Part shown: positions 1 to 64,000 of the stretch, piece by piece | Layout of the letters: every line of letters starts with the position of its first letter | Numbering within the stretch: position 1 is the stretch's first letter | Assembly (NCBI GenBank): GCA_021324155.1 | Contig: JAJPJQ010000024.1 | Span: 1-64,000, forward strand | Length of the DNA: 64,000 bases | From: Pseudomonadota bacterium | Lineage (GTDB): Bacteria; Desulfobacterota; Binatia; UBA9968 | Reading direction: 5' to 3' | Position numbers and translations under genes: made by a program | The notes under the pieces: generated by a model | The model's input: only the letters and a program-made list of their open reading frames with translations | What the model was told of the DNA's origin: nothing | Databases searched by the model: none

Positions 1-332
1 CGTTCATGAACGAGGCGATTTTCGCCGAGGGGCAGAAGCTTAAAAAGAACCTGTGGATTCTCGGAACGGTCGCGAGCAGCGCGCCGTTCATCGGGCTCCT
101 CGGCACGGTCGTCGGCATCATCAAGGCTTTCGAGAGCATGGCGGTGGTCGGCACCGGCGGTTTTTCGGTCGTCGCCGCCGGCATCTCCGAGGCGCTCGTC
201 GCCACCGCCCTCGGCCTCGGCGTCGCGATCATCGCGCTGGTCTTTTACAACTACTTCCAGATCCGCGTCGCGAATATCAGCAACACCTGCCGCGCGCAGG
301 CGATGAAGCTCCTTTACAGCACGATCGCTTAA
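1..332 (+). CDS. ExbB/TolQ/MotA-family proton-channel subunit, 5'-truncated
   Basis: Inner-membrane subunit that with an ExbD/TolR partner uses the proton motive force to drive a TonB- or Tol-type envelope machine. Only the C-terminal ~109 residues are in the window; the frame is open from base 3, so the gene begins upstream. Seen: a membrane segment carrying APFIGLLGTVVGIIKAF and a second one with EALVATALGLGVAIIALV, the two helices typical of the MotA_ExbB domain. The stop lies 3 bases before the ATG of the ExbD-like gene, which implies co-translation. ExbB and TolQ cannot be told apart here because no tonB, tolA or tolB is visible. Confidence 0.9.
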   Translation, partial: FMNEAIFAEGQKLKKNLWILGTVASSAPFIGLLGTVVGIIKAFESMAVVGTGGFSVVAAGISEALVATALGLGVAIIALVFYNYFQIRVANISNTCRAQAMKLLYSTIA

Positions 333-335
333 GCC

Positions 336-767
336 ATGGCTTTCAGTCCCGTCGATCCGAACCGCTCCGAAGACATCGTAGCGGAAATCAATATCACGCC
401 GCTGACGGATATTTTTCTCGTGCTCCTGATCATCTTCATGATCACGAGCTCCGCCATTATCGAGTCGGGCGGCAAGGTCAATCTGCCCGCGGCCGCGCGC
501 ACCGAGACCGCGCCGCGCGGCGTGGCGGTGACGCTCACCCCGGAGCGCGACATATACGTGAATCAGAGGAAAGTCGCGAAAGACGATCTCGAGACCGCCT
601 TGCGGACCGTGCTCGGCGCGGGCGGCGAGAAAATCGTCATCCTGCGCGGAGACCGCAACGTGCCGCTCGGCGAGGCGGTCTGGGTGCTATCGGTCATCAA
701 AAAGGCCGGCGCGTCGGAGATCGCGATCGCCGCCCAGGCCGAGTCGCCGAAAGCGCCGGCGAAGTAA
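336..767 (+). CDS. ExbD/TolR-family biopolymer transport protein
   Basis: Partner of the preceding channel subunit, 143 residues, the normal family length. One N-terminal membrane helix (about residues 22-44) contains the conserved aspartate (D25, in ITPLTDIFLVLLIIF) that carries protons in ExbD/TolR. The rest is a periplasmic domain of about 95 residues with the expected pattern (VTLTPERDIYVNQ near 64-76, then EKIVILRGDRNVPLGEAV near 96-115). The C-terminal tail is Ala/Pro/Lys-rich. Its stop is 3 bases from the stop of the convergent RidA gene, so the pair ends the rightward operon. Function as a TonB- or Tol-type energiser is inferred from the pair. Confidence 0.92.
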   Translation: MAFSPVDPNRSEDIVAEINITPLTDIFLVLLIIFMITSSAIIESGGKVNLPAAARTETAPRGVAVTLTPERDIYVNQRKVAKDDLETALRTVLGAGGEKIVILRGDRNVPLGEAVWVLSVIKKAGASEIAIAAQAESPKAPAK

Positions 768-769
768 AA

Positions 770-1150
770 TCACACCGCGGCGCAGACCTCGATCTCGACG
801 AGCGCGCCGCGCGGCAGCTCGGCGACCGCGACGGTCGCGCGCGCCGGCTTCGAGTTGCCGAAATATTCCGCGTAGACTTCGTTCATCGCCGCGAAGTCGG
901 ACATGTTCTGCAGAAACACCGTCGTCTTTACGACCGATTCCAGCGAAGCTCCCGCCGCTTCGAGCACGGCGCGAAGGTTTTCCATCACCCGGCGGGTTTG
1001 CTCGCCAATACCGCCTTCGACGAGATTTCCCGTTTTGGGGTCGAGGGCGATTTGCCCCGCGGTGAAAACGAAGCCGTTGACGCGGATCGCCTGTTCGTAG
1101 GGGCCGATCGCCTTTGGCGCGCCCTCGGTGCGAATCGCTTCTCGCTGCAT
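770..1150 (-). CDS. RidA family enamine/imine deaminase
   Basis: Small cytosolic protein of the YjgF/YER057c/UK114 family, 126 residues (family usual ~128). RidA proteins form trimers and hydrolyse reactive enamines and imines made by PLP-dependent dehydratases. Seen: the N-terminal block [20 protein letters not shown] (residues 14-33), the strongly conserved arginine R104 in [12 protein letters not shown], and E119 in ALVEIEVCA, which bind substrate carboxylate and water in active members. All are kept, so an active enzyme is likely. Upstream on its strand is AGGAGG-like sequence at 1153-1158. It converges on exbD with a 2-base gap. The true substrate is unknown; members range over many pathways. 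Confidence 0.9.
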
Positions 1151-1245
1151 GCGACCTCCTTTGCTCGATCAAAACTTACATGAGAGTTCATGCGGGGGCA
1201 ATCGGCGTTCCTGCATTCAGCACCGCGCTGTGCTAAGCTTTTACC

Positions 1246-1440
1246 ATGAAGCTTCTGACCGCGCATAAGATTCTCATCACGACGGCGGTCGTCTTCTTCT
1301 TCGGCTTCGCCGCCCGGGAATTCAAAGACTATCTCGACACGGCGAACCGCTGGTCGATGCTCGGCGCGGCGTTTTATCTGCTGGTCGCCTTCGGCTTTTC
1401 GATTTATCTCTGGTCGCTGAAGAAATGGGCGCGGCTGTGA
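1246..1440 (+). CDS. Small two-helix membrane protein, unknown function
   Basis: A 64-residue protein with two predicted membrane helices (about residues 8-24 and 38-57) separated by a charged loop (REFKDYLDTANR) and ending in the basic tail LKKWARL. No family is recognised. Support for a real gene: it starts with ATG in a short intergenic gap, its composition is that of a membrane protein, and its end overlaps the start of the HNH gene by 16 bases, which suggests translational coupling. It may be a membrane partner of the HNH and macro-domain proteins downstream, or simply an unrelated small inner-membrane protein. Confidence 0.6.
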   Translation: MKLLTAHKILITTAVVFFFGFAAREFKDYLDTANRWSMLGAAFYLLVAFGFSIYLWSLKKWARL

Positions 1441-1724
1441 GCCAGAGAGAGATTTCTTTCGACGTCATCGTCAGCGAAGAGGATATCCGGCGCGAGCGCG
1501 CGAAGGCGCGCGAGCTGCGCGCGAGCGAGTGGTGGAAGCGCCGGCGCGCTGCCGGGCTCTGCCATTACTGCGGAAAGAAATTTCCCGCCGCCGCATTGAC
1601 GATGGACCATGTGGTGCCGATCATCCGCGGCGGCAAGAGCACCAAGGGGAACGTCGTCGCGGCGTGCAAGCAATGCAACAACAAAAAGAAGCACGGGCTC
1701 GCGTGGGAAAATGAGCGGGAGTGA
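1425..1724 (+). CDS. HNH endonuclease domain protein
   Basis: A 99-residue protein made of a charged helical N-terminus (residues 20-42, rich in Arg/Glu) and one HNH domain. Seen: C46-x2-C49, the catalytic pair D61-H62 in LTMDHVVPIIRGG, N76 in KGNVVAACKQC, and C81-x2-C84 followed by NNKKK. This is the zinc-bound HNH nuclease pattern; free-standing members include phage terminase-associated and restriction nucleases. The ATG overlaps the upstream small gene; a GTG at 1437 is an alternative start that loses only four residues. The end overlaps the macro-domain gene by 14 bases. No intron, intein or phage gene is nearby, so the target is unknown. Confidence 0.85.
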   Translation: MGAAVSQREISFDVIVSEEDIRRERAKARELRASEWWKRRRAAGLCHYCGKKFPAAALTMDHVVPIIRGGKSTKGNVVAACKQCNNKKKHGLAWENERE

Positions 1725-2268
1725 GCTCAAAACCTTCATGAACGGCCGCGTGGCCGTGACAGTCGGCGACATCACCAGAGAAAACGTCGACGCGCTTGTC
1801 AACGCGGCGAACGGCACGCTGATGGGCGGCGGCGGAGTCGACGGGGCGATCCATCGCGCAGGCGGTCCAGAGATTAAGCGCGAGTGCGAGGAAATCCGCC
1901 GGACGCGCTATCCCGAGGGGTTGCCGACCGGCCAAGCGGTGCTGACGACGGCGGGGAAGATGACCGCGAAACACGTGATCCACACCGTCGGCCCGGTGTA
2001 CAGCGAAAATAAAGATAAGTCCGCGCTGCTGGCGGCTTGCTATACGAATTCACTCGGCCTCGCGGCGGAAAACGCGGTCGCAACGATCGCCTTTCCGGCC
2101 ATCTCGACGGGCATTTACGGCTACCCGCGCGAAGCCGCGGCCGAAGTCGCTTCGACGGCGATCGAAAAGTTTTTGCAGGCGGACGAGAGAATCCGCGAAG
2201 TGCGCCTGGTTTTCTTTCAAGCGGCCGATGCGGAAGTCTTTATCCGCCATCAGCGCTTCTCTTTCTGA
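1711..2268 (+). CDS. Macro domain protein (ADP-ribose / O-acetyl-ADP-ribose hydrolase type)
   Basis: Single macro domain, 185 residues, of the MacroD/YmdB type, which binds ADP-ribose and often removes acetyl from O-acetyl-ADP-ribose or mono-ADP-ribose from protein. Seen: VGDITRENVDALVNAAN (residues 18-34) with the adenine-contacting D20, the substrate loop NGTLMGGGGVDGAIHRAGG (34-52), and the phosphate loop FPAISTGIYGYP (near 131-142). All catalytic-loop positions look intact. The start at 1711 is chosen because the domain begins right there; it overlaps the HNH stop by 14 bases. Overlap with HNH and the small membrane gene makes a three-gene unit. Physiological substrate unknown. Confidence 0.9.
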   Translation: MSGSELKTFMNGRVAVTVGDITRENVDALVNAANGTLMGGGGVDGAIHRAGGPEIKRECEEIRRTRYPEGLPTGQAVLTTAGKMTAKHVIHTVGPVYSENKDKSALLAACYTNSLGLAAENAVATIAFPAISTGIYGYPREAAAEVASTAIEKFLQADERIREVRLVFFQAADAEVFIRHQRFSF

Positions 2269-2271
2269 AGG

Positions 2272-3273
2272 TCATTTTCCGTACAGGTTCTTGATAAAGC
2301 CCGAGTCCTCCAGTTCTTTAACGAACCTGAGGTCGACGTAATCCTTCGCGTTGGCCTGCGCCGCTTTGGGATTCTTTTCCGCCATGTCCTGTAAAATAAG
2401 CTGATAGCCGTCGATCGGCGGGTAGGGCGCGTTGGGAATATATTTCGTGTGCCACTCCCAGGTTTCTTCCTGCGCCTTGCGGTCCTCGAGGCGCGAATAT
2501 TTCTGTGAGATTTTAATCGTCTCTTCCTTGTGCGTCTTGTAGAAGTGAATCGCCTCGACGTACGCGCGCATGTAGCGGCGCACGGTGTCGGGATGCTCGC
2601 GGATGAAGCGCGTCGAGGTATAGACGCCGTTCTGCGGAAACGGAATCTGCATCGCGGCGAGGTCGACGATGGTCGGGAAGCCGAGCTTTTCCGCCATCGC
2701 TTTTCCCGGCTCCGTGGCGACCGTGAAATTCACGATCCCCTTCTGAAGCGCGATCATGCGGTCCATCGTGCCGCCGATCACGCGCAGGTTGACGTCCTTT
2801 GACGGGTCAATCCCGAGCTTCTTGAGGCCGACGCGGAGCGCGAACTCGGCGGTCGTTCCCGCGATGTGATTGCCGCCGATCTTGCCGCGGAGCTCTTCCG
2901 GCCGTTTTATGCTCGGCTGCGCAACCAGATAGTAAGGCAGCACGTTGACGTTGCCGGCAATGGCGACAACATCGCCTCCGGCGAGTTTGGCGCTCGCGAG
3001 ACCCGGCCCGCCGCCTTCGCCGATCGGGATCTCGCCGGCCAGGATCGCCTGGATGCCGCGCACGCTGCCGGAGATGAAGATGATCGTCGCATCCAGTCCG
3101 TACTTCTCGAAGATGCGCGCGTCCTTCGCCACCCAAATGACTGACGACGATCCCGGCGATACGGAGATGTACGATGTGTTGATCTTTTCAGCCGCTGCGC
3201 CGGGCGCGCCGGACGCCAAACAGGCCGCAAGAACGACGGCGATACCGATGTTGCGAGCGTAAGACTTGCGCAT
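2272..3273 (-). CDS. NMT1/THI5-like ABC transporter substrate-binding protein
   Basis: Exported solute-binding protein of the SsuA/TauA/NMT1 group, 333 residues. Signal peptide about residues 1-28 (MRKSYARN start, hydrophobic core, cleavage near GAAAEK). Seen: the opening strand INTSYISVSPGSSSVIWVAK, the pattern FEKYGLDATIIFISG, and the block GKIGGNHIAGTTAEFALRVGLKKL cut here into two parts (residues ~129-152) that forms the ligand-loop region in this group. A good ribosome site (AGGAGGAATT) precedes the ATG. No permease or ATPase lies near; the gene converges on the macro-domain gene (3-base gap). Ligand unknown. One of six such proteins in the window. Confidence 0.88.
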   Translation of the reverse strand: MRKSYARNIGIAVVLAACLASGAPGAAAEKINTSYISVSPGSSSVIWVAKDARIFEKYGLDATIIFISGSVRGIQAILAGEIPIGEGGGPGLASAKLAGGDVVAIAGNVNVLPYYLVAQPSIKRPEELRGKIGGNHIAGTTAEFALRVGLKKLGIDPSKDVNLRVIGGTMDRMIALQKGIVNFTVATEPGKAMAEKLGFPTIVDLAAMQIPFPQNGVYTSTRFIREHPDTVRRYMRAYVEAIHFYKTHKEETIKISQKYSRLEDRKAQEETWEWHTKYIPNAPYPPIDGYQLILQDMAEKNPKAAQANAKDYVDLRFVKELEDSGFIKNLYGK

Positions 3274-3336
3274 AATTCCTCCTCGTCCGAGGCGATGCTA
3301 GCACTTCCGGGCCGCCGCGCAAACGAGCAATTTCCG

Positions 3337-3365
3337 TTGACAGCCATGTGTGCGGACACTATCTT
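3337..3365 (+). promoter_or_regulatory. Candidate sigma-70 promoter for the HAD phosphatase gene
   Basis: Consensus -35 TTGACA at 3337-3342, 17-base spacer, -10 TATCTT at 3360-3365. The expected start of transcription is near 3372, 13 bases before the ATG at 3385. It also supports starting the protein at 3385, because the longer open frame from 3295 would begin upstream of the promoter. Confidence 0.5.
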
Positions 3366-3384
3366 GACATTCGACGTTGCGCGG

Positions 3385-4032
3385 ATGAAGAAACGAATAG
3401 ACTTGCTGATGTTCGATCTCGACGGCACGCTGGCGGCGACCGGCCGCGACCTGGCGAATTCGGTCAATTACATCCGCGCGACGCTCGGCCTGGAGCCTCT
3501 CGACGATGCGTATGTCTACAGCCGCGTCGGCTACGGTACCGAGCATCTCCTGCGCCAGTCGCTACCCAACGGCTACGACAAGCGTTTCGAAGAGATTCTT
3601 GATCGATTTTTAAAGCATTACGAAGACCACCTGCTCGACACTACCGTCCTGTATCCGCATGTAGAAGAAGTCCTCGAGCGCTTCCGTGCGAAGAAGAAGG
3701 CGGTGGTAACGAACAAGCGGCTTAATTTCTCCCTCGCGGTGCTCCGCGGACTCGGCGTCGAGTCCGCTTTCGATGTGATCGTCGGCGGCGACTGCGGCTT
3801 GGAGAAAAAGCCCGACCCGAGCTTGCTGCGGCATGTGCTGGATGAACTCGGCGTGTCCGCCGACAAGGCGATGATGATCGGCGACGGCGAGCCCGACATT
3901 CAAGCCGGTAAAGCGGCGGGCGTTCACACCTGCGCGGTCCTGTACGGGTTGTGCAATAGCAAGGACCTGCTGGCCGCGGAGCCGGATTTCGCAATCTCCG
4001 ATTTGGACGAGCTGGTGGTCTACATCGAGTAA
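3385..4032 (+). CDS. HAD-family hydrolase, phosphoglycolate phosphatase type
   Basis: Haloacid-dehalogenase phosphatase, 215 residues, close to Gph. Such enzymes dephosphorylate 2-phosphoglycolate or similar small phosphates in the cytosol. Seen: motif I FDLDGTLA with nucleophile D11 and acid/base D13, a helical cap domain (about residues 20-85), motif II VVTNK, motif III lysine in EKKPDP, and motif IV MIGDGEPDI with the metal-binding aspartates. Start at 3385 is chosen because motif I follows at once and a promoter lies just upstream; the frame is open back to 3295. Substrate specificity cannot be read from sequence; pyrophosphatase PpaX-like activity is an alternative. Confidence 0.88.
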   Translation: MKKRIDLLMFDLDGTLAATGRDLANSVNYIRATLGLEPLDDAYVYSRVGYGTEHLLRQSLPNGYDKRFEEILDRFLKHYEDHLLDTTVLYPHVEEVLERFRAKKKAVVTNKRLNFSLAVLRGLGVESAFDVIVGGDCGLEKKPDPSLLRHVLDELGVSADKAMMIGDGEPDIQAGKAAGVHTCAVLYGLCNSKDLLAAEPDFAISDLDELVVYIE

Positions 4033-4053
4033 CCTGAAAAAGGAGGCAAAATC

Positions 4054-4452
4054 ATGGCAGCGCAAATTCCCGACAAATTTCGCGATCTCTTCACCAAAAA
4101 GGCTTTCGCTCATCTGGGAACGCTCATGCCCGACGGCAGTCCACAGGTGACGCCGGTCTGGGTCGATCTCGACGGCGCTTTCATCCGCGTGAACACGGCC
4201 AAGGGGCGCGTGAAGGACAAGAACATGCGGCGCAACAAGCGGGTCGCGCTGGAGATCAGCGATCCGGAAAATCCCTATCGCCACATCGCCGTCCAGGGCG
4301 AGGTCGTGGATATCACCGAGCAGGGCGCCGACGCGCATATCGATTCGCTCGCGAAGAAATACCTCGGTAAAGACAAGTACCCGAACCGCACGCCGACCGA
4401 GGTGCGCGTGATCTACAAGATTCGTCCGGAAAAAATCGCGACGATGGGGTAA
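4054..4452 (+). CDS. PPOX-class F420-dependent (or FMN) oxidoreductase
   Basis: Split-barrel flavin/deazaflavin protein of the pyridoxamine-5'-phosphate-oxidase superfamily, 132 residues. Seen: AFAHLGTLMPDGSPQVTPVW (residues 18-37), the basic stretch TAKGRVKDKNMRRNKRVAL which in this subgroup contacts the cofactor phosphate, and IAVQGEVVDI. These match the PPOX class F420-dependent group (TIGR03618 type, from memory), though FMN binders look similar. A strong ribosome site AAGGAGG lies 8 bases before the ATG. It follows the HAD gene by 21 bases and probably shares its promoter. Together with the LLM protein at 30510 it hints that the host makes F420. Confidence 0.8.
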   Translation: MAAQIPDKFRDLFTKKAFAHLGTLMPDGSPQVTPVWVDLDGAFIRVNTAKGRVKDKNMRRNKRVALEISDPENPYRHIAVQGEVVDITEQGADAHIDSLAKKYLGKDKYPNRTPTEVRVIYKIRPEKIATMG

Positions 4453-4459
4453 TCAGGCG

Positions 4460-5134
4460 TTACGCCGTCGCGAGCCGCTTCTCCAAGTAGCCCGCGTAGC
4501 GCGACATGCCGTACGCGCAGAGCCAGTAGACGACCGCGATGAAGAGATACAGCTCGAATGGACGGATCTCGCGGTTATTGACGATTTGCGCCGCCTTGGT
4601 GAGATCGAGATAGCCGATGATCGAGGCGAGCGAGGTGTCTTTGAACAGCACGATGAATTGCGTGACGAGCGCCGGGATCATGTTGCGCAGCGCCTGCGGT
4701 AAAACGACCGACCGCATCGTCTGAGCGGTGCCGAGGCCCGTGGACGCCGCGGCCTCGACCTGGCCGCGCGGCACCGACTGAATGCCCGCGCGGACGATTT
4801 CTCCCAGATAAGCCCCCTCGAAAATGACGAAGGCCGCGAGCGCGACGCCGTACTCCGGCAGCGCGACGCCGAGCGCGCGCGGCAGGATGAACCAGAACCA
4901 GAAGATCACCATGACGAGCGGCACGCCGCGGAACAGCTCGACGTAAACCGTCGCCGGTGTGCTGATCCAGCGGCTTTTCGCCAGCCGGCCGAGGCCGACG
5001 AACAATCCGAGCAAAAATCCGAGCAGCATCGCGGGAACCGCGAGCCTGAGCGTGCCGCCGGCGAAATTGCCGAGGCCGATCAGTCCCTGGACGAGAAGAA
5101 AATTCCAGTTCCGCTCGATGACGCCGAAGTCCAT
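4460..5134 (-). CDS. Polar amino-acid ABC transporter permease (GltK/HisM-like)
   Basis: Inner-membrane permease of a polar amino-acid importer, 224 residues with about five membrane helices. Seen: ELFRGVPLVMVIFWFWFILP (residues ~68-87), typical of the HisMQ family, and the EAA loop that docks on the ATPase, EAAASTGLGTAQTMRSVVLP, with IPALVTQFIVLFKDTSLASI after it. It is the last gene of a four-gene operon read leftward (ATPase, binding protein, permease 1, permease 2), separated from permease 1 by 73 bases. Substrate probably glutamate/aspartate or another polar amino acid by similarity to GltIJKL order; the exact ligand is not readable. Confidence 0.92.
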   Translation of the reverse strand: MDFGVIERNWNFLLVQGLIGLGNFAGGTLRLAVPAMLLGFLLGLFVGLGRLAKSRWISTPATVYVELFRGVPLVMVIFWFWFILPRALGVALPEYGVALAAFVIFEGAYLGEIVRAGIQSVPRGQVEAAASTGLGTAQTMRSVVLPQALRNMIPALVTQFIVLFKDTSLASIIGYLDLTKAAQIVNNREIRPFELYLFIAVVYWLCAYGMSRYAGYLEKRLATA

Positions 5135-5207
5135 ATCGTCGCTATGCTCGGAATCTCAAATCCCAAATTGTGAATCTCACAGGGTGCTCGCAACGCGCAT
5201 CGTAGGT

Positions 5208-5930
5208 TTAATGCTCCGTTTCGACGCTTCCGACCATGCCCGGTATTGCGAAGCGGCGCTCGACCCGCGCCATGACCCGCGCGATCGTAAGACACAGGAT
5301 TAAGTAGATCAGCGTCCCGGCAGTCAGCGCCTCGAAGGCCCTCGCCGTATAGGTCTCGATCTGCCGCGTTTGAAACGTCAGCTCGGCCACGCCGATCGTG
5401 AGCGCGACGGAAGAATTCTTCAGCAGATTAAGCGTCTCGTTTGTCAGCGGCGGTACGATGAGCCTGAGCGCGATCGGGAGAATGACGAGGCGAAATGCCT
5501 GCGCGGTGCTGAGACCCGTCGAGAGAGCGGCCTCGAGCTGCGTCTTCGGAATCGCTTGAATCCCGGCGCGGATCATCTCCGAGAAGCGCGCGCCGTGGTA
5601 GACGCCGAGCGCCGCGGTACCGGCGGCGAACTCAGCGCCGTGATCGTACAGCCAGTCCTGGACCGGCTGCGGCAGCAGCGGCGGGACGGCGAAATACCAG
5701 AAGAACATCCAGACGAGCAGCGGCACGTTGCGGAAGAATTCGACGTACGCCGCCGCGACCATGCGAAGCGGCGCGAACTTCAAGCTGCGCAGCGCGCCGG
5801 CGAGAATTCCCAGCGCGAGCGCGATCAGCCACGCTAGCGCGGAGATCGCCAGCGTCGTCGCAACGCCCTGGAGCAGCCACTGGCGCGCCTGCGCGCTCAA
5901 GAGAACCGACCAATCGAACTGGTAGGTCAT
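5208..5930 (-). CDS. Polar amino-acid ABC transporter permease (GltJ/HisQ-like)
   Basis: Second permease of the importer, 240 residues. Seen: VEFFRNVPLLVWMFFWYFAV (about residues 64-83), the HisMQ-type motif, and the EAA loop EAALSTGLSTAQAFRLVILP. The N-terminal FDWSVLL start and long periplasmic loop (PPLLPQPVQDWLYDHGAEF) are as in GltJ, which also has a larger loop than GltK. The ATG overlaps the stop of the binding-protein gene by four bases (ATGA at 5927-5930), so the two are translationally coupled. It would pair with the 224-residue permease as a heterodimer in the inner membrane. Confidence 0.92.
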   Translation of the reverse strand: MTYQFDWSVLLSAQARQWLLQGVATTLAISALAWLIALALGILAGALRSLKFAPLRMVAAAYVEFFRNVPLLVWMFFWYFAVPPLLPQPVQDWLYDHGAEFAAGTAALGVYHGARFSEMIRAGIQAIPKTQLEAALSTGLSTAQAFRLVILPIALRLIVPPLTNETLNLLKNSSVALTIGVAELTFQTRQIETYTARAFEALTAGTLIYLILCLTIARVMARVERRFAIPGMVGSVETEH

Positions 5931-6799
5931 TTAGACCGGGCGGTTTTACGGAACTCAGCGACGGAGCTTTGCAACTGGCGCTTCATTTCCGGCGTGAGCG
6001 GATACGGCAGCTCGCCTTTGGGACCAAAATATTTGTCGTAGAGCTCGAAATATTTTCCCGATTCGATCGCGTCGGCCAGCGCTTGATTGACCACGTTGCG
6101 GAAGTCGGGCTCGTTCTGCCGCATCGCCATGCCGTAGGGATCGCTGGAATAGAAGTTCCCCACGATAGCCCAATCGTCAGGCCGCGGCGCCTTCACCTTG
6201 AGGCCGGCGAGTTGGACGCCGTCGTTGGTGTAAGCCTCGACGCGGCCTTGCGCCAGGGCCTGAAAAGCCGCCGGCTGATCGGGGAACTCGACGAGCTTCA
6301 CCGTCGGAACGCGCTCGCGGAGAATGCGCGCGTTGGTCGCGCCCTGCTGTGCGGCGACGCGCTTTCCCGCGACGGATTCGATGCCCTTGATCGCGCTGCC
6401 TTTTTTCACCAGAAACTGCGCGCCGGTATAAAAGAACGTGATGCTGAAATCGACGCTCTCGCGGCGCTCTTTCGTATCCGTCATCGTTTCGGCTATGAGG
6501 TCGACGGCGTTCGAGGTGAGCAGCGGGATGCGCGTGGGCGGCGCGGATTCCTTCTTTTCGAGCTTGATCGACTTGCCGAGCTTCTTCGACAGCCCGGGCG
6601 CGACGAACTGCTCGACGAGATCGATCGAAAAACCCACCCAGCGGTTGTTTTTATCGACGTATGCGAACGGCGGCGAGCCGGTGCGCGTGCCGATCGTGAG
6701 CGCGCCAGTGCGGCCGATCTTTTCGAGCGTAGTCTCCGCCGAAGCGGAACTAAAGCCAAATAGCAAAATCGCAAGCAGGCAAGCGAACGTCCACTTCAT
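5927..6799 (-). CDS. Polar amino-acid ABC transporter periplasmic binding protein (GltI-like)
   Basis: Periplasmic family-3 solute-binding protein, 290 residues. Signal peptide about 1-21 (MKWTFACLLAILLFGFSSASA). Seen: TLEKIGRTGALTIGTRTGSP then PPFAYVD and VGFSIDLVEQF, the family-3 signature; DLIAETMTDTKERRESVDFS, the hinge/ligand strand; and PYGMAMRQNEPDFRNVVNQA near the C-terminus. The gene sits 12 bases after the ATPase gene and overlaps the first permease. Similarity in length and order to GltI suggests a glutamate/aspartate-type ligand, but other polar amino acids are possible. Confidence 0.92.
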   Translation of the reverse strand: MKWTFACLLAILLFGFSSASAETTLEKIGRTGALTIGTRTGSPPFAYVDKNNRWVGFSIDLVEQFVAPGLSKKLGKSIKLEKKESAPPTRIPLLTSNAVDLIAETMTDTKERRESVDFSITFFYTGAQFLVKKGSAIKGIESVAGKRVAAQQGATNARILRERVPTVKLVEFPDQPAAFQALAQGRVEAYTNDGVQLAGLKVKAPRPDDWAIVGNFYSSDPYGMAMRQNEPDFRNVVNQALADAIESGKYFELYDKYFGPKGELPYPLTPEMKRQLQSSVAEFRKTARSK

Positions 6800-6811
6800 C
6801 GATCGACCTCC

Positions 6812-7540
6812 TCAGCGCGTGAGAATCTTGCTCAAAAACTGCTGCGCGCGCTCCGATTGCGGCGCGGCGAAAAACGCTTCCGGCTTAGTGTCTTCGACGA
6901 TTCGCCCTTCGTCCATGAAAACGACGCGGCTCGCAACCCGGCGCGCGAATCCCATCTCGTGGGTGACGACGATCATCGTCATGCCGTCGCGCGCTAGATC
7001 GGTCATGGTATCGAGCACCTCGCCGATCATCTCGGGATCGAGCGCCGATGTCGGCTCGTCGAAAAGCATGATCTTCGGCTGCATCGCGAGCGCGCGCGCG
7101 ATCGCCACGCGCTGCTGCTGGCCACCCGATAGATTCGCCGGAAAGGCGTCCGCCTTGTCCGGAATACCGACGCGCGCGAGCAACTCGGCAGCACGCTTCT
7201 CGGCCGCTTCACGCGAGAGCCGCCGGACCTTCATGGGTGCGAGAACGATGTTCTCCATCGCGGAGAGATGCGGATACAGGTTGAACTGTTGGAAGACGAA
7301 GCCGGTCTCGGCGCGTAGCGCGCGCAGGTCGAGGCCTGGATCGGACAGCCGCTTGCCGTCGACGGCGATCTCGCCCGATTGGATCGCTTCCAATCCGTTG
7401 ACGCAGCGGATGAGCGTGCTCTTGCCGCTGCCGCTCGGGCCGCAGACGACGACGACCTCGCCGCGCTCGATGCGGAGATCGATGTCTTTGAGCACGTGCA
7501 GCTTGCCGAACCATTTGTTGACGTTGCGAAACTCGACCAT
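6812..7540 (-). CDS. Polar amino-acid ABC transporter ATPase (GltL/GlnQ-like)
   Basis: ATP-binding subunit of the importer, 242 residues from the chosen ATG (a GTG-type in-frame start 12 bases upstream is possible). Seen: Walker A GPSGSGKST (residues ~35-43), Q-loop FVFQQFNLYPHLSAMEN, signature LSGGQQQRVAIARAL, Walker B IMLFDEPTSALDPE, switch histidine in VVTHEMGFA. The phrase FNLYPHLSAMENI is characteristic of the amino-acid (PAAT) class. It is the first gene of the leftward operon and is divergent from the SixA-like gene across about 95 bases; I see no convincing promoter there. Confidence 0.94.
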   Translation of the reverse strand: MVEFRNVNKWFGKLHVLKDIDLRIERGEVVVVCGPSGSGKSTLIRCVNGLEAIQSGEIAVDGKRLSDPGLDLRALRAETGFVFQQFNLYPHLSAMENIVLAPMKVRRLSREAAEKRAAELLARVGIPDKADAFPANLSGGQQQRVAIARALAMQPKIMLFDEPTSALDPEMIGEVLDTMTDLARDGMTMIVVTHEMGFARRVASRVVFMDEGRIVEDTKPEAFFAAPQSERAQQFLSKILTR

Positions 7541-7634
7541 GCAGACGAACAATGCTATAACACATGGATTGATTCAATACATCGTCGCCGATTCCGCGCG
7601 AAAGCTCCGGCACGGCCGCGGCGTAGATTGTGCA

Positions 7635-8099
7635 ATGGAATTCTTTCTCGTGCGGCACGGCGATGCCCGATCCAGCTCCGAAGATCCCCGCCGTCCATTA
7701 AGTGAACGCGGTCGCGAAGAGGTCGAAGCGGTTGCGCGCGCAGTGGCGAGCCGGATCGCCGTCTCGGCAATATTCCATTCCGACAAGCTGCGCGCGCGCG
7801 AGACGGCGGAAATCGTGGCGCGGTTGGTCTCGCCTCAAAACGGTGTCAAAGAGATTTCAGGGCTTTCGCCCGACGACGATCCGTGGATCGCGAAAGCGGA
7901 GCTCGAGACGGCCGAGGCGCCGGTGATGCTCGTCGGCCATCTGCCGCACCTCGCCCGGCTCGCGTCGCTGCTGCTCACCGGGCAAAGCGAGCGCTCGACG
8001 CTCGATTTTTCGACCGCGATGGTTGTCTGCCTTGTATTCGAAGGCGGCGCATGGATGTTTTCGTGGAGCATCGCTCCCGACGATTTGTATCGCAGTTGA
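7635..8099 (+). CDS. SixA-like phosphohistidine phosphatase
   Basis: Histidine-phosphatase-superfamily protein, 154 residues, the length of SixA. SixA removes phosphate from histidine residues of phosphotransfer proteins. Seen: the catalytic RHG motif (R7-H8-G9) in FFLVRHGDA, PLSERGREEV (residues 21-30), SDKLRARETAEI (49-60) with the second active-site arginine, and the second histidine H102 in VMLVGHLPHLARL. The open frame extends far upstream in antisense to the transporter genes, but no family similarity lies there, so ATG 7635 is used. It is followed after 62 bases by citrate synthase. The target phosphoprotein is unknown. Confidence 0.88.
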   Translation: MEFFLVRHGDARSSSEDPRRPLSERGREEVEAVARAVASRIAVSAIFHSDKLRARETAEIVARLVSPQNGVKEISGLSPDDDPWIAKAELETAEAPVMLVGHLPHLARLASLLLTGQSERSTLDFSTAMVVCLVFEGGAWMFSWSIAPDDLYRS

Positions 8100-8124
8100 C
8101 CGACATTAAAGGATGTTCTAAGAA
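8096..8124 (+). promoter_or_regulatory. Candidate promoter for citrate synthase
   Basis: TTGACC at 8096-8101, 17-base spacer, TAAGAA at 8119-8124; predicted start near 8131, about 30 bases before the ATG at 8162. The -10 is only a partial match. The -35 overlaps the SixA stop codon. A separate promoter for citrate synthase is plausible but not certain. Confidence 0.35.
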
Positions 8125-8161
8125 GATAGACGAGGGTCCTTGCGGAGCGGGGGCATTTTTT

Positions 8162-9454
8162 ATGCCGGATACGATTACGATTACCGACAACCGAACCGGA
8201 AAAAAATACGAGATCCCCGTTCACGACGGGATGATCAGCGCCACCGATTTGCGCCAGATCAAGACATCAGAGGAAGATTTCGGCCTCGGCAGCTACGATC
8301 CCGGCTTCATGAACACTGCGGCCTGCACGAGCCGCGTCACTTATATCGACGGCGATAAGGGCATCCTCCGCTACCGCGGCTATCCGATCGAGGAGTTGGC
8401 GGAAAAAAGCACCTACCTGGAGACGGCCTATCTGGTGCTCTACGGGGAGTTGCCGACCAAAGCCCAGCTCGACGATTGGACCTACAACATCACGCACCAT
8501 TCGATTCTGCACGAAAATATCAAGAAGTTCATAGACGGCTTTCATCACGACGCGCATCCGATGAGCATCCTCATCAGCACGGTTGCGGCGCTCTCGACGT
8601 TTTATAGCGAGGCGAAGAACATCTTCGACCCCGAATCGCGGCAGAAGCAGACCTACCGGCTGGTCGCCAAGATGCCGACGATCGCCGCCTTCGCGTATCG
8701 TCACAGTATCGGCATGCCGTTCGCCTATCCCGACAACGATCTCAGCTACACCGGGAATTTCTTGAACATGCTGTTCAAGATGACCGAGCTCAAGTACCAG
8801 CCGCACCCCGTGCTCGAACGCGCGCTCGACGTGCTGTTCATCCTGCACGCGGATCACGAGCAGAACATCAGCACGAACGTCATGCGCGGCATCGGTAGCG
8901 CGCACTCCGATCCGTATTGCTCGGTTGCTGGCGCGGCGGCGGCGCTCTACGGCCCGCTCCACGGCGGAGCCAACGAGCAGGTGCTGCGCATGCTGAACGA
9001 GATCGGCCACAAGGACAAGGTCCCAGGATTCATCCAGAAGGTGAAGGCAGGCGAGGGCCGGCTGATGGGCTTCGGCCACCGGGTCTACAAGAACTACGAC
9101 CCGCGCGCGAAGATCATCAAGAAGGTCGCGTACGAAGTCTTCGACGTGAAAGGACGCAACCCGCTGCTCGAGATCGCGCTCGAGCTGGAAAAGATCGCGC
9201 TCGAAGACGAATACTTCGTCAAGCGGAAGCTCTACCCGAACGTCGATTTTTATTCGGGCCTCATCTACCAATCCATGGGCCTGCCAATCGATATGTTCCC
9301 GGTGCTGTTCGCGATCGCACGGACGATCGGCTGGATCGCACACTGGCAGGAGATGCTGCTCGATCCCGAGCAGAAAAACAAAATCGCGCGCCCGCGCCAG
9401 ATCTACAAGGGAGCGCAAAAGCGCCCATACGTTCCGCTGTCCCAGCGGAAATAA
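8162..9454 (+). CDS. gltA: Citrate synthase
   Basis: Condenses acetyl-CoA and oxaloacetate to citrate, first step of the TCA cycle, cytosolic. 430 residues, the length of the hexameric Gram-negative type. Seen: ADHEQNISTN (around H229), the catalytic histidine in GPLHGGANE (H267), the histidine in MGFGHRVYKNYDPRAK (H306), and D362 in YPNVDFYSGLIYQSMG; the C-terminus IARPRQIYKG is typical. All catalytic residues are present. The N-terminal domain (ITDNRTGKKYEIPVHDG) is that of the NADH-regulated long form, so allosteric inhibition by NADH is possible. Start at 8162 fits the family N-terminus; the frame is open farther upstream without similarity. Confidence 0.97.
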   Translation: MPDTITITDNRTGKKYEIPVHDGMISATDLRQIKTSEEDFGLGSYDPGFMNTAACTSRVTYIDGDKGILRYRGYPIEELAEKSTYLETAYLVLYGELPTKAQLDDWTYNITHHSILHENIKKFIDGFHHDAHPMSILISTVAALSTFYSEAKNIFDPESRQKQTYRLVAKMPTIAAFAYRHSIGMPFAYPDNDLSYTGNFLNMLFKMTELKYQPHPVLERALDVLFILHADHEQNISTNVMRGIGSAHSDPYCSVAGAAAALYGPLHGGANEQVLRMLNEIGHKDKVPGFIQKVKAGEGRLMGFGHRVYKNYDPRAKIIKKVAYEVFDVKGRNPLLEIALELEKIALEDEYFVKRKLYPNVDFYSGLIYQSMGLPIDMFPVLFAIARTIGWIAHWQEMLLDPEQKNKIARPRQIYKGAQKRPYVPLSQRK

Positions 9455-9479
9455 TCCGCCGGTTAAGTCCGTCATCCAA

Positions 9480-9509
9480 CGCAAGGGCCGTTCACGAACC
9501 GCCCTTGCG
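9480..9509. terminator. Hairpin between convergent citrate synthase and MltD-like genes
   Basis: Perfect 9-base inverted repeat CGCAAGGGC (9480-9488) and GCCCTTGCG (9501-9509) with an inner GTTC/GAAC pairing. It lies between two convergent stop codons (9454 and 9515). No T-run follows on either side, so it would be a weak or Rho-assisted bidirectional terminator, or an mRNA end stabiliser. Confidence 0.45.
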
Positions 9510-9514
9510 ACTAT

Positions 9515-11107
9515 CTATCCGTGTGCAGCGGTCTCGCCCGTTTTTGTCTTCGATTTCGTTTTGGTCGAGTGGCGGGAGCTTTTGGGCGCTGCTTTCTGCG
9601 TCGTCGAGGGCCGAGCGGCTGCTTTCTGCGTAGTTGACGTTCGGGCGGGTGCTTTCTGCGACGGCGAAGGGCGGGCCACGGCTTTCTGCTCTTTCACCGG
9701 CTCCGGCGCGGGCGCGGATCCGTCCTGAATGATCGTTAATTGCTGGCCGGTGCGGAGCGCTCCCGTCTTAAGCTCATTCATCTCGATAATCTCACTCGGG
9801 CGGACATGATATCGTCGCGCGATGGCCGCGAGTGTCTCGCCTCTTTTCACCGTATAGTTGATCACTTTAATTTCCGCCGACGTGGCATACTGAGCCGCGT
9901 AGGCTTCATTGAACAGCGCGCCGCTGCCGGAAGGGACGCGCACTATGAATCCTTCCTCGCTCGGCGGCGTCACGTTTTTCAGCAGCGCAGGATTCAATTC
10001 CTTCAGATTGGTGACCGTCGTGTGGGCCATATGCGCGACTGTCGTAAGCGCCAGCGGCCGTTTCGTCGTCACCTCGTCGTAATCGACCGGCGCCTCGTAG
10101 ACGAGGTCGTTGAATCCATACTTTTCCGGTTCGCCCGCGATCAGCGCGGCGGCGATGAACTTGGGTACGTAGTTTCGCGTTTCCTGCTTTAGCACCGTTC
10201 TACCGGTTAAATCCCAGTAATCGCTGGTGTTGGTGCGCTGCAGCGCGGTCTCGACGCGGCGCTCGCCGGCGTTGTAGGCGGCCGCGGCGAGGAACCATTC
10301 GCCGAACTGCCCGTGCAGATCCTTTAGATACGCCGCCGCGGCGCGCGTCGATTTCACCGGGTCGCGCCGCTCGTCGACCCAGGCGTCGATGCGAAGACCG
10401 TAGCGAACCCCCGTCGCATGGATGAATTGCCACGGCCCGACCGCCTTCGCTTTGGAATACGCGGAAGGCGCGAAGCCGCTCTCGATGAGCGAGAGATAAA
10501 CCAGATCTTCCGGCAGTCCGGCCTCCTGGAGGACGGATGCCATCATTGGGATATATTTGCCGGAACGCGCCAACGCGCGCGAGAAAAAGTCTCTCAGCTT
10601 GCCGCAGAAGGCCTCGATGAAATAGCGCACGCGCTCGTTTTCCACGAGCGGCATGGAAAACTGAATCTTGCGACGGCCGGAAGGCTGCTGAATCGCTTGC
10701 TCGATCTCTTTTTGCAGCAAGTCGACGAGCTTATCGTCCGCCCTCGGACCGCGGATCTCCTGCAAAGTCGTAGCAGGCGGCTCCGGCGGCGCGACCGGCT
10801 CGGCCGGTGGCGTTTTCACCTCGGTGGCGGGTGGTTGAGGTTTTGCGTTGTCGGGTTTCGATTCTGGAGCCGGAACTTCAGTTTTTACCGCCGGGGCAGG
10901 CGGGGATTCGGCGGCAGGTTCCTCGGCGGATCGGTCGACAGCCGCGACCAGCAAGGGGCGCCGCGACTGATCAACCGCGTCCGTAGAAGTTTTACCTACC
11001 GGGGCTGCTGGCTTGGATGCGGTTCGGGACGGCGGCAGCGCGGTGGCGCAGCCGGAAGCAAACCAGGACGGCAGGGCTATGAGGGCTATGGTAATTACTG
11101 CCCGCAT
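9515..11107 (-). CDS. Membrane-bound lytic murein transglycosylase with LysM (MltD-like lipoprotein)
   Basis: Cleaves peptidoglycan glycan strands to 1,6-anhydro-muropeptides; probably anchored to a membrane on the periplasmic side. 530 residues. Seen: signal peptide with lipobox FASGC (C20); Pro/Ala/Glu-rich linker (residues ~30-130); SLT domain with catalytic glutamate in YLSLIESGFAPSAYS, then AVGPWQFIHATG and AAAYNAGERRV; a LysM motif near the C-terminus (YTVKRGETLAAIARRYHV); then a basic Ser/Thr/Lys tail built of 10-residue repeats starting QKA. Start at 11107 is chosen for the signal peptide; 14 more residues are open upstream. Family MltD usually has two or more LysM; only one is clear here. 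Confidence 0.92.
   Translation of the reverse strand: MRAVITIALIALPSWFASGCATALPPSRTASKPAAPVGKTSTDAVDQSRRPLLVAAVDRSAEEPAAESPPAPAVKTEVPAPESKPDNAKPQPPATEVKTPPAEPVAPPEPPATTLQEIRGPRADDKLVDLLQKEIEQAIQQPSGRRKIQFSMPLVENERVRYFIEAFCGKLRDFFSRALARSGKYIPMMASVLQEAGLPEDLVYLSLIESGFAPSAYSKAKAVGPWQFIHATGVRYGLRIDAWVDERRDPVKSTRAAAAYLKDLHGQFGEWFLAAAAYNAGERRVETALQRTNTSDYWDLTGRTVLKQETRNYVPKFIAAALIAGEPEKYGFNDLVYEAPVDYDEVTTKRPLALTTVAHMAHTTVTNLKELNPALLKNVTPPSEEGFIVRVPSGSGALFNEAYAAQYATSAEIKVINYTVKRGETLAAIARRYHVRPSEIIEMNELKTGALRTGQQLTIIQDGSAPAPEPVKEQKAVARPSPSQKAPARTSTTQKAAARPSTTQKAAPKSSRHSTKTKSKTKTGETAAHG
9571..9690 (-). repeat. 30-base in-frame tandem repeat, four units, in the transglycosylase tail
   Basis: The ten-base core GCTTTCTGCG (last copy ...GCT) recurs on the + strand at 9591, 9621, 9651 and 9681, an exact 30-base period. 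On the coding strand this gives four ten-residue units: QKAVARPSPS, QKAPARTSTT, QKAAARPSTT, QKAAPKSSRH. The basic, Ser/Thr/Pro-rich units look like an unstructured wall- or DNA-contacting tail and would be prone to copy-number change by slippage. Confidence 0.85.
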
Positions 11108-11162
11108 GGTCAAACCTTTGGCCGAGGCTACAGGATACCGCCGCGACAATCAAACCGTATCC

Positions 11163-11192
11163 TTGACAAGCAGCGGCTCGAAACACTAGATT
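11163..11192 (+). promoter_or_regulatory. Candidate promoter placing transcription start at the ATG of the 11201 gene
   Basis: Consensus TTGACA at 11163-11168, 18-base spacer, TAGATT at 11187-11192. The ATG is 8 bases beyond the -10, so a start of transcription at the usual distance falls on or just before the ATG: a leaderless mRNA. No ribosome-binding site precedes the ATG, which agrees. The same spacing (TTGACA, N18, hexamer, N8, ATG) occurs at 12210. Confidence 0.5.
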
Positions 11193-11200
11193 CCGTCCAG

Positions 11201-12190
11201 ATGCTGAAATTATCGAAGAATTCTGTACTTTTTTTGCTGCTTTTTAGCGCATCGTACGCGTCTGCTGCCGAGCTCGAAAAACTTAACGTCGTTTATTCTT
11301 CGATCGCCGCCGCATCGGTCTCCACCTGGGTGCCCAAAGAAGCCGGCATCTACAAGAAGTACGGCCTCGACGTGAACCTTATCTATGTCGCCGGCTCGCA
11401 GGCGATCACGACGCTGATTTCGGGTGATGCCCAGATAGCCCAGGGCTCGGGCGCCGCCGCCATTCTCGCTCGGCTCAGCGGGTCGGAGGTCAAGATCATC
11501 GGCGATATCATCAATGTGATTCCCATGAGCCTCGTAACCACGCCCGACATCTCCAGGCCCGAGGATCTCAGGGGCAAGACTTTCGGCGTAAGCCGTTTCG
11601 GATCGCTTACCGACCTCGGTCTGCGCAAGGCGGTGAGTGAAATGGGGCTCGACCCGAACAGGGATATCAAGATGATCCAGACCGGCGGCGTGCCCGAAAA
11701 CCTCCTCTTCATGCAGCAGGGAGTGATTAAAGGCGCGCTGATATCTTCGCCGACGCTGGAGAAGGCAAAGGAGCTCGGCTACCGCGAGCTCGTCAACCTA
11801 GCCAATATCAACTACCGCTACCCGGGGACAGCGCTGGTCGCTACCGATGCTTTCATCAAGAATCGGGCGGCGACGCTCAACCGTTTTCTCAAGGCTACGA
11901 TCGAAGGCATCAAATACGCCAAGACCAATCCCGACTTCACGGTGAAGGTGCTCGGGCAATACACGCGCACCGACGATAAGAAGCTGCTCGAAAGCGCCTT
12001 CCGGAGCTACGTCCTCGGATATATCCGTGACGTGCCCACCGTTGCAGCCAATGAGATCGAAAACGCCTTCGAGGACATCGCCTCGCGCAATCCGCGCGCG
12101 AAGAGCGCCGATCAGCGTGCTTTCTATGACACCGCGCCGCTGGATCAGCTCGCCAAAGAAGGTTTCTTAAAGCAGCTCAATCTCCGCTGA
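11201..12190 (+). CDS. NMT1/THI5-like ABC transporter substrate-binding protein
   Basis: Exported binding protein of the SsuA/TauA/NMT1 group, 329 residues. Signal peptide about 1-22 (SVLFLLLFSASYASA). Seen: LNVVYSSIAAASVSTWVPKE, IYKKYGLDVNLIYVAGSQ, SRPEDLRGKTFGVSRFGSLT and the C-terminal pattern FLKATIEGIKYAKTNPD, all standard for the group. Start at ATG 11201 is set by the signal peptide and by the promoter just upstream. It is divergent from the transglycosylase gene and lies 57 bases upstream of the three-paralogue operon, so it may bind a compound those enzymes act on. No cognate permease or ATPase is adjacent. Ligand unknown. Confidence 0.87.
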   Translation: MLKLSKNSVLFLLLFSASYASAAELEKLNVVYSSIAAASVSTWVPKEAGIYKKYGLDVNLIYVAGSQAITTLISGDAQIAQGSGAAAILARLSGSEVKIIGDIINVIPMSLVTTPDISRPEDLRGKTFGVSRFGSLTDLGLRKAVSEMGLDPNRDIKMIQTGGVPENLLFMQQGVIKGALISSPTLEKAKELGYRELVNLANINYRYPGTALVATDAFIKNRAATLNRFLKATIEGIKYAKTNPDFTVKVLGQYTRTDDKKLLESAFRSYVLGYIRDVPTVAANEIENAFEDIASRNPRAKSADQRAFYDTAPLDQLAKEGFLKQLNLR

Positions 12191-12209
12191 TGCTCGTAGC
12201 GCGCGTACC

Positions 12210-12239
12210 TTGACAACTCAGCGCTAAACTTTCTATGGT
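12210..12239 (+). promoter_or_regulatory. Candidate promoter of the three-paralogue operon
   Basis: TTGACA at 12210-12215, 18-base spacer, TATGGT at 12234-12239, then 8 bases to ATG 12248. The expected transcription start is at or next to the ATG, and no Shine-Dalgarno sequence is present, so the message may be leaderless. Geometry is identical to the promoter at 11163. Confidence 0.5.
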
Positions 12240-12246
12240 TTAGCGC
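12221..12246. promoter_or_regulatory. Perfect 9-base inverted repeat overlapping the -10 region (operator candidate)
   Basis: GCGCTAAAC (12221-12229) and GTTTAGCGC (12238-12246), separated by 8 bases, sit between the -35 and the ATG at 12248 and cover the -10 hexamer. The position is classic for a repressor operator. If transcribed from further upstream it would form a hairpin against the start codon. No local regulator gene is linked. Confidence 0.55.
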
Positions 12247-12247
12247 C

Positions 12248-13939
12248 ATGCGACATTATGCGATCGCAATTGTTGCCGTCTTTACGTCGATGGTTTTTCT
12301 CGCCGACGCGGCGGACAAAGGCAATTATCCCGCGCCGCGCTTTCCGTCTTATCTAAAGCCGCCGAAATCGATTGAGGACGTGATGCCGTTCGCGCGCGCC
12401 GCCGTGCGCCAGACCGGCGGCCGGACGCCGCTCGGCCTCGTCGAGAAGGGAACGGCGACGCTGATCGTCACGGAAGCCCAGGCCGATCCCATGGTCATCC
12501 AGGCGATCAAGCGCGCCTTCGAGGAGCGCGGCGTGAAAGTTTATATGGTGGGTGAGCACGAGCTGCTCGGCATCGGACGCGACGACGCGGTGAAGGCGAT
12601 TCGCACGACCCGCGGCTATACGTCCGAGAAAGGATATATGGAGGCGGCGCGCTGGCTGAACGAGCTTTTCGTCGATCCCGAAGTGCCGAAGAAATGGCTG
12701 AAGGACCGCCGGCCCGATCTCTACAATGCGATCTATGCGACGACGGAGCAGGCGCTGCAGAAAGAGCGCGACATCGCGAAACAGTTCGGCGGCCCGAATG
12801 TCGCCGGCGGCATCATCAAGTTTCTCGACGAGCACCCCGACGTGAAATCGGTCTTTTGGCGCCGCGGCGGCAGGCCGCGTACCGCGCGCCTGCTCAAGCA
12901 GCACAGCGCGAAATTCTTCGGCAATTTCATCTTCGACAACCGCTACGAAGTGATGAACAAGGCCTCGAGCTTTCCCGGGGACGTCTGGCGCCTCGCGGAG
13001 GAGCGCGTACTCGAGGCGATCCCGTGGACCGACCGCGTCGAGGCGTTCGATCCCGAGGGCACCAACATGCACTTCGAGGTGACTGAAGACGAGGCGAAGG
13101 TCTGGGCCTCCGGCGCCTACAATCAGGGCCATCTCTTCCTATCGCCGTATCAGGCGACGGGCCGCTTCCCGTTTTCGGTCGTCGACTACCCTGCGATCCA
13201 AAAAAAATGGAACGCGCCGATCATCAGCCGAGTCAACGGCGTCTTCGCCGGCACGAGCAATCACGCGGGAAATTACCCGCGCATCGAAGTGACCGTTAAA
13301 GACGGCTACGTCGCCGACGTGAAGGGCGGCGGCACTTTCGGTGAGCTGTGGCGCGAGTTTCTGAAATATCCCCACATTAACGATCTCAAGTACCCGTATC
13401 AGGACCGCCCGGGCTACTGGTGGTTCTACGAGGCCGGCCTCGGCACCAATCCCAAATTCTTCAAGCGACCCGACGAGCTTATGGAGGGCAACAATCAGTC
13501 GGAGCGCAACAACGCCGGCGTGATTCACTGGGGCTTCGGCGGCAGCGTGATCCACGATCCCGACAAGCCGGAGGAATCGAAGGCATGGATCGATTTTCCC
13601 AAACAGAACGGCCTGCCGAAAGATCACTGGTGGCACATCCACAACACGCTTGTGACGTATCGCTTGCATGTGCGCGGCACGAAGAATACCTGGATGACAG
13701 TGATCGACAAGGGCGAGATGCCGGCCTACAAGAGCCCCGAGATCCGCGCGCTCGCGTCGCGCTACGGCGATCCCAGCGAAGTGCTTGCCGAAGACTGGGC
13801 GCCGTATCTTCCGGGCATCAACGCGCCGGGCCGGTACGAAGACTGCGCCAAAGACCCGTGGAAAACCGTCTCCGCCATGATCAAAAAAATCGAAGACGGC
13901 AGCTACGAGTATTTTTACCCGGCAGTGAAGAAAAAATAA
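12248..13939 (+). CDS. Exported M29/NicX-like protein, paralogue 1 of 3
   Basis: 563 residues, signal peptide about 1-21 (MRHYAIAIVAVFTSMVFLADA). No close family is recognised. Seen: PAPRFPSYLKPPKSIEDVMP at the mature N-terminus, FPGDVWRLAEERVLEAIPW mid-protein, DPEGTNMHFEV, NYPRIEVTVKDG, FGELWREFLKYP, YEAGLGTNPKFF, NNAGVIHWGFG and DHWWHIHNTL. The order of DxTxxxF, NxPxxEV, ExGxGTNP, xxxHxGxG and HxH/N resembles the M29 aminopeptidase and NicX dioxygenase fold, in which Glu and His residues bind metal; this is my inference. At about 565 residues it is longer than M29 proteins (~360-410). First gene of an operon with two paralogues and an FtsX-type ABC system. Confidence 0.75.
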   Translation: MRHYAIAIVAVFTSMVFLADAADKGNYPAPRFPSYLKPPKSIEDVMPFARAAVRQTGGRTPLGLVEKGTATLIVTEAQADPMVIQAIKRAFEERGVKVYMVGEHELLGIGRDDAVKAIRTTRGYTSEKGYMEAARWLNELFVDPEVPKKWLKDRRPDLYNAIYATTEQALQKERDIAKQFGGPNVAGGIIKFLDEHPDVKSVFWRRGGRPRTARLLKQHSAKFFGNFIFDNRYEVMNKASSFPGDVWRLAEERVLEAIPWTDRVEAFDPEGTNMHFEVTEDEAKVWASGAYNQGHLFLSPYQATGRFPFSVVDYPAIQKKWNAPIISRVNGVFAGTSNHAGNYPRIEVTVKDGYVADVKGGGTFGELWREFLKYPHINDLKYPYQDRPGYWWFYEAGLGTNPKFFKRPDELMEGNNQSERNNAGVIHWGFGGSVIHDPDKPEESKAWIDFPKQNGLPKDHWWHIHNTLVTYRLHVRGTKNTWMTVIDKGEMPAYKSPEIRALASRYGDPSEVLAEDWAPYLPGINAPGRYEDCAKDPWKTVSAMIKKIEDGSYEYFYPAVKKK

Positions 13940-13959
13940 CAACATCGCACGAGGGCTCT

Positions 13960-15654
13960 ATGAATCGATGGCTCGTCGCGCTTCTCATCATCATGGCCTG
14001 CGGCTTATCCGGCAACGCCGCCGAGCAAGCGAAGTATCCCGCCCCGCGGTTTCCCGCCTACCTAAAACCGCCTAAATCGATCGACGACATCATGCCGTAC
14101 GCGCGCGCCGCGGTGCGGCAGACCGGCGGGCGGACGCCGCTTGGCATGGTCGAGAAGGGGACGCTGATCGGCCTTGTCACCGAAGCAATCGCCGACGACA
14201 TGGTCCTGCAGGCGATCGTCCGCGCTTATAAGGAGCGCGGCGTCGAGGCGCGCATCATTCCCGAATACGAGCTCGCGGGCGTGAGCCGCGAGGAAGCCGT
14301 GAAGGCCATTCGCGCGAACAAGTGGTACACCTCCGAGCTCGGCTATATGGAAATCAAGCCGTGGATCACGCAGCGCTTCGCCGATCCGGAGGCGCCGAAG
14401 AAATGGCTGAGAGAGCGCCGGCCGGATATTTACAAGGCGATGTTCGCCAAAGACGACGAGGTCTCGCCGGCATCGCTGGAGATTTTCAAGAAGCTCGCGC
14501 AGCGCAACATGGGCCAGCTGCTCGCGAAGTATCTCGAGGAACATCCAGAAGTCAAAGGCGTCTTCTGGCGCCGCGGTGGCCGGCCGAACACACGCAAGGC
14601 GATGGGCCGTCAGGGCGAAAAGCTCATCGGCAACTTCATTTTCGACAACCATTGGGAGTTGATGAACAAAGCAGCGACCTTTCCCGGCGACGTTTGGAAG
14701 CTCTCGGAGGAGCGCGTGATCGAGCCGTTCGCCTGGGTCGAGCAGGTTCACGTCACCGACCCGGAAGGAACGAATTTCACTTTCTCGGTCAACGAAAAAG
14801 AAGCGTCGGCATGGGCAGAGGGCGCGTATCAGCAGGGGCATCTCTATCTCTACCCGACGCAGGCGACGCGCGGCTTTCCGTATTCGAAAGTGGATTATCC
14901 GGCATGGTCGAAGCACTGGCTCGCGCCGATTCTCATCAAGGTCAACGGCGTTTTCGCTGGCACGAACAATCACTACGGGACGTATCCGCGCATCGAAGTG
15001 ACGGTCAAAGATGGTGTCGTGAGCGACGTCAAGGGCGGCGGAATCTACGGCGACCTCTGGCGCGAGTTCTTGAAGTATCCCAACATCAACGAGGCGCAGT
15101 ATCCTTTTATGCCGGAAAAGGGCTACTGGTGGCTCCACGAGGCCGGCCTCGGGACGAATCCGAAATTTTTCAAGCGTCCCGACGAAAACAAGGAAGGAAA
15201 CAATATTTCGGAGCGCAACAACGCCGGCGTGATCCACTGGGGCTTCGGCTTGAACATGCTGCATGGCCCGAAGGAAGCCGTGCTGCCGAAGGAGTGGATC
15301 GACTTCACCAAGACCGCGAACCTACCCGACGACCATGGCTGGCATATCCATAACCTTTTGCCGACTTATCGCGTCAAGGTGCGGGGCACGAAGGCGACGT
15401 GGCTCACGCTCATCGACAAGGGCGAGCTGACGGCCTTCAAGAGCCCGGAGATCCGCGCGCTCGCGTCGCGCTATGGCGATCCGAACGAGGTTCTGAGCGA
15501 CGACTGGTCGCCGTACCTCCCCGGCATCAACGCGCCCGGCCGATACGACGACTACGCGAAAGATCCGTGGAAGACGGTCTCGACGGTGATCAGGAAGATC
15601 GAGGACGGTAGCTTCGAATATTTTTACCCGGCGACCAGAAAAGCTCGCCAGTAG
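13960..15654 (+). CDS. Exported M29/NicX-like protein, paralogue 2 of 3
   Basis: 564 residues, signal peptide about 1-20 (MNRWLVALLIIMACGLSGNA, cleavage before AEQAKYPAPRF). It is collinear with its neighbours over the full length: ARAAVRQTGGRTPLGMVEKG, VFWRRGGRPNTR, GNFIFDNHWELMNKAATFPG, DPEGTNFTFSV, NYG-type change to GTYPRIEVTVKDG, YGDLWREFLKYP (Asp for the Glu seen in the other two), LHEAGLGTNPKFFKRPDE, NNAGVIHWGFG, DHGWHIHNLLPTY (Gly for Trp). The two active-site-region changes hint at altered activity or substrate. Start at ATG 13960 is set by the signal peptide; 20 bases after the first gene. Enzyme activity unknown. Confidence 0.75.
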   Translation: MNRWLVALLIIMACGLSGNAAEQAKYPAPRFPAYLKPPKSIDDIMPYARAAVRQTGGRTPLGMVEKGTLIGLVTEAIADDMVLQAIVRAYKERGVEARIIPEYELAGVSREEAVKAIRANKWYTSELGYMEIKPWITQRFADPEAPKKWLRERRPDIYKAMFAKDDEVSPASLEIFKKLAQRNMGQLLAKYLEEHPEVKGVFWRRGGRPNTRKAMGRQGEKLIGNFIFDNHWELMNKAATFPGDVWKLSEERVIEPFAWVEQVHVTDPEGTNFTFSVNEKEASAWAEGAYQQGHLYLYPTQATRGFPYSKVDYPAWSKHWLAPILIKVNGVFAGTNNHYGTYPRIEVTVKDGVVSDVKGGGIYGDLWREFLKYPNINEAQYPFMPEKGYWWLHEAGLGTNPKFFKRPDENKEGNNISERNNAGVIHWGFGLNMLHGPKEAVLPKEWIDFTKTANLPDDHGWHIHNLLPTYRVKVRGTKATWLTLIDKGELTAFKSPEIRALASRYGDPNEVLSDDWSPYLPGINAPGRYDDYAKDPWKTVSTVIRKIEDGSFEYFYPATRKARQ

Positions 15655-15667
15655 CCGAGAGGTTCAC

Positions 15668-17368
15668 ATGAAGAAGCGCTGGATCGTTTCCGCGGTCATC
15701 CTCGCATGCGCGGCGTTCGGCTACGTCTGGAGCGCCGAGCAGGCGAAATATCCCGCGCCGCGCTTCCCGTCCTATTTGAAGCCGCCGAAGTCGATCGAGG
15801 ACATCATGCCGTACGCGCGCGCCGCGGTCCGGCAGACCGGCGGACGCACGCCGCTCGGCCTCGCGGAGAAGGGCCAGACGGTTGCGATTTTCACCGAGCC
15901 CAAGGCCGACGAGATGGTCCTGCAGGCCATCAAGCGCGCATACGAAGAGCGCGGGGTTAAAATTCAGATGATCCCCGAGTCGCAGCTTCTAGGCGTGACG
16001 AAGGAAGAGGCGCTGAAATCGGTCAAGGCGCTCCGCTGGTTCACCTCCGAGCAGGGCTACATGGAGGCGCACCGCTGGATTCTGAACGCATTCTCCGATC
16101 CATCGATGCCGAAAAAATGGCTCAAGGAAAAACGGCCCGACCTCTACAAGGCGATGTTCGAGAAAGAGGAGACGCTTTCGCAGGAGCAGGTGGACCTCGC
16201 GCGAAAATTCGGCGGGCGCAATGTCGCGCAGGCGATCGTAAAATATCTAGATCAGCACAAGGAAGTCGACATCGTCTTCTGGCGCCGCGGCGGGCGCACC
16301 AACACACGCCGGCAGATCGAGCCCTATCACAATAAATTATACGGCAACTTCATCTTCGACAACCGCTATGAGCTGATGAACAAGGCATCGACCTTTCCCG
16401 GCGACGTGTGGCGGCTCGTCGAAGAGCGTGTGATCGAGCCGCTACGATGGATCGATCAGGTGCGTGTCAACGATCCCGAGGGCACGAACTTCAGCTTCGA
16501 GGTCGACGAAAAGCAGGCGCTGGCGTGGGCGAAAGGCGCCTATCAGCAGGGCCATCTCTTCATGTTTCCGCACCAGGCGACGGGTCGCTTCCCTTATTCG
16601 GCCGTCGACTACCCGGCATTCACCAAAGAGTATCTCTATCCATCGCTCGTGAAAGTGAACGGCGTTTTCGCCGGCACGGGCAATCACGCCGGCAATTACC
16701 CGCGCATCGAAGTCCATGTCAAGGACGGCTACGTGAGCGAGGTGAAAGGCGGCGGGGTTTACGGCGAGCTGTGGCGCGAATTCTTGAAATATCCCAAGAT
16801 CAACGACCTCAAGTATCCTTATTTCGACCAGCCCGGCTACTGGTGGCTCTACGAGGCGGGCACGGGAACCAATCCGAAATTTTTCAAACGCCCCGACGAG
16901 AACATGGAAGGAGAGAATACCTCCGAGCGCAATAACGCCGGGACGATTCACTGGGGCTTCGGCCTGCGCCTCGACCATGGGCCGCAGGGTCCGGTCGAGT
17001 CGAAGGAATGGGTCGAGTTCGCTAAGCAGAACAATCTGCCGAACGACCACTGGTGGCACATCCACAACACGCTGCCGACTTATCAGGTGAAAATCCGCGG
17101 GACGAAAAGCACATGGGTGACGCTGATCGACAAAGGCGAGGTCGTATCCCTCAAATCGCCGGAGATCCGCGCGCTCGCGTCGCGCTACGGCGATCCGAAC
17201 GAGGTCCTGAGCGACGACTGGGCGCCGTATCTGCCGGGCATCAACGCGCCGGGCCGCTACGAGGACTACGCCAAAGACCCGTGGAAAACCGTCACGATGG
17301 TGATGAAGAAGATCGAGGACGGCAGCTACGAGTATTTTTATCCGAAGAAGACATCGGATAAGCGTTAG
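15668..17368 (+). CDS. Exported M29/NicX-like protein, paralogue 3 of 3
   Basis: 566 residues, signal peptide about 1-22 (MKKRWIVSAVILACAAFGYV, then WSAEQ). Candidate metal ligands, by analogy with the M29 pattern: E348 in NYPRIEV, E367 in GELWREF, E396 in YEAGTGTNP, H428 in TIHWGFG, and H461, H464 and H466 in HWWHIHN. The C-terminal 90 residues (KSPEIRALASRYGDP, PYLPGINAPGRYEDY, KKIEDGSYEYFYP) are nearly identical among the three. Starts 13 bases after paralogue 2 and ends 39 bases before the FtsX-type permease gene. Could be a periplasmic metallohydrolase or an extradiol-type dioxygenase; the sequence does not decide. Confidence 0.75.
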   Translation: MKKRWIVSAVILACAAFGYVWSAEQAKYPAPRFPSYLKPPKSIEDIMPYARAAVRQTGGRTPLGLAEKGQTVAIFTEPKADEMVLQAIKRAYEERGVKIQMIPESQLLGVTKEEALKSVKALRWFTSEQGYMEAHRWILNAFSDPSMPKKWLKEKRPDLYKAMFEKEETLSQEQVDLARKFGGRNVAQAIVKYLDQHKEVDIVFWRRGGRTNTRRQIEPYHNKLYGNFIFDNRYELMNKASTFPGDVWRLVEERVIEPLRWIDQVRVNDPEGTNFSFEVDEKQALAWAKGAYQQGHLFMFPHQATGRFPYSAVDYPAFTKEYLYPSLVKVNGVFAGTGNHAGNYPRIEVHVKDGYVSEVKGGGVYGELWREFLKYPKINDLKYPYFDQPGYWWLYEAGTGTNPKFFKRPDENMEGENTSERNNAGTIHWGFGLRLDHGPQGPVESKEWVEFAKQNNLPNDHWWHIHNTLPTYQVKIRGTKSTWVTLIDKGEVVSLKSPEIRALASRYGDPNEVLSDDWAPYLPGINAPGRYEDYAKDPWKTVTMVMKKIEDGSYEYFYPKKTSDKR

Positions 17369-17407
17369 GCTGGTCCGGAGTCGAACAAGCGTCCGGCTGC
17401 CCAACGC

Positions 17408-20350
17408 ATGAGCATCAAGTTTCATCTCGCCAAGATTCTCGGCCGGCGCGCGGCGCTCGCCTTCGGCATCGTGACGCTTCTCATTGCCGGGCTGCTCGCC
17501 GCGATCAACGTCGCGTCGCGCCATGCGCTGAAGCTCTACATCGAAGACCAGCTCTCGCGCCTGTCGTGGGACATCGCGCTCTACCAAACGACCGAGTTCT
17601 CCGTATCGAAGGACATCACGCCGCGGCTTCGCGCCGTAAACGGCGTCGAGCGCGTGGAGAGTCTGACGTTCCTGCGCTCCAAGCCGCCGCCGGAGGCGGC
17701 GCTCCAGGTCGATCGCAAGCCGCTCGCGTCGCCGTGGGTGTCGATCCTCGCGGCAACCGACCTGTCGCTGCTGCCTTCCGAGGTGCGGCCGAAAGCGGGC
17801 GACAGCGGCGCGCATCTCGCGCTCGTCGGCCCCGAGCAGCAGATGGGGCATGCCTTTCTCGCGCTGCAGGGCGCGAAGAATTTTTCCGTCATCGTCCACA
17901 GCCACAGCAGAAAAGGCGAGGCGGAGCTTTTCGACCTGCCGGTGCGCGGCGTCGTGCGCCTGGAGCGCGCCGAGGTCAACCGCTATTTCATGGACGAGAT
18001 CGGCACGATCTCGTTCGTGCCGTACATCGGCGTCATTCTGGTCATGCCGCACGATTTCGAACGGCTCCGGTGGTTCGACGCGCTCTCGCGCGGCGCGCTG
18101 GGCGGCTCCGGCGATATCCATGCGACCGCCGGCGAATACCTGCCGGAAGTCATCCATCTCGCGCGCGTCGACCGGAAGAAATTGATTTCCGGCTGGGACA
18201 TCCGCGGCTCGGTCGCCAATCTCAAAAGACTACAGACGGATATCGAAGCGCAGGTTAGCTCGCTCGGGCCCACGATCTTCGTCGATAATGCTATCCTCGT
18301 GCTCTTGAACCGCATGGCCGAGATCTCGCGCCTGCTCTACTTCGCGACGCTCTTGATCGCGATCCCACTGCTCGCGATCGCATGGATGCTCGCGTCGAAT
18401 CTTTCCGCGCTGCTAATTTTGAACGAGCGGCGCAAGCTCGGGCTCATGCGGCTGCGCGGCGTGCCGGGCGCGCTGCTCGGGCAGAGTTTATTGCTCTCGA
18501 TCGGCGCCGGCGGCCTCATCGGCGGCGTGATCGGACTCGTTCTCGGCACGCTGCTGCCGCTGGCGCTTTACGAGGGCGGCGCGCTGTCCTGGACGGTGCT
18601 CGGTCACGTTCAGGGGCCGGTGCAGATGCTTCTGTTTCTCGTTGTCGGGCTCGTTTTCGCGTTATGGTCGAGCCGCAAGCTCGTCCACTACGCGACGACG
18701 ATATCGCCGCTGGAGGCGTCGCGGCGCGTCGCGCCGTCGGAGTCGATGGAAGCGGCAATGCGCTTCGGTTCGCTCCAACTCGCCGCCCTTGCTATCGGTC
18801 TTTACAAAGTCGTGAGCTGGGCGGTCGACTTCGATCCGGCGCGGCGCTTTCCGCCCGCCGAAGATGCGTCCGCTTCGTGGATATTTTTCATCAAGTCGCT
18901 GTTCATGCTCGACCGCGCGCTCGACTTCGTCGCGCTGCCGCTCGTGGTCTACGGCATCGTGACGCTGTTCGTTTCACGCCGCAGTTTGATGACCGCGCTG
19001 CTCGCCGCGGTTTCGCGGGTGCTCGGCGGTCCGCTGCGCCGTCTATCGCTGCGGCACATGTCGTTCAAGCCGCACCGCATCGCAAGCTTTTTACTGATCG
19101 TCGCGCTGATGGCGAGCGTCAGCCTCTATCCGAGCATCGGCGCGAGGTCGTTCGAAGACAAGGCGCTGCGCGGCGCGACCGTCGAGGTCGGGAGCGAGCT
19201 GCACATCGCGCTCGGCCCCGGCGACCTCGTACCGGCGGAAAAGCTCGATCAGGGCCTCGGTCCGCAGGCGCAGGCGCTCCGCAGCGCGGTTAAGGAGCGT
19301 CTCGGCGCCGTGCGTGACGACAACATCGTCTCGGTAGACACGATTATCGAGGCGCTGCTGCCGGGCTTTTTCTTCCCCGGCTACGGCCTCAGCGGCGTCC
19401 CGCTTTATCTCATCGACGACCCGGAGCGCTATCTGCAAACGGTCTTTTACGACGAGAAGCTCGGCGTCGGCGGAAATTTCAGCGGCATCATTCGCGACCT
19501 CAAAACCGAGAAAGTCGCCGCTTCGCCGCCGGTCGCCGAGTTCTGGAATCTGGCGGCCGGAGATCCGATCCTGCTCGGCGCCGATACGGAGAAAAAGCCG
19601 GTGCTTGTTCCCGGCGGAGGCGTGATCGGTTTTTTGCCCGGTATGCCGCCGCGCAGCATCGCCGACCGGCAGAGCTTCGTTTCGGCGCGCATTGATTACC
19701 TGAATTACCTCTCTAGCAACGATGCCTATCTGGTTGCGACGGCGGACAATTCGAAGATCGCTAACCTCAAGGTGCTCGTGCCCCGCGTTCTGCTGCTCGT
19801 GCGGCTCAAGCGCGAGCAGGGCGCGGACGCTGCGGTGCAGGCGATCGCCGGCGCGCTCCGCGCGCGGCCGCTGGAAGTACGCGTGCTCGGCCGCGAGCTC
19901 AAGAAGATCGGCGGCGACATGTTCATCTTTCTCGCGCTCGAGAACATGCGCATCTATCTCGTCGGCGGCATGCTGCTCGCGCTGATCGCGATCGGCGCGA
20001 TCGCGCTGACGAATTATTTGGAGGACCGGCGCACGCTCGGGCTGCTCCGCGTGCGCGGCGCGTCGCCCGGGCTTATGTTCAAATTTTTCGCGTTGATGCT
20101 GCTGGCGCCGGCGCTCGCGGGTCTCGTGATCGGCGTCGTGATCGCGGCCATCGCGGGTTTCGGACTGACGAATCTCATATGGGATCTCCGCGAGATCAAG
20201 TCCGTCGTCCATCTCCTTCCGACGCATCTCGTGCTTTCCGGGGCGACCGTTTGGATCGGCGCGGGACTCTTCTTCGTGATCGGCGGCATCGCCCTCTTGT
20301 TCAGCCTGTGGGTATTCCGTCGGTCGGCGCGGGAAAGAATGCTCGAGTAA
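17408..20350 (+). CDS. FtsX/MacB-family ABC permease (two-half, YbbP-like)
   Basis: 980-residue permease with two FtsX-like halves, as in YbbP and fused Lol-type permeases. Such systems (type VII ABC) do not move solutes across the inner membrane; they push lipoproteins or periplasmic substrates by mechanotransmission. Seen: N-terminal helix (about 15-33), a large periplasmic domain (to ~290), helices around 300-430 with the coupling motif RRKLGLMRLRGVPGALLGQS, helices near 495-520 and 555-575, a second periplasmic domain (~576-840), then helices near 845-960 with RRTLGLLRVRGASPGLMFKF. Directly follows the three exported paralogues (39 bases) and precedes its ATPase (16 bases), so those exported proteins are candidate cargo or partners. 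Confidence 0.85.
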   Translation: MSIKFHLAKILGRRAALAFGIVTLLIAGLLAAINVASRHALKLYIEDQLSRLSWDIALYQTTEFSVSKDITPRLRAVNGVERVESLTFLRSKPPPEAALQVDRKPLASPWVSILAATDLSLLPSEVRPKAGDSGAHLALVGPEQQMGHAFLALQGAKNFSVIVHSHSRKGEAELFDLPVRGVVRLERAEVNRYFMDEIGTISFVPYIGVILVMPHDFERLRWFDALSRGALGGSGDIHATAGEYLPEVIHLARVDRKKLISGWDIRGSVANLKRLQTDIEAQVSSLGPTIFVDNAILVLLNRMAEISRLLYFATLLIAIPLLAIAWMLASNLSALLILNERRKLGLMRLRGVPGALLGQSLLLSIGAGGLIGGVIGLVLGTLLPLALYEGGALSWTVLGHVQGPVQMLLFLVVGLVFALWSSRKLVHYATTISPLEASRRVAPSESMEAAMRFGSLQLAALAIGLYKVVSWAVDFDPARRFPPAEDASASWIFFIKSLFMLDRALDFVALPLVVYGIVTLFVSRRSLMTALLAAVSRVLGGPLRRLSLRHMSFKPHRIASFLLIVALMASVSLYPSIGARSFEDKALRGATVEVGSELHIALGPGDLVPAEKLDQGLGPQAQALRSAVKERLGAVRDDNIVSVDTIIEALLPGFFFPGYGLSGVPLYLIDDPERYLQTVFYDEKLGVGGNFSGIIRDLKTEKVAASPPVAEFWNLAAGDPILLGADTEKKPVLVPGGGVIGFLPGMPPRSIADRQSFVSARIDYLNYLSSNDAYLVATADNSKIANLKVLVPRVLLLVRLKREQGADAAVQAIAGALRARPLEVRVLGRELKKIGGDMFIFLALENMRIYLVGGMLLALIAIGAIALTNYLEDRRTLGLLRVRGASPGLMFKFFALMLLAPALAGLVIGVVIAAIAGFGLTNLIWDLREIKSVVHLLPTHLVLSGATVWIGAGLFFVIGGIALLFSLWVFRRSARERMLE

Positions 20351-20366
20351 TTTTTCGGAGGGTTCG

Positions 20367-21065
20367 ATGGCAGAGAACGGGTTTTTCGTCAATCGCGGCG
20401 TCGACGTCAAGGTCGACGGACTCGCGAAAAGCTACCGCACCTCCGCCGAAGAGGTGCGCGCGCTCAAAGGCATCGACTGGCGGATCACCGCCGGCGAAGC
20501 GATCGCGCTCATGGGACCGTCGGGTTGCGGCAAGACGACGCTGCTGAATATTTTGGGCGGTGTCGATCACGCCACCGCGGGCGAGATCGTCGTCGGCGGC
20601 GATACGCTCGGCGCGCTCGGCGAGCGCGAGCTGGAGCGCTATCGGCTTCTCAAGATCGGCTTCGTTTTCCAATTTTTCAATCTCATCCCGACTCTCTCCG
20701 CGTTCGAGAATTTAGAATTGCCGATGCTGATTGCCGGCGTCGCGATCGCCGAGCGCGCGCGCCGCTGCCAGGGGCTGCTCGGCATGGTCGGGCTGGCGGA
20801 GAAGATGCATAAGCGTCCCGAGGAGCTTTCCGGCGGTGAGCAACAGCGCGTGGCCGTCGCCCTCGCGCTGGCGAATGACCCGGCGCTGATCCTCGCCGAC
20901 GAGCCGACCGGCAACCTCGATACCGAGAACACGGCGTCCATTTCGGCGCTGTTCGTTTCGCTCGCCGAGCGCTACGGCAAGACGGTGATCATGGCCAGCC
21001 ACGATCCCAAGGCGGTCGAGCAATTCAGGAAGGTCTACCGTATGCGCGACGGCAGGTTCGAATAG
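20367..21065 (+). CDS. ABC transporter ATPase, LolD/MacB/YbbA type
   Basis: ATPase for the preceding permease, 232 residues. Seen: Walker [13 protein letters not shown] (about residues 51-62), Q-loop [19 protein letters not shown], signature [15 protein letters not shown], Walker [15 protein letters not shown], switch histidine in MASHDP. [17 protein letters not shown] and DEPTGNLD are characteristic of the LolD/MacB/FtsE group and fit an FtsX-type partner. A ribosome site GGAGG lies 9 bases before the ATG. It ends the operon that begins at 12248. Substrate unknown. Confidence 0.93.
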
Positions 21066-21107
21066 AAGGGCATGCCTGCCCGATTCCTGGATTCCCAAAT
21101 ATCGGCG

Positions 21108-21137
21108 TTGACATTCTTTTGTCACCTCGGGTACTAT
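21108..21137 (+). promoter_or_regulatory. Candidate promoter for the ExeA-like operon
   Basis: TTGACA at 21108-21113, 18-base spacer, TACTAT at 21132-21137, giving a start near 21145. The ATG used for the ATPase is at 21215, without a visible Shine-Dalgarno. An ATG at 21148, in another frame and almost at the predicted transcript start, opens a 30-codon reading frame (21148-21240) that overlaps the ATPase start. Confidence 0.4.
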
Positions 21138-21214
21138 CGGACCCCAGATGATTGGAAAGGCTTTGTGTGGTAGCGGCATCTGCGCGGGCAAACCCCTTTC
21201 CAACGGTCCTTTTA

Positions 21215-23176
21215 ATGTCGACGCTGCCAATTTATGGTGAACATTTCGGCTTAACGAGCCAGCCTTTTTCCGTCAGTCCGGACCCAAAATTTCTCTACGC
21301 CAGTCCGAGCCATAAGGAAGGCTTGGCGCAACTGAGCTATGGCATCCAGGCGCGCCGCGGTTTCGTGGTGCTCACGGGCGAGGTCGGCACCGGCAAGACG
21401 ACGCTCATCCGTTCTCTGTTGCAACAACTCGACGACGGCCACACCCGCATCGCGTTTATTTTTACACTGATTCTGAATATCCGCGACTTGCTGCGGACCG
21501 TCTGCGAAGAGTTCGCGCTTGTCGCTCCGAAGGACGCTCCCAAAGATCCGCACGACTATCTCGTGCTCATCAACGAATTCCTGCTGGAATCGTACAAGAA
21601 AAATGTCGGCGTCGCGCTGATTGTGGACGAGGCGCAGAACCTCTCGCACGAGGTGCTCGAAGGAGTGCGGCTGTTGTCGAATTTCGAGACTGCCGAAGAT
21701 AAGCTGCTCCAGGTGCTGCTCGTGGGTCAGCCCGAGCTCGACGCGCGCCTGGCCGAGCCCGAGCTGCGTCAGCTGAAACAGCGCGTAGCACTACGGTGGA
21801 ATCTGAGTCCGCTGAACTTGGCCGAATGCGAGGAATACATCGCGCGGCGTCTCGCGATCGCGGGTGGCCGCGGCACGATTTTTCCCGTCGAGACGATCCG
21901 TGCCGTCTACGCCTATTCAGGCGGCATTCCAAGGCTCATCAACGTGCTCTGCGACAACGGCATGCTCACTGCGTATGCGCTCGACCAGCAAAGCGTGGGG
22001 GTAGCGATTATCAAGGAGGTCGCCCACGATCTCAACCTTAGCTTGACGCCACAAAAACCCGTTCCCCTAAGTACTGCGACGATTCCGATCAAGTTTCCCG
22101 AAGCGCCGGCGGCCGATGCGGAGCCGAAAAGTCCGCCAGCCACGACCACCGCGCCGATTTCACCGCCTCGACTGGTCGATGAAAATCGTACCGCCGCCGC
22201 GGCTACCCGGCCTCGGCCGATGCCGGAGATGCAATCGGCCGGTAAGGCAGCTGTGGAGCGCGCGCAACCGAAGACTCTCGCGCCGATTTCACCGACGCGG
22301 CGGGTCGAGGAAAATAATACTGTCGCTTCGGATGCCCGGCCTCGATCAATGACACAGATGCAATCGGTAGCTAACGCAGCGATGGAGCGCACGCAACCGA
22401 ACACCGTCGCTCCGATTCCACCACCTCGACGGGTCGAGGAAAATCACGCCGTCGCCGCGGACGCCGGGACTCAGCCAAGCACGCAGATGCAATCGGCCGC
22501 TAACGCGGATTCGGAGCCCGCGCCGCCGACGATCGTCGCGCCGATTCCGGCGCCGCTGACGATAGAGGAACGTGGCGTGGTCGCTGCAGAAGCGGAGTCT
22601 CGGCCGGTGCCGCATATCCAATCGGCTGCAAGGGCAGCGCTGGAGGCCGCACAGCAGCGCGCCGCCGAGATTCAGCAGTCGCAGGCGAAATCCCGTGAGA
22701 TGCGCGAAAGACCTTTTCCAAAACCGACTCTCGCACCGAAAGTCGTATCCGCTTTAAAGTCCGAGCCCGCTGCAAAGGTCGTTGCCGAGCCGGAGCCGGC
22801 GGTCGTAGCGAATGAGCCGGAAGCAAAAATCATCGAAGCCGACATAAAAAGATCGGAAGAAATAACCATCGTACCCAAGACAAACCAACCGGAAGAAAAA
22901 GCTGTCGAACACGCCGCGAGCGTCGCCGAGGTCGTTCCGCAGCGATCCATACACCGCATGCTCGCGGCGCTGACGGACGCGATGGGGCCGATGGCCTCAG
23001 TGGTGGTTCGCGATCATGTGGATGCTCTGGGCGAGTCGATGGACAATTTTCCCAAGCAGCGATTCCGCGAGCTGGTGTACTCGACGAGTGGCGAGATTCT
23101 CAGCGAGCCGCTGAGAACGCGCTACGAGAATGTCATGTCGGAAGAGGTCCGCGCGCTCGGTGCATTCGAGGAGTAA
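21215..23176 (+). CDS. ExeA/GspA-like AAA ATPase with 43-residue repeats
   Basis: 653 residues. The N-terminal ~270 residues are an ExeA/TniB-type AAA ATPase: YGEHFGLTSQPFSVSPDPKF start, Walker A TGEVGTGKTTLIR (residues 54-66), Walker B VALIVDEAQNLS (~140-151), sensor VLLVGQPELDARL, and the GGIPRLINVLCDNGML box. In ExeA it helps secretin assembly with a peptidoglycan-binding partner, but no membrane helix or wall domain is visible here. Residues 313-484 are four 43-residue Ala/Pro/Glu-rich repeats, then an acidic linker, then a compact C-terminal domain (AALTDAMGPMASVVVRDHVD ... QRFRELVYSTSGEILSEPLR). ATG 21215 is preferred over an in-frame TTG at 21152. Shares one base with the next gene. 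Confidence 0.82.
   Translation: MSTLPIYGEHFGLTSQPFSVSPDPKFLYASPSHKEGLAQLSYGIQARRGFVVLTGEVGTGKTTLIRSLLQQLDDGHTRIAFIFTLILNIRDLLRTVCEEFALVAPKDAPKDPHDYLVLINEFLLESYKKNVGVALIVDEAQNLSHEVLEGVRLLSNFETAEDKLLQVLLVGQPELDARLAEPELRQLKQRVALRWNLSPLNLAECEEYIARRLAIAGGRGTIFPVETIRAVYAYSGGIPRLINVLCDNGMLTAYALDQQSVGVAIIKEVAHDLNLSLTPQKPVPLSTATIPIKFPEAPAADAEPKSPPATTTAPISPPRLVDENRTAAAATRPRPMPEMQSAGKAAVERAQPKTLAPISPTRRVEENNTVASDARPRSMTQMQSVANAAMERTQPNTVAPIPPPRRVEENHAVAADAGTQPSTQMQSAANADSEPAPPTIVAPIPAPLTIEERGVVAAEAESRPVPHIQSAARAALEAAQQRAAEIQQSQAKSREMRERPFPKPTLAPKVVSALKSEPAAKVVAEPEPAVVANEPEAKIIEADIKRSEEITIVPKTNQPEEKAVEHAASVAEVVPQRSIHRMLAALTDAMGPMASVVVRDHVDALGESMDNFPKQRFRELVYSTSGEILSEPLRTRYENVMSEEVRALGAFEE
22151..22666 (+). 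repeat. 129-base in-frame tandem repeat, four units
   Basis: Units begin at 22151, 22280, 22409 and 22538, each with GC(G/T)CCGATT(T/C)C and coding for 43 residues that open with API(S/P). Every unit keeps an (D/E)EN or EER core near residue 10 and a MQSA or IQSA core near residue 28, with drift increasing toward the last unit. The exact 129-base spacing shows duplication rather than convergent low complexity. Confidence 0.92.
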
Positions 23177-23928
23177 TGATGAGTACAGAAAAAACAGATT
23201 CACGACGTCGAATGGGGCTCAAGTGGCAGATCATGGGCGGTGTGACCTGCGCAATGGTCGTCTTCGGTCTGCTCGTTATCGGGATCGTGCAATACCGCAT
23301 GACCTCTCTGGTGCGGAAGCAGCTCGACCAAAGGGCCCTCGATTTGGCGGTAAATCTCGGCGACAGCGCCGCGGGCCGCGTACTCAAGGGGGAAGTGTTG
23401 GAGTTGTATGCGCTAATCGCGAAATACTCTCTCTCGCCCGGCGTCGCGTACACGATAGTGCGAGACGGACAGGGCGCCGTCGTCGCCAACAGTCTGGGAA
23501 CGCCGACACTGCCGCCGGAACTGAAGGATTCCAGTCGTCCAACGGCCGGTCCGGAGCGCCGCGAGGTCGTCTTCCGCGGCCGGACGGTTTATGAGACCTC
23601 CGTCCCGATGCTTCAGGGCAGGGTAGGGAGTGCGACGGTCGGCTTCTGGGGCGATAGTCTCGCCCAAGAGGTTCGCGGCGCCGTGCTGCCGGTCGTCGGC
23701 CTCATCGTGCTCGCGTTGGCGGCGAGCCTCATTGCGTCGCTTATCGTCGCCAAAGGCATTACTGCGCGCATGCTGCGGCTGAAAGAAGTCGCAGACAAGG
23801 TCAGCAGAGGCGATCTCGAGACGCCTGTCGGAATCGACTCTAATGACGAGATCGGCGATCTCGCGCACTCCGTCGAGCGCATGCGCGCGAGTCTCAGGGC
23901 GGCGATGGCGCGGCTCAGCCGAGCATAA
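23176..23928 (+). CDS. Membrane sensor-like protein with HAMP domain and no output domain
   Basis: 250 residues: short cytoplasmic N-terminus, membrane helix about 19-40 (MGGVTCAMVVFGLLVIGIVQ), extracytoplasmic domain about 45-165 (VAYTIVRDGQGAVVANSLG suggests a small Cache/PAS-like fold), second helix about 167-190, and a HAMP domain about 190-245 (KEVADKVSRGDLETPVGIDS, then NDEIGDLAHSVERM). The protein stops right after HAMP: no kinase, cyclase or methyl-accepting segment follows, and the next frame downstream is an unrelated gene. It overlaps the ATPase stop by one base (ATG at 23176; a second ATG at 23179). It could sense an envelope signal for the ATPase. Confidence 0.78.
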   Translation: MMSTEKTDSRRRMGLKWQIMGGVTCAMVVFGLLVIGIVQYRMTSLVRKQLDQRALDLAVNLGDSAAGRVLKGEVLELYALIAKYSLSPGVAYTIVRDGQGAVVANSLGTPTLPPELKDSSRPTAGPERREVVFRGRTVYETSVPMLQGRVGSATVGFWGDSLAQEVRGAVLPVVGLIVLALAASLIASLIVAKGITARMLRLKEVADKVSRGDLETPVGIDSNDEIGDLAHSVERMRASLRAAMARLSRA

Positions 23929-23946
23929 ACCGAGGTACTTGGTGAA

Positions 23947-25458
23947 ATGAAAACGATCACAATCAATTCGCAACGGCGCGCGCTCAAGTCCGCGCTCGCG
24001 TGCATTTTCACTCTGGCGCTGTTTTGCGCCGGGCCGGCGACGGCCGCCGAGAAAGCGCCGTCGCTGGAAAAAATCAGAATCGCCTACAGCAGCATCTCCG
24101 GCAATCAGATCCCCGCCTGGGTGGCATATGAAAAAGGATTCTTCCGCAAAAACGGCTTGGATGCCGAGCTCGTCTTTATCGAGGCCGGCAGCCGCGCGGT
24201 GAGCGCGCTGCTCAACGGCGATGTCGCCATGGCCCAGATGGCTGGACCGTCGGTCATTCAGAGCCGGCTTCAGGGACAGGACGTCGTTATCATCGCGGGC
24301 TTTCTCAATACGATGGACTATCAGCTGATGGTGCACAACAGCATCACCAGGCCGGACCAGCTCAAGGGAAAGACGATGGCGGTGAGCCGCGTCGGCTCGT
24401 CGTCCGACTTCGCGACGCGGTATGCGCTCAACAAGTACGGCCTGATACCCGATAAAGACGTGACGATCGTCGAGATCGGCAGCCAGCCGGCCCGCTTCGC
24501 CGCGCTCGAAGCGGGCAAGATCCAGGGCGCGATGGTGACCGTGCCGCTGACGCTCAAAGCGAAAAAGCTGGGCTTTCACGCGCTCGCGGATCTCCAGATG
24601 CTCGGACTCGAATACCAGCACACCGCGCTCGTGACGAGCCGGGCTTTGATCAAGTCGAAGCCGGAGGTAGTGCGCAACGCGATGAAGTCGATGGTCGAGG
24701 CGATCCATTATTACAAGACGCAGCGGGCCGACGCTTTGGCGGTGCTCGGAAAATATCTTAAAGAGAATTCGCCCGAAGCGCTCGACGAGACCTACGAAGG
24801 CATCGGCCTCGCGCTGATTCCCGAGAAGCCGTACCCGACGCTACGCGGCATTCAAATCATGCTCTCCGAGTTGTCGGCCAAAGACCCCAAGGCGCAGAAG
24901 GCCCGTCCCGAGGAATTCGTCGACACGAGCTTCATCAAGGAGCTGGACGCCTCCGGCTACATCGACCGTCTATACAAATCGCAGCAGCCCGTCGCCGCGG
25001 CGGCTTCCGCCGATCAGGGCCGCGCCGCCACGCCCGCGCCTCCGGCAAAGGAAAAGCCGGCCGTCGTGGCGAAGACGACGAAGGAAAAGCCGGCGTCGCC
25101 CGATAAATCCGCTGCGGCCGACAAGAGTGCTTCAACCGGAAAAGTTACGACAGCCGACAAGTCTGCGGTATCCGACAAAGCAGCGACAGCCGACAAGACT
25201 ACAAGCGCCAACAAAACTGCGCCAGCGACGAAAACGGCTCCGCCTCCTGCTGCGGAGACGTCCGCTGCGCTGCCTCAAGAATATACTGTGAAGGCCGGTG
25301 ACACGCTCTCGAAGATCGCTGGGCAATTTTACGGGACGCAGCAAAAATGGCAGAGGATCTTTCAGGCCAACGCCGAGACATTGAAGAACCCCGACTACAT
25401 TTTCATCGGACAGAAGATCACCATTCCTGCGGACGAAGCGTCGCAGAAGAAGGGGTGA
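23947..25458 (+). CDS. NMT1-like substrate-binding protein fused to a C-terminal LysM domain
   Basis: 503 residues. Signal peptide about 1-33 (ending GPATAAEK). Residues ~38-340 are a full NMT1-type binding domain (KIRIAYSSISGNQIPAWVAY, FFRKNGLDAELVFIEAGSR, GKTMAVSRVGSSSDFATRYA). Residues ~355-435 are a low-complexity Lys/Ala/Ser/Thr/Asp linker with a loose DKSA/DKTA repeat. Residues ~441-497 are a LysM domain (EYTVKAGDTLSKIAGQFYGT, then QRIFQANAETLKNPDYIFIG, then QKITIP). LysM binds peptidoglycan, so this binding protein may be wall-tethered. The fusion is open and in frame across 25069-25265 without a stop. Lies 18 bases after the HAMP gene with which it is probably co-transcribed. Confidence 0.88.
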   Translation: MKTITINSQRRALKSALACIFTLALFCAGPATAAEKAPSLEKIRIAYSSISGNQIPAWVAYEKGFFRKNGLDAELVFIEAGSRAVSALLNGDVAMAQMAGPSVIQSRLQGQDVVIIAGFLNTMDYQLMVHNSITRPDQLKGKTMAVSRVGSSSDFATRYALNKYGLIPDKDVTIVEIGSQPARFAALEAGKIQGAMVTVPLTLKAKKLGFHALADLQMLGLEYQHTALVTSRALIKSKPEVVRNAMKSMVEAIHYYKTQRADALAVLGKYLKENSPEALDETYEGIGLALIPEKPYPTLRGIQIMLSELSAKDPKAQKARPEEFVDTSFIKELDASGYIDRLYKSQQPVAAAASADQGRAATPAPPAKEKPAVVAKTTKEKPASPDKSAAADKSASTGKVTTADKSAVSDKAATADKTTSANKTAPATKTAPPPAAETSAALPQEYTVKAGDTLSKIAGQFYGTQQKWQRIFQANAETLKNPDYIFIGQKITIPADEASQKKG

Positions 25459-25560
25459 GCCGGACGACTGCGGTGCGCCGCACAAGGCGCGCGCCGACTT
25501 TCTCGCCGCCCGCATCCTTGATGGTTGCCGACGGCGCGCTCGCGCGGTAGCGACGCGCCG

Positions 25561-27762
25561 ATGAAACGACATGCCGCGATTCTGCTTTGCTTCGCCGTTT
25601 TCTTTACTGTCGAAATCTTAGTCGCGTTCCGAGATAAGTCGCCGACGGTCGACGAGGCGTATCACGTCTTCGCCGGCTACACTCATCTCAAATGGGGCGA
25701 CTTCCGCGCCTATCCCGAGCACCCTCCGGTGGCGAAGGTGCTGGCGGCGCTGCCGCTGCTCGCGCTCGACATTAAAGATCCGCGGCGATCGCCGCGTTGG
25801 GAGCGGCTCGCTGAAGAGCGACAGTACAACTACGCTCTGGCAAGCGAGATGCTGTTTCGAGACAACGACGCCGATAAAATTTTCTTTTACGCGAAGCTGC
25901 CGATGATCGCCGTCGGCATCGTGCTGGGAATCTTCGTCTACATTTGGGCGGGTGAGCTTTACGGCCGCGCCGCGGCGCTCGTCGCGCTCGCGCTCTACGC
26001 GCTCGATCCCAACATTCTCGCGCACAGCTCGATCGCCCAAACCGATGTGACATTCGCGGCTTTCTTTTTTATCGCGAGTTATTTCTTTTTTCGCTGCCTC
26101 CGCCTACTGACCTGGCGCGACTTGGTTTTCGCGTCCGTATTCTGCGGCCTCGCGGTGGTTACGAAGTTCTCGTTCGCGGGGATATTCGCCGTGTGGTTTA
26201 TCGCAATCGTTGTCCGTGTTTTTTCGCAGGAGCCCCTCAGGTCGACAATCCTCATCCATGGAGACGTGGCGGCGCACATGAAAAAGGCGGCCCTCCTCGC
26301 GACGCTCCTAGGCTCCGTATTACTGGCGAGCTACGCGAGCATCTGGGCAGCATACCGATTCCGTTGGACCGCGACTTCCGACGGCGGCGTCCACTTTCCG
26401 CTCGCCTATGCGCTTCCGGACTCAGGTCTCGGCCGCGCGGCGGCCGAGTGGGTCGCCGCCAGCCACATTTTTCCCGAGGCCGCCGTTTACGGCGTCCTCT
26501 TCGTCATGAAGACGATTCACCGCGCGAGCTACCTCTTGGGCCAAGTGTCCCTCGATGGGTTCTGGCTTTATTTTCCGTTCGCGTTCGCCGTGAAAACTCC
26601 GCTGCCTACGCTGATTCTCCTCGCAGTGGCGATAGTCCTGTGGATTCGCCGCCGGCGCGTGACGGCGGCCGAAGGTTTTCTCGCGCTCTCGGCGCTCGCG
26701 TATTTCGCCTTCGCCGTGGTCTCGCGCATGAATATCGGCCTGCGGCACATCCTGCCCGTCTATCCGTTTCTGTACGTCCTGCTCGGCGGCGTCGCGGCGT
26801 CTTTCTGGAAGTCGCAATCGCGCACGCCGCGCCTGTTCGTATGCGTGCTCGCCGTTTGGCTGGTTACCGGGCTCGCGCGCGTGCATCCCGACCTCCTCAC
26901 CTATTTCAACGAGATCGCCGGCGGTCCCGCGAATGGCTACAAAATGCTGGTCGATTCGAATCTGGACTGGGGCCAGGACCTGAAAGGTCTCAAGCAATAC
27001 GCCGAGAAAAACAACCTGGAGCCGATCTACCTGAGCTACTTCGGCACCGCCGATCCTTGCTACTACGGCCTGCGCTTCGTCGGTCTGCCGAACCCGTATG
27101 CGACGCCGCTCGCGTGTCCGCAAGTTCCGCCGCGCTCCCCGCCGGCCTTCATCGCCATCAGCGCGACGCATCTCGTCTCGACATACCTCAAGTATTTGCA
27201 CTCGTACGACTGGCTCATGCGAATGCAGCCGGCCTCCCGCATCGGCAATTCGATTTTTATATATGACATTCGCGGCAACGCCGAGGCGCATAAGCAGTTG
27301 GCGTTCCTATACCTGAGAGAGGCGTGGGTCAAAGAGGCCCAGCGGGAATTCGCTTTCACGGGCGAGCCGAAGACCGAAAAACAACTCGCAGAGTTCGACG
27401 TCGGAAACAATCCGGAGGTCTACGGCGCGCTGGGAGTCGCGTTTCTCGAAAACGGGATGCTCGACGGAGCGACGGTTGCGTTCCGGCGGGCGATTCTATT
27501 GAATCCCGCCGATTCGGATATGCACAATAATGTCGGCATCGTTCTCCTACGACAGGGAAAAATCGAGGAGGCGATCGGAGCGTTCAAGCTGGCGCTGAAG
27601 ATCGATCCGAAAAACGCGGAGTCTTACAATCAGCTCGGCAACTCCTACGCAAAGCTCGGTCGCGGCGGCGATGCAATCGCAGCCTATAGCGAAGCGCTGC
27701 GCCTCGATCCTGATCACGAAGAAGCGCGCCAAGCGCGGCAAAAACTCTCAGGCGGAAAATAG
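25561..27762 (+). CDS. GT39/PMT-like membrane glycosyltransferase with C-terminal TPRs
   Basis: 733 residues. N-terminal ~520 residues form a polytopic membrane enzyme of the ArnT/PMT type (GT-C fold), which transfers sugars from polyprenyl-phosphate donors outside the membrane. Seen: the first loop with acidic KSPTVDEAYHVFAGYTHLKW (catalytic aspartate/glutamate region), SIAQTDVTFAAFFFIASYFF, and NIGLRHILPVYPFLYVLLGG. The periplasmic part includes KMLVDSNLDWGQDLKGLKQY, a motif seen in PMT-like proteins of uncultured bacteria. C-terminal residues ~610-730 hold three TPR units (YGALGVAFLENGMLDGATVA; HNNVGIVLLRQGKIEEAIGA; YNQLGNSYAKLGRGGDAIAA). Start at 25561 is chosen because the helix begins there. 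Acceptor unknown. Confidence 0.85.
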   Translation: MKRHAAILLCFAVFFTVEILVAFRDKSPTVDEAYHVFAGYTHLKWGDFRAYPEHPPVAKVLAALPLLALDIKDPRRSPRWERLAEERQYNYALASEMLFRDNDADKIFFYAKLPMIAVGIVLGIFVYIWAGELYGRAAALVALALYALDPNILAHSSIAQTDVTFAAFFFIASYFFFRCLRLLTWRDLVFASVFCGLAVVTKFSFAGIFAVWFIAIVVRVFSQEPLRSTILIHGDVAAHMKKAALLATLLGSVLLASYASIWAAYRFRWTATSDGGVHFPLAYALPDSGLGRAAAEWVAASHIFPEAAVYGVLFVMKTIHRASYLLGQVSLDGFWLYFPFAFAVKTPLPTLILLAVAIVLWIRRRRVTAAEGFLALSALAYFAFAVVSRMNIGLRHILPVYPFLYVLLGGVAASFWKSQSRTPRLFVCVLAVWLVTGLARVHPDLLTYFNEIAGGPANGYKMLVDSNLDWGQDLKGLKQYAEKNNLEPIYLSYFGTADPCYYGLRFVGLPNPYATPLACPQVPPRSPPAFIAISATHLVSTYLKYLHSYDWLMRMQPASRIGNSIFIYDIRGNAEAHKQLAFLYLREAWVKEAQREFAFTGEPKTEKQLAEFDVGNNPEVYGALGVAFLENGMLDGATVAFRRAILLNPADSDMHNNVGIVLLRQGKIEEAIGAFKLALKIDPKNAESYNQLGNSYAKLGRGGDAIAAYSEALRLDPDHEEARQARQKLSGGK

Positions 27763-27764
27763 AC

Positions 27765-28076
27765 TCACGTCTTGAAATCCGGATATCCGGTCTTGGTCGC
27801 CTTTTCCTTGTAATCCTTGATCAGCTCTTCGCGGGGCATTTCGTGCGCCCAGATCGCCTCGGTGAAGCTCCAGAGCGTGAACGGGTGCGCGCCCAAAGCA
27901 TAAAGCTTGCCGTAGTCGCGCGCGGCGAGCGCCGCACGCTCCTCGTCGCTGAGCTTGAGCGGCTGATCTTTCTCCCAATTGTCGACGAAAGCGGCGGGAT
28001 TCGCCTTGTATTCCTTCTCGAAGTCTCCGTTCATGTTCACCTGGTGGATGAACTTGTTAAGGACATATTTACTCAT
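27765..28076 (-). CDS. Extradiol dioxygenase alpha subunit, LigA-like
   Basis: 103-residue all-helical protein of the LigA (protocatechuate 4,5-dioxygenase small subunit) family; in the two-subunit enzyme the alpha chain caps the active site of LigB. Seen: YVLNKFIHQVNMNGDFEKEY (residues 4-23), FVDNWEKDQPLKLSDEERAA split over 30-50, and GKLYALGAHPFTLWSFTEAI (about 56-75), all standard for LigA. It is the last gene of a leftward cluster and lies 13 bases beyond the Spy-like gene, which separates it from LigB. Converges on the glycosyltransferase gene with a 2-base gap. Confidence 0.87.
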   Translation of the reverse strand: MSKYVLNKFIHQVNMNGDFEKEYKANPAAFVDNWEKDQPLKLSDEERAALAARDYGKLYALGAHPFTLWSFTEAIWAHEMPREELIKDYKEKATKTGYPDFKT

Positions 28077-28089
28077 AATACGCTCCTGG

Positions 28090-28635
28090 TTAATGCTGCA
28101 TGTGGTGCTCTACGCCGGCTGCAGCCGATGTATAGCCTCTCAGCTCGTCGTACTTCGCCACCTGTTCGGGCGTTAGGATTCTTTTCTGCTCCAAATGCGC
28201 GCGGAGGTGCGCAGCGCGTAGCTCGCCTTGAAGCCGGCCGATGTCGGCGACAGTGGAGTCGAGCTTGGCCTTGTCGATGGAACCGGTCGCGAACAGTTGA
28301 TCCAGATCGCGCTCTTTCTCGACGATGCGCGTGCCTAGCGGGATCGTCTCGCTTAGCATCGTCTTGCGAATGGCTTCCGTGTGCTGCTTCTGCGCTTCGG
28401 TAAGCCTCAACCGATCGGCCAGTTCCAAAACGTGTATCGGTCCGGGATAGTGATTCAGCTCGCCGGCCTTGGCGAGCGCCATGCCTTGGCCGTTGAGATA
28501 CCCGTGGATCTCGTCGTCGGAGAGCGCCTTGATGTCGCGCGACTGCTGGCCGGCGTAAGGGGAGGGGTGTTGCTGAGCGATGGAAAATGACGGCGCTAGC
28601 AGCATGAAAAGAAAAAGTAGTTTACGCATTGTCAT
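28090..28635 (-). CDS. Spy/CpxP-like periplasmic protein
   Basis: 181 residues, signal peptide about 1-22 (MRKLLFLFMLLAPSFSIAQQ). The body is helical with two motifs of the Spy/CpxP/ZraP LTxxQ type: ADRLRLTEAQKQHTEAIRKT (about residues 72-91) and KRILTPEQVAKYDELRG (about 151-167). Members are periplasmic chaperones or metal-stress proteins. The N-terminal half (GYLNGQGMALAKAGELNHYPGP) and the C-terminal HHMQH are found in small secreted proteins of metal-resistance loci. The ATG at 28635 overlaps the LigB stop by 14 bases; ATG 28629 is an alternative. Its place between LigB and LigA is unusual. Confidence 0.8.
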   Translation of the reverse strand: MTMRKLLFLFMLLAPSFSIAQQHPSPYAGQQSRDIKALSDDEIHGYLNGQGMALAKAGELNHYPGPIHVLELADRLRLTEAQKQHTEAIRKTMLSETIPLGTRIVEKERDLDQLFATGSIDKAKLDSTVADIGRLQGELRAAHLRAHLEQKRILTPEQVAKYDELRGYTSAAAGVEHHMQH

Positions 28636-29464
28636 ACCTAAAAAACGGAATAGCCGGCCAGCCCGCGTCGAGGCCTTCGGCGTAGGCAGGCTTTTTCGCG
28701 TTGGCGACGCCCATCATCATGATGAAGTTCAAAAAACCGTGCGTCATGTTGCCGGACTGCCTGAGTTGCGCGAACGAGGAATTGTTGACCGCGCCGTTGA
28801 CGTCGCCCTGCGCAATCCAGCCGACGGCGGTCGCGTCGAAGTTGGGATCGAGCAGGTGGCGCTCGAACTGCTTCGGCCCGCCGATCTCGAGCGACAGATG
28901 GCCGCTCACGATGACCGCGACGCGTTTCTTCGTCTCGAGACTGTCGATGACGGTGCGGATCGCCTGCCCGACCTGATAGAAGCGCTTCGGCCGCGGCAGC
29001 GGCGGCGCGATGCAGTTCGTGAGAATCGGAACGATCGGGATATCCATGTCGGGACGGATGAAGGTGAGCGGCACGATGATCGAGTGGTCGATCGTGAGCT
29101 CGTTCGAATAAGCGAAGTCGACGCCGCGGTCGAAGGCGCCCTCCATGATCGCATCCGCCAGCTCCACGTCGCCGGGAATCTTATGATAGGGCAGGCCGAA
29201 CTCGCGCGTCTCGTCGTAAAACGTGCCGGCGTACGCGTCCATCTTGCCGATCATGAAGGCCGGCATGTTGTCCATGAAGAACTGGTGCAGGTGATCGTTG
29301 CCGATCGTCACCAGCACGTCCGGCTTCGCCTCGGCGAGCTTCGCCTTCATCATCGCGATGCGCTCGATAACTTTTTCCGCGCCGGGCGGACGCGTTGGCT
29401 GCTTAAAGAGCCGCGGCATGAAGGGATTGTGCGTGATGCCGATAATCGAGACGATCTGCGCCAT
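28622..29464 (-). CDS. Class III extradiol ring-cleavage dioxygenase, LigB-like catalytic subunit
   Basis: 280-residue LigB-fold protein. Type III extradiol dioxygenases open catechol-type rings with non-haem Fe(II). Seen: the N-terminal histidine in IIGITHNPFMPR (H12), VTIGNDHLHQFFMDN with the second iron histidine region (H57/H59), FGLPYHKIPGDVELADAI, the base histidine in ELTIDHSIIVPLTF, and VIVSGHLSLEIGGP. All expected His/Glu ligands seem present. A ribosome site AGGAG precedes the ATG; the MDR gene ends 12 bases upstream. The partner LigA is two genes downstream. The aromatic substrate is not readable. Confidence 0.88.
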   Translation of the reverse strand: MAQIVSIIGITHNPFMPRLFKQPTRPPGAEKVIERIAMMKAKLAEAKPDVLVTIGNDHLHQFFMDNMPAFMIGKMDAYAGTFYDETREFGLPYHKIPGDVELADAIMEGAFDRGVDFAYSNELTIDHSIIVPLTFIRPDMDIPIVPILTNCIAPPLPRPKRFYQVGQAIRTVIDSLETKKRVAVIVSGHLSLEIGGPKQFERHLLDPNFDATAVGWIAQGDVNGAVNNSSFAQLRQSGNMTHGFLNFIMMMGVANAKKPAYAEGLDAGWPAIPFFRYDNA

Positions 29465-29475
29465 GAGAGGTCTCC

Positions 29476-30513
29476 TTACAAAGTCGGCTGCAAGATAATT
29501 TTACCCAAAATCCGCTCTTCTTCCATGATGCGGTGCGCCGCCGCGGCTTCGGCGAGCGGCATCGTGCGGTCGATGATCGCGCGAATTTTTCCCGCGCCGG
29601 CGGCTTCGAGCGCGCGCTCGACGTCGCGCCGGTTGGTTCCAGCCGCGCCGAGGATTTTCATGCGCCTGAGATACAGCCGCTTCACGTCGAGCGTGACCTG
29701 GCCGCCGCCGTGCCCGCCGGCGGTGACGAGCCGGCCGGCCCACGCGAGACTGTTGAAAGCGCCGGGCCAGAGCGTCGGGTCTGCAATGTTCTCGTAAACC
29801 ACATCTGCGCCGTGGCCGCCGGTGATCTTGAGCACTTCCTTGGCGAGGTCCTGCTTTCGATAGTTGACGCCGAAATCGGCGCCGTAACCCATCGAGATCG
29901 CGACGCGCTCGTCCGAGCCAGCGCCGGCGATCACTTTGGCGCCGAGCATTTTTGCGACCTGGATGCCGGAGCTGCCGAGCGCGCCGACCGCGCCCATAAT
30001 CAAGACCCATTCGCCGGATTTGAGTTCCGCCTTGTTGACGAGCAGGTTGAAGGCCATCGGAAAGTGGCGCGTGATCACGGTCGCGTCGGCGAAAGAGACA
30101 TTGTCCGGAATAACGTAAGCATTTTTCGCCGGCACCGCGACGTATTCGGCGTAGCCGCCCCAGCGGTGCAGGCCGATGTGGCGGCTGTTCGCGCAGTTCG
30201 CCTCTTCACCGTCTTTACAAAAGCGGCATTCGCCGCAGGCGATCATCGAGACGATCGCGACGCGTGCGCCAACAGACGGATCGGCGACGCTTGCGCCGGC
30301 CGCGACGACGCCCGCTGGATCGACGCCGAGAACGAGCGGCAACTTGATGTCGGAGGGATATTTTCCCGCGCGCACGACGAGGTCAAGCGTGCGATTGACG
30401 GAGACAGAATGCACTTGCACCAGAACTTCCCCGGCAGCGGGGGAAGGTTTCTCGACCTCTTCGGTGCGGAGTACGTCGGGACCGCCGAACTCTCGAAGTA
30501 GCACCGCTTTCAT
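29476..30513 (-). CDS. Zinc-type MDR alcohol dehydrogenase / quinone oxidoreductase
   Basis: 345 residues of the medium-chain dehydrogenase family. Seen: GDP-type start MKAVLLREFGGPDVLRTEEV, LGVDPAGVVAAGASV (residues ~61-75), structural-zinc cysteines in MIACGECRFCKDGEEANC, the substrate domain, and the NAD(P)-binding motif GAVGALGSSGIQVAKMLGAK (about 176-195). The structural zinc site (four Cys) is present, but the catalytic-zinc cysteine is not obvious, which fits a quinone-reductase-like enzyme. Start ATG 30513 overlaps the stop of the LLM gene by four bases (30510-30513), showing coupling. Probable role in the aromatic catabolic cluster. Confidence 0.88.
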   Translation of the reverse strand: MKAVLLREFGGPDVLRTEEVEKPSPAAGEVLVQVHSVSVNRTLDLVVRAGKYPSDIKLPLVLGVDPAGVVAAGASVADPSVGARVAIVSMIACGECRFCKDGEEANCANSRHIGLHRWGGYAEYVAVPAKNAYVIPDNVSFADATVITRHFPMAFNLLVNKAELKSGEWVLIMGAVGALGSSGIQVAKMLGAKVIAGAGSDERVAISMGYGADFGVNYRKQDLAKEVLKITGGHGADVVYENIADPTLWPGAFNSLAWAGRLVTAGGHGGGQVTLDVKRLYLRRMKILGAAGTNRRDVERALEAAGAGKIRAIIDRTMPLAEAAAAHRIMEEERILGKIILQPTL

Positions 30514-31499
30514 AATTGAGGAATGATTTTGCCCCAGGCCGCGACGACTTCGAGATAGTTCGCCTCGGGCGGCGTCAACAAGAGCCGCTTGACGCCGGCG
30601 CCCGTGAGCTCGCGCACCCGCGCGGCGCATTCTTCGGCCGTGCCGGCGATCGTGAAACGCCGGACGAGGTAGCCGCTCACGAGATCGGGGTCGATGCGCT
30701 CCTCGAGCGGCTTCGAGATATCGAAGCCGCCCATGAAGCGCTCGACGCCGGCGACTTCCTCCGACGGGACGGTTTCCATCGTGAAGCGAAAGTTATGGTG
30801 CGCGCGGTTGGCGAGGCGACTGCGCACGGTCTTGCGCGCACGCGTGCCGTCGGTGTCGATGACGGTCATGCCGGCAGGCATGACGTCGATATCGCTCGAC
30901 GTGCGGCCGGCTTCGCGCGCGCCTTCGGCAATCCGCTCGCGCGCCCACGCGAGGACTGTGAGATCGAAGCCGCTGCCGAGAATCACCCCGTCGGCGACTC
31001 GCCCGGCGACGCGGAGCGTCCGTGGACCTTCAGCGGAGATATAAATCGGCGCCGGCCGTTTACCGACGCGGAGCTTTACGGTGCCTGCGGCGCGCTCTTT
31101 GGCGTGCGGCACAACGATGCCGCTTCCGCCGAGAAGATCGTGGATCGTCTTAAGCCCGCGCTCGAACTCGTCGAGCTTGGTTGCTCGGCGGCCGAGACTG
31201 TATACAGGCCCGTCGCCGGTGCCGAGGCCGAGCACGGCTCGTCCGTTCGATACTTCGTTCAGCGTCGCGGCGGAGTTCGCTAACACGCTGGGATCGCGGT
31301 AGACCATGTTGCTGACCGCGGTCCCGAGGCGAAGCCGCTCGGTTTGCGCCGCGATGATTGACAAGACCTGAAACGGATCAAGCGAGTTCATCTGGCTGTC
31401 GGCGAAGAAGATGCCGTCGAAGCCGGCGGCCTCCGCTGCGCGCGCGCGCTCGAGCGCCTGCGCGATCGACCGGGCCGAGCCGTGCAAGTGAAGTTCCAT
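30510..31499 (-). CDS. LLM-class flavin/F420-dependent oxidoreductase
   Basis: Luciferase-like monooxygenase superfamily, 329 residues, TIM barrel. Seen: AEAAGFDGIFFADSQMN (residues ~22-38), LRLGTAVSNMVYRDPSVLAN (~56-75), NGRAVLGLGTGDGPVYSLGR (~85-104), PIYISAEGPRTLRVAGRVAD (~150-169), all typical of the F420-dependent N5,N10-methylene-tetrahydromethanopterin reductase-like (Mer) subgroup. F420 versus FMN cannot be proved from sequence. First gene of the leftward LLM-MDR-LigB-Spy-LigA cluster. A TTTTAT-rich gap precedes it with no ribosome site clearly visible. Confidence 0.85.
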   Translation of the reverse strand: MELHLHGSARSIAQALERARAAEAAGFDGIFFADSQMNSLDPFQVLSIIAAQTERLRLGTAVSNMVYRDPSVLANSAATLNEVSNGRAVLGLGTGDGPVYSLGRRATKLDEFERGLKTIHDLLGGSGIVVPHAKERAAGTVKLRVGKRPAPIYISAEGPRTLRVAGRVADGVILGSGFDLTVLAWARERIAEGAREAGRTSSDIDVMPAGMTVIDTDGTRARKTVRSRLANRAHHNFRFTMETVPSEEVAGVERFMGGFDISKPLEERIDPDLVSGYLVRRFTIAGTAEECAARVRELTGAGVKRLLLTPPEANYLEVVAAWGKIIPQL

Positions 31500-31515
31500 A
31501 AAAAGTTGCGGCTTG

Positions 31516-31597
31516 CTAGTTTCGGGTTTCGAGTCGGAGCGATGGATAAATTCCTAACATTCTGCCGCGAAAGACGAAACTCGTAACTCGAAACTAG
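31516..31597. repeat. Imperfect long inverted repeat between binding-protein gene and LLM gene
   Basis: CTAGTTTCG (31516-31524) pairs perfectly with CGAAACTAG (31589-31597); further partial pairing continues inward (TTTCGAGT against ACTCGAAA-type sequence). Both flanking genes read leftward, so it lies after the LLM start region and before the end of the binding-protein gene. It may be a termination or mRNA-processing structure, or a degenerate dispersed palindrome. No T-run follows directly. Confidence 0.4.
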
Positions 31598-31603
31598 TTA
31601 AAA

Positions 31604-32581
31604 TTACCGCCAGAGATTTTTAAAGAAGCCGCTTTTCTCCAGCTCGTTATAGAAGCTCGCATCGACGAAGTCGTCGGCCTTGTGCTGCTTGGCTTTCGGG
31701 TTCGTCGCGGCCAATTGCTCGAGAATCGTCTCGATTCCCTTCACAGGAAGCCGCGGCGTCTTCTCGACGAAATTCGTCGCGTAGGCGTAGGACGATTCGA
31801 GCACTTCGCGGTCTTGGGTACGGGTGTATTTTGCGATGATCTTAATGCCGAGCTCTTTGTCGGTGAACAGCCGGTGCACGCCTTCGCTGTAGGCAATGAT
31901 GAACTGTTTCACCGTCGCCGGGTCTTTTTTCAGATAGCTCCGCGTCGAGACAAGGCTTACCGTCGGATAATCCAGTCCGACGTTTTTGAAGTCGGCGAGC
32001 AGAACGAAGCCGAGCTTTCGCGCTTTGAAATCGCCCGGAGACGAAAGATTGCCGCCCTGGAGCGCGCCAGCCTGCATGCCGGCGAGAATCTCCGGCTGGC
32101 CGCCGGCCTGGATGATCTTCACGTCGCGGTCGGGCTCGAGGCCCCATTTGCGCACGAGATAGCGAAGCGTGAAATCCGTCGACGAACCGTAGGTCGTGAT
32201 GCCCAGCGCTTTGCCTTTTAAATCTTCGGGCTTTTTGATCGACGGATGAACGTAGACGTAAAACGACGGCACGTTGACGACGCCGCCGACGAACGCGAGG
32301 TCGCCTCCGGCCAAGTTGGCGTTGACGATCGCGCCGCCGGCGAGCGCCACGGGAAATTCGCCGGCGATCAGCGCCTGCGCGATGCGCGTGCCGCCGGCGA
32401 CGTAGATCGGGTCGACGGCGAGGCCGTTTTTCTCGAAGATTCCCATCTCTTTGGTCAGATAGAAGCCGGTCTGGGTAGCGCTGATCGCGCTGTAAGCGAC
32501 GGGAATCTTTTTCGTCTGCGCCTGAAGCGGCGCCGCGCCGAGGAAAACCAGCAGTGCGACCAGGATGGCGGATCGTCTCAT
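31604..32581 (-). CDS. NMT1/THI5-like ABC transporter substrate-binding protein
   Basis: 325 residues from ATG 32581 (the frame opens 8 codons upstream; 32581 is preferred because AGGAGAG lies at the right distance before it). Signal peptide about 1-22 (VALLVFLGAAPLQAQ). Seen: IPVAYSAISATQTGFYLTKE, IFEKNGLAVDPIYVAGGTRI, KPEDLKGKALGITTYGSSTD, DFVDASFYNELEKSGFF at the C-terminus. Divergent from the LVIVD-repeat gene. A weak minus-strand promoter (TTGGCG at 32634-32629, TTATTA at 32612-32607) is possible. No local permease. Ligand unknown; neighbouring ring-cleavage genes suggest an aromatic compound. Confidence 0.87.
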   Translation of the reverse strand: MRRSAILVALLVFLGAAPLQAQTKKIPVAYSAISATQTGFYLTKEMGIFEKNGLAVDPIYVAGGTRIAQALIAGEFPVALAGGAIVNANLAGGDLAFVGGVVNVPSFYVYVHPSIKKPEDLKGKALGITTYGSSTDFTLRYLVRKWGLEPDRDVKIIQAGGQPEILAGMQAGALQGGNLSSPGDFKARKLGFVLLADFKNVGLDYPTVSLVSTRSYLKKDPATVKQFIIAYSEGVHRLFTDKELGIKIIAKYTRTQDREVLESSYAYATNFVEKTPRLPVKGIETILEQLAATNPKAKQHKADDFVDASFYNELEKSGFFKNLWR

Positions 32582-32644
32582 GACGCTCTCCTTTAATGCA
32601 GGCATTTAATAACATACATGCCGCGGGCCGCCAACCGAGCGTTG

Positions 32645-32671
32645 TTGACATCCCGGGGAGCGAAATATAAG
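32645..32671 (+). promoter_or_regulatory. Candidate promoter of the LVIVD-repeat gene
   Basis: TTGACA at 32645-32650 and TATAAG at 32666-32671 with a 15-base spacer (short, but both hexamers are good). The predicted start near 32678 lies downstream of the in-frame ATG at 32618 and upstream of GTG 32714, which has GGGAG 7 bases before it. This decides the protein start. Confidence 0.45.
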
Positions 32672-32713
32672 AAAGGCGCGGGTGCGATAGTCATTTGTAA
32701 CGGGAGCGCGATC

Positions 32714-33910
32714 GTGCAGACCGTCAAAGAAATCCAGGAAAAAAGCGAAAATTCGAAGGTCCGCGTCATCGGCCATCACGATCTGAACGGCCACGGCGAT
32801 GGCATGCAGCTTTTGAAGAAAGGGCGGTACGTCTATGTCGCGCACCTCGGCACGTCGCCTATGGCGTTGACGATCGTCGATGTCGCCGATCCGACGGACC
32901 CGCGTCTGGTGCGGCAGATGCCGCATCCGTCGAACACGCACGCGCACAAGGTGCAGATCGCCGGCGATATCCTGATTCAAAACCAGGAGCGGCCATATTT
33001 CGACAAGACCGTTTCCGCGAGCGTGCCGAACGAAGCGGGGATACGCATCTATTCGATCGAGAAACCCGACGAGCCGCGGGAGATCGGCTATCTTAAGCTT
33101 CCCGGCAAGGGCGTGCATCGCATGTGGTTCACCGACGGCAAATACGCGCACGTTGGCGCGATGCTGCCGGGCATCAAGGAGCGCGCGTATCTCATTGCCG
33201 ACCTTTCTAACCCCACGGCGCCGAAAGAAGCCGGCCGCTGGTGGATTCCGGGCACCAAGGAAGGCGAGGAAACGCCGACCGACTGGACGCCGTTTCCCGG
33301 CGAGCATTTCCACGTGCACGGCATCATCCCCGAAGGTGACCGAGCCTATGTCGCGATGGTAGACGCCGGCATGGCGATTCTCGACATATCCGATATTTCC
33401 AAACCGAAGACGATCAGCCGCATCGATTGGAGCCCGCCGTTCGGCGGCTACGCGCATACGACCATGCCGCTGCCGGGAAGAAAGCTCGTTGTCGCAGTCG
33501 ACGAGTCGGTCAAGTACGACTGTCAGGAAGGGGAGAAGCGCGTCTGGCTGATCGACATCCGCGAGGAAAGAAATCCCGTGATCGTCAGCACCTGCCCGGT
33601 GCCGGAAGGTGATTTCTGCAAGCGCGGGCTCCGCTTCGGCCCGCACAACGTGCACGAGCACCGGCCCGGCGCGTTCCACAGCGAAAATCTGATTTTCGTC
33701 ACCTACTACAACGCGGGGCTCCGCGTTTTCGACATCCGCAATCAATACCGGCCCGAAGAAGTAGGCTTTTTCGTGCCGCCGGCGCCCGAAGGGCAGAAGG
33801 CGCCGATGTTCAACGACCTCTACGTCGATACCGACGGCCTCATCTACGTCACCGACCGCATCAAAGGCGGACTATACATACTCGAATACACCGGACCGAA
33901 GATCCAGTAG
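32714..33910 (+). CDS. LVIVD-repeat (beta-propeller-like) protein
   Basis: 398 residues from GTG 32714. Composed of repeated strands that match the LVIVD repeat: MALTIVDVADPTDPRLVRQM, GIRIYSIEKPDEPREIGYLK, RAYLIADLSNPTAPKEAGRW, GMAILDISDISKPKTISRID, RVWLIDIREERNPVIVSTCP and GLRVFDIRNQYRPEEVGFFV. These build a beta-propeller. Several His-rich turns (NGHGDGM, HPSNTHAHKV, GEHFHVHGI, GPHNVHEHRP) may bind metal, as in selenium-binding/methanethiol-oxidase-like propellers. No signal peptide. It heads a run that continues with an iron-type ABC importer 27 bases on. Function unknown. Confidence 0.82.
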   Translation: MQTVKEIQEKSENSKVRVIGHHDLNGHGDGMQLLKKGRYVYVAHLGTSPMALTIVDVADPTDPRLVRQMPHPSNTHAHKVQIAGDILIQNQERPYFDKTVSASVPNEAGIRIYSIEKPDEPREIGYLKLPGKGVHRMWFTDGKYAHVGAMLPGIKERAYLIADLSNPTAPKEAGRWWIPGTKEGEETPTDWTPFPGEHFHVHGIIPEGDRAYVAMVDAGMAILDISDISKPKTISRIDWSPPFGGYAHTTMPLPGRKLVVAVDESVKYDCQEGEKRVWLIDIREERNPVIVSTCPVPEGDFCKRGLRFGPHNVHEHRPGAFHSENLIFVTYYNAGLRVFDIRNQYRPEEVGFFVPPAPEGQKAPMFNDLYVDTDGLIYVTDRIKGGLYILEYTGPKIQ

Positions 33911-33937
33911 CGACGCTATCTCGATGAAGACGGGACG

Positions 33938-34960
33938 ATGAAGTCGCACGCAGCTGTTTTGGCCGCCGCCGCGTTCCTATTGCATTGCGCCACGCTCGCC
34001 GCAGCGCCCATTGACGATCTTGTCGCGAAGGCCAAAAAGGAAGGCACGCTCGAGCTGCTCGCGCCCTCGACGCTCGGCCCTCAGGGCGCGCAGGCGCTCG
34101 CTGCCGCCTTCAACAAAAAGTACGGCCTCAACGCCAAAGTCAACTACAGCCCTTCGAACAATATGGTCGGCGACGTCGCGAAGGTCGTGACGCAGGAAGC
34201 CGCCGGGGCGCGGCCAGAATGGGACGTGATGGTTGTCACCGACGCGCATCACGCGACGCTGTGGCTCCGAAAACTGCACCAGCCATTCCACTACGCCAAG
34301 CTCGGCGTCGATCCTCGCTGGGTGCAGTACGACAATGGCACCGTCATCATGGCGAACCAGTTCGTCTATCCCGCCTACAACAAAACGGCGCTGTCGGACA
34401 AAGACGTGCCGAAGCGCTGGGAAGACCTGCTCGATCGCAAGTGGAAAGGCGGCAAGCTCGGCATGTCGACGACCACGCACCATCTGGCGCGTCTCGCCGC
34501 CGGCTCGTGGGGCGAGCAGAGGACGACCGAGTTCGTCAAGGCATTAGCGAAGCAGGATCTCGTGCTCGGAACGATGGGAGCGCTTTACACGCGCCTTCAA
34601 ACCGGCGAGATCCTCGCGATCGCAACCCTCACCGACAGCTACATCAATACGGCGAAGAAAGCCGGAGCGCCGATCATCCATGCCGACAAGATCGAGCCGG
34701 TCGTCTCCCCCGCGTACAACGCGGGCGTGCCCAAAGGGGCGACGGATCCGAATACCGGCGCGCTCTTCGCGATCTTCCTGACGACGGTGGAAGGGCAGAA
34801 TCTCTGGGAGCAGTACGGCGGACAGACATCCGCGTTCATTCCCGGCACGACGGCGTACAAGTACGCGCAGGGGAAGAAAGTCCTTTATATGAAGCCGGAG
34901 CAGGCCGAGACGATCGACCGGCTCTCGACCGATTACGGCAAGATTCTGGGATTCCAATAA
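33938..34960 (+). CDS. Extracellular solute-binding protein, ferric-iron/AfuA type (copy 1)
   Basis: 340 residues. Signal peptide about 1-24 (ending ATLAAAPID). Seen: DDLVAKAKKEGTLELLAPST (residues ~26-45), GAQALAAAFNKKYGLNAKVN, WEDLLDRKWKGGKLGMSTTT, GGQTSAFIPGTTAYKYAQGK and the C-terminal PEQAETIDRLSTDYGKILGF. This is the family-1/8 group that includes AfuA/FbpA and thiamine- or phosphonate-type binders; the tyrosine pair that binds iron in FbpA is not obvious. Followed 10 bases later by a clear paralogue and then the permease and ATPase. Ligand uncertain. Confidence 0.85.
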   Translation: MKSHAAVLAAAAFLLHCATLAAAPIDDLVAKAKKEGTLELLAPSTLGPQGAQALAAAFNKKYGLNAKVNYSPSNNMVGDVAKVVTQEAAGARPEWDVMVVTDAHHATLWLRKLHQPFHYAKLGVDPRWVQYDNGTVIMANQFVYPAYNKTALSDKDVPKRWEDLLDRKWKGGKLGMSTTTHHLARLAAGSWGEQRTTEFVKALAKQDLVLGTMGALYTRLQTGEILAIATLTDSYINTAKKAGAPIIHADKIEPVVSPAYNAGVPKGATDPNTGALFAIFLTTVEGQNLWEQYGGQTSAFIPGTTAYKYAQGKKVLYMKPEQAETIDRLSTDYGKILGFQ

Positions 34961-34970
34961 AGAGGTGATC

Positions 34971-35993
34971 ATGCGCTCGATACGAGTTTTATTTCTGCTT
35001 GTCTTTGTCGCGCTCGGCGCGACCGCGGCGCTCGCTGCGCCCGTCGACGATCTCGTCGCCGCGGCGAAAAAAGAAGGCACGTTCGAATTCTACGGCCCCT
35101 CGACGCTGACGCCGCAAGGTGCGCAGGCGCTCAACTCGGCATTCAATAAAAAATACGGACTCAACATTAAGCTCCAATACAATCCGTCCGGCAACATGAC
35201 GCGCGACGTCGGCAAGCTCGTCGGCTTCGCCGCGAGCGGCACGCCGCCCGAGTGGGACTTGATGGTCGTCACCGACTCACAGCACGCGACGCTGTGGCTT
35301 AAAAAATTGCATCAAACGTTCGATTATAAGAGCCTCGGCGTCGATCCGAAGGCGATCATGTTCGACAGTTCTACGGTGAGCTTCGCGAACCAGTTCGTTC
35401 TCCCGGCGTACAACAAGCAGCTCGTCGCCGCCAAAGATGGGCCGAAGAGCTGGGACGATCTCTTGGATCCGAAGTGGAAAGGGAAGATGGGCGTCTCGAC
35501 CGCGACGCACCATTTCGCCCGGCTCGCGACCTATTGGGGCGAGGAAAAGACGACGCAGCTTGTCAAAGGGCTGACCAAGCAGGAGCTGATTTTGGGCCGG
35601 CTCGGCGAAATATATAACCGTCTGCTGCTCGGCGAGATCTCGATCGCCGCGTCGCTGAGCAACAGCGAGCTTCAGGCGGCGAGCCACAAGACGGCGCCGG
35701 TCGTCTTTGCGGAGTCAGTCTCGCCGCTCATCGCGCCGGGGTATCACGCGGGGGTGCTCAAGAACGCGCCGCACCCGAAGACCGCGCATCTCTTCGCCGC
35801 GTATCTAACGACGCCGGAGGCCCAGAAGATTTGGGAAAAATATGCCGGGCAAACCTCGGCGCTGATTCCCGGCACGGCGGCGAATAAGTACGTGCAGGGT
35901 AAGAAGGTCGTCTACTTGATCCAGGATCAGGCTGAGATGGTCGATCGTCTCTCGCGCGAGTACGGAAAGATATTCGGCTTTTCCGGCCTGTGA
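34971..35993 (+). CDS. Extracellular solute-binding protein, ferric-iron/AfuA type (copy 2)
   Basis: 340 residues from ATG 34971 (GTG 34965 is also in frame). Signal peptide about 1-23 (MRSIRVLFLLVFVALGATAA). Collinear with copy 1: DDLVAAAKKEGTFEFYGPST, GAQALNSAFNKKYGLNIKLQ, HATLWLKKLHQTFDYKSLGV, WDDLLDPKWKGKMGVSTATH, and C-terminal DQAEMVDRLSREYGKIFGF. Ribosome site GAGGTG before the ATG. The two copies are a tandem duplication, diverged over their whole length rather than recent. The two may bind different forms or ligands for one shared permease. Confidence 0.85.
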   Translation: MRSIRVLFLLVFVALGATAALAAPVDDLVAAAKKEGTFEFYGPSTLTPQGAQALNSAFNKKYGLNIKLQYNPSGNMTRDVGKLVGFAASGTPPEWDLMVVTDSQHATLWLKKLHQTFDYKSLGVDPKAIMFDSSTVSFANQFVLPAYNKQLVAAKDGPKSWDDLLDPKWKGKMGVSTATHHFARLATYWGEEKTTQLVKGLTKQELILGRLGEIYNRLLLGEISIAASLSNSELQAASHKTAPVVFAESVSPLIAPGYHAGVLKNAPHPKTAHLFAAYLTTPEAQKIWEKYAGQTSALIPGTAANKYVQGKKVVYLIQDQAEMVDRLSREYGKIFGFSGL

Positions 35994-36009
35994 TAGCAAG
36001 CGGAGCGTT

Positions 36010-37752
36010 GTGAGCGTCACCACCGATGCCGCGGCCGCCCGGCCCGCGGCGGAAGTAAGACTCCCCGGCGTCGGACTGTTCGCCGGCGGTCTCACCGCGC
36101 TGCTCGCGCTCATCGTCGGCATACCGCTGCTGATGGTGGTGCTGATGAGCCTGCGCACCGGCTTTCCCGGCGAAGGCGGGCCGCTCACGCTGACGAACTT
36201 CGCAGCTGTCTACAGCAATTCCGGCACCTATAAAGTTCTCGGCAACACGCTGCTCTTCGCCACCGGCACGGTATTCGTCGCGCTGCTCTTCGCCGTCCCG
36301 CTCGTGTGGCTGCTCATGCGCACCGATCTGCCGTTCAAGGGCGCGATCTATGTGCTCATGACGGTCGGTATTTTGATTCCGGTCTTCCTGCGCACGATCG
36401 CGTGGATTTTGCTCCTGAGCCCGCGCATCGGTCTCGTCAATCAATGGGCGCGGCAGCTGTTCGGCATGGAACAGCCGCTGCTCAGCCTCTACAACATTCC
36501 CGGCATGGCGGTCATCCAGGGAGTCTCGTTCGTGCCGTCGGCTTTCTTCATGCTCGCGGCCGCCTACCGCACGATGGACCCGGCGCTCGAAGAAGCCGCG
36601 TACACCTCGGGCGTGAGCAAGCTGCAGACGTTTCTCCGCATCAATGTGCCGATCACGCTGCCCGCGATCGCGGGCGTCATGGTGTATCTCTTCATGACCG
36701 CGATCGCCGTCTTCGAAGTCCCGGCGATCATCGGCTACCCCGCGCGCATCATCGTTTTGAGCGCGCTGATCTTCACCTCGACGAATCCGCCGACGGGCCT
36801 GCCTAACTACGGCCTCGCCGGCGCCTACGGGGCGGTGATGCTCGCCGCAGGGCTCCTGCTCGCTTATTTTTATGTGCGACTCGTGCAGCATGGGAAAAAG
36901 TACACCGTCATCACCGGGCGCGGCTACCGCCCGCGCGAGATCGCGCTCGGCCGCTGGAAATGGGCCGCGCTCGCGTTCGCGCTGCTCTATCTCGCGATGG
37001 AAGTCTTCATCCCGTTTCTCGTGCTTGTCTGGGTCTCGCTGCTGCCGCACCTGCAGGTGCCGTCGGCCGAGGCGTTCGCGCAGGTCTCGCTCGAGAACTT
37101 CCGCCACATCTTTGATCACGTCGGCGCGCTGCCATTCGTTAACACCGCGATTCTCATGTTCGTCGTGCCGACGGTGACGATGGTCCTGAGCGTGCTCGTC
37201 TCCTGGATCGTGGTGCGGACGAACGTGAGTTTTCGCGGCGCGCTCGATACACTCGCATTCTTGCCGCACGCGATCCCCGGAATTCTCCTCGCCGTCGGGC
37301 TGGCCTACTTGGGCCTCGCGTATCGCAGCTGGTTTCCGGTCTACGGCACGGTCGCGATCATCGCGATCGCGCACACGATCACGTGGATCGCCTACGGCAC
37401 GCGCACGACCAACGGCGTGATGATCCAAGTGCACCGCGAGTTGGAGGAGGCGGGCAAGGTCTCGGGCGCTTCGACGCGCACCGTGCTCGGGCGCATCGTG
37501 CTGCCGCTCATCGCCGCCGGCATCTTCAACAGCTGGATCTGGATCAGCATGCTCTCGTACCGCGAGGTGACAATGGCGCTCACGCTCGGCACGCGCAAGA
37601 ACGTCGTGATCTCTACGATCGTCTGGCAGTTTTGGGGCAACGGTTGGGTGCCGCAGGTCGCCGCGCTCGGGGTCGTGCTCGTGCTCTTCGCGGTCATCGT
37701 CGTTGGTGGGCTCAAGATCGCTTTCGGACACTTGGGGGAGTGGCAGAGCTGA
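36010..37752 (+). CDS. ABC transporter permease, fused two-domain (AfuB/FbpB-like)
   Basis: 580-residue permease with two BPD_transp_1 modules in one chain, as in FbpB/SfuB iron permeases. Seen: first module about residues 85-300 with EAA loop EEAAYTSGVSKLQTFLRINV; second about 370-570 with EEAGKVSGASTRTVLGRIVL. About twelve membrane helices; the N-terminus (residues 1-15) is cytoplasmic. Start is GTG 36010, 16 bases after the second binding protein. The fused layout avoids the need for a heterodimer. Next gene is the ATPase. Substrate ferric iron or another anion-chelated solute; uncertain. Confidence 0.9.
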   Translation: MSVTTDAAAARPAAEVRLPGVGLFAGGLTALLALIVGIPLLMVVLMSLRTGFPGEGGPLTLTNFAAVYSNSGTYKVLGNTLLFATGTVFVALLFAVPLVWLLMRTDLPFKGAIYVLMTVGILIPVFLRTIAWILLLSPRIGLVNQWARQLFGMEQPLLSLYNIPGMAVIQGVSFVPSAFFMLAAAYRTMDPALEEAAYTSGVSKLQTFLRINVPITLPAIAGVMVYLFMTAIAVFEVPAIIGYPARIIVLSALIFTSTNPPTGLPNYGLAGAYGAVMLAAGLLLAYFYVRLVQHGKKYTVITGRGYRPREIALGRWKWAALAFALLYLAMEVFIPFLVLVWVSLLPHLQVPSAEAFAQVSLENFRHIFDHVGALPFVNTAILMFVVPTVTMVLSVLVSWIVVRTNVSFRGALDTLAFLPHAIPGILLAVGLAYLGLAYRSWFPVYGTVAIIAIAHTITWIAYGTRTTNGVMIQVHRELEEAGKVSGASTRTVLGRIVLPLIAAGIFNSWIWISMLSYREVTMALTLGTRKNVVISTIVWQFWGNGWVPQVAALGVVLVLFAVIVVGGLKIAFGHLGEWQS

Positions 37753-37798
37753 CCTCAAGCGTCACTTTATATTTCATACGGAACACATCGAGCTGAAA

Positions 37799-38869
37799 TT
37801 GATCACCATTCGCGGTCTCAAGAAGTGGTTCGATACCCGGCGGGGCCGCGTCGAGGCGTTGCGCGGCATCGATCTCGAGATCGGCGAGAGGGAATTCTGC
37901 GTGCTGCTCGGCCCGAGCGGCTGCGGCAAGACGACAACGCTGCGCTGCGTCGCCGGACTCGAGCGGCCCGACGCAGGCGAGATCGAGATTGAAGGCGTGA
38001 CGGTGAACGCGCCTGCGCGGCGCGTTTACGTGCCGACGGAGAAGCGCGACATCGGCATGGTTTTCCAGTCGTACGCGATCTGGCCGCACATGAACGTCTT
38101 TCAGAACGTCGCGTTCCCGCTCGTGCGCGGCCGCAAACGCTTCGGCAAAGAACTCGTCGCGGAAAAAGTCCGCCGCGCGCTGCATCTCGTGCAGCTCGAC
38201 GGCCTGGAAGACCGGCCGGCGACCGATCTCTCCGGTGGCCAGCAGCAGCGCGTCGCGATGGCGCGCGCCATGGTGACCGAGCCGAAGATTCTCCTGATGG
38301 ACGAGCCGCTGAGTAATCTCGATGCGCGGCTCCGCGAGCAGATGCGCGTCGAGCTCAAGAAGATCACGCGCGCCGTCGGTGTGACCACGCTTTACGTCAC
38401 GCACGATCAGGCTGAGGCGCTGAGCCTCGGCGACCGCGTGTGCGTCATGCACGGCGGCGAGATCCTGCAGGTCGCGGCGCCGGACGAGGTCTACGCCCGC
38501 CCGGCGAATATCTTCGTCGCCGAGTTCGTCGGCGAGATGAACTTCGTGAAGGCGAAGATCGCCGCCGGATCCGTCGAGTGCGCGCTCGGCTCGCTGGAGC
38601 TGCCTGTGCCGCCGGCGTTCGCGGCGGCGGGGGCGGTGACGCTCGCGATCCGGCCGGAGCACGTCGAGCTCGCGGCGGCCGACGGCGCGAGCGGGCCGCT
38701 TGTCGGCACCATCGCAAGCAAGAATTATCTCGGCGATGCGGCGCTCGTCGAGATCGAAGTCAACGGCGTGACGCTGTTGGCGAAGCTGCCCGGCGACACG
38801 GAGATCGCCGTCGGGCAGCGAGCCGCGGTCGTGCTGCGGCCCGAGCGCTGGCGCGTGTTCGCGGAATGA
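37799..38869 (+). CDS. ABC transporter ATPase, FbpC/PotA-like
   Basis: ATPase for the preceding importer, 356 residues. Seen: Walker [14 protein letters not shown]-loop IGMVFQSYAIWPHMNVFQN, signature LSGGQQQRVAMARAM, Walker B ILLMDEPLSNLDARL, switch VTHDQAEALSLGD, then a C-terminal TOBE-type beta domain (LAIRPEHVELAAADG ... VVLRPERW). No ATG is available at the natural start; the strongest choice is TTG 37799 just before LITIRGLKKWF (an in-frame GTG-type frame runs back to 37703, overlapping the permease). The TOBE domain is typical of the CUT1/FbpC class. Confidence 0.9.
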   Translation: MITIRGLKKWFDTRRGRVEALRGIDLEIGEREFCVLLGPSGCGKTTTLRCVAGLERPDAGEIEIEGVTVNAPARRVYVPTEKRDIGMVFQSYAIWPHMNVFQNVAFPLVRGRKRFGKELVAEKVRRALHLVQLDGLEDRPATDLSGGQQQRVAMARAMVTEPKILLMDEPLSNLDARLREQMRVELKKITRAVGVTTLYVTHDQAEALSLGDRVCVMHGGEILQVAAPDEVYARPANIFVAEFVGEMNFVKAKIAAGSVECALGSLELPVPPAFAAAGAVTLAIRPEHVELAAADGASGPLVGTIASKNYLGDAALVEIEVNGVTLLAKLPGDTEIAVGQRAAVVLRPERWRVFAE

Positions 38870-38915
38870 ACGCGTGTTGAAGAAAATAGGAGACTGTGAA
38901 ATACCTCGAAACATT

Positions 38916-40982
38916 ATGAGCACAAGCGAGACTTTCAAACGCAGACCGGTCGAGAATCTACTCAGCGCGCGCTCCGTGGCGATCGTCGGCGCGTCACCGA
39001 AGGGGCGCTGGCCGATGGGCATTTACCGCAACCTGAAAAAAGCGAAATATGCCGGCAAGCTTTATCTCGTCAATCCGAACTACAAGGAGATCGCGGAAGA
39101 TCCGTGCTATCCGAATTTGGCCGCATTGCCAGAGCCGCCGGAACACTTGCTCATGCTGATTCCGACCAAGGCGGTGCTGAGCACGCTCGAAGAAGCGGCG
39201 AAGCTCGGGTCGAAGGCGGCGACGGTTTATTCGGCCGGATTCGGGGAAGGCACCGACCCCGAGGGGAAAAAGCGCGGAGAGGCGCTGCGCGATTTATGCG
39301 AGCGCACCGGCATGGTCGCGTGCGGGCCCAACTGCATGGGATCTTTTTCCCTGAAAGAAGGACTGTGGAGCTTTCCGACCGCGGTGCCGCTGCTCAAGAA
39401 AGGTCCCGTCGGTCTGATTTTTCAGAGCGGCGGCTCGCTCGGCAACTGGATCAAGGGCGCATCGGAGCGCGGCATCGGCTTCACCTATGCCGTCTCCAGC
39501 GGCAACGAGACCAGCCTCGATCTCGTCGACTATCTCTCGTTTCTCGTCGAAGACGACGAAACGAAATTGATCGCGCTGATGGTCGAGGGTATCCGCCGGC
39601 CGCGCGAGTTCATGACGGTCGCGGCGCAGTCGCTCAAGAAAAACAAGCCGATTCTCGTCATCAAGCTCGGCCGCTCGGAGATGGGCAAGCGCCAGGCGAT
39701 CTCGCACACCGGCGCGCTCGCGGGCTCCGACGAAGTCTTCGAGGCGGTCTGCAAGCGGCTCGGCATGGTGCGCGTGCCGACGCTCGAAGACCTAACCGAG
39801 ACGACGCTCGCTTTCATGCCGGGCAGGATCCCTCGCGGGACGCGCGCCGCCATTGTCGTCAATTCCGGCGGCATGAAGGGCCTCCTCTGCGACCACACCG
39901 AGGAATTGAACACGGATCTCGCGCCTCTCAGCGAAGCGACGCGGCAGGCGGTGCGGCCGCTGATTCCGCCCGAGCTGGTCGTGGAGAATCCGCTCGAATG
40001 CGGCGTCGCCGGCTTCGGCGACGAGGAGAACTTCATCAAGATCGTCAAGTTTCACGCCGACGACGACAACGTCGATCTGCTCGCGATTCACGGCGAGCTG
40101 CCGCGTTTTCCCGAGAAACGCGAGGCGACGCTGTTCAAGAATTTGAATGCGACGACGGACAAGCCGATCGTCGCGTTCGCGCGCTCGACCTACAGCCTCA
40201 CCGACGAGAGCCGCGTCTTTCAGGACGACGCGGGCATTCCGTTCTTGCAAGGCATCAAGCCGACGCTGCGCGCGCTCGCGGGCCTGGGCTTTTACGGCAA
40301 GCGCCGCCAGAGCGAGATCGGCAGCCTGCCTGCGGCGTCGGGCAGCGACGCCGATCTCGAGGGAGAAAGACTGAACGCGCTGCTTCAGCGCCACGGCATC
40401 GGCCTACCGCGCCAGGCGACTGCCGCAAACGCGGCGGAAGCGGCGGAGAAAGCGAAGCAGATCGGCTTTCCGGTTGCGTTGAAGCTCGTCGCGCCGGAGA
40501 TCGTGCACAAGACCGAGTCTGGCGCCGTCGTCCTCGGCGTGCGCAACGCCGCCGAAGTGGAGGCCGCCGGCAAAGATCTGCTGGCGAAAGCTTCCAAGGC
40601 GCATTTGCTGGTTCAGGAGATGGTCCAGGGCACCGAGGTCCTCGTCGGCGCGCGCACCGATCCGCAGTACGGTCCGTTTCTCATGGTCGGCCTCGGCGGC
40701 ATCTTCGTCGAAGTTTTGAAAGACGTCGCGCTCCGGCTTCTGCCGGTGAGCGAGGGTGAAGCGCTGGAGATGCTGAAAGAGCTGCGCGGCTACAAAATTC
40801 TCACCGGCGTGCGCGGCCAGCCGCCGCGCGACATCAAAGCGCTCGCGCGCGCGATAGCGGGCGTATCGGAGTTGTTCGCGGCGCACCGCGAGCATTTATC
40901 CGACTTCGAGATCAATCCGCTGATGGTGCGCCCCGAAGGGCAGGGCGTCGCGGCGGTGGATGTGAGATTGGTGAGAAAATAG
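38916..40982 (+). CDS. Acyl-CoA synthetase, ADP-forming (fused alpha-beta, acetate-CoA ligase type)
   Basis: 688 residues. Converts acetyl-CoA or another acyl-CoA, ADP and phosphate to acid, CoA and ATP (reversible). Domain order: CoA-binding Rossmann domain (residues ~14-150, VAIVGASPKGRWPMGIYRN), succinyl-CoA-ligase-like domains (~150-470) with the phospho-histidine motif ISHTGALAGSDEVFEAVCKR, and an ATP-grasp domain (~480-680) with GFPVALKLVAPEIVHKTESG and FLMVGLGGIFVEVLKDVALR. Start at ATG 38916 because the frame farther upstream (to 38874) has no conserved sequence. Acyl specificity is not readable; may act in fatty or aromatic acid catabolism. Confidence 0.9.
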   Translation: MSTSETFKRRPVENLLSARSVAIVGASPKGRWPMGIYRNLKKAKYAGKLYLVNPNYKEIAEDPCYPNLAALPEPPEHLLMLIPTKAVLSTLEEAAKLGSKAATVYSAGFGEGTDPEGKKRGEALRDLCERTGMVACGPNCMGSFSLKEGLWSFPTAVPLLKKGPVGLIFQSGGSLGNWIKGASERGIGFTYAVSSGNETSLDLVDYLSFLVEDDETKLIALMVEGIRRPREFMTVAAQSLKKNKPILVIKLGRSEMGKRQAISHTGALAGSDEVFEAVCKRLGMVRVPTLEDLTETTLAFMPGRIPRGTRAAIVVNSGGMKGLLCDHTEELNTDLAPLSEATRQAVRPLIPPELVVENPLECGVAGFGDEENFIKIVKFHADDDNVDLLAIHGELPRFPEKREATLFKNLNATTDKPIVAFARSTYSLTDESRVFQDDAGIPFLQGIKPTLRALAGLGFYGKRRQSEIGSLPAASGSDADLEGERLNALLQRHGIGLPRQATAANAAEAAEKAKQIGFPVALKLVAPEIVHKTESGAVVLGVRNAAEVEAAGKDLLAKASKAHLLVQEMVQGTEVLVGARTDPQYGPFLMVGLGGIFVEVLKDVALRLLPVSEGEALEMLKELRGYKILTGVRGQPPRDIKALARAIAGVSELFAAHREHLSDFEINPLMVRPEGQGVAAVDVRLVRK

Positions 40983-40990
40983 CGCTGGGA

Positions 40991-41018
40991 GAGATTCTTC
41001 GCTGACGCTTAGAATGAC
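40991..41018 (-). repeat. Dispersed GTCATTCTGAGCG-type repeat, minus orientation
   Basis: Its reverse complement reads GTCATTCTAAGCGTCAGCGA then AGAATCTC. It faces a second copy at 41040-41069 in opposite orientation, about 21 bases away, between two converging genes. I recall related sequences as widespread in uncultured bacterial genomes. Confidence 0.6.
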
Positions 41019-41039
41019 TAAAAACAGGTCGGTGCCGTC

Positions 41040-41069
41040 GTCATCCTGAGCGGAGCGAAGGAGCTCTCC
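41040..41069 (+). repeat. Dispersed GTCATCCTGAGCG-type repeat, plus orientation
   Basis: Reads GTCATCCTGAGCGGAGCGAA then GGAGCTCTCC. Paired inversely with the copy at 40991-41018 so the two could form a long hairpin between converging stop codons (40982 and 41076). Confidence 0.6.
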
Positions 41070-41075
41070 GAATTC

Positions 41076-42056
41076 TTAATTCCTCCCCAATTTCTTTAGA
41101 AACCCTTCGTCCTCGACTTCCTTCACGAGGCTTGTGTCTACGAATGACGCCGGGTCGGCCTTGGCGATCGCCGGCTGCGTCCGCCCGGCCTCCGAGATGT
41201 AAGTCTTCATGCCCTCGGCGGTCGGATATGGATAATCGGGAATGGCGCCTTTGAGATAATTATACGCGGTCTCCAGCGTCGTCGGATCGGTCTTCACATA
41301 TTTTTTCAAAACCGCGATCGTCTCGGGCTTGTGCGTCTTGAAATAATGGATCGACTCGACGGCGGCGCGGGCGAAGCGCAGCATTGCTTCGTGCTTGTCT
41401 TTGAGCATTTTCTGGCTCGTGATGAGGCCGGCGTGGGGGTAGGGGATGCGCTTCGCGGCGAGGTCGGCGACGACTTTGAAGCCGAGCTTCTCGACCTCCT
41501 CGCGCTCCGTCGCGCTGACGACGGTGAACTGCGCCTGTCCCTGCTTCATCGCGAGCACGCGGAGGTTCGTCGCGCCGACGACCCGGAGGTTCACGTCCTT
41601 GTCGGGATCGAGGCCTACGCTTCTTAGACCTAAGCGCATTGCGAAATCGGCGGAGGTCGCCGCCGAATGGTTCGCGCCGATCTTGCCTTTCAGCTCTTCG
41701 AGGCTTTTAATCCCCGGCACCGCGACGAGATAGTAGGGCAGGAAGACCTCGAAGCCCATGACCATCGTGACATCGGCGCCGCGAAGCTTCGCGTTCACGA
41801 CGGCGGGTCCAGTGCCCGCGACCGTCTGGAGCTCGCCGGCGAAGAGCGCCATCAGCGCCTTGGGCGTGCCCTCGATGTAGAGCACGTTGACGTCAAGGCC
41901 GTGTTTCTTATAGATGCCGGCTTCCTTCGCGACCCAGAGAACGGACGACGAGCTCGCGTTGGGCGAGATGTAGGCCAGATTCATGTGCTCCTGCCCGCGC
42001 GCGGCGCTCGCGCACAGGAGAATCGGCAACAAGGTTAACAGAAGTCTGCGCGTCAT
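41076..42056 (-). CDS. NMT1/THI5-like ABC transporter substrate-binding protein
   Basis: 326 residues. Signal peptide about 1-21 (MTRRLLLTLLPILLCASAAR). Seen: MNLAYISPNASSSSVLWVAK, IYKKHGLDVNVLYIEGTPKA, ELKGKIGANHSAATSADFAM and C-terminal DPASFVDTSLVKEVEDEGFL. It most resembles the protein at 2272-3273 (shared GANH/GGNH and TSADFA/TTAEFA loop), so these two are a closer pair within the six. Lies 10 bases after the TPM gene on the same strand. Ligand unknown. Confidence 0.88.
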   Translation of the reverse strand: MTRRLLLTLLPILLCASAARGQEHMNLAYISPNASSSSVLWVAKEAGIYKKHGLDVNVLYIEGTPKALMALFAGELQTVAGTGPAVVNAKLRGADVTMVMGFEVFLPYYLVAVPGIKSLEELKGKIGANHSAATSADFAMRLGLRSVGLDPDKDVNLRVVGATNLRVLAMKQGQAQFTVVSATEREEVEKLGFKVVADLAAKRIPYPHAGLITSQKMLKDKHEAMLRFARAAVESIHYFKTHKPETIAVLKKYVKTDPTTLETAYNYLKGAIPDYPYPTAEGMKTYISEAGRTQPAIAKADPASFVDTSLVKEVEDEGFLKKLGRN

Positions 42057-42066
42057 AATTCTCTCC

Positions 42067-42699
42067 TTAGCGTTCCCGTATCAGCTCGTCCTTCAATTCG
42101 TTCCGGTCGTCCCCGGCGCGCGGGAAGTGCTCAGCGAGAATATTACCGCAGCGCTCGATCGCGGCGCAAAACGCGGCTGCCCCGTCGTTGGATTTGAGGC
42201 CCGCTGTGATCGCGGCGACGATCTCGTCCCACGTGCCCTTCTTGACCTTGTCGTTGATGCCGCGGTCGGCGAGCACCACGACGCGGTGCTCGAACAGCGA
42301 GGCGAGAATCAAAATGCCAGTGTGTCCCTGCGTGTAATGCAGACCATGCGCGGTAAAAGCGGCGAGGCTCCGGATGTGGACCGCTTCGGTCATGCGCTGC
42401 GGCGGCACGAGCATGCGCTTGATCGCGGGAACGTGCGACAGCGCGAGACCAATGGCGGCTCCGAGCAGCGGCCAAGCCAGTTCGGCGTGCGGCACGCTCC
42501 ATGGGTCGTGCCACACAAGCGCCGCGGCGGAGCCTATGACGAGGCCGATAATCATTCCGGCGACATTCGCTTCCGCATAACGCCCGCTCGCGCCGACGAT
42601 CATCGGGACGATCTCGCCGGCCGTGCGGCTTTCGGCGGCTTCGACCGCGGCGCGAATTTTGTCCTGCTCCTCCTGAGTAAAGTACTTGTCGGGATTCAT
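42067..42699 (-). CDS. TPM-domain membrane protein (TLP18.3/Psb32 family)
   Basis: 210 residues from ATG 42699 (frame is open 13 codons upstream inside the next gene's tail). N-terminal TPM-like region: YFTQEEQDKIRAAVEAAESR, then TAGEIVPMIVGASGRY; membrane helices near 55-75 and 85-100; C-terminal ILILASLFEHRVVVLADRGI, a TPM signature, and a conserved ALKSNDGAAAFCAAIERCG. Function of TPM proteins is unclear; some act in photosystem repair or as phosphatase-like proteins. It follows the larger TPM gene by one base and precedes the NMT1-type gene by 10. Confidence 0.8.
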   Translation of the reverse strand: MNPDKYFTQEEQDKIRAAVEAAESRTAGEIVPMIVGASGRYAEANVAGMIIGLVIGSAAALVWHDPWSVPHAELAWPLLGAAIGLALSHVPAIKRMLVPPQRMTEAVHIRSLAAFTAHGLHYTQGHTGILILASLFEHRVVVLADRGINDKVKKGTWDEIVAAITAGLKSNDGAAAFCAAIERCGNILAEHFPRAGDDRNELKDELIRER

Positions 42700-42700
42700 A

Positions 42701-43489
42701 TCACCAGCTTCCGGATGCGCCGCCGCCGCCGAAACCACCTCCTCCGCCGCTGAATCCGCCGCCGCTTCCGCCGCTCCAGCCGCCGCCTCCGAACCCGCCG
42801 CCGCCGTAATATCCGCCGGGTCCGTAGTAGCGTCGGCCGCGCCTGCCGGCGCCGAAACCGCTGAATAGCGAAGATATCAGAAAGGGGACGAAGAGAAACA
42901 GCAGTACGATCAGGCTGACCGGAAAACCCGAGCCGCCGGATGAGGGCTTCCGTCGCTGCGCCTGCGGAATCGGCTCGCCGCTGGCCACCTTCATCATCGC
43001 GTCGACGCCGGCTTCGACGCCGCCGGGAAAGTCGTTGTTTCTAAATCGGGGGACGATGACTTCTTGGATGATGCGATTCGCGATCGCGTCGGGCAGGACG
43101 CCTTCGAGGCCGTAGCCTACCTCTATGCGGAGACGTTTGTCTTTCGGCGCGATGATGAGGATTGCGCCGTTATCGAATCCTTTTTGGCCGATTTTCCATT
43201 TCTCCGCGACCTTGATGCCGAAGCCTTCGATATCTTCGCCCTCGAGGCTGGGAATCGTCAGCACTGCGATTTGATGGCCGGTCGAGTTTTCGAACTGCGC
43301 GAGCTTTTGCTCCAGCGCGGCCGCGCGCTCGCGCGACAGCAGGCCGGCGTAGTCGTTGACGCGGCCCTTAAGCGCCGGCACGTCGAGAGCGAGGGCGGGC
43401 GAGGCGGCCTGGACCGCGCCTATATCGATGCTAGTGGCGAAAGACGGCGTGGCGAAAAGAAGAAGAAAAACGAAAATAGCGCGATACAT
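42701..43489 (-). CDS. TPM-domain protein with Gly-rich tail (YgcG-like)
   Basis: 262 residues. Signal peptide about 1-18 (MYRAIFVFLLLFATPSFA). TPM domain residues ~35-165: ALKGRVNDYAGLLSRERAAA, HQIAVLTIPSLEGEDIEGFG, IKVAEKWKIGQKGFDNGAIL, IIAPKDKRLRIEVGYGLEGV. One membrane helix about 188-210, then a tail of Gly/Ser repeats ending FGGGGASGSW. YgcG-like proteins are membrane-anchored with the TPM domain outside. It shares one base with the upstream 163-residue gene and is followed by the smaller TPM gene: a tight cluster. Confidence 0.87.
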   Translation of the reverse strand: MYRAIFVFLLLFATPSFATSIDIGAVQAASPALALDVPALKGRVNDYAGLLSRERAAALEQKLAQFENSTGHQIAVLTIPSLEGEDIEGFGIKVAEKWKIGQKGFDNGAILIIAPKDKRLRIEVGYGLEGVLPDAIANRIIQEVIVPRFRNNDFPGGVEAGVDAMMKVASGEPIPQAQRRKPSSGGSGFPVSLIVLLFLFVPFLISSLFSGFGAGRRGRRYYGPGGYYGGGGFGGGGWSGGSGGGFSGGGGGFGGGGASGSW

Positions 43490-43980
43490 TACCAGCCCCC
43501 GGACGCTCCTCCGCCGCCGAAACCACCGCCACTGAAACCGCCACCGCCACCTCCGCTGCCGTCGGTAACGCGTATGTATCCTCCTCCACCTTTCGCTTCT
43601 TTCACTGCCCTTCGGTTATTGCAGTCGAAATCGGCCGGCTTTTCGCCTTCGATCAGATCCTCGTAAAAAGGCTCTGTTATTGTCATAAGTCTGCGACCAT
43701 CATAGCTTCTCGGCGCATCGACGTAACCCTGGAGACCGCTAACTATTCCTAACAACCCGGAAATCAATACAAGAAGAAGAACTAACGAGAATGGAAGATG
43801 GACACCGGCTAAGAGGGATATAACGGCGGCAAATCCCGGGACTCCCGCGCCAACAAGCACCCCATTTATGGCGGCGCGCTTTCTGGAGCGCGGGGGAATG
43901 ATGTAATGAGCGACGAAGGGTGCAACGTAGCCGGCGATAAAAAAAAGAATCGCCGCAACACCCTGGTCACGGTCGGTCAT
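43489..43980 (-). CDS. Three-helix membrane protein with Gly-rich tail
   Basis: 163 residues; membrane helices about 9-28, 38-58 and 62-84, a cytosolic stretch with CNNRRAVKEAKGGGG, then a Gly-rich C-terminus ending GGFGGGGASGGW. The tail matches the tail of the downstream TPM protein, so the two may assemble together. No family is recognised. Base composition between about 43600 and 43980 looks markedly less GC-rich than the neighbours, a sign of a separate origin. Overlaps the TPM start by one base (TAATG). Confidence 0.7.
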   Translation of the reverse strand: MTDRDQGVAAILFFIAGYVAPFVAHYIIPPRSRKRAAINGVLVGAGVPGFAAVISLLAGVHLPFSLVLLLVLISGLLGIVSGLQGYVDAPRSYDGRRLMTITEPFYEDLIEGEKPADFDCNNRRAVKEAKGGGGYIRVTDGSGGGGGGFSGGGFGGGGASGGW

Positions 43981-44005
43981 TTGTCTGGTGTGCCCCGCAT
44001 CCTCT

Positions 44006-44596
44006 TTAGAACTTCACTGCCGGCGGCGTCGCCGCTTTCTCGTCCGCCGTGAACGTCGCGCGCGGGCTCAAGCCCAGCAGGTACTTGGCCGTGAGATTCG
44101 TCGGGAACGAGCGCACGGCCGTATTATACTCCGCGACTTTCTGGATGTAGCGGTTGCGCGCAACGGCGATGCGGTTCTCCGTGCCTTCGAGCTGCGCCTG
44201 GAGATCACGATAGTTCTGGTTCGCCTTGAGCTCGGGGTAGCGCTCGACGGTGACGAGCAGCCGCGACAGCGCGCCGGTGAGGTTGCGCTGCGCCTGCTCG
44301 AATTTCTGCACCATTTGCGGGTCGCTCAGATCTTTCGGCTCGAGCTTGATGCTCGTCGCCTGACTGCGCGCCTGAATGACCTGCGTAAGCGTGTCCTGCT
44401 CGAATTTCGCGGCGCCTTTGACGGTCTCGACCAGATTCGGTATCAGGTCGGCGCGCCGCTGGTATTGGTTCTGCACCTCGGACCATGCCGCTTTGACCTC
44501 TTCGTCGAGCCGCTGCAGGCTGTTGTAGCCGCAGCCGGACAGCAGCAGGACGATGGAGCAGAAGAGGACGACGTCGAGGCGCAGGTTTTTTTTCAT
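44006..44596 (-). CDS. LemA family protein (lipoprotein-type)
   Basis: 196 residues from ATG 44596 (frame opens upstream to 44707; GGAG before 44596 and the signal peptide decide). N-terminal hydrophobic segment then CGYNSLQRLDEEVKAAWSEV with a lipobox-like LLSGC (C near residue 20). LemA domain: VQNQYQRRADLIPNLVETVK, FEQDTLTQVIQARSQATS, ENRIAVARNRYIQKVAEYN, FPTNLTAKYLLG. LemA proteins are membrane-anchored coiled-coil proteins of unknown mechanism that usually sit next to TPM/YgcG genes, as here. First gene of the leftward cluster. Confidence 0.9.
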   Translation of the reverse strand: MKKNLRLDVVLFCSIVLLLSGCGYNSLQRLDEEVKAAWSEVQNQYQRRADLIPNLVETVKGAAKFEQDTLTQVIQARSQATSIKLEPKDLSDPQMVQKFEQAQRNLTGALSRLLVTVERYPELKANQNYRDLQAQLEGTENRIAVARNRYIQKVAEYNTAVRSFPTNLTAKYLLGLSPRATFTADEKAATPPAVKF

Positions 44597-44618
44597 ATGG
44601 GGGAATCTCCTCGCATCG

Positions 44619-44647
44619 TCTATCGCAAAGCGCCCGCGGGAAGTCAA
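44619..44647 (-). promoter_or_regulatory. Candidate promoter of the LemA-TPM cluster
   Basis: On the minus strand TTGACT (44647-44642), 17-base spacer, GATAGA (44624-44619). Its start would fall near 44612, about 15 bases before LemA ATG 44596, which has AGGAG. The -10 match is partial. Confidence 0.4.
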
Positions 44648-44755
44648 TGAGCGCGCGCAAGGTATTAATATCATTGAGGAGTTTGCCCGACTTGTTACGG
44701 CGCCCACATTCGCTACGCTTTTCCCAGGAGCGGAGGGGTAGAAAAGGAGGCTATC

Positions 44756-44920
44756 ATGAATAACTCTTTAATGTTTTTGCCGCTGCTCGCCGGGATGTTT
44801 TTGCTGAGCGGATGCGAGCTCGCCGGCGACATCTTCAAGGCGGGCGTGTGGGTCGGCGTCCTCATCGTGGTCGCCATCATCGGCGGCATTATCTGGATGG
44901 TTTCGAGAGCCGGAACTTAG
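44756..44920 (+). CDS. Small membrane lipoprotein, 54 residues
   Basis: Short gene with a strong ribosome site AAAAGGAGG ending 6 bases before the ATG. Sequence starts MNNSLMFLPLLAGMFLLSGC, giving a lipoprotein signal with lipobox LLSGC (C20), followed by ELAGDIFKAG and a second hydrophobic helix (about 30-48), ending SRAGT. So it may be both lipidated and membrane-spanning. Function unknown. A strong terminator follows 42 bases after the stop, showing it is transcribed as a unit of its own. It is divergent from LemA. Confidence 0.72.
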   Translation: MNNSLMFLPLLAGMFLLSGCELAGDIFKAGVWVGVLIVVAIIGGIIWMVSRAGT

Positions 44921-44961
44921 TCGGCGGTGCGGTTCCGCCGCCGCATTCGATTTGAAGCTGA

Positions 44962-44995
44962 AGCGCCGGGTGCCGCGGAGCACCCGGCGCTTTTT
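44962..44995 (+). terminator. Rho-independent terminator
   Basis: Perfect 12-base stem AGCGCCGGGTGC (44962-44973) / GCACCCGGCGCT (44980-44991) with loop CGCGGA, followed by TTTTC. Ends the 54-residue lipoprotein unit and separates it from the converging TauC-like gene (stop 45018). Confidence 0.9.
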
Positions 44996-45017
44996 CAATT
45001 TAACCGGTCGCAGTATA

Positions 45018-45884
45018 CTACGCCTGCGCGCCGACGCGCGGACGCCACTTGTCGAAGTGGTGCTCGATGCGGCTCAGCAATTCCATCCCGAGCATGCCCG
45101 AGATCGCGAAGATCAGCACGCCGACGAACACTTTGTCGGTCTGGAAGGTCGCGCCCGCGACGGTGATCATGAAGCCGATGCCCGCCGTAGCGGCATAGAG
45201 CTCGCCCACCATGACGCCGACCAGCGCGCGGCCGAGCGCGATGCGGAGGCCGGAGAGGATGAACGGCAGCGTCGCCGGCATGACGACGCTCTTGAACACC
45301 TGCCACTCGGTGGCGCCGAAGCTGCGCGCGGCGTTGAGCAGCGACGAAGGGGTTGTCTTGACCCCGTCACGCGCGTTGACGATGATCGGCACGACCGCGC
45401 CCAAAAAGATGATTCCGACCTTGGAAAGCATGCCGATGCCGAGCCAAATGATCACCAGCGGCAGCAGCGCGACGCGCGGCGTCGCGTTCATCGCGTTGAC
45501 GAACGGATCGAAGATCGCGCTCGCCTTCTTGTTCCAGCCGATGAGAACCCCGAGCGGGATCGCGACGGCGATCGAGAGCAGGTAGCCTCCCATGAACTCG
45601 ACCGAGCTCACGTAAAGATCGTTCCAGATCTCGCCGGTGCTAAAAAGAGCGACCGCCGCCTTCCAGATATAGGATGGCGAGCTCATGAACATCGGGTTCA
45701 CGCGCAGGATCGGGATCGGGTTGTAGGCGCTTACCGGCCCGCCCATGAATTCCCATAGGAGCAGGAAGATCGTCACCGAAATGGTGCCCAAGATCTTCCG
45801 CTCGTGATTGAGATAGAATTTATAGAGCCAGGACGCCTCCGCGACCTTGACGTCTAAAAGTACTTCCTCTTGAGTCTCGGCCAT
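45018..45884 (-). CDS. ABC transporter permease, SsuC/TauC type
   Basis: 288 residues, six predicted helices. Inner-membrane permease of the sulfonate/nitrate/taurine class, the class that takes NMT1-type binding proteins. Seen: ISVTIFLLLWEFMGGP start, VNAMNATPRVALLPLVIIWL, LLNAARSFGATEWQVFKSVV (EAA loop), GRALVGVMVGELYAATAGIG. It stands alone: no ATPase or binding-protein gene is adjacent, the nearest neighbours being the small lipoprotein and the ClC channel. It could serve one or more of the six NMT1-type proteins in this window together with an ATPase encoded elsewhere. Confidence 0.92.
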   Translation of the reverse strand: MAETQEEVLLDVKVAEASWLYKFYLNHERKILGTISVTIFLLLWEFMGGPVSAYNPIPILRVNPMFMSSPSYIWKAAVALFSTGEIWNDLYVSSVEFMGGYLLSIAVAIPLGVLIGWNKKASAIFDPFVNAMNATPRVALLPLVIIWLGIGMLSKVGIIFLGAVVPIIVNARDGVKTTPSSLLNAARSFGATEWQVFKSVVMPATLPFILSGLRIALGRALVGVMVGELYAATAGIGFMITVAGATFQTDKVFVGVLIFAISGMLGMELLSRIEHHFDKWRPRVGAQA

Positions 45885-45917
45885 ATAATTATCCTCCGTT
45901 GAATTAGATGTCCTTTT

Positions 45918-47771
45918 TTATCCTGAGGCTGCGCTTCTATTGTTCGAATCGCGCCGCGACTGGCGCGGGAAAAAGATCCGCGGATGGAGCACGCGCTCGC
46001 GCCGCTGCTCGGCGTCGAGGTTGCGCGCCCGCGCGATCAACAAGTCTTTCAAAGAAACCACGCCGAGTACGGCGCCGCCGTCGCGGTCGATAACGGGAAA
46101 CCGCGTGAGTCCCGTCTCTGCCATGCGGTAAACGACGGCGCGGAGCGGCTCGTCGGGATAGGCGACGACCGGATTGCGCCGGACGACGTCTTCCATGCTC
46201 GAAACCTTGCCGTGGCCGTCGGTTTGCTGCAGACGGTGAATGTCGCCTTCGGTCAGAATTCCCGTCAGCCGCTTCTTTTCGTCGACGACGGGATACAAGC
46301 GCTGGCGCCGCCGGCGGTCGGTCGACTGTAGCGACAGCAGCAGCTGCTTGAGCGGCGAATGCGCCGGGATCGCGATGACGTTCGCCGGCATGACCTCGCG
46401 CACGAAAAGAATTTCGAGCGGATCGATGGCGTACTCGCGCGACAGGTGGTAGCCGCGCCGCGCGACTTTTTCCGTCAGGATCGAGCGGCCGAGGATCAGA
46501 ACGGTGAATGTGTAGGCGATCACCGTCGCGACGATGAGCGGCAGAAGGATGTTCACGTCGTGCGTGAGTTCGAGGATGAAAATGACGCCGGTGAACGGCA
46601 CGCGCATCGTGCCGCCGAGGATCGCGCCCATGCTGATGAGCGGCCAGAAGCCTACGCCCTCGGCGGGAAGCCAGCCGGCTTCGATCCCGCCGAGTGCGCC
46701 GCCCATCATCAGGAGCGGCGCGAGCACGCCGCCGGAGGTGCCGGAGCCGAGCGAGATCGACCAGATCAGGGACTTCACGATCAGAATGCCGAGAATGATC
46801 TTCGTGGGCGCGCTCTCGCGGATGAGCGATTCGATAACGTCGTATCCGACGCCGAGCGCCTGCGGAAAGATAAGGCCGCCGATGCCGATCGCCAGCCCGC
46901 CGAGCGCGGGCCACCACATCCAGTGGATCGGCAGCTTCTTGAAGGAGTCTTCGGCCGCGTAAACGGCGCCGGTGAGCAGCGCCGACAACGCGCCGGCTAG
47001 GACACCGGCGACGATACAGCCGGCGATGCCGTCGGGGCCGATGAAGACCGGATGCGCGCTCGTGGGAAACAGCGGCCCGAGACCGATAATGTAGCGGCGG
47101 ACGACGGTGGCGGCGGCCGCCGCTACGCCGACGGGAATCAGGCTCCGCGGCTTCCACTCGAACAGCAGCAGTTCGACCGCGAGGAGCAGCGACGCGAGCG
47201 GCGCGGCGAACGTAGCGGCCATGCCGCCGGCTGCGCCGGCGACCAGCAGCGTCTTTCGCTCGGCGCTCGTCAAATGAAAGAACTGCGCGATCATCGAGCC
47301 GAACGCCCCGCCGGTCATGATGATGGGCCCCTCGGCGCCGAACGGGCCGCCGGAGCCGATCGAGACCGCGGCAGACAGCGGCTTTAAAAACGCGACCTTC
47401 GGCTCGACCCGGCTGCCGTTCATGAGAATCGCTTCGATCGCTTCGGGGATGCCGTGGCCGCGGATGCGCTCCGAGCCGTAGCGCGCCATCAAGCCGATGA
47501 TGATCGCGCCGATTACGGGAACCGCGACGACGAACACGCCGAGATGATGTCCGGCGGGGGAGACTAACGCGGTGCCCCAGGTCTGAAAAAAGAAAAGATT
47601 GGTGAAGAGCCCGATGAGTTTTAACAGTGCGAGCGCGACGAAGGCGCTGAGAACCCCGATGACGAGCGCCATCGCCGAGATCGTGACGACGCGCGCATCG
47701 GTCGAGAAATCGCTGAGCTTGAACGGCTCTCGCGCGCGACGCGTCGCGGCGGACGGCGTGGAAGCATCCAT
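45918..47771 (-). CDS. ClC-type chloride channel/antiporter with two CBS domains
   Basis: 617 residues from ATG 47771 (GTG 47780 overlaps the MarR stop and is an alternative; GGTGA before 47771 favours the ATG). About 16 membrane helices. Seen: selectivity and gating region AVSIGSGGPFGAEGPIIMTG (variant GAEGP with the gating glutamate), and TSGGVLAPLLMMGGALGGIE. Two CBS domains at the C-terminus (about 450-505 VREVMPANVIAIPAHSPLKQ, and 515-580 with DVVRRNPVVAYPDEPLRAVV). Moves chloride (or other anions), probably in exchange for protons. Follows MarR with overlap or near overlap, so it is likely controlled by it. Confidence 0.92.
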   Translation of the reverse strand: MDASTPSAATRRAREPFKLSDFSTDARVVTISAMALVIGVLSAFVALALLKLIGLFTNLFFFQTWGTALVSPAGHHLGVFVVAVPVIGAIIIGLMARYGSERIRGHGIPEAIEAILMNGSRVEPKVAFLKPLSAAVSIGSGGPFGAEGPIIMTGGAFGSMIAQFFHLTSAERKTLLVAGAAGGMAATFAAPLASLLLAVELLLFEWKPRSLIPVGVAAAAATVVRRYIIGLGPLFPTSAHPVFIGPDGIAGCIVAGVLAGALSALLTGAVYAAEDSFKKLPIHWMWWPALGGLAIGIGGLIFPQALGVGYDVIESLIRESAPTKIILGILIVKSLIWSISLGSGTSGGVLAPLLMMGGALGGIEAGWLPAEGVGFWPLISMGAILGGTMRVPFTGVIFILELTHDVNILLPLIVATVIAYTFTVLILGRSILTEKVARRGYHLSREYAIDPLEILFVREVMPANVIAIPAHSPLKQLLLSLQSTDRRRRQRLYPVVDEKKRLTGILTEGDIHRLQQTDGHGKVSSMEDVVRRNPVVAYPDEPLRAVVYRMAETGLTRFPVIDRDGGAVLGVVSLKDLLIARARNLDAEQRRERVLHPRIFFPRQSRRDSNNRSAASG

Positions 47772-47776
47772 GGCGG

Positions 47777-48274
47777 TCACCGCTTAGCGCGCCGTTGGGG
47801 ATCGTCGGTCTCGCTGTGCGCGAGCGACTGTCCGTCCGACGCGGACGATTCTTTGGCGGAGGCGATCGCCGTCGCGAGCACGCGCGCGAGCACCGGGCCG
47901 GCGGATCTGATCTCTTGCAGGTGGTGCAGGGAGAGGTGGCGCAGGACGTCCTCGCCGCTTTGCGTAAGCCGGACGTAAACCTGGCGCTTGTCGGTGCGGC
48001 TGCGGTAGCGCCGCACCATGCCGCGCTTGCTCAAGCGGTCGATCAGCTCGACCGCGCTGTGATGCTGAATTTGCAGCCGATCGGCGAGCACGCTGATCGT
48101 GGGGCGCTTGTCGGGCGGCAGGCCCTTGAGCGCGAGCAGCAGCTGGTGCTGCTGCGGCTCGAGGCCAGCGCTGCGCGCGGCGGTTTCGCTGAAGCGCAGG
48201 AAGCGGCGGATCTCGTGGCGGAAATCCGCCAGCGCGCGGTAATCAGGAGAATTGGCCGGATCGGCAGTTTTCAT
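47777..48274 (-). CDS. MarR-family transcriptional regulator
   Basis: 165 residues, winged-helix MarR fold, dimeric repressor. Seen: EPQQHQLLLALKGLPPDKRP (helices 2), ISVLADRLQIQHHSAVELID (recognition helix region, residues ~60-79), RLSKRGMVRRYRSRTDKRQV (wing), and YVRLTQSGEDVLRHLSLHHL. Ligand residues are not identifiable. The operator candidate lies within 13-29 bases upstream of its ATG, so it likely represses itself and the ClC channel gene behind it. Stop overlaps the ClC GTG by four bases. Confidence 0.93.
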   Translation of the reverse strand: MKTADPANSPDYRALADFRHEIRRFLRFSETAARSAGLEPQQHQLLLALKGLPPDKRPTISVLADRLQIQHHSAVELIDRLSKRGMVRRYRSRTDKRQVYVRLTQSGEDVLRHLSLHHLQEIRSAGPVLARVLATAIASAKESSASDGQSLAHSETDDPQRRAKR

Positions 48275-48286
48275 CGTGACACGATA

Positions 48287-48303
48287 ATATCGTAATACGA
48301 TAT
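48287..48303. promoter_or_regulatory. MarR operator candidate (perfect 17-base palindrome)
   Basis: ATATCGT (48287-48293), AAT, ACGATAT (48297-48303): a perfect 7-base inverted repeat, the length and symmetry typical of MarR sites. It overlaps the start region of the minus-strand promoter. Two further nested palindromes lie next to it (CGATA-A-TATCG at 48282-48292 and TCGTG-A-CACGA at 48274-48284), the latter touching the ATG. Confidence 0.75.
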
Positions 48304-48304
48304 A

Positions 48305-48332
48305 ATTATGCTACTGCGAGGTTCTTTGTCAA
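48305..48332 (-). promoter_or_regulatory. Promoter of the MarR-ClC operon
   Basis: Minus strand: TTGACA (48332-48327), 16-base spacer, CATAAT (48310-48305, one mismatch to consensus). The predicted start is near 48298, inside the MarR palindrome, so repressor binding would block transcription. Confidence 0.65.
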
Positions 48333-48431
48333 GCGGTGCAAAGGCCGAGGGCCGGCAAGGCCCGTCCTCTGGTGGTAAACCGACGGCCGGGTCGCCTGCC
48401 AATCCATGCGCGTGGCAATGCGGCGGTCGCG

Positions 48432-48460
48432 TTGACTTTGGGGGAAAATTCGTTTAGAAA
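48432..48460 (+). promoter_or_regulatory. Candidate promoter of the rplU operon
   Basis: TTGACT at 48432-48437, 17-base spacer, TAGAAA at 48455-48460; start near 48467, with AGGA before ATG 48483. It precedes the ribosomal-protein operon. Confidence 0.5.
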
Positions 48461-48482
48461 TTGGTCTCTAAGGAAAATTCTT

Positions 48483-48794
48483 ATGTCTTACGTGGTTATC
48501 AGGACCGGCGGTAAGCAGTACCGCGTCGCGCCGGGGGATGTCGTCCGCGTCGAGCGGCTTCAAGGCACGGTCGGCGACCGTATCACGCTGCCCGACGTGC
48601 TGATGCTCGGCGGCAATGGGGATGTTAAAATCGGCACACCGACGCTCGGCGACGTCAAAGTGACGGCCGAGATTCTCGAGCAGGGGCAGGGCAAAAAGGT
48701 CATGGTGTTTAAGAAAAAGCGGCGCAAAAGCTACAGCCGCCAGCGCGGCCACAGGCAGCAGCTGACTACGCTGAAGATCGTGGAAATCGCATAG
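48483..48794 (+). CDS. rplU: 50S ribosomal protein L21
   Basis: 103 residues, the normal length of L21. Binds 23S rRNA in the large subunit. Seen: [40 protein letters not shown], and C-terminal [20 protein letters not shown], the basic tail of L21. The frame is open upstream to 48336, but L21 begins at 48483 with AGGA 10 bases before it. Followed by L27 after 16 bases, the universal order. Confidence 0.97.
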
Positions 48795-48810
48795 GAAGGA
48801 ATTAAGTTCG

Positions 48811-49065
48811 ATGGCACATAAAAAAGCCGGCGGCAGCTCGCGCAACGGCAGAGACAGCCAAGGGCAGCGCCGGGGCGTCAAAGTATTCGGCGGCGAACGT
48901 GTGCGCGCGGGGAACATTCTCGTGCGCCAGGTCGGCACGCGCATTCACCCGGGTAAGAACGTCGGTATGGGGCGCGACTACACCATCTTTGCGAAGATCG
49001 ATGGCGTGGTCTCTTACGATCGCCTTGACCGGGACCGAAAGCGGGTAAGCGTCGTGCCCGCGTGA
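48811..49065 (+). CDS. rpmA: 50S ribosomal protein L27
   Basis: 84 residues, bacterial L27, near the peptidyl-transferase centre. Begins [20 protein letters not shown], the invariant N-terminus that reaches the P site, followed by [20 protein letters not shown] and [20 protein letters not shown]. It shows no extra cleaved N-terminal segment as seen in Firmicutes. Terminator downstream at 49084. Confidence 0.98.
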
Positions 49066-49083
49066 GCGGCACGCGCAACGAAC

Positions 49084-49110
49084 AAAAAGCCCCTTTCGGG
49101 GCTTTTTTTT
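49084..49110 (+). terminator. Rho-independent terminator after rpmA
   Basis: AAAAAGCCCC (49084-49093), loop TTTC, GGGGC (49098-49102) and a run of eight T. The A-run on the left makes it bidirectional in form. It separates rplU-rpmA from obgE, although some read-through is usual. Confidence 0.92.
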
Positions 49111-49154
49111 TGCCCGGAGTGCGAGTTACAATCGAGCGAAGCTGAGATTTCGCC

Positions 49155-50189
49155 ATGAAATTCATCGATGAAGTCAAAATCGAGGTCGAGGCCGGCCACG
49201 GCGGACGCGGCTGTATGAGCTTTCGCCGCGAGAAGTACGTGCCGCGCGGGGGTCCCGACGGCGGCGACGGCGGCGCCGGCGGCGATGTCGTCGCCGTGGC
49301 CGATCCCGATTTCACGACGCTGCTGGATCTCCGCTACCAGCGTCTCTACCGCGCAGGCCGCGGCGAGCACGGCCGCGGTAAGGATCAGCACGGCAGGCGC
49401 GGCGAGGACAAAATCATCCTCGTGCCGGTCGGCACGATCATCCGCGACGCGCACAGCGGCGATGTGCTCGCGGATCTCAGCGAGCCGGGCGCGCGCGCGG
49501 TCCTCGCGCACGGCGGCAAAGGCGGCAGGGGCAACGCGCGCTTCGTCTCCTCGACGAATCGCAGCCCGCGCAAAGTCCAGCCCGGCTTGCCGGGCGAAGA
49601 GCGCACGCTCGAAGTCGAGCTCAGATTGCTCGCCGACGTCGGCATCATCGGCCTGCCGAACGCCGGCAAGTCGACGCTCATCTCTGTCATCTCCGCGGCG
49701 CGGCCGAAGATCGCGGATTATCCGTTTACGACGCTCGTGCCCAATCTGGGTGTCGTCGGCTACGACGACGGCAAGAGCTTCGTCGTCGCCGACATCCCGG
49801 GACTCATCGAGGGCGCGCACCGCGGCGAAGGACTCGGGCATAAGTTTTTAAAGCACGTGAGCCGCACGAAAGTGCTGGTGCATTTGCTCGATGCTTCGGC
49901 TATCGACGAAGCCGATCCGCTCGCGAACTGGCTCACGATCAATCGCGAGCTCGAGCTTTTCGATCCCGTGCTCGCGCGCAAGCCGCAGATCGTCGCCGCG
50001 AACAAGATCGACCTGCCTGACGGCGCCGAGAAGGCGAAGCTGCTGCAGGAGCAGTTCGCTTCAAAGGGCGTGTCATTCTGTGCGATCTCCGCCGCCGCAC
50101 ACAAAGGGCTCCGCGCGCTCATTAACATGATTGTGCGGCGGCTGGAGGAAAATAAAGTCGAGGAAGAGCATGCGGCAGGCGGAGTTTAA
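49155..50189 (+). CDS. obgE: GTPase Obg/CgtA
   Basis: 344 residues. Ribosome-associated GTPase needed for large-subunit assembly and stress control. Seen: Obg fold in residues ~1-158, rich in Gly (GGRGCMSFRREKYVPRGGPD, GGDGGAGGDVV), then the G domain with G1 GLPNAGKSTLI (residues ~166-176), G3 DIPGLIEGAHRGEGLG, and G4 NKIDLP. The C-terminal domain found in Bacillus Obg is absent, as is usual for many Gram-negatives. Its end overlaps proB by 20 bases. Confidence 0.97.
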   Translation: MKFIDEVKIEVEAGHGGRGCMSFRREKYVPRGGPDGGDGGAGGDVVAVADPDFTTLLDLRYQRLYRAGRGEHGRGKDQHGRRGEDKIILVPVGTIIRDAHSGDVLADLSEPGARAVLAHGGKGGRGNARFVSSTNRSPRKVQPGLPGEERTLEVELRLLADVGIIGLPNAGKSTLISVISAARPKIADYPFTTLVPNLGVVGYDDGKSFVVADIPGLIEGAHRGEGLGHKFLKHVSRTKVLVHLLDASAIDEADPLANWLTINRELELFDPVLARKPQIVAANKIDLPDGAEKAKLLQEQFASKGVSFCAISAAAHKGLRALINMIVRRLEENKVEEEHAAGGV

Positions 50190-51309
50190 GAGCCGCGTTC
50201 TCGGCCGTTGCCGCAGAGTCGTAGTGAAGATCGGCAGCGGCATTCTATCCTCGCCCGAAGGCATTCAGGAGGGCAGGATCAAGGGAATTGTGCGCGAGCT
50301 CGCCGAGCTGCACAGCCAGGGGAAGGAGATCGTCGTCGTGAGCTCCGGCGCGGTCGCGTCGGGCATGACGCGGCTCGGCGTTAAGGAGCGTCCCAAGACG
50401 ATTCCCGAGAAGCAGGCACTCGCGGCAGTCGGGCAGATCAAGCTGATGGCGCTCTACGAGAAGCATTTCTCGCGCTTCGAGAAGAACGTCGCGCAGGTCC
50501 TGCTCACGCACGAAGATCTCGCAAACCGCCAGCGGTACTTGAACGCGAAGCATACGTTCTTGACGCTGCTCGATCATTCGATCATCCCTGTCGTCAACGA
50601 GAACGACACGGTCGCCGTCGAGGAGATGAAATTTGGCGACAACGATCATCTCTCCGCGCTCGTCGCCACGCTGCTCGAAGCCGATTTGCTCGTCATCCTG
50701 AGCGACGTGGCAGGCGTGTACGACAAGGACCCGCGCGCCGATAACGGCGCTGAGCTGATTGCGGTCATCGACAATATCAAGACGGCGAAAGCGAGGCTCG
50801 CCGGCAAAAGTCAGAGTGCTTTCGGCACCGGCGGCATCGAAACCAAGCTCGGCGCGGCGGAAAAAGCCGCCGCCGCGGGAATTCCGACGCTGATCGCGAC
50901 GGGTATGGAAAGCGGAATCCTCACGAAGCTCTTCGACGCGCAGCAAGAATGCGGCACCTGGGTGCTGCCCGAGGAAAACCGCATGGCGAACCGCAAGCAC
51001 TGGATCGCCTACAATCTCAAGCCCGCCGGCGACATCGTGGTCGACGATGGCGCCGTCGAAGCGCTCATGCACAAGGGACGGAGCCTGCTGCCTTCCGGGC
51101 TGAAAGGTATTCATGGGTCATTCGGCGTCGGCGAATGCGTGCGCTGCCTCGACGGCGGCGGGCGCGAGTTCGCGCGCGGGCTCGTCAATTACAGCGCGCA
51201 GGAGCTCCAACGCATCAAAGGGCTGCACACGAGCAAGATCGAAAAAGTTCTGGGTTACAAGGCGTACGACGAGATCATCCATCGCGACGATCTCGTGCTG
51301 CTCGAATAG
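50170..51309 (+). CDS. proB: Glutamate 5-kinase
   Basis: 379 residues. Phosphorylates glutamate at the gamma position, first step of proline synthesis. AAK kinase domain: VVVKIGSGILSSPEGIQEGR (residues ~15-34), EIVVVSSGAVASGMTRLG, IPVVNENDTVAVEEMKFGDN, LVILSDVAGVYDKDPR, SAFGTGGIETKLGAAEKAAA; PUA domain (about 280-375) with VDDGAVEALMHKGRSLLPSG. ATG 50170 is preceded by GGAAG and lies inside obgE's 3' end; the frame opens earlier without similarity. Feedback inhibition by proline is a family trait, not visible here. Confidence 0.96.
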   Translation: MRQAEFKSRVLGRCRRVVVKIGSGILSSPEGIQEGRIKGIVRELAELHSQGKEIVVVSSGAVASGMTRLGVKERPKTIPEKQALAAVGQIKLMALYEKHFSRFEKNVAQVLLTHEDLANRQRYLNAKHTFLTLLDHSIIPVVNENDTVAVEEMKFGDNDHLSALVATLLEADLLVILSDVAGVYDKDPRADNGAELIAVIDNIKTAKARLAGKSQSAFGTGGIETKLGAAEKAAAAGIPTLIATGMESGILTKLFDAQQECGTWVLPEENRMANRKHWIAYNLKPAGDIVVDDGAVEALMHKGRSLLPSGLKGIHGSFGVGECVRCLDGGGREFARGLVNYSAQELQRIKGLHTSKIEKVLGYKAYDEIIHRDDLVLLE

Positions 51310-51321
51310 CTAGAGGACGGC

Positions 51322-52578
51322 ATGTCGCTCAAAGATGAAGCGCTTTCGCTCGGTAAAACCGCCAAGGCGGCGTCGCGTAGTCTCGCGCGGTTGTCTTCCA
51401 CCGTGAAGAACCGCGCGCTCGCGGCGATGGCGGAAGACATCGAGCGGCAGAGCGAGTTTTTGCTGAAGGAAAATAAAAAGGACGTCGATCAAGCCGTCAA
51501 GGTGAAGCTTTCGAGCGCGCTCGTCGATCGCATCACGCTGAATCCTTCACGCATTCAGGGGATGGCGAAGGGGCTGCGCGACGTCGCCGCGCTGCCCGAC
51601 CCGGTCGGCGAGGTGATCAAAATGTGGCGGCGCCCGAACGGGCTTCAGGTCGGGCGCATGCGCATTCCGCTCGGCGTGATCGCGATCATCTACGAGGCGC
51701 GGCCCAATGTCACCGCCGACGCCGCGGCGCTGTGCGTCAAATCAGGCAACGCCGTCATTCTCCGCGGCGGCAGCGAGGCGCATCATTCGAACCGCGCAAT
51801 CGGCGCGGTCTTGCAGGAAGCCTGCGCTAGTGCCGGTGTCCCCGAAGGAGCGCTGCAAGTTGCGGAGTCGAAAGACCGCGGCCTCGTGCACGAGCTGCTC
51901 CAGCTCGAAGATTATATCGATCTCGTCATTCCACGCGGCGGCGAAGAGCTGATTCGCGCCGTCGCGCAGAACTCGCGTATCCCTGTGATCAAGCACTACA
52001 AAGGCGTATGCCACGTCTATGTCGACGACGAGGCGTCGCTCAACATGGCGGAGAAGATCAGCCTCAACGCGAAGGTCCAGCGGCCAGGGGTCTGCAACGC
52101 GATGGAGACGCTGCTGGTGCACAAGGCGGTCGCGAAAGACTTTTTGCCTCCCGCCATTGCCAAGCTGCGCGCCGCCGGCGTCGAGGTTCGGGGCTGCGAC
52201 GCGACGCAAAAGCTCGTCCCCGGCGTCAAGCCGGCGACGGAAGAGGACTGGAGCGCGGAATATCTCGATCTCATTCTCGCCGTCCGCGTCGTCAAGGACA
52301 TGGACGCCGCGATCGAGCACATCGAGCGCTACGGCTCGCAGCATACAGAATCGATTATTACTGCCAATTACACCAAGGCGAGAGAATTTCTCGACCGCGT
52401 CGATTCGTCGGTGGTGCTCGTAAACGCGTCCACGCGCTTCAACGACGGCGGCGAGCTTGGCCTCGGCGCCGAGATGGGCATCAGCACGAGCAAGATCCAC
52501 GCCTTCGGACCGATGGGTCTGGAGGAGCTCACCACGACCAAGTTTATCGTCTTCGGCGACGGGCAGATCCGCGAATGA
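51322..52578 (+). CDS. proA: Glutamate-5-semialdehyde dehydrogenase (gamma-glutamyl phosphate reductase)
   Basis: 418 residues; second step of proline synthesis, reducing glutamyl phosphate with NADPH. Seen: [20 protein letters not shown] (residues ~110-129), [30 protein letters not shown], the catalytic cysteine in [16 protein letters not shown] (C around residue 258), and [20 protein letters not shown]. All are intact. Follows proB by 12 bases with AGAGGA before the ATG, so the two form a proline operon downstream of obgE. Confidence 0.97.
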
Positions 52579-52610
52579 CGAGCGTCATTCATTCTATCTG
52601 AAGCGATGTG

Positions 52611-52638
52611 GGGGCGGTTTGCGAACCGCCCCTCTTTT
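52611..52638 (+). terminator. Rho-independent terminator between proA and nadD
   Basis: GGGGCGGTT (52611-52619), loop TGCG, AACCGCCCC (52624-52632), then TCTTTTAT. Its T-run ends 2 bases before the ATG of nadD at 52641. Confidence 0.85.
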
Positions 52639-52640
52639 AT

Positions 52641-53303
52641 ATGAAAATCGGCCTTTTCGGCGGCACCTTCGATCCGATTCACTGCGGCCACCTGCGGAGC
52701 GCCGAAGAAGTGCGCGAAGCGTTTCGCCTCGACCGCATTATTTTTATTCCCACCTCCATCCAGCCGCTGAAACAAGACTCGGCGAGCGCCGGCGCGGATC
52801 GGCTGAAAATGGCGCGCTTGGCGACCGCCGACAATCGCGCGTTCGGCGTCTCGGATATCGAAGTAAGGCGTCCCGGGAAATCGTTCACAATCGATACGCT
52901 GCGCGCTTTTGCCGCGCGGCGACCGAAGGCCGAGCTGTTTTTCATCATCGGCATGGACGCGTTTCGCGAGATCGGCCGGTGGAAGGACTTTCAGGAGCTC
53001 TTCGCGCTCGCGAATTTCATCGTCACTTCGCGGCCGGGAAGCCGCGCTACGATGAGCCGCGGCGTCATTCCCATTGCCGCTCGAAAGGCGTTTTGGTATG
53101 ATCGGGCGCGGGACTCATTTCGCCATGAAAGCGGCACGCGTATATATTTCCTGAAGCTTACGGATATCGCGATCTCGGCTTCGGAGATAAGAGAAAGAGT
53201 GAAACGCGGAAAATCGGTCCGCTATCTAGTGCCGGCGAAAGTTGAGCGCTATATTGGGCGAAGAGGCCTGTACCGGGCCTCGAGGAGGAGCGCAGCGCTT
53301 TGA
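52641..53303 (+). CDS. nadD: Nicotinate-nucleotide adenylyltransferase
   Basis: 220 residues; adenylates nicotinate mononucleotide in NAD synthesis. Seen: GLFGGTFDPIHCGHLRSAEE (residues 4-23) with the nucleotide-binding HxGH (H15, H18), FIPTSIQPLKQDSASAGADR, and the ISxSEIR motif DIAISASEIRERVKRGKSVR near 180. The family usually ends near here. No Shine-Dalgarno is visible; the ATG sits directly after the terminator T-run, so expression may depend on read-through or on leaderless initiation. The stop overlaps the rsfS TTG (53300). Confidence 0.95.
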   Translation: MKIGLFGGTFDPIHCGHLRSAEEVREAFRLDRIIFIPTSIQPLKQDSASAGADRLKMARLATADNRAFGVSDIEVRRPGKSFTIDTLRAFAARRPKAELFFIIGMDAFREIGRWKDFQELFALANFIVTSRPGSRATMSRGVIPIAARKAFWYDRARDSFRHESGTRIYFLKLTDIAISASEIRERVKRGKSVRYLVPAKVERYIGRRGLYRASRRSAAL

Positions 53304-53704
53304 CGGAGATCGATGCTCGGGAAAAAGCGGTCCTTTTGAGCCGCTTCGCGCTGGATAGAAAAGCCTACGACCTGGTAGTGCTCGACGTCCGCGAGCTGAC
53401 GTCCATCGCGGACTATTTCATCGTCTGCTCCGGCCGTTCGGACCGGCAGGTGCAGAGCATCGCGCAGGGCATCGAGGAAAGTCTCCGCGGCAAAGGCATG
53501 CGCCCGCACGCCGTCGAGGGCGTCGCGCGCGGGCAGTGGGTGTTGATGGATTTCTCCGACGTCATCGTCCACATTTTCTACCAGCCGGTGCGCGAATTCT
53601 ACGATCTCGAAGGGCTCTGGATCGACGCTCCGAGAGTCGAGCTGCCCGAGCCCTACGCCAGCCTCGCCCATCAGTTCAGCATCAGGAACGAGCAGCACGC
53701 CTGA
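53300..53704 (+). CDS. rsfS: Ribosome silencing factor RsfS (Iojap)
   Basis: 134 residues; binds L14 and keeps ribosomal subunits apart in starvation. Seen: AYDLVVLDVRELTSIADYFI, VCSGRSDRQVQSIAQGIEES, and QWVLMDFSDVIVHIFYQPVR, the RsfS core. Start is TTG 53300, overlapping the nadD stop (TTGA); GGAGGAG at 53284-53290 is its ribosome site. Gene order nadD-rsfS is common in bacteria. Confidence 0.95.
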   Translation: MTEIDAREKAVLLSRFALDRKAYDLVVLDVRELTSIADYFIVCSGRSDRQVQSIAQGIEESLRGKGMRPHAVEGVARGQWVLMDFSDVIVHIFYQPVREFYDLEGLWIDAPRVELPEPYASLAHQFSIRNEQHA

Positions 53705-53737
53705 TGCGTTGAAGCCATAACACAGAAAGGAACAGTC

Positions 53738-55270
53738 GTGCGGGATCAACGTCCGCTGATTCTCATCGTGCTCGACGGCTGGGGCGTCAATCCGCGCCCC
53801 GAGGGCAACGCGATCGCCAAAGCGGCGACGCCGGTCATGGACCGGCTCGTGAAGGAGTATCCATCGACGCAGATCTCGATCTCCGGTCTCGACGTGGGTT
53901 TGCCCGACGGCCAGATGGGGAACTCCGAGGTCGGGCACATGCACCTCGGCGCCGGACGCATCGTCTATCAGGATCTTACTCTTATCCATAAGGCGATCAA
54001 CGACGGAACATTCTTCTCGAATCCCGTCTTCAAAGGCGCCTTCGACGCGGTCAAGAAAAGCGGCGGACGGCTCCACCTCATGGGCTTGCTCGGCGACGGC
54101 GGCGTTCACAGCCACCAAAGGCATCTCGAAGCGCTGATTGAATTCGCGAGGCGGGAAAAAATAAAATCGGTCTACCTGCATCTGTTTCTCGACGGACGCG
54201 ATACGCCGCCGTCGAGCGCGGAAGGCTTCATGCGCGAGCTGAACGACAAGCTCGCCGGTTATCCGAACGTCAAGATCGCGACCGTCGGCGGCAGGTATTA
54301 CGGGATGGACCGCGACAAGAGGTGGGACCGCACGGAGAAAGCCTATCGCGCGATCACCGCCGGCGTCGGCGAGCGTGCCCGCTCGGCCGACGAAGCGATC
54401 CGCAAGAGCTATCAAGCGAAGGTTACCGACGAATTCGTGCTGCCGGTGGTGATCGACCCCGAGGGAACGATCCGCGACGGCGACGCGGTGATCTTCTTCA
54501 ATTTCCGCGCCGACCGCGCGCGCCAGATGACGCGCGCGCTGACGCAGAAGGACTTCGCGGAATTTCCCCGCGACAAGCGCATCGCGCTCGCCGCGTACAC
54601 GACGATGTCGGAGTACGACGCGACCTTCAATCTGCCTGCGGCGTTTCCGCCGCGAGACTTGAAAAACATTCTCGGTGAGGTGGCGAGCCGGAACCAGATC
54701 CCGCAGCTCCGCATCGCCGAGACCGAGAAGTATGCGCACGTAACGTACTTCTTCAACGGCGGCGAGGAGAAGAAGTTTCCGCTGGAGGAGCGCATTCTCA
54801 TTCCCTCGGTCAAAGACGTGCCGACGTACGATCTCAAGCCGGAGATGAGCGCTTACGAGATCGCCGGCGCGCTCGTGCCGGAAATCGAGGCGGAGCGCTA
54901 CGGGCTCGTCGTGCTCAATTATGCCAACGCCGACATGGTCGGCCATACCGGGAACTTCGACGCGACCGTGCGCGCCTGCGAGGCGGTCGACGCCTGCATC
55001 GGCAAAGTCGTCGATGCGGCGCTGAAGCGCAAGGCGCGCGTGATCGTCACCGCCGACCACGGCAACGCCGAGCAACTCATCGACTACGATACCGGCGAGA
55101 TCCACACGGCGCACACTTCGAATCCCGTTCCCGTCATCATCGCCGACGATAAGTTTAAAGGCGCGCGTCTGCGCGTTGGCAAGGCGGTCGACGTCGCGCC
55201 GACGATACTCGAGATGTTCGGTGTCTCCGAGCCGGCGGAGATGACCGGGAAGTCTCTCATCCAAAAATAA
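53738..55270 (+). CDS. gpmI: 2,3-bisphosphoglycerate-independent phosphoglycerate mutase
   Basis: 510 residues; cofactor-independent glycolytic interconversion of 3- and 2-phosphoglycerate with two Mn ions. Seen: LIVLDGWGVNPRPEGNAIAK, metal/active-site serine in GQMGNSEVGHMHLGAGRIVY (serine of GNSEVGH), HLFLDGRDTPPSSAEGF, KIATVGGRYYGMDRDKRWDR, and VTADHGNAEQLIDYDTGEIH. All metal ligands seem kept. GTG start at 53738 with AAAGGA upstream. Confidence 0.97.
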   Translation: MRDQRPLILIVLDGWGVNPRPEGNAIAKAATPVMDRLVKEYPSTQISISGLDVGLPDGQMGNSEVGHMHLGAGRIVYQDLTLIHKAINDGTFFSNPVFKGAFDAVKKSGGRLHLMGLLGDGGVHSHQRHLEALIEFARREKIKSVYLHLFLDGRDTPPSSAEGFMRELNDKLAGYPNVKIATVGGRYYGMDRDKRWDRTEKAYRAITAGVGERARSADEAIRKSYQAKVTDEFVLPVVIDPEGTIRDGDAVIFFNFRADRARQMTRALTQKDFAEFPRDKRIALAAYTTMSEYDATFNLPAAFPPRDLKNILGEVASRNQIPQLRIAETEKYAHVTYFFNGGEEKKFPLEERILIPSVKDVPTYDLKPEMSAYEIAGALVPEIEAERYGLVVLNYANADMVGHTGNFDATVRACEAVDACIGKVVDAALKRKARVIVTADHGNAEQLIDYDTGEIHTAHTSNPVPVIIADDKFKGARLRVGKAVDVAPTILEMFGVSEPAEMTGKSLIQK

Positions 55271-55283
55271 CGGACGGCCGTTT

Positions 55284-56069
55284 GTGAATTTTGACGTGGA
55301 TTCAAAATTCGACATGCGGCGCTCGCTAACAATCTCCGCGCGGCTCGGCCGGCTCCTCGATTGCCTCTATCCGCCGCGCTGCCGCTTCTGCCGCGAACCG
55401 GTATTTTCCGCCCGCGATTGCTTCTGCCATCTCTGCCGCGACCGCGTGCGCGTGATCGACTGCCCTGTCTGTACGATCTGCGGCCGGCCGTTTCTCGACA
55501 CGACCGGCGAGGATCATCTATGCGGCCCCTGCATCGAGCGGCCGCCGCACTTCGCCCGCGCGCGCTCGTGGGCGTGCTACCCGACCGACGAAGTCGGCGA
55601 GCATCCGCTCCGGAGCGTGGTTCAGCGCTTCAAATACGGCCGGAAAGTCTCGCTCGGCAAGCCCCTCGGGCGGCTGATGGCCGAGGACTGCCGCGGGCTG
55701 TTCAGCGAGCACGCGATCGACGTCATTCTTCCCGTCCCGCTCCACCGAAAGCGGCTGCAATGGCGCGGCTTCAATCAGTCGGTCGTCCTCGCGCGCGAGA
55801 TCGGACGCGAATGGAAACTGCCGGTCGACGCGTTCACGCTCATTCGCGCGCGCGAGACGCCGCCGCAGACTCAGCTCCATGAGGACGAGCGCCGCCGCAA
55901 CATGCGCCGGGCGTTCGCCATCGCCCCCAAGCGCTCGGTCGAGAACAAATCCGTCCTGCTGATCGACGATGTTTACACTTCCGGCGCGACGGTGAACGAA
56001 TGCAGCCGCGCGCTCGTCGGCGGCGGCGCGCGCGAGGTCTGCGTGCTGACGCTCGCGCGAACAGTCTAG
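55284..56069 (+). CDS. ComF family protein
   Basis: 261 residues. ComF proteins act in DNA uptake or in nucleotide salvage-like roles and carry a zinc-finger plus phosphoribosyltransferase fold. Seen: Cys pairs CRFCREPVF (residues ~31-34), CHLCRDR, CPVCTICGRPF and CGPC, which form a zinc cluster, then ALV-type helices, VILPVPLHRKRLQWRGFNQS, and the PRPP-binding motif VLLIDDVYTSGATVNECSRA. GTG 55284 is the longest start; ATG 55314 is an alternative. Lies 13 bases after gpmI. Confidence 0.9.
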   Translation: MNFDVDSKFDMRRSLTISARLGRLLDCLYPPRCRFCREPVFSARDCFCHLCRDRVRVIDCPVCTICGRPFLDTTGEDHLCGPCIERPPHFARARSWACYPTDEVGEHPLRSVVQRFKYGRKVSLGKPLGRLMAEDCRGLFSEHAIDVILPVPLHRKRLQWRGFNQSVVLAREIGREWKLPVDAFTLIRARETPPQTQLHEDERRRNMRRAFAIAPKRSVENKSVLLIDDVYTSGATVNECSRALVGGGAREVCVLTLARTV

Positions 56070-56079
56070 AGGAGTCGTC

Positions 56080-56658
56080 GTGGGGGCCAACGATCGCAAG
56101 CGCTGGAACGAGAAGCACGCGGCAAATCACGGGGACGATGCGCCGTCCAAATTTCTGGAAGAGGTCCTAGCCAGCCGGGCATGGCTGATTCCGCCCGGCC
56201 GGGCGCTCGACGTCGCGACCGGCAAAGGGCGCAACGCGATTTACCTCGCGTCGAAAAAATTCCGGGTCGATGCCGTCGACATTTCCGCGGCGGCGCTCCA
56301 GGAGGCGCGCAAGACGGCGCTGGCGAAAGGGCAGGCGGTCAACTTCATCGAGGCCGATCTAGAGCACGCCGACCTGCCGCGCGGCTCTTACGACCTCGTC
56401 ATCAATTTCAATTTTCTCGACCGCGGGCTGATCGCGCACATGAAAAAGGCGCTCAAGCCCGGGGGGCACATCGTCTTCGAGACCTACCTGATCGACCAGA
56501 GGGAGATCGGCCATCCGAAGAACCCCGCCTATCTGCTCGGCCACAACGAGCTGCTCGATCTCTTCCGAGATTTCCGCGTGCTCTACTATCGCGAGGGGAA
56601 ATTCGCCGACGGCGGCGACGGCGCTTACAAGGCGGGACTCTTAGCGCAAAAAACGTAA
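56080..56658 (+). CDS. SAM-dependent methyltransferase, class I
   Basis: 192 residues; Rossmann-like methyltransferase. Seen: motif I RALDVATGKGRNAIYLAS, motif II acid in VDAVDISAAALQEARKTAL, ANFIEADLEHADLP, and motif post-II DLVINFNFLDRGLIAHMKKA. Similar to TehB/UbiE-like small methyltransferases; substrate unknown. GTG start 56080, 10 bases after comF, with GGAG before it. Ends the housekeeping run; a 199-base gap follows. Confidence 0.87.
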   Translation: MGANDRKRWNEKHAANHGDDAPSKFLEEVLASRAWLIPPGRALDVATGKGRNAIYLASKKFRVDAVDISAAALQEARKTALAKGQAVNFIEADLEHADLPRGSYDLVINFNFLDRGLIAHMKKALKPGGHIVFETYLIDQREIGHPKNPAYLLGHNELLDLFRDFRVLYYREGKFADGGDGAYKAGLLAQKT

Positions 56659-56857
56659 ACCACGCATCGCGAATAGGAGCATTTAACCTTGTCCTGAAGT
56701 CCCATGATGAAATTGGCGAGGTTCGGCATCTTCATCTCCGGCTCCAGCTTGTACGATTGTATCTTTAAACGTTTTCCAGTGTCTGCTTGACCCGCCTCCG
56801 CGACGACTACAGGGTCTTGCTACGCCTTGGAAGCGCGTGTTAGGAGGGCTGCAAGCC

Positions 56858-58054
56858 ATGGACTTTCGCCTGAAGCCCGAAGAAGAAGAGCTGCGCCGTC
56901 AGGTCGAGGACTTTGTCCGCGAGGAGGTCATTCCTCTGGAGCCTGTCTTCGAAGGCGCGCCCGATATCTTCGAAGGCAGCCGTTGGAAGAGCCGGGCGAA
57001 ACTGAGCCGCGATCCCGAGGTGCAGCGATACATCGGCATCATGGAAGAGCTGAGGCGAAAGGCGGAGGCCAGAGCTCTCTGGCATCTGGATGTGCCGAAA
57101 CGATACGGCGGGCGCGAAGTCAGCAACGTGGCGATGATCGCCGTGACCGAGGAATTGGAAAAGACGTCGGTGCCTTTCGAGCTCGGCAACCACGTCTCCA
57201 ATATTTTATACGCTTGCAAGGGCGAGCAGGTCGAGCGCTTTCTCCTGCCGTGTATCCGCGGCGAGAAGACCGCCTGCTTCGGCTTGACCGAGCCGGGCGC
57301 CGGCTCGGACCCGTCCATGATGACGACCACGGCGACCCCGGACGGAGAGGATTTCGTCATTGACGGAACGAAGATGTTCCCGACCTTCGGCGACGTCGCC
57401 GATTTCGTCCAGGTGTTCGCCCGGCTTCCCGGAACCAAAGGCCGCGAAGGCGTCACTTGCTTGCTCGTCGATACCGGGCATCCCGGCTATCGCGTCGTGC
57501 GCAGCATCGAGACGATCGGCGGGAGCGAGCCTTGCGAGCTGGTGTTCGACGGCTGCCGGGTTCCGAAGACTCAAGTCCTCGGCGCAGTGGGGGAAGGTTG
57601 GAAGCTCAACCAGGCCTGGCTCGGCGCGCGGCGGTTTCAGGTGGGAATCCGCTGCCACGGCACCGCGCTGAGAGTCATGCGCCGCGTGGCGGAGCTGCTT
57701 CGGAGCGAACCGCGCGAGCGCGAGCGATTGGCGCCTGCTCTCGGCTATTTTTACGCCGAGCTGCAGGCGCTGCGCAGCATCACTTACCACGGCTCGTGGA
57801 AGGCCGATCGGGGACTCGACGTCCGCCTCGAAGCCGCCTCGGTGAAGCTCTTCGCCACCGAGCTGCTCCACCGCACCGTCGATTTCGCCCTGGAAGCCGC
57901 CGGACCCGCGGCCTATAGAAAGGATCATGACGTCGCCCGCGCCTTCAGACACGCGCGGGCGCGGAGGATCGTGGAAGGCGCCTCCGAGATCCAGCGCCAC
58001 CTGATTCAGCGCGCGCTGTTCAGGGAAGGGATCGCGTGTATTGAATTGCAGTAG
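56858..58054 (+). CDS. Acyl-CoA dehydrogenase (catalytic-type subunit)
   Basis: 398 residues, FAD enzyme that makes trans-2-enoyl-CoA. Seen: MDFRLKPEEEELRRQVEDFV, FGLTEPGAGSDPSMM (FAD/substrate loop), FVIDGTKMFPTFGDVADFVQ, GAVGEGWKLNQAWLGARRFQ, and C-terminal ARRIVEGASEIQRHLIQRAL with the catalytic glutamate in EGASE. Strong AGGAGG at 56842-56847 before ATG 56858. Stop is one base before the ATG of a second acyl-CoA dehydrogenase, which suggests a heteromeric enzyme. Confidence 0.93.
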   Translation: MDFRLKPEEEELRRQVEDFVREEVIPLEPVFEGAPDIFEGSRWKSRAKLSRDPEVQRYIGIMEELRRKAEARALWHLDVPKRYGGREVSNVAMIAVTEELEKTSVPFELGNHVSNILYACKGEQVERFLLPCIRGEKTACFGLTEPGAGSDPSMMTTTATPDGEDFVIDGTKMFPTFGDVADFVQVFARLPGTKGREGVTCLLVDTGHPGYRVVRSIETIGGSEPCELVFDGCRVPKTQVLGAVGEGWKLNQAWLGARRFQVGIRCHGTALRVMRRVAELLRSEPRERERLAPALGYFYAELQALRSITYHGSWKADRGLDVRLEAASVKLFATELLHRTVDFALEAAGPAAYRKDHDVARAFRHARARRIVEGASEIQRHLIQRALFREGIACIELQ

Positions 58055-58055
58055 A

Positions 58056-59183
58056 ATGGACTTGCTTTTGACCGAAGAAGAGCGGCTAATCCGCGACACC
58101 GCGGCGCGGTTCGTGGCGCAGGAGCTGATCCCGCGCGAGGGGGCTTTTCTCAGGCAGAAAGAGCCGTTCGTGCCGCCGGGCGACCCGGCGCGCAGAACGC
58201 TCGACGGCGCGCTCGAAAAATCCCTCATCGAAAAAGCGAAAGACATCGGGCTCTGGGCCCTCGAGCTTCCGGAGTCGGCTGGCGGATCATCGATCGGCCA
58301 GGTCTCGCGCGTTCTGATCTATCGGGAATTCGGCAGGACGGCGCTTCCGTTCGAGCCGCCCGCGATTCCGGCTGCGATTGCGGCAAGTCGTTATGCCCGC
58401 GCGCTGGCGGACGGCGAGCTATTGCTTGCGCTCGCCTTCAACGAAACCTACAAAACAGGAGAGTCGAGCGCAGTCCGCGTGATGTACCGGAGCGGTTCCG
58501 GCGGCTATGAGCTCGACAGCGACGGGATGGATGTCATCGGTCCCGAAGCCGATTTATATTTGCTACCTGCCGTGGAGCGCGGCGGCCGCGACCTTGGCCT
58601 TTTTCTCGTCGCGAGAGGCGCGGCGGGAGTCCGGCTCGGAGGCGCGGCCGACTTAAACAATGACAAAACCGTAGCGCGTCTGACGCTCTCCGTTCGCGGC
58701 CTGCCGGAAGATCATCGCGTCGGCGGAGGTGCGGCCGTGGCGGCGGTCATAGCCTCGGAGCAGCTCCGCATCGCCGCGCGCTCGCTCGGAATCGCGATGC
58801 GGTGTTTGGAGGCGTCGCTCGAGCACGCGCGCAACCGCGTCACCTTCGGCCGGCCGCTCTCGTCGCGGCAGGCGATCCAATGGATGTTAACCGATCTTGC
58901 CGTCGCTCTGCGCACCTCGACGTGGCTCACGCTGGAAGCTGCGTGGAAGGCGGACCAGGGCATGCCCTATTTTGACGACGCCGCTCTCGCCAAAAAGCGG
59001 GCGGCGCGGATGGCCTTCGAAGCCGCCGACACGGCCATTCAGATTCACGGCGGCTACGGCGTCGCCAAGGAATTTCCCTTCGAGAGCTTTTATCGCGAAG
59101 CGCGGATGATGCGACTCCTTTATGGACGCGAGGCGGAGATCGACCGGAAGATCGGCGAGCGATTCGCCGCAGCCGGTTTGTGA
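58056..59183 (+). CDS. Acyl-CoA dehydrogenase-like protein (second subunit, catalytic Glu not seen)
   Basis: 375 residues, same fold as its partner. Seen: LLLTEEERLIRDTAARFVAQ, DIGLWALELPESAGGSSIGQ, LARTALPFEPPAI-type alpha stretch (EFGRTALPFEPPAIPAAI), EQLRIAARSLGIAMRCLEAS, FGRPLSSRQAIQWMLTDLA, and IQIHGGYGVAKEFPFESFYR. At the C-terminus the place of the catalytic EGTSE motif reads MRLLYGREAEIDRKI, so the base may be missing or displaced. Similar asymmetric pairs occur in steroid side-chain acyl-CoA dehydrogenases (from memory). Role: partner or regulatory chain. Confidence 0.88.
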   Translation: MDLLLTEEERLIRDTAARFVAQELIPREGAFLRQKEPFVPPGDPARRTLDGALEKSLIEKAKDIGLWALELPESAGGSSIGQVSRVLIYREFGRTALPFEPPAIPAAIAASRYARALADGELLLALAFNETYKTGESSAVRVMYRSGSGGYELDSDGMDVIGPEADLYLLPAVERGGRDLGLFLVARGAAGVRLGGAADLNNDKTVARLTLSVRGLPEDHRVGGGAAVAAVIASEQLRIAARSLGIAMRCLEASLEHARNRVTFGRPLSSRQAIQWMLTDLAVALRTSTWLTLEAAWKADQGMPYFDDAALAKKRAARMAFEAADTAIQIHGGYGVAKEFPFESFYREARMMRLLYGREAEIDRKIGERFAAAGL

Positions 59184-59196
59184 AGGGAGAACGGAC

Positions 59197-60348
59197 TTGC
59201 GACGGAAAAAAGTCTGTTTCGTCGGTTACGGCTCGACGGAATATTCGCGAAAATCCGAGGAGCCGCTGCTCCGGCATTACGCGCGCGCCATCGGCGCCGC
59301 CCTCGAACAGACCGGCTTGAAAAAGACTGACATCGGCGGTTTCTCGGTAACGACTCAGTCAAGCCCGGACTATTCCCCGCACGTGGCCGAACAACTCGGG
59401 CTGGAGCTCGATTGGGTTCTCAACGGCGATTACGGCGGGGCGGGCGGGGTGATGAGCATCCGCCGGGCGGCGGACGCGATCGAGGCCGGCCACATCGACG
59501 TCGCCGTTCTGGTCGGAGGAAATTCGTTCGATAAGAGCGTGACGCACCAGCGGCCGCTCGAATATCAGCGCGCCAATTACGTCGACGTCTACGGCTACGG
59601 CGGACCCAACACGCTCATGGCCCTGGTCCAGCGCCGGCACATGGAGCAGTACGGCACAACGCTCGAACAGATCGGCAGGATCGCCGTCGCTCAGAGAGAA
59701 AGCGCGCGCGCGAACCCGCAGGCGCTGCTGCGCGAGCCGATGACCATGGACGACTACTTGAAATCGCGCATGATCTCCGATCCGATCCGGCTTTTCGATT
59801 GCGTCATGCCGTGCTCGGGCGCGGAATGCGTCGTGCTTGCCTCCGAAGAGCGCGCGCGCACTATCACCGACAAGCTCGTCTATCTTTTGACCGACGCCGA
59901 GCGGGTTCACTACCAGGTCGGCGACATGCTGCCGGACAAGACGACGTTCGGCATCAAAGTGGTCGCCGACAGGCTCTTCAAGGAAGTGCGCCGCGAGGAG
60001 ATTGATCTGTTCGAGATCTACGACGATTATCCGATCGCGGTTTTGATCCAGATCGAAGACTTAGGATACTGCAAGAAAGGCGACGGCGGAAAATTCGTCG
60101 AGAGCCGCAATCTCTCTTTCAAAGGAGATTTCCCTGTGAACACCGGCGGCGGCCAGCTCTCCGTCGGCCAGGCCGGGCTCGCGGGCGGATTTCTTCATAT
60201 CGTCGAGGCGCTGAGACAATTGCGCGGCGAAGCGGGCCCGCGTCAAGCAAAGAAAGCCGAGCGCGCGCTGGTGACCGGCATCGGCTGGCTTTCTTACGGC
60301 CGCAATCTCGGCACGACTGCCGGTCTCGTCATGGAGAGGAGATCGTAA
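59197..60348 (+). CDS. Thiolase-fold protein (SCP2/Ltp2-like) lacking catalytic Cys and His
   Basis: 383 residues from TTG 59197, preceded by GGGAGAAC. Thiolase superfamily: VCFVGYGSTEYSRKSEEPLL, NGDYGGAGGVMSIRRAADAI, HIDVAVLVGGNSFDKSVTHQ, VNTGGGQLSVGQAGLAGGFL, VTGIGWLSYGRNLGTTAGLV. The nucleophile cysteine of thiolases (CASG) is replaced by glycine (G81 by alignment), and the GHP histidine by Q325. So it should not be a thiolase; it may be an aldolase as Ltp2 is with a DUF35 partner, or a noncatalytic carrier. The DUF35 gene follows with a shared base, supporting the partnership. Confidence 0.85.
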   Translation: MRRKKVCFVGYGSTEYSRKSEEPLLRHYARAIGAALEQTGLKKTDIGGFSVTTQSSPDYSPHVAEQLGLELDWVLNGDYGGAGGVMSIRRAADAIEAGHIDVAVLVGGNSFDKSVTHQRPLEYQRANYVDVYGYGGPNTLMALVQRRHMEQYGTTLEQIGRIAVAQRESARANPQALLREPMTMDDYLKSRMISDPIRLFDCVMPCSGAECVVLASEERARTITDKLVYLLTDAERVHYQVGDMLPDKTTFGIKVVADRLFKEVRREEIDLFEIYDDYPIAVLIQIEDLGYCKKGDGGKFVESRNLSFKGDFPVNTGGGQLSVGQAGLAGGFLHIVEALRQLRGEAGPRQAKKAERALVTGIGWLSYGRNLGTTAGLVMERRS

Positions 60349-60761
60349 TGGCGGAAAAGAATCTGCCGAAGATCAATCCCATCGACCGGCCGTTCTGGCA
60401 GGGAGCGGCGGAGGGAAAATTTATGCTGCAGCATTGCCGCACCTGCGGCAAGCTGCAGTTCTTTCCGCGCGCGGTTTGCACCGGCTGTTTCAGCGCCGAG
60501 CTCGATTGGACGGCGGCGCGCGGCGAAGGTAAAGTTCACAGCTTCACGTGGGTCTTCGTTCCGCGGAATCCCGCGTTCAAGGGCGAGGTCCCGATTTGTT
60601 ATGCCAATGTACTGCTGGACGAAAGTGTAATTGTCGAAAGCCGGATCGTGGGGAAGGGAGTCGAGGAGATCAAGCTCGGCGACCGCGTGCGCGTGGTGTT
60701 TCAGGACACCTCCGATCCTCAAATCAAACTGCCGGTATTCGAACTTGCCGGCCGCTCGTAA
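60348..60761 (+). CDS. DUF35 OB-fold/zinc-ribbon protein (ChsH2-like partner)
   Basis: 137 residues. N-terminal zinc ribbon with C30, C33, C44, C47 (CRTCGKLQFFP, CTGC), then OB-fold (VHSFTWVFVPRNPAFKGEVP, ICYANVLLDESVIVESRIVG, LGDRVRVVFQDTSDPQIKLP). DUF35 proteins attach to thiolase-fold enzymes and acyl-CoA hydratases to complete the active site or channel CoA. The ATG shares a base with the stop of the thiolase-fold gene, so they are translated together. Confidence 0.9.
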   Translation: MAEKNLPKINPIDRPFWQGAAEGKFMLQHCRTCGKLQFFPRAVCTGCFSAELDWTAARGEGKVHSFTWVFVPRNPAFKGEVPICYANVLLDESVIVESRIVGKGVEEIKLGDRVRVVFQDTSDPQIKLPVFELAGRS

Positions 60762-60772
60762 GGAGCGTTCTC

Positions 60773-61774
60773 ATGCGATGCGCTTCGAGGGCAGTTACAG
60801 CATCATCGGTGCTTATCGTTTTCCTTCTGCTCTGCTCTTCTGCCGCCTTGGCGCAGGCGAAACCGCTGCGGGAGATCAATACGTCGTACCCGCTCGGCGG
60901 ATCGACGAGTTTCTTCTGGGTCGCGTATCGCTCGGGATCGTTCGAGAAGCGGGGCCTGAAACTGAACCCGGTCTACATCCGCGGCAGTGTCACGGCGATT
61001 CAATCGTTGCTCGCGCGAGAGCTTTCGATCCAGATGGAGGCGGGGCCCGCGGGGGTCCGCGCTTGGGCCCGCGGCGTGAAGGAGATCGTGTTGATCGGCG
61101 CGGTCGGCAACAAGCTCGATTATGTCCTGGTCGCAAAACCTTCCATACGCAAAGCGGAGGATCTCAAGGGCAAGAAAATCGGCGTGAGCCAGATCGGCGC
61201 AAGTTCCGACTTCATCGCGCGATATGCCGCGCAGCAACTCGGACTCAATCCCGACAAGGACGTCGCGATCCTCGCAACCGGCGGGATGGGGCAGCGTTGG
61301 GCGGCTCTCACCGGCGGCCATATCGACGCCACGGTGGCGCAGCCGCCGTATACGCTGCTCGCCCGCAAGGAGGGATATCCCGTGCTGCTCGATATCTCCA
61401 AGCAGGACTTTCAATACCCGATCTCGGCTGTCTTCACGACCCGCTCCTTCATCAAGGCGGAGCCGGAGACGGTTATGAACTTTATGCGCGGCCTGGCAGA
61501 CGGGATGGATTTTTACCGCGATGAAAAAAACAAGGATCGCGTGATCAAGTTTCTCGGCGAATATTATCGGTCGAATGCGGTGGACGAGCTGGAAGAAACG
61601 CGGCGCTCGTACAGCCAGCTCACGCCGGGACTGCCGGTCATCACGCCGAAGTCGATCGAGAACGTGATCAAAAACGAAAAGGATCTCGCCGCGATGCAGC
61701 TCAATCCTCAAGAGGTTCTGGATCTTTCCTTCCTCCAGAAGCTCGAGGAGGAGCGCAAAACGCGCGGGCGCTGA
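60773..61774 (+). CDS. NMT1/THI5-like ABC transporter substrate-binding protein
   Basis: 333 residues from ATG 60773 (AAGGAG just before). Signal peptide about 1-27 (SSVLIVFLLLCSSAALAQ). Seen: REINTSYPLGGSTSFFWVAY, FEKRGLKLNPVYIRGSVTAI, KAEDLKGKKIGVSQIGASSD and C-terminal NPQEVLDLSFLQKLEEERK. It lies inside the acyl-CoA catabolic operon, 11 bases after DUF35 and 11 before the enoyl-CoA hydratase gene, so its ligand is probably the compound degraded by these enzymes. No permease here. Confidence 0.88.
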   Translation: MRCASRAVTASSVLIVFLLLCSSAALAQAKPLREINTSYPLGGSTSFFWVAYRSGSFEKRGLKLNPVYIRGSVTAIQSLLARELSIQMEAGPAGVRAWARGVKEIVLIGAVGNKLDYVLVAKPSIRKAEDLKGKKIGVSQIGASSDFIARYAAQQLGLNPDKDVAILATGGMGQRWAALTGGHIDATVAQPPYTLLARKEGYPVLLDISKQDFQYPISAVFTTRSFIKAEPETVMNFMRGLADGMDFYRDEKNKDRVIKFLGEYYRSNAVDELEETRRSYSQLTPGLPVITPKSIENVIKNEKDLAAMQLNPQEVLDLSFLQKLEEERKTRGR

Positions 61775-61785
61775 GAAGGCGAACG

Positions 61786-62583
61786 ATGCCCAACGACACG
61801 GTTGTCTACCAAGTCAAAAATCGAATCGCATGGATCACGCTCAATCGGCCCGAGGCGATGAACGCGATGAATCAGGAAATGAGCGGCGCGATCGTGAGCG
61901 CCTGCCGCAGTGCGGAAGACGACGTGACGGTCGGCGTCGTCGTATTCACGGGCGCCGGCGACAAGGCGTTCTCCAGCGGCATGGATTTAAAGGAAAGGGC
62001 CGCCGGCGTGTCAGTATCGGGCATCGAGAGAAGACAGGTAAAGATCGGGCCGGAGGCGAACACGACGACCAAAGCAGTTGCCGCCATCACGAAGCCGACC
62101 ATCGCCGCGATCAACGGCTACGCCGTCGGCGGCGGTCTGGAGTTGGCGCTCGCCTGCGATCTGAGAATCTCGGCGGAAGACGCAAAGCTCGGACTCGCAG
62201 AAGTGCGGCGCGGGATTATTCCGGGCGCCGGCGGCACCCAGCGGCTCGCGCGTGTCGTGGGAGTCGCCAAGGCATTGGAGCTCTGTCTCTCAGGCCATCT
62301 GGTAGACGGCAGGGAGGCGTTGCGCATAGGCCTGGTTCATGAAGCCGTCGCGCGCGAAGAGCTCGCCGCGGCGTCGGAGCGTCTGGCCGACACGCTACTC
62401 AAGGGCGCGCCGCTTTCGCTTCGCTTCATCAAGGAAGCGATCCGCAAGGGGTCCGAGCTGCCGCTGGAGGAAGGGCTGCGGCTAGAGGCGGATCTCTCGG
62501 CGCTGATCGCCACGACCGAGGATGCGAAGGAGGGGCCGCGCGCGTTCGCCGAGAAACGGCCGGCGGTCTGGAAGGGAAAATAA
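61786..62583 (+). CDS. Enoyl-CoA hydratase/isomerase family protein
   Basis: 265 residues, crotonase fold. Seen: AWITLNRPEAMNAMNQEMSG (residues ~14-33), oxyanion loop FSSGMDLKERAAG, AINGYAVGGGLELALACDLR (108-127), and EVRRGIIPGAGGTQRLARVV, the loop with the first catalytic glutamate. The second catalytic glutamate position (near DGREALRIGLV) is less clear. Likely hydrates trans-2-enoyl-CoA made by the two dehydrogenases. 11 bases after the binding-protein gene; followed by an acyl-CoA synthetase. Confidence 0.92.
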   Translation: MPNDTVVYQVKNRIAWITLNRPEAMNAMNQEMSGAIVSACRSAEDDVTVGVVVFTGAGDKAFSSGMDLKERAAGVSVSGIERRQVKIGPEANTTTKAVAAITKPTIAAINGYAVGGGLELALACDLRISAEDAKLGLAEVRRGIIPGAGGTQRLARVVGVAKALELCLSGHLVDGREALRIGLVHEAVAREELAAASERLADTLLKGAPLSLRFIKEAIRKGSELPLEEGLRLEADLSALIATTEDAKEGPRAFAEKRPAVWKGK

Positions 62584-62615
62584 TTTTCGTCTCTGATCGG
62601 AATGAGTGATTTATC

Positions 62616-64000
62616 ATGGCCAATTTCTTATTGATCGGCGACGCGCTCAAGCGCAACGCCTATAAGTATTCCGTAAAGCCGGCGCTCCGGCAGGGCACGC
62701 GCGCCGTGACCTACGGCGAGTTGAACACGCGCGTGAACCGCCTCGCGAACGGACTTCTCGCCGCCGGTTTTCGCAAGGGCGCCGCCGCGGCGCTGCTGGT
62801 GGGCAATCGCGTCGAGCACCTCGAGATACTGTTCGCGCTCGCCAAGATCGGCGTCATCGCCATTCCGCTGGACGTGAAATGGCGCGCGCTGGAGATCGGC
62901 TCGACATTGTCGTCGCTCGATCCTGCGGCGGTCTTTCTTGACCCGGCTTGCGAGGCGGAGTTCGCGGCCGCGCAAAAGAATCACGGCCTCGACGGAATCC
63001 GGCCGTTTGTCTTGGGCGAGAAGAGTTTCGAGGCGCTGTGCGAAAAATCGAGCGCCGATGAACCGCAAGTGGAAGTCGGCGAGGACGACCCCTTCGTCGT
63101 GATGATCACTTCCGGGACGACGGGCTTTCCCAAAGGCTGCCTCACGAGCCACAGGACCTATGTTTTTCACTGCATCAACAACGCGATTGAGAAAGGCCTC
63201 GGCGCGCACGACACCGCGCTGTTGTGCTCCCCGATCTACTTCAGCCACGGCCGCTCCTTCACGGTCGCAATGCTCTACTTCGGGGCCACTGTCATCATCC
63301 ACTCCCATTTCGATCCCGTCGAGGTGCTGAAGGCCGTCGAGCGCGAAAAAATCACTTATCTCGGCACTGTCCCGACGATGTGCGAGCGGCTGCTGCAAGT
63401 ACCAGATGTGAAATCGTACGATTTATCATCGATCAGATGTCTCAGTATTACCGGCGGCAAAGTGCATCCGCCCGTGCTGGAAAAGCTCCGCCAAACCATC
63501 ACGCCCAATATTTATCGCACCTATGCCGCGACCGACTCCGGCCAGATGGCGATATCGAAGCCCGCGGACATGGCGACGAAGCCGGCGTCGGCGGGGCGCC
63601 CCGTCTGGTGCACCGAACTTAAAATCATCGACGAAACCGGCCGGCCGATGGCGATGGGAGAGGTCGGGGAGATTCTCACCAAGAGCCCGCTCGCGACGCA
63701 GGGCTACTACAAAAACGCCGCAGCCACCGAAGCGTCGTTTCGCGACGGATGGTTTCACACCGGCGACCTGGGATATTTCGACGACGAAGGCTACCTGTAC
63801 GTCGTCGGGCGAAAAAAGGACATGGTGAAAAGCGGCGGGATCAGCGTCTATCCGCTGGAAATCGAGACCGTCCTTTATCATCACCCGGATGTGCTCGAAG
63901 CCGCCGTGATCGGCGTGCCCGATCCTGACTGGGGCGAAATCGTGAAGGCCGTGATCGTGCCCCGCCAAGGAGCCGCGCTTCGCGGCGACGAATTGACTCA
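62616..64000 (+). CDS. Acyl-CoA synthetase (AMP-forming), 3'-truncated
   Basis: At least 461 residues; the reading frame runs off the window end without a stop. ANL-superfamily enzyme that activates a carboxylic acid with ATP and CoA. Seen: MANFLLIGDALKRNAYKYSV, P-loop MITSGTTGFPKGCLTSH (about residues 163-179), TYAATDSGQMAISKP, WFHTGDLGYFDDEGYLYVVG, RKKDMVKSGGISVYPLEIET. All core motifs are present. The gene begins 32 bases after the enoyl-CoA hydratase. Substrate chain length or aromatic identity is not readable. Confidence 0.94.
   Translation, partial: MANFLLIGDALKRNAYKYSVKPALRQGTRAVTYGELNTRVNRLANGLLAAGFRKGAAAALLVGNRVEHLEILFALAKIGVIAIPLDVKWRALEIGSTLSSLDPAAVFLDPACEAEFAAAQKNHGLDGIRPFVLGEKSFEALCEKSSADEPQVEVGEDDPFVVMITSGTTGFPKGCLTSHRTYVFHCINNAIEKGLGAHDTALLCSPIYFSHGRSFTVAMLYFGATVIIHSHFDPVEVLKAVEREKITYLGTVPTMCERLLQVPDVKSYDLSSIRCLSITGGKVHPPVLEKLRQTITPNIYRTYAATDSGQMAISKPADMATKPASAGRPVWCTELKIIDETGRPMAMGEVGEILTKSPLATQGYYKNAAATEASFRDGWFHTGDLGYFDDEGYLYVVGRKKDMVKSGGISVYPLEIETVLYHHPDVLEAAVIGVPDPDWGEIVKAVIVPRQGAALRGDELT

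Follow-up and report, generated by a model that had tools for sequence, protein, structure and literature searches.

Three tandem genes for predicted exported proteins of the M29 aminopeptidase/NicX superfamily, linked to an FtsX-type ABC permease and its ATPase

In the window, the 64,000-nucleotide stretch of DNA analyzed here, three intact ORFs follow one another on the forward strand, with gaps of 20 bp between the first and second and 13 bp between the second and third. Copy 1 (12248-13939) encodes 563 aa, copy 2 (13960-15654) 564 aa and copy 3 (15668-17368) 566 aa, each from an ATG start. The proteins are collinear and share 66-68% pairwise identity over their full length, which is far above chance and bears out the tandem triplet reported in a preliminary description of this DNA. 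The sequence blocks quoted there as shared were also found, except that copy 1 has NYPAPRFP instead of KYPAPRFP. A genome search gave these three copies as the only members of the family in the source genome. Estimates of dN/dS (NG86, with dS partly saturated) are about 0.07-0.11 against the orthologues of copies 1 and 3, and 0.16-0.26 where copy 2 is compared. Since these values are well below 1, all three copies look constrained.

Each copy begins with a predicted signal peptide, read from the sequence and its hydropathy, at 12248-12310 in copy 1 (MRHYAIAIVAVFTSMVFLADA, with an AxA-type end), 13960-14019 in copy 2 and 15668-15733 in copy 3. The maximum 12-residue hydropathy of the N-termini is 2.6-3.0 in the three copies and at most 1.4 in the short relatives described below. 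The N-termini are hydrophobic and of the Sec type, in agreement with the signal peptides noted earlier, and on sequence evidence only the proteins are predicted to be periplasmic or periplasm-facing. A clear lipobox (GLFGC) is present in one acidobacterial member and would hold that protein at the membrane. M29 enzymes are mostly cytosolic, and a predicted exported tandem arrangement is, as had been remarked, unlike the usual single cytosolic M29 gene.

Downstream of copy 3, on the same strand, is a gene for an FtsX-type ABC permease of 980 aa (17408-20350), recognized by one Pfam FtsX match and by hydropathy. Based on hydropathy only, it has 10 predicted transmembrane segments and large periplasmic loops between TM1 and TM2 and between TM7 and TM8. 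Its two halves each carry an FtsX core and thus form an internal repeat. The permease had no match in NCBIfam, and its PDB searches, by single sequence and by profile, returned LolF only, weakly (E 0.002), with YbbP absent from the matches. The AlphaFold model of the permease was too poor (pLDDT 44) to confirm the domain fold. Given this model and the weak profile matches, it is topology, gene order and the ATPase that make the permease YbbP-like. The ATPase gene follows at 20367-21065 (forward strand, 232 aa) and is of the LolD/MacB/YbbA type by sequence matches, including YbbA (9GE6) at E 8e-47. The permease and ATPase do not figure in the preliminary description, and they are a stronger clue to function than what it contained. 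On the other side of the triplet, an NMT1/THI5-like substrate-binding protein gene (11207-12190) lies on the same strand, 57 bp upstream of copy 1. It was considered as a core part of the system and rejected, as relatives do not have it in this position.

The genes for the exported proteins are linked to those for the permease and ATPase. Searches with the permease sequence gave matches in 5 of 148 genomes of the class and 2 of 395 genomes of the phylum, which are six different genomes, and an exported gene directly adjoins the permease in all six. The exported gene is followed by the permease and ATPase in the window and in four other genomes of the class (G502, G504, G505 and G515), which represent four other genera of the family. 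The same pair follows the exported gene, at 41% and 53% identity, in G035, which belongs to another class represented by one genome. On a Xanthobacteraceae contig the pair comes after a single exported gene in the order ATPase then permease (43% and 63% identity), and on an Acidobacteriota contig the permease follows a single exported gene and the contig ends at the permease. These last two contigs were found via the exported gene, and so provide no test of the linkage in the reverse direction. No permease or ATPase lies near the q-type long copies (G506, G505 C284 and G515 C130).

The long exported family is rare, with members in 2 of the 395 genomes sampled across the phylum. Within the class, full-length or near full-length members occur in six genomes only, all of one taxonomic family; the remaining matches of the class search belong to the short family described below. 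Single long members were found in one Acidobacteriota MAG and one Xanthobacteraceae MAG. The relatives include MAGs labelled 'Deltaproteobacteria bacterium', and a search of a plasmid collection gave no match. In the tree, G505_a and G515_a, the distal copies from two further genera, join copy 1 in one clade (support 100/99). Copy 3 groups with permease-proximal copies from four further genera (support 97/96). The copy 3 lineage is present in all five permease-bearing genomes of the class. The two main paralogues therefore predate the genera, and both have been retained. An old duplication kept in several genera indicates that the 'a' lineage (copy 1) and the 'b' lineage (copy 3) probably differ in substrate or function. 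Copy 2 stands alone on a longer branch, has no orthologue in the sister genomes examined, and is an added variant.

A family of shorter proteins (450-460 aa, e.g., L017, L020 and L031) occurs in the same taxonomic family. These relatives have no signal peptide and no helical insert, and share the C-terminal catalytic part with the long family at about 35-44% identity. Over the whole alignment they are 29-31% identical to copy 3, with all of the invariant candidate ligands present. No FtsX or LolD genes accompany them. Their neighbors are a polysaccharide deacetylase gene with LeuCD, or hydantoinase and molybdenum hydroxylase genes; some adjoin genes for a molybdenum hydroxylase, hydantoinase B and a protein of the arylmalonate-decarboxylase family. 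The LeuC and LeuD neighbors were considered as a hint of a maleate-hydratase pathway, and this was rejected. The cluster at L082 also has LeuA- and LeuB-like genes by sequence reading, so its LeuCD probably serves leucine biosynthesis.

Direct searches did not classify the exported proteins. No Pfam or NCBIfam model matched the three copies or the short family (hmmscan, the Pfam search covering the three proteins and nine relatives), and searches of PDB sequences, whether by single protein or by family profile, gave nothing significant. The sole match of a PF02073 search of the source genome was an unrelated locus, below the cut-off. Because these searches were empty, indirect profile-profile and fold comparisons were used. 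A NicX-like/aminopeptidase-T-like set was assembled from the PF02073 search matches in the phylum, and in a PDB search this set recovers NicX (E 5e-31), PepS and AmpS. Alignment to it had a probability of 99.1-99.8% for the combined family profile, 98.1% for the long family alone and 98.8% for the short family alone, at E-values of 1e-13 to 4.5e-29 and over more than 320 columns. Reversed-sequence controls reached at most 0.6%. Against M29 proper, the combined profile gave 88% and the long family alone 0.6%, which places the proteins closer to the NicX-like group.

The predicted fold leads to the same superfamily. With the AlphaFold model of copy 3 (pLDDT 77, pTM 0.80), all eight Foldseek matches in the PDB with E<0.001 were to AmpT, PepS, AmpS or NicX. 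E-values were 7e-9 to 3e-8 for the M29 structures 2ayi, 4icr, 4ics, 4icq and 1zjc, and about 1e-8 for NicX (7CN3/7CUP). TM-scores to the M29 structures are modest (0.29-0.37 by query), so the domain arrangement or orientation may differ or is uncertain. By fold and profile, copies 1-3 are members of the M29/NicX superfamily. The parallel with M29 aminopeptidases and NicX that had been drawn from motif order therefore stands at the superfamily level, where both the HMM-HMM comparison (98-99.8%) and the fold search agree, but not as membership of either family. Such membership, with the families as defined, is not supported, given the replacement of the catalytic Tyr and of two or three ligands. 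The best explanation is that these proteins are a previously unclassified branch of the superfamily. Relative to NicX they add the signal peptide, a helical insert (residues ~104-196), a loop (303-327) and the ABC partner.

Published ligands were mapped onto the family via alignments, with the numbering checked and an offset of three applied for the AmpS chain. The AmpS ligands are E253, E319, H348, H381 and D383, plus Y355, and each residue of this EEHYHD set is essential in a listerial M29 enzyme, as determined by alanine mutation (PMC7023490). NicX uses H265, S302, H318 and D320, with R293 positioning the iron-ligand Asp (PMC7910607). In the exported family the M29 set aligns with H296-E396-H428-(L/V/M)435-H464-H466 (copy 3 numbering, forward-strand coordinates), and EEHYHD is not preserved. 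H296 (QGHLFMFP, 16553-16555) stands at the metal-ligand Glu position (AmpS E253, in TEEVFTAP). E396 (EAGTGTNPK, 16853-16855) is at both the bridging Glu (AmpS E319) and NicX His265, and H428 (IHWGFG, 16949-16951) is at the M29 His (AmpS H348). The H464-x-H466 pair (HIH, 17057-17065) falls on M29 H381-x-D383 and NicX H318-x-D320, with the Asp changed to His. Copy 3 has L435 at the M29 Tyr position. For NicX, H265/S302/H318/D320 correspond to E396, G430 (G or A), H464 and H466, which leaves H318 as the sole Fe ligand retained. R421 (SERN, 16928-16930) is at the NicX Arg293 position, seven residues ahead of H428 with the same spacing as in NicX, and is invariant in 17 of 17 sequences.

The five M29 metal positions are His or Glu and are invariant in all 17 long and short sequences, whereas position 435 varies. 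The chance that randomly placed invariant D, E or H residues would hit all five ligand positions is about 5e-10, a rough figure, as the alignment itself placed them. Of the four motifs proposed earlier as a metal site, ExGxGTNP, IHWGFG and HIHN do contain residues at M29/NicX ligand positions (E396, H428 and H464/H466, respectively). The fourth, NxPxxEV, was misassigned. It corresponds to NYPRIEV (residues 343-349 of copy 3), which lies on a different strand and whose Glu348 is L, K or R in relatives; it is H296, in QGHLF, that corresponds to the M29 Glu. The GDLW and HGWHIHN deviations described for copy 2 are both present and leave every invariant candidate ligand untouched, so they do not suggest a loss of function.

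We infer from these positions that copies 1-3 are metalloproteins, probably binding one or two divalent metals via E396, H428, H464, H466 and H296. E396, H464 and H466 have the composition of the 2-His-1-carboxylate triad of NicX with two positions exchanged, those of the carboxylate and of one His, and H296 and H428 could hold a second metal, as in M29. The candidate-site segments 397-408 and 418-422 are of low confidence in the AlphaFold model. Absence of the M29 catalytic Tyr makes M29-type peptidase chemistry doubtful.

The gene order resembles that of YbbAP-TesA of E. coli, a Type VII ABC complex that binds a periplasmic esterase and for which a handover of membrane compounds has been proposed (PMC12646458). 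In both, the gene for an exported enzyme is linked to a LolD/YbbA-like ATPase and a 10-TM FtsX-type permease with two large periplasmic domains. The two systems differ in that TesA is a serine GDSL esterase, whereas the candidate enzyme here has the M29/NicX fold and is a predicted metalloprotein; in that there are one to three enzyme copies here and one TesA there; and in that the permease here is highly divergent, without an NCBIfam match. By this analogy we lean, if only slightly, toward the view that copies 1-3 are exported metalloenzymes partnered with the adjacent Type VII (FtsX/MacB/YbbP-like) ABC machine. They would be the enzymatic periplasmic partner of that complex. ATP-driven movement of the permease may extract a membrane-associated or hydrophobic compound, or present it, to the exported metalloenzyme, which would process it, most likely by metal-activated hydrolysis, as YbbAP serves TesA. 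The physical complex, the substrate class and the reaction type are what we infer from this comparison. A hydrolase is more likely than an oxygenase, since iron dioxygenases that cleave rings are not typical of the periplasm.

An exported NicX-like oxygenase, in which a mononuclear Fe(II) at H464/H466/E396 would open aromatic or N-heterocyclic rings on the periplasmic side, is an unlikely but serious alternative. It would fit with the NicX-like group as the closest related set, with R421 at the position that in NicX orients the iron-ligand Asp, and with the catabolic neighbors of the short, cytosolic-looking relatives noted above. Some 10 kb downstream, the window also encodes a LigAB ring-cleaving dioxygenase pair, and a LigB orthologue lies near long-family genes in four other genomes, although this proximity may be vertical synteny. 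However, the NicX ligands H265, S302 and D320 are all changed, and no evident counterpart exists for the NicX substrate residues E177 and H189. The typical location of Fe(II) ring-cleaving dioxygenases is the cytosol, and the copies here are predicted to be exported. A combination of this chemistry with the transporter is quite improbable. In it, a NicX-fold oxygenase, exported and with an exchanged 2-His-1-Glu iron site, would carry out oxidative ring cleavage in the periplasm, and its substrate would be lifted out of the inner membrane by a Type VII ABC machine of its own; if true, both the reaction type and the coupling would be new.

It is also conceivable, if rather improbable, that the proteins have lost catalysis and are non-enzymatic metal- or ligand-binding envelope adaptors or sensors for the ABC complex. 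EnvC is an adaptor of this kind for FtsEX. Loss of the catalytic Tyr, the incompleteness of both known activity sets, the position of the tandem copies beside a Type VII ABC system and the substrate-binding protein gene directly upstream are all consistent with such a role. A pure adaptor would not need the ligand positions, yet these are strictly invariant, even in the non-exported short family that has no ABC genes. Least probable is that the copies are secreted metallo-aminopeptidases trimming periplasmic peptides, with the ABC transporter handling peptides, since despite the fold matches to AmpT, PepS and AmpS and the retention of E396, H428 and H464 at M29 ligand positions, three of the six EEHYHD residues are replaced (E253 by H, Y355 by L/V/M and D383 by H), no Pfam M29 match was found and the long family scores only 0.6% against M29 proper.

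With the partnered-metalloenzyme reading as the favored one, the triplet and the ATP-driven membrane machine beside it suggest an undescribed envelope system of enzyme plus transporter. The superfamily fold serves both peptide hydrolysis and oxidative ring cleavage, and here it carries a third, distinct and strictly conserved set of candidate ligands. The lineages concerned are known mostly from metagenomes. If the ABC link is borne out, the system would join YbbAP-TesA as a second kind of enzyme-loaded Type VII ABC system, and would allow a direct test of how far such machines supply enzymes in the periplasm.

The three exported paralogues of the M29/NicX superfamily (12248-17368) have synonymous distances of 0.88-1.08 from one another, compared with 1.39-2.39 for orthologues across sister genera (dS partly saturated). 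Despite the lower distances, the tree makes their duplication the older event, and it is possible that partial gene conversion has occurred among them.

The next gene past the ABC ATPase (21152-23176) encodes a match to the XrtA/PEP-CTERM-associated ATPase (E 2e-81, under the curated cut-off), and a relative of this gene lies at the equivalent place in locus L069. The 503-aa protein encoded at 23947-25455 fuses an NMT1-like substrate-binding domain to a C-terminal LysM domain, an unusual pairing. On the minus strand, 27765-29464 holds LigA-like and LigB-like ring-cleaving dioxygenase genes, together with one ADH-like and one NMT1-like gene. Genes of the long exported family in four other genomes of the class (G504, G505, G506 and G515) also have the close LigB orthologue nearby.

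The window's own genome encodes a separate NicX-like protein (loci L039/L080, C20:102570-103034), which has the HxD ligands replaced by Arg and Glu (RLE), and its gene adjoins molybdenum hydroxylase genes. The 450-460 aa sister family of the long exported proteins (L017-L036, L073-L078, L081 and L082) looks cytosolic and has no Pfam or NCBIfam assignment. Its genes adjoin those for polysaccharide deacetylase, DUF427, arylmalonate-decarboxylase-family, hydantoinase B or molybdenum hydroxylase proteins. These shorter proteins are candidate members of a new family of ring-cleavage enzymes or amidohydrolases.

Follow-up and report, generated by a model that had tools for sequence, protein, structure and literature searches.

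A LysM-tailed substrate-binding protein and its HAMP-protein cassette in uncultured Binatia: a candidate wall-tethered sensor

An open reading frame on contig C11 of an uncultured bacterial genome encodes a substrate-binding protein (SBP) that ends in LysM, the usual peptidoglycan-binding module. This locus raises the question of whether such a fusion is genuine, and whether it serves uptake or sensing. We analyzed it within a window of 64,000 nucleotides, meaning the whole stretch of DNA studied, and compared it with its relatives in other genomes. The host is an uncultured bacterium of soil and sediment. Its close relatives are MAGs that were deposited under the names Candidatus Binatia or Deltaproteobacteria bacterium, and we place it in an uncultured Binatia-like family. 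The reading that we favor, with a probability of about 0.58, is that the SBP-LysM protein serves as the subunit that binds the ligand, and can be exchanged, in a trans-envelope receptor of three parts, and that it acts as a peptidoglycan-tethered sensor and not in uptake.

The SBP-LysM fusion and its distribution

The gene and the parts of its product, the latter assigned from Pfam, an AlphaFold model and homologues, are as follows.

23947..25458, + strand: SBP-LysM gene; ATG start, 503 aa, no internal stops
Residues ~1-34: signal peptide
Residues 41-345: NMT1/SsuA-type binding domain
Residues 351-439: disordered linker
Residues 444-495: LysM domain

Pfam placed NMT1 (PF09084) at residues 53-257 (E 7.9e-25; 88.5 bits against a cut-off of 20.5) and LysM (PF01476) at residues 446-494 (E 5e-12; 46 bits against a cut-off of 20.9), which bore out the original prediction of a complete NMT1-type domain and a LysM domain in one frame. 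An 80-residue Lys/Ala/Thr/Asp linker had also been predicted; the linker is indeed present and 65% K+A+T+D (87% K+A+T+S+P+D), but it is 89 residues long. In the AlphaFold model, which was built on a 24-row alignment (mean pLDDT 79.9, pTM 0.65), pLDDT was below 50 in the linker, mostly above 90 in the binding domain and ~80-91 in the LysM domain. Hydropathy analysis further showed a hydrophobic stretch at residues 12-30, which would fit a Sec signal peptide, and no typical lipobox was seen on inspection by eye.

The order NMT1-linker-LysM was found in-frame in 14 other aligned genes and, overall, in 22 genes spread over 13 of 25 genomes from the uncultured Binatia family to which the window belongs, a count that includes two genes split by contig ends. 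This recurrence rules out an artefact or frameshift as the origin of the fusion and agrees with the earlier claim that the frame is intact. At E<=1e-100, none of the 123 genomes from elsewhere in the class had SBP-LysM, and no plasmid record covered 80% of the query. A separate scan of genome contigs picks up close relatives only, so the absence is stated for these genomes. The window's own genome (4.8 Mb, 53 contigs) holds 153 matches to the binding protein, two of which carry LysM: the window copy and a second copy on contig C30.

Phylogenetic analysis of the binding domain alone placed the 20 LysM-bearing rows of 43 in one clade (support 100/99), and many independent NMT1-LysM fusions are thus unsupported. 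A member without LysM (L227, on contig C25 of G123) nests within this clade as sister of the C30 copy (100/96). When it was added to a second tree, from which eight row prefixes with long or doubtful branches had been dropped, the LysM label needed two changes, which we read as probably one gain and one loss. The 25 family genomes contain 100 LysM matches, of which 22 lie on NMT1 ORFs, one on an ATPase ORF and 77 on others (76 plus a window transglycosylase). None of these 77 shares its ORF with an NMT1 match, which rules out fusion of LysM to SBPs as a general habit. The window transglycosylase is an SLT + LysM protein of 544 aa at 9515-11149 (-). Judged from sequence, the NMT1-LysM fusion is a trait of this family, neither an oddity nor an artefact.

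The HAMP protein and CTD protein encoded beside the fusion

Next, we analyzed the genes upstream of the fusion, annotated using Pfam together with NCBIfam (ATPase) or hydropathy (membrane protein).

21152..23176, + strand: ExeA/TIGR03015-like AAA ATPase; AAA ~25-300, long linker, helical CTD ~591-674
23176..23928, + strand: membrane protein, 250 aa; TM 19-37, sCache_3_2 46-168, TM 173-191, HAMP 191-242, end 8 residues later

Pfam matched the membrane protein to HAMP (5e-14) and sCache_3_2 (3.1e-8), and neither Pfam nor hydropathy showed an output domain before the chain stops. Its gene adjoins SBP-LysM in all 22 cases with a gap of at most 134 bp, lying upstream in 21 (one of them fused) and downstream in one (L095). 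The two full-length homologues of the HAMP protein in the window's genome are both encoded beside its two SBP-LysM genes, and among 395 genomes drawn from the phylum, matches at E<=1e-35 occurred in this genome only.

A gene for a CTD protein precedes the HAMP gene in 20 of the 22 cassettes and is missing from two (L082, L095). Ten of these proteins are ExeA-like AAA ATPases, and ten are proteins with DUF4388, which we take to be the PATAN domain, followed by a winged-helix-like part and the CTD. The CTD, a helical domain of ~80 residues common to both types, gave no Pfam match even at E<=5 and was predicted by AlphaFold as a four-helix bundle (residues 189-262). The window ATPase matched AAA_22 (4.4e-26, Pfam), and its TIGR03015 (XrtA/PEP-CTERM ATPase) score of 273.2 bits lies below the NCBIfam cut-off of 324.5. 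No TM or peptidoglycan-binding domain was found in it by Pfam or hydropathy, and its true start may be a later ATG at ~21215. A 108-aa gene (cc108) lies upstream in 9/10 DUF4388-type cassettes. In these sister cassettes (L025:4566-7035 and relatives), a 430-520-aa single-TM protein and the 108-aa protein, with no clear Pfam match, are encoded upstream of DUF4388-CTD, and their genes often lie below a sigma-54 activator gene. Separately, a 307-aa DUF4388-CTD protein of the window's genome (G000 C38, L196:1797-2720, -) had no HAMP or SBP-LysM matches within the 4 kb read.

Two natural fusions keep the cassette gene order: a single 734-aa ORF joins the HAMP protein to SBP-LysM (L026/L098, one MAG), and a single 761-aa ORF joins ATPase-CTD to the HAMP protein (L094). 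These are weak proof of a complex, since read-through fusion of adjacent genes is easy and each was met in one assembly.

Regions around 40 HAMP homologues were also read, of which 21 contain SBP-LysM, the window being the 22nd case. One region without it stops at a contig end (L097), and in another (L104) the HAMP gene is truncated, matches part of the profile only and has no SBP. A third (L100, from G121) still has genes for the ATPase and the HAMP protein, as well as the genes found downstream in the window, and is missing SBP-LysM and the glycosyltransferase. In the 16 remaining regions the homologues are more distant, and many of them are extended by ~100-150 residues at the N terminus and have additional TM stretches. 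Distant sCache-HAMP proteins with no adjacent SBP-LysM, most with an N-terminal extension of 100-150 residues and further TM stretches, were observed at L099, L101-L103 and L105-L110.

The genes that flank the cassette in the window were annotated similarly (Pfam for the first, Pfam/NCBIfam for the second).

25525..27762, + strand: PMT_2 glycosyltransferase-like + TPR gene, next after SBP-LysM
17408..21065, + strand: genes for an FtsX-domain permease (980 aa) and a LolD-like ATPase (232 aa), immediately upstream of the cassette

The first is not conserved with the cassette, is absent together with SBP-LysM from the syntenic G121 locus and probably lies outside the cassette. The FtsX/LolD-like pair was not found beside other cassettes and is probably a separate unit. 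Farther out, two adjacent and mutually related ORFs of 744 and 566 aa (13420-15654 and 15668-17368, +) had no Pfam match at E<=0.01, and a small 103-aa ORF and a 280-aa ORF (27765-29464, -) presumably correspond to the subunit pair of an extradiol dioxygenase of the LigAB type.

Uptake, ligand recognition and exchange of modules

The original prediction had raised the possibility of sensing in place of uptake. We weighed whether SBP-LysM is an ordinary uptake receptor that serves an ABC importer encoded elsewhere, with LysM simply retaining the protein in the periplasm. The binding domain is of the SsuA/TauA/NMT1 type, the genome carries 80 PF00528 permease matches (against 153 NMT1-type matches), and most of its NMT1 proteins are orphans, which would be compatible with a distant importer. 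Against this stand the HAMP gene that adjoins every SBP-LysM gene and the lack of PF00528 on contig C30 and within 10 kb of the window gene, for which the nearest match lies 12.4 kb away on C11. Furthermore, no ABC permease was among the commonest 25 of 99 families in 91 neighbor genes of 14 cassettes (91 of 92 listed; L023:1-387 was left out as partial). Nevertheless, the missing permease is a weak and unspecific argument, because most NMT1 proteins in this genome are also without one: of 150 NMT1 places listed, only 15 have a PF00528 permease within 5 kb. The set of orphan NMT1-type binding proteins in this genome is itself very large. Adjacency to the HAMP gene is the stronger argument, and we consider uptake improbable.

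The LysM-less relative L227 bears on the same question. No HAMP or CTD profile match was found in the 9 kb read around it; two genes for GAF-type histidine kinases lie upstream, and a gene for a 565-aa histidine kinase begins 86 bp downstream. From this single case, the binding domain would seem to have a sensing role and LysM to belong with the cassette. The claim of sensing is thus favored by the adjoining receptor and by this relative among histidine kinases, but the missing permease says little for it, and the original interpretation as a whole is partly supported; it did not cover the cassette, the C30 copy or the conservation across the family.

Foldseek analysis of the SBP-LysM model gave 3QSL, ThiY, TauA, Thi5 and SsuA as the nearest folds; for residues 41-345, the E values were 2.2e-19 (3qsl), 1.9e-17 (3ix1) and 1.2e-16 (TauA, 6ssy). 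The signaling protein AioX (6eu7) ranked 49th. In the LysM clade, G81, T122, G150 and P181 are constant, E79, R148 and D124 are nearly so, and block 213-224 is invariant or nearly invariant; these cleft positions and the block are mostly unlike those of seven paralogues. With cleft positions assigned from strand ends in the model, conservation was 0.854 in cleft loops vs 0.798 in the rest (p 0.02) and 0.827 in opposite-face loops. Overall cleft conservation is thus only slightly raised.

Pairwise distances were then compared among the 20 cassettes whose genes are all complete. The distance between LysM domains correlated with that of the HAMP protein at r 0.63 (0.58 with SBP held fixed) and with that of its own SBP domain at r 0.36 (0.21 with HAMP held fixed), and the HAMP-minus-SBP difference was <=0 in 0.7% of 300 column bootstraps. 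Likewise, partner type of the cassette followed HAMP distance (r 0.48, 0/5000 shuffles) and followed SBP distance weakly (r 0.12, 359/5000 shuffles). Single cassettes gave the same picture. G127C565, of the DUF4388 type, shares 83% of its SBP, 55% of its LysM and 44% of its HAMP protein with the ATPase-type G139C147, vs 59%, 78% and 70%, respectively, with G124C578 of its own type; G123C13 showed a similar swap pattern. Since LysM tracks the HAMP protein and SBP similarity crosses types, the binding domain resembles a plug-in module, and LysM seems to belong to the base. We regard this as an indication rather than proof that the binding domain was swapped between the two cassette types while LysM varied with the HAMP protein, because the LysM rows are short (55 columns) and the cassettes are related by descent. 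Together with the clade-specific cleft residues, the swapping would suggest that ligand recognition matters.

The single pointer to wall tethering is the LysM domain, which may hold the protein to peptidoglycan. It could instead be a protein-protein or ion-responsive module, of Kbp/YgaU kinship, that fastens the SBP onto the HAMP protein and makes no wall anchor. Among solved structures, the linker+LysM part comes closest in sequence to the potassium-binding protein Kbp (5.1e-16), which to our knowledge is not a proven murein binder, and in NCBIfam it scored best with PRK11198 (61.8 bits, under the cut-off of 134); the correlation of LysM with the HAMP protein would also agree with a clip. However, an ATPase (L118) carries a LysM of the same sequence style although the stretch read around it has no HAMP match, and peptidoglycan is what LysM usually binds. 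We hold this reading, too, to be quite unlikely.

The L118 ATPase (467-1891, -, on contig C383 of G130) is a 474-aa ORF in which AAA (58-186), TM (327-345) and LysM (410-458) follow one another on one chain, which is the ExeA layout. It therefore keeps alive another explanation, an envelope-assembly scaffold like ExeAB/GspAB, in which cytoplasmic ATPase, membrane link and peptidoglycan-binding part would serve a secretion or pilus machine by positioning or opening the wall, and the SBP fold would be a docking or muropeptide-binding part and no nutrient sensor. The place of the window ATPase in the ExeA/TIGR03015-like AAA group and the tendency of LysM to stay with the machine, not with the SBP, fit such a scaffold as well. 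It fits less readily with the ten cassettes that have DUF4388 in place of the ATPase, with HAMP and sCache, which are signaling domains, and with the swapped binding domains and their cleft residues, which point to ligand recognition; moreover, no secretin or pilus family was among the commonest 25 neighbor families (91 genes). A scaffold is accordingly a minority reading, though one to which we give some weight.

Proposed mechanism and comparison with known systems

In the tethered-sensor reading that we prefer, the NMT1 domain would bind a small molecule in the periplasm, and the LysM tail, on its flexible 89-residue tether, would hold the SBP to peptidoglycan beside its partner. Ligand-bound SBP may then dock on the periplasmic sCache domain of the membrane protein, and HAMP would relay the change inward. 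Because the HAMP protein has no output domain of its own, it is expected to act on a separate cytoplasmic CTD protein, which would be the ExeA-like AAA ATPase in the window and DUF4388/PATAN in the sister cassettes. The end effect would be to regulate an envelope machine, be it for pili, secretion or surface polysaccharide, uptake being less likely. More tentatively, the cassettes could form a plug-in sensory machine, where a constant base anchored in the wall (LysM, sCache-HAMP and CTD protein) receives interchangeable binding domains from a single clade and small molecules gate an ExeA-like ATPase or PATAN output that acts directly on the envelope machine without a phosphorelay. If the tethered-sensor reading is right, a small molecule could act on an envelope ATPase without any kinase, and the natural domain swaps would be ready-made chimeras for testing. 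It would also give a concrete role to part of the very large orphan NMT1 set of these uncultured bacteria, of which one genome of 4.8 Mb has 153 matches.

Literature searches found nothing that joins a substrate-binding protein, a LysM domain and a HAMP domain, and nothing relevant on LysM with solute-binding proteins. Papers returned for PATAN or DUF4388 were unrelated. A term search of the Binatota genome paper (PMC8262859) gave no mention of LysM, ABC transporter, peptidoglycan, pili or chemotaxis.

Several known systems resemble parts of the cassette. TauA, SsuA, ThiY and B. bronchiseptica 3QSL have a fold in common with residues 41-345 at ~20% identity, but SBP-LysM differs from them in its LysM tail and in having no importer adjacent. 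As in the cyanobacterial PATAN response regulators PixG and PixE, DUF4388 proteins are used in the sister cassettes; PixG and PixE have a receiver domain, in place of which the cassette proteins combine DUF4388 with the CTD and a winged-helix-like part. A passage in PMC7690835 reports that PixE binds the pilus motor PilB1. ExeA/ExeB (GspA/GspB) of type II secretion combine an AAA ATPase, a membrane part and a peptidoglycan-binding part, and ExeA binds peptidoglycan and works with ExeB, as a section of PMC4098917 describes. These three kinds of part are in common with the cassette, and the single-chain ExeA layout was met only in L118. In contrast, the window parts are on three chains, with the wall-binding domain on the SBP and sCache-HAMP as the membrane part.

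AioX-AioS-AioR, in which a periplasmic binding protein senses arsenite, is similar in that an SBP gene lies beside that of a membrane receptor with no importer, the receptor gene here being present in 22/22 cassettes. AioX is not known to carry a LysM tail. AioS is a histidine kinase, whereas the cassette membrane protein stops after HAMP and its partner is an ATPase or DUF4388 protein; a histidine kinase was found beside the LysM-less L227 only, not at the SBP-LysM cassettes. The AioX-type binding protein, encoded beside its membrane receptor, is thought to act as the ligand of the receptor, according to a passage in PMC5908839. Binding proteins that feed signals to receptors are thus known, and what is new, as far as our literature search shows, would be a wall-tethered SBP subunit, a receptor without an output domain and an ExeA-like ATPase or PATAN partner. 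We therefore propose that the SBP-LysM cassette may carry out binding-protein-dependent signaling of the AioXSR kind, from which it departs in having no histidine kinase.
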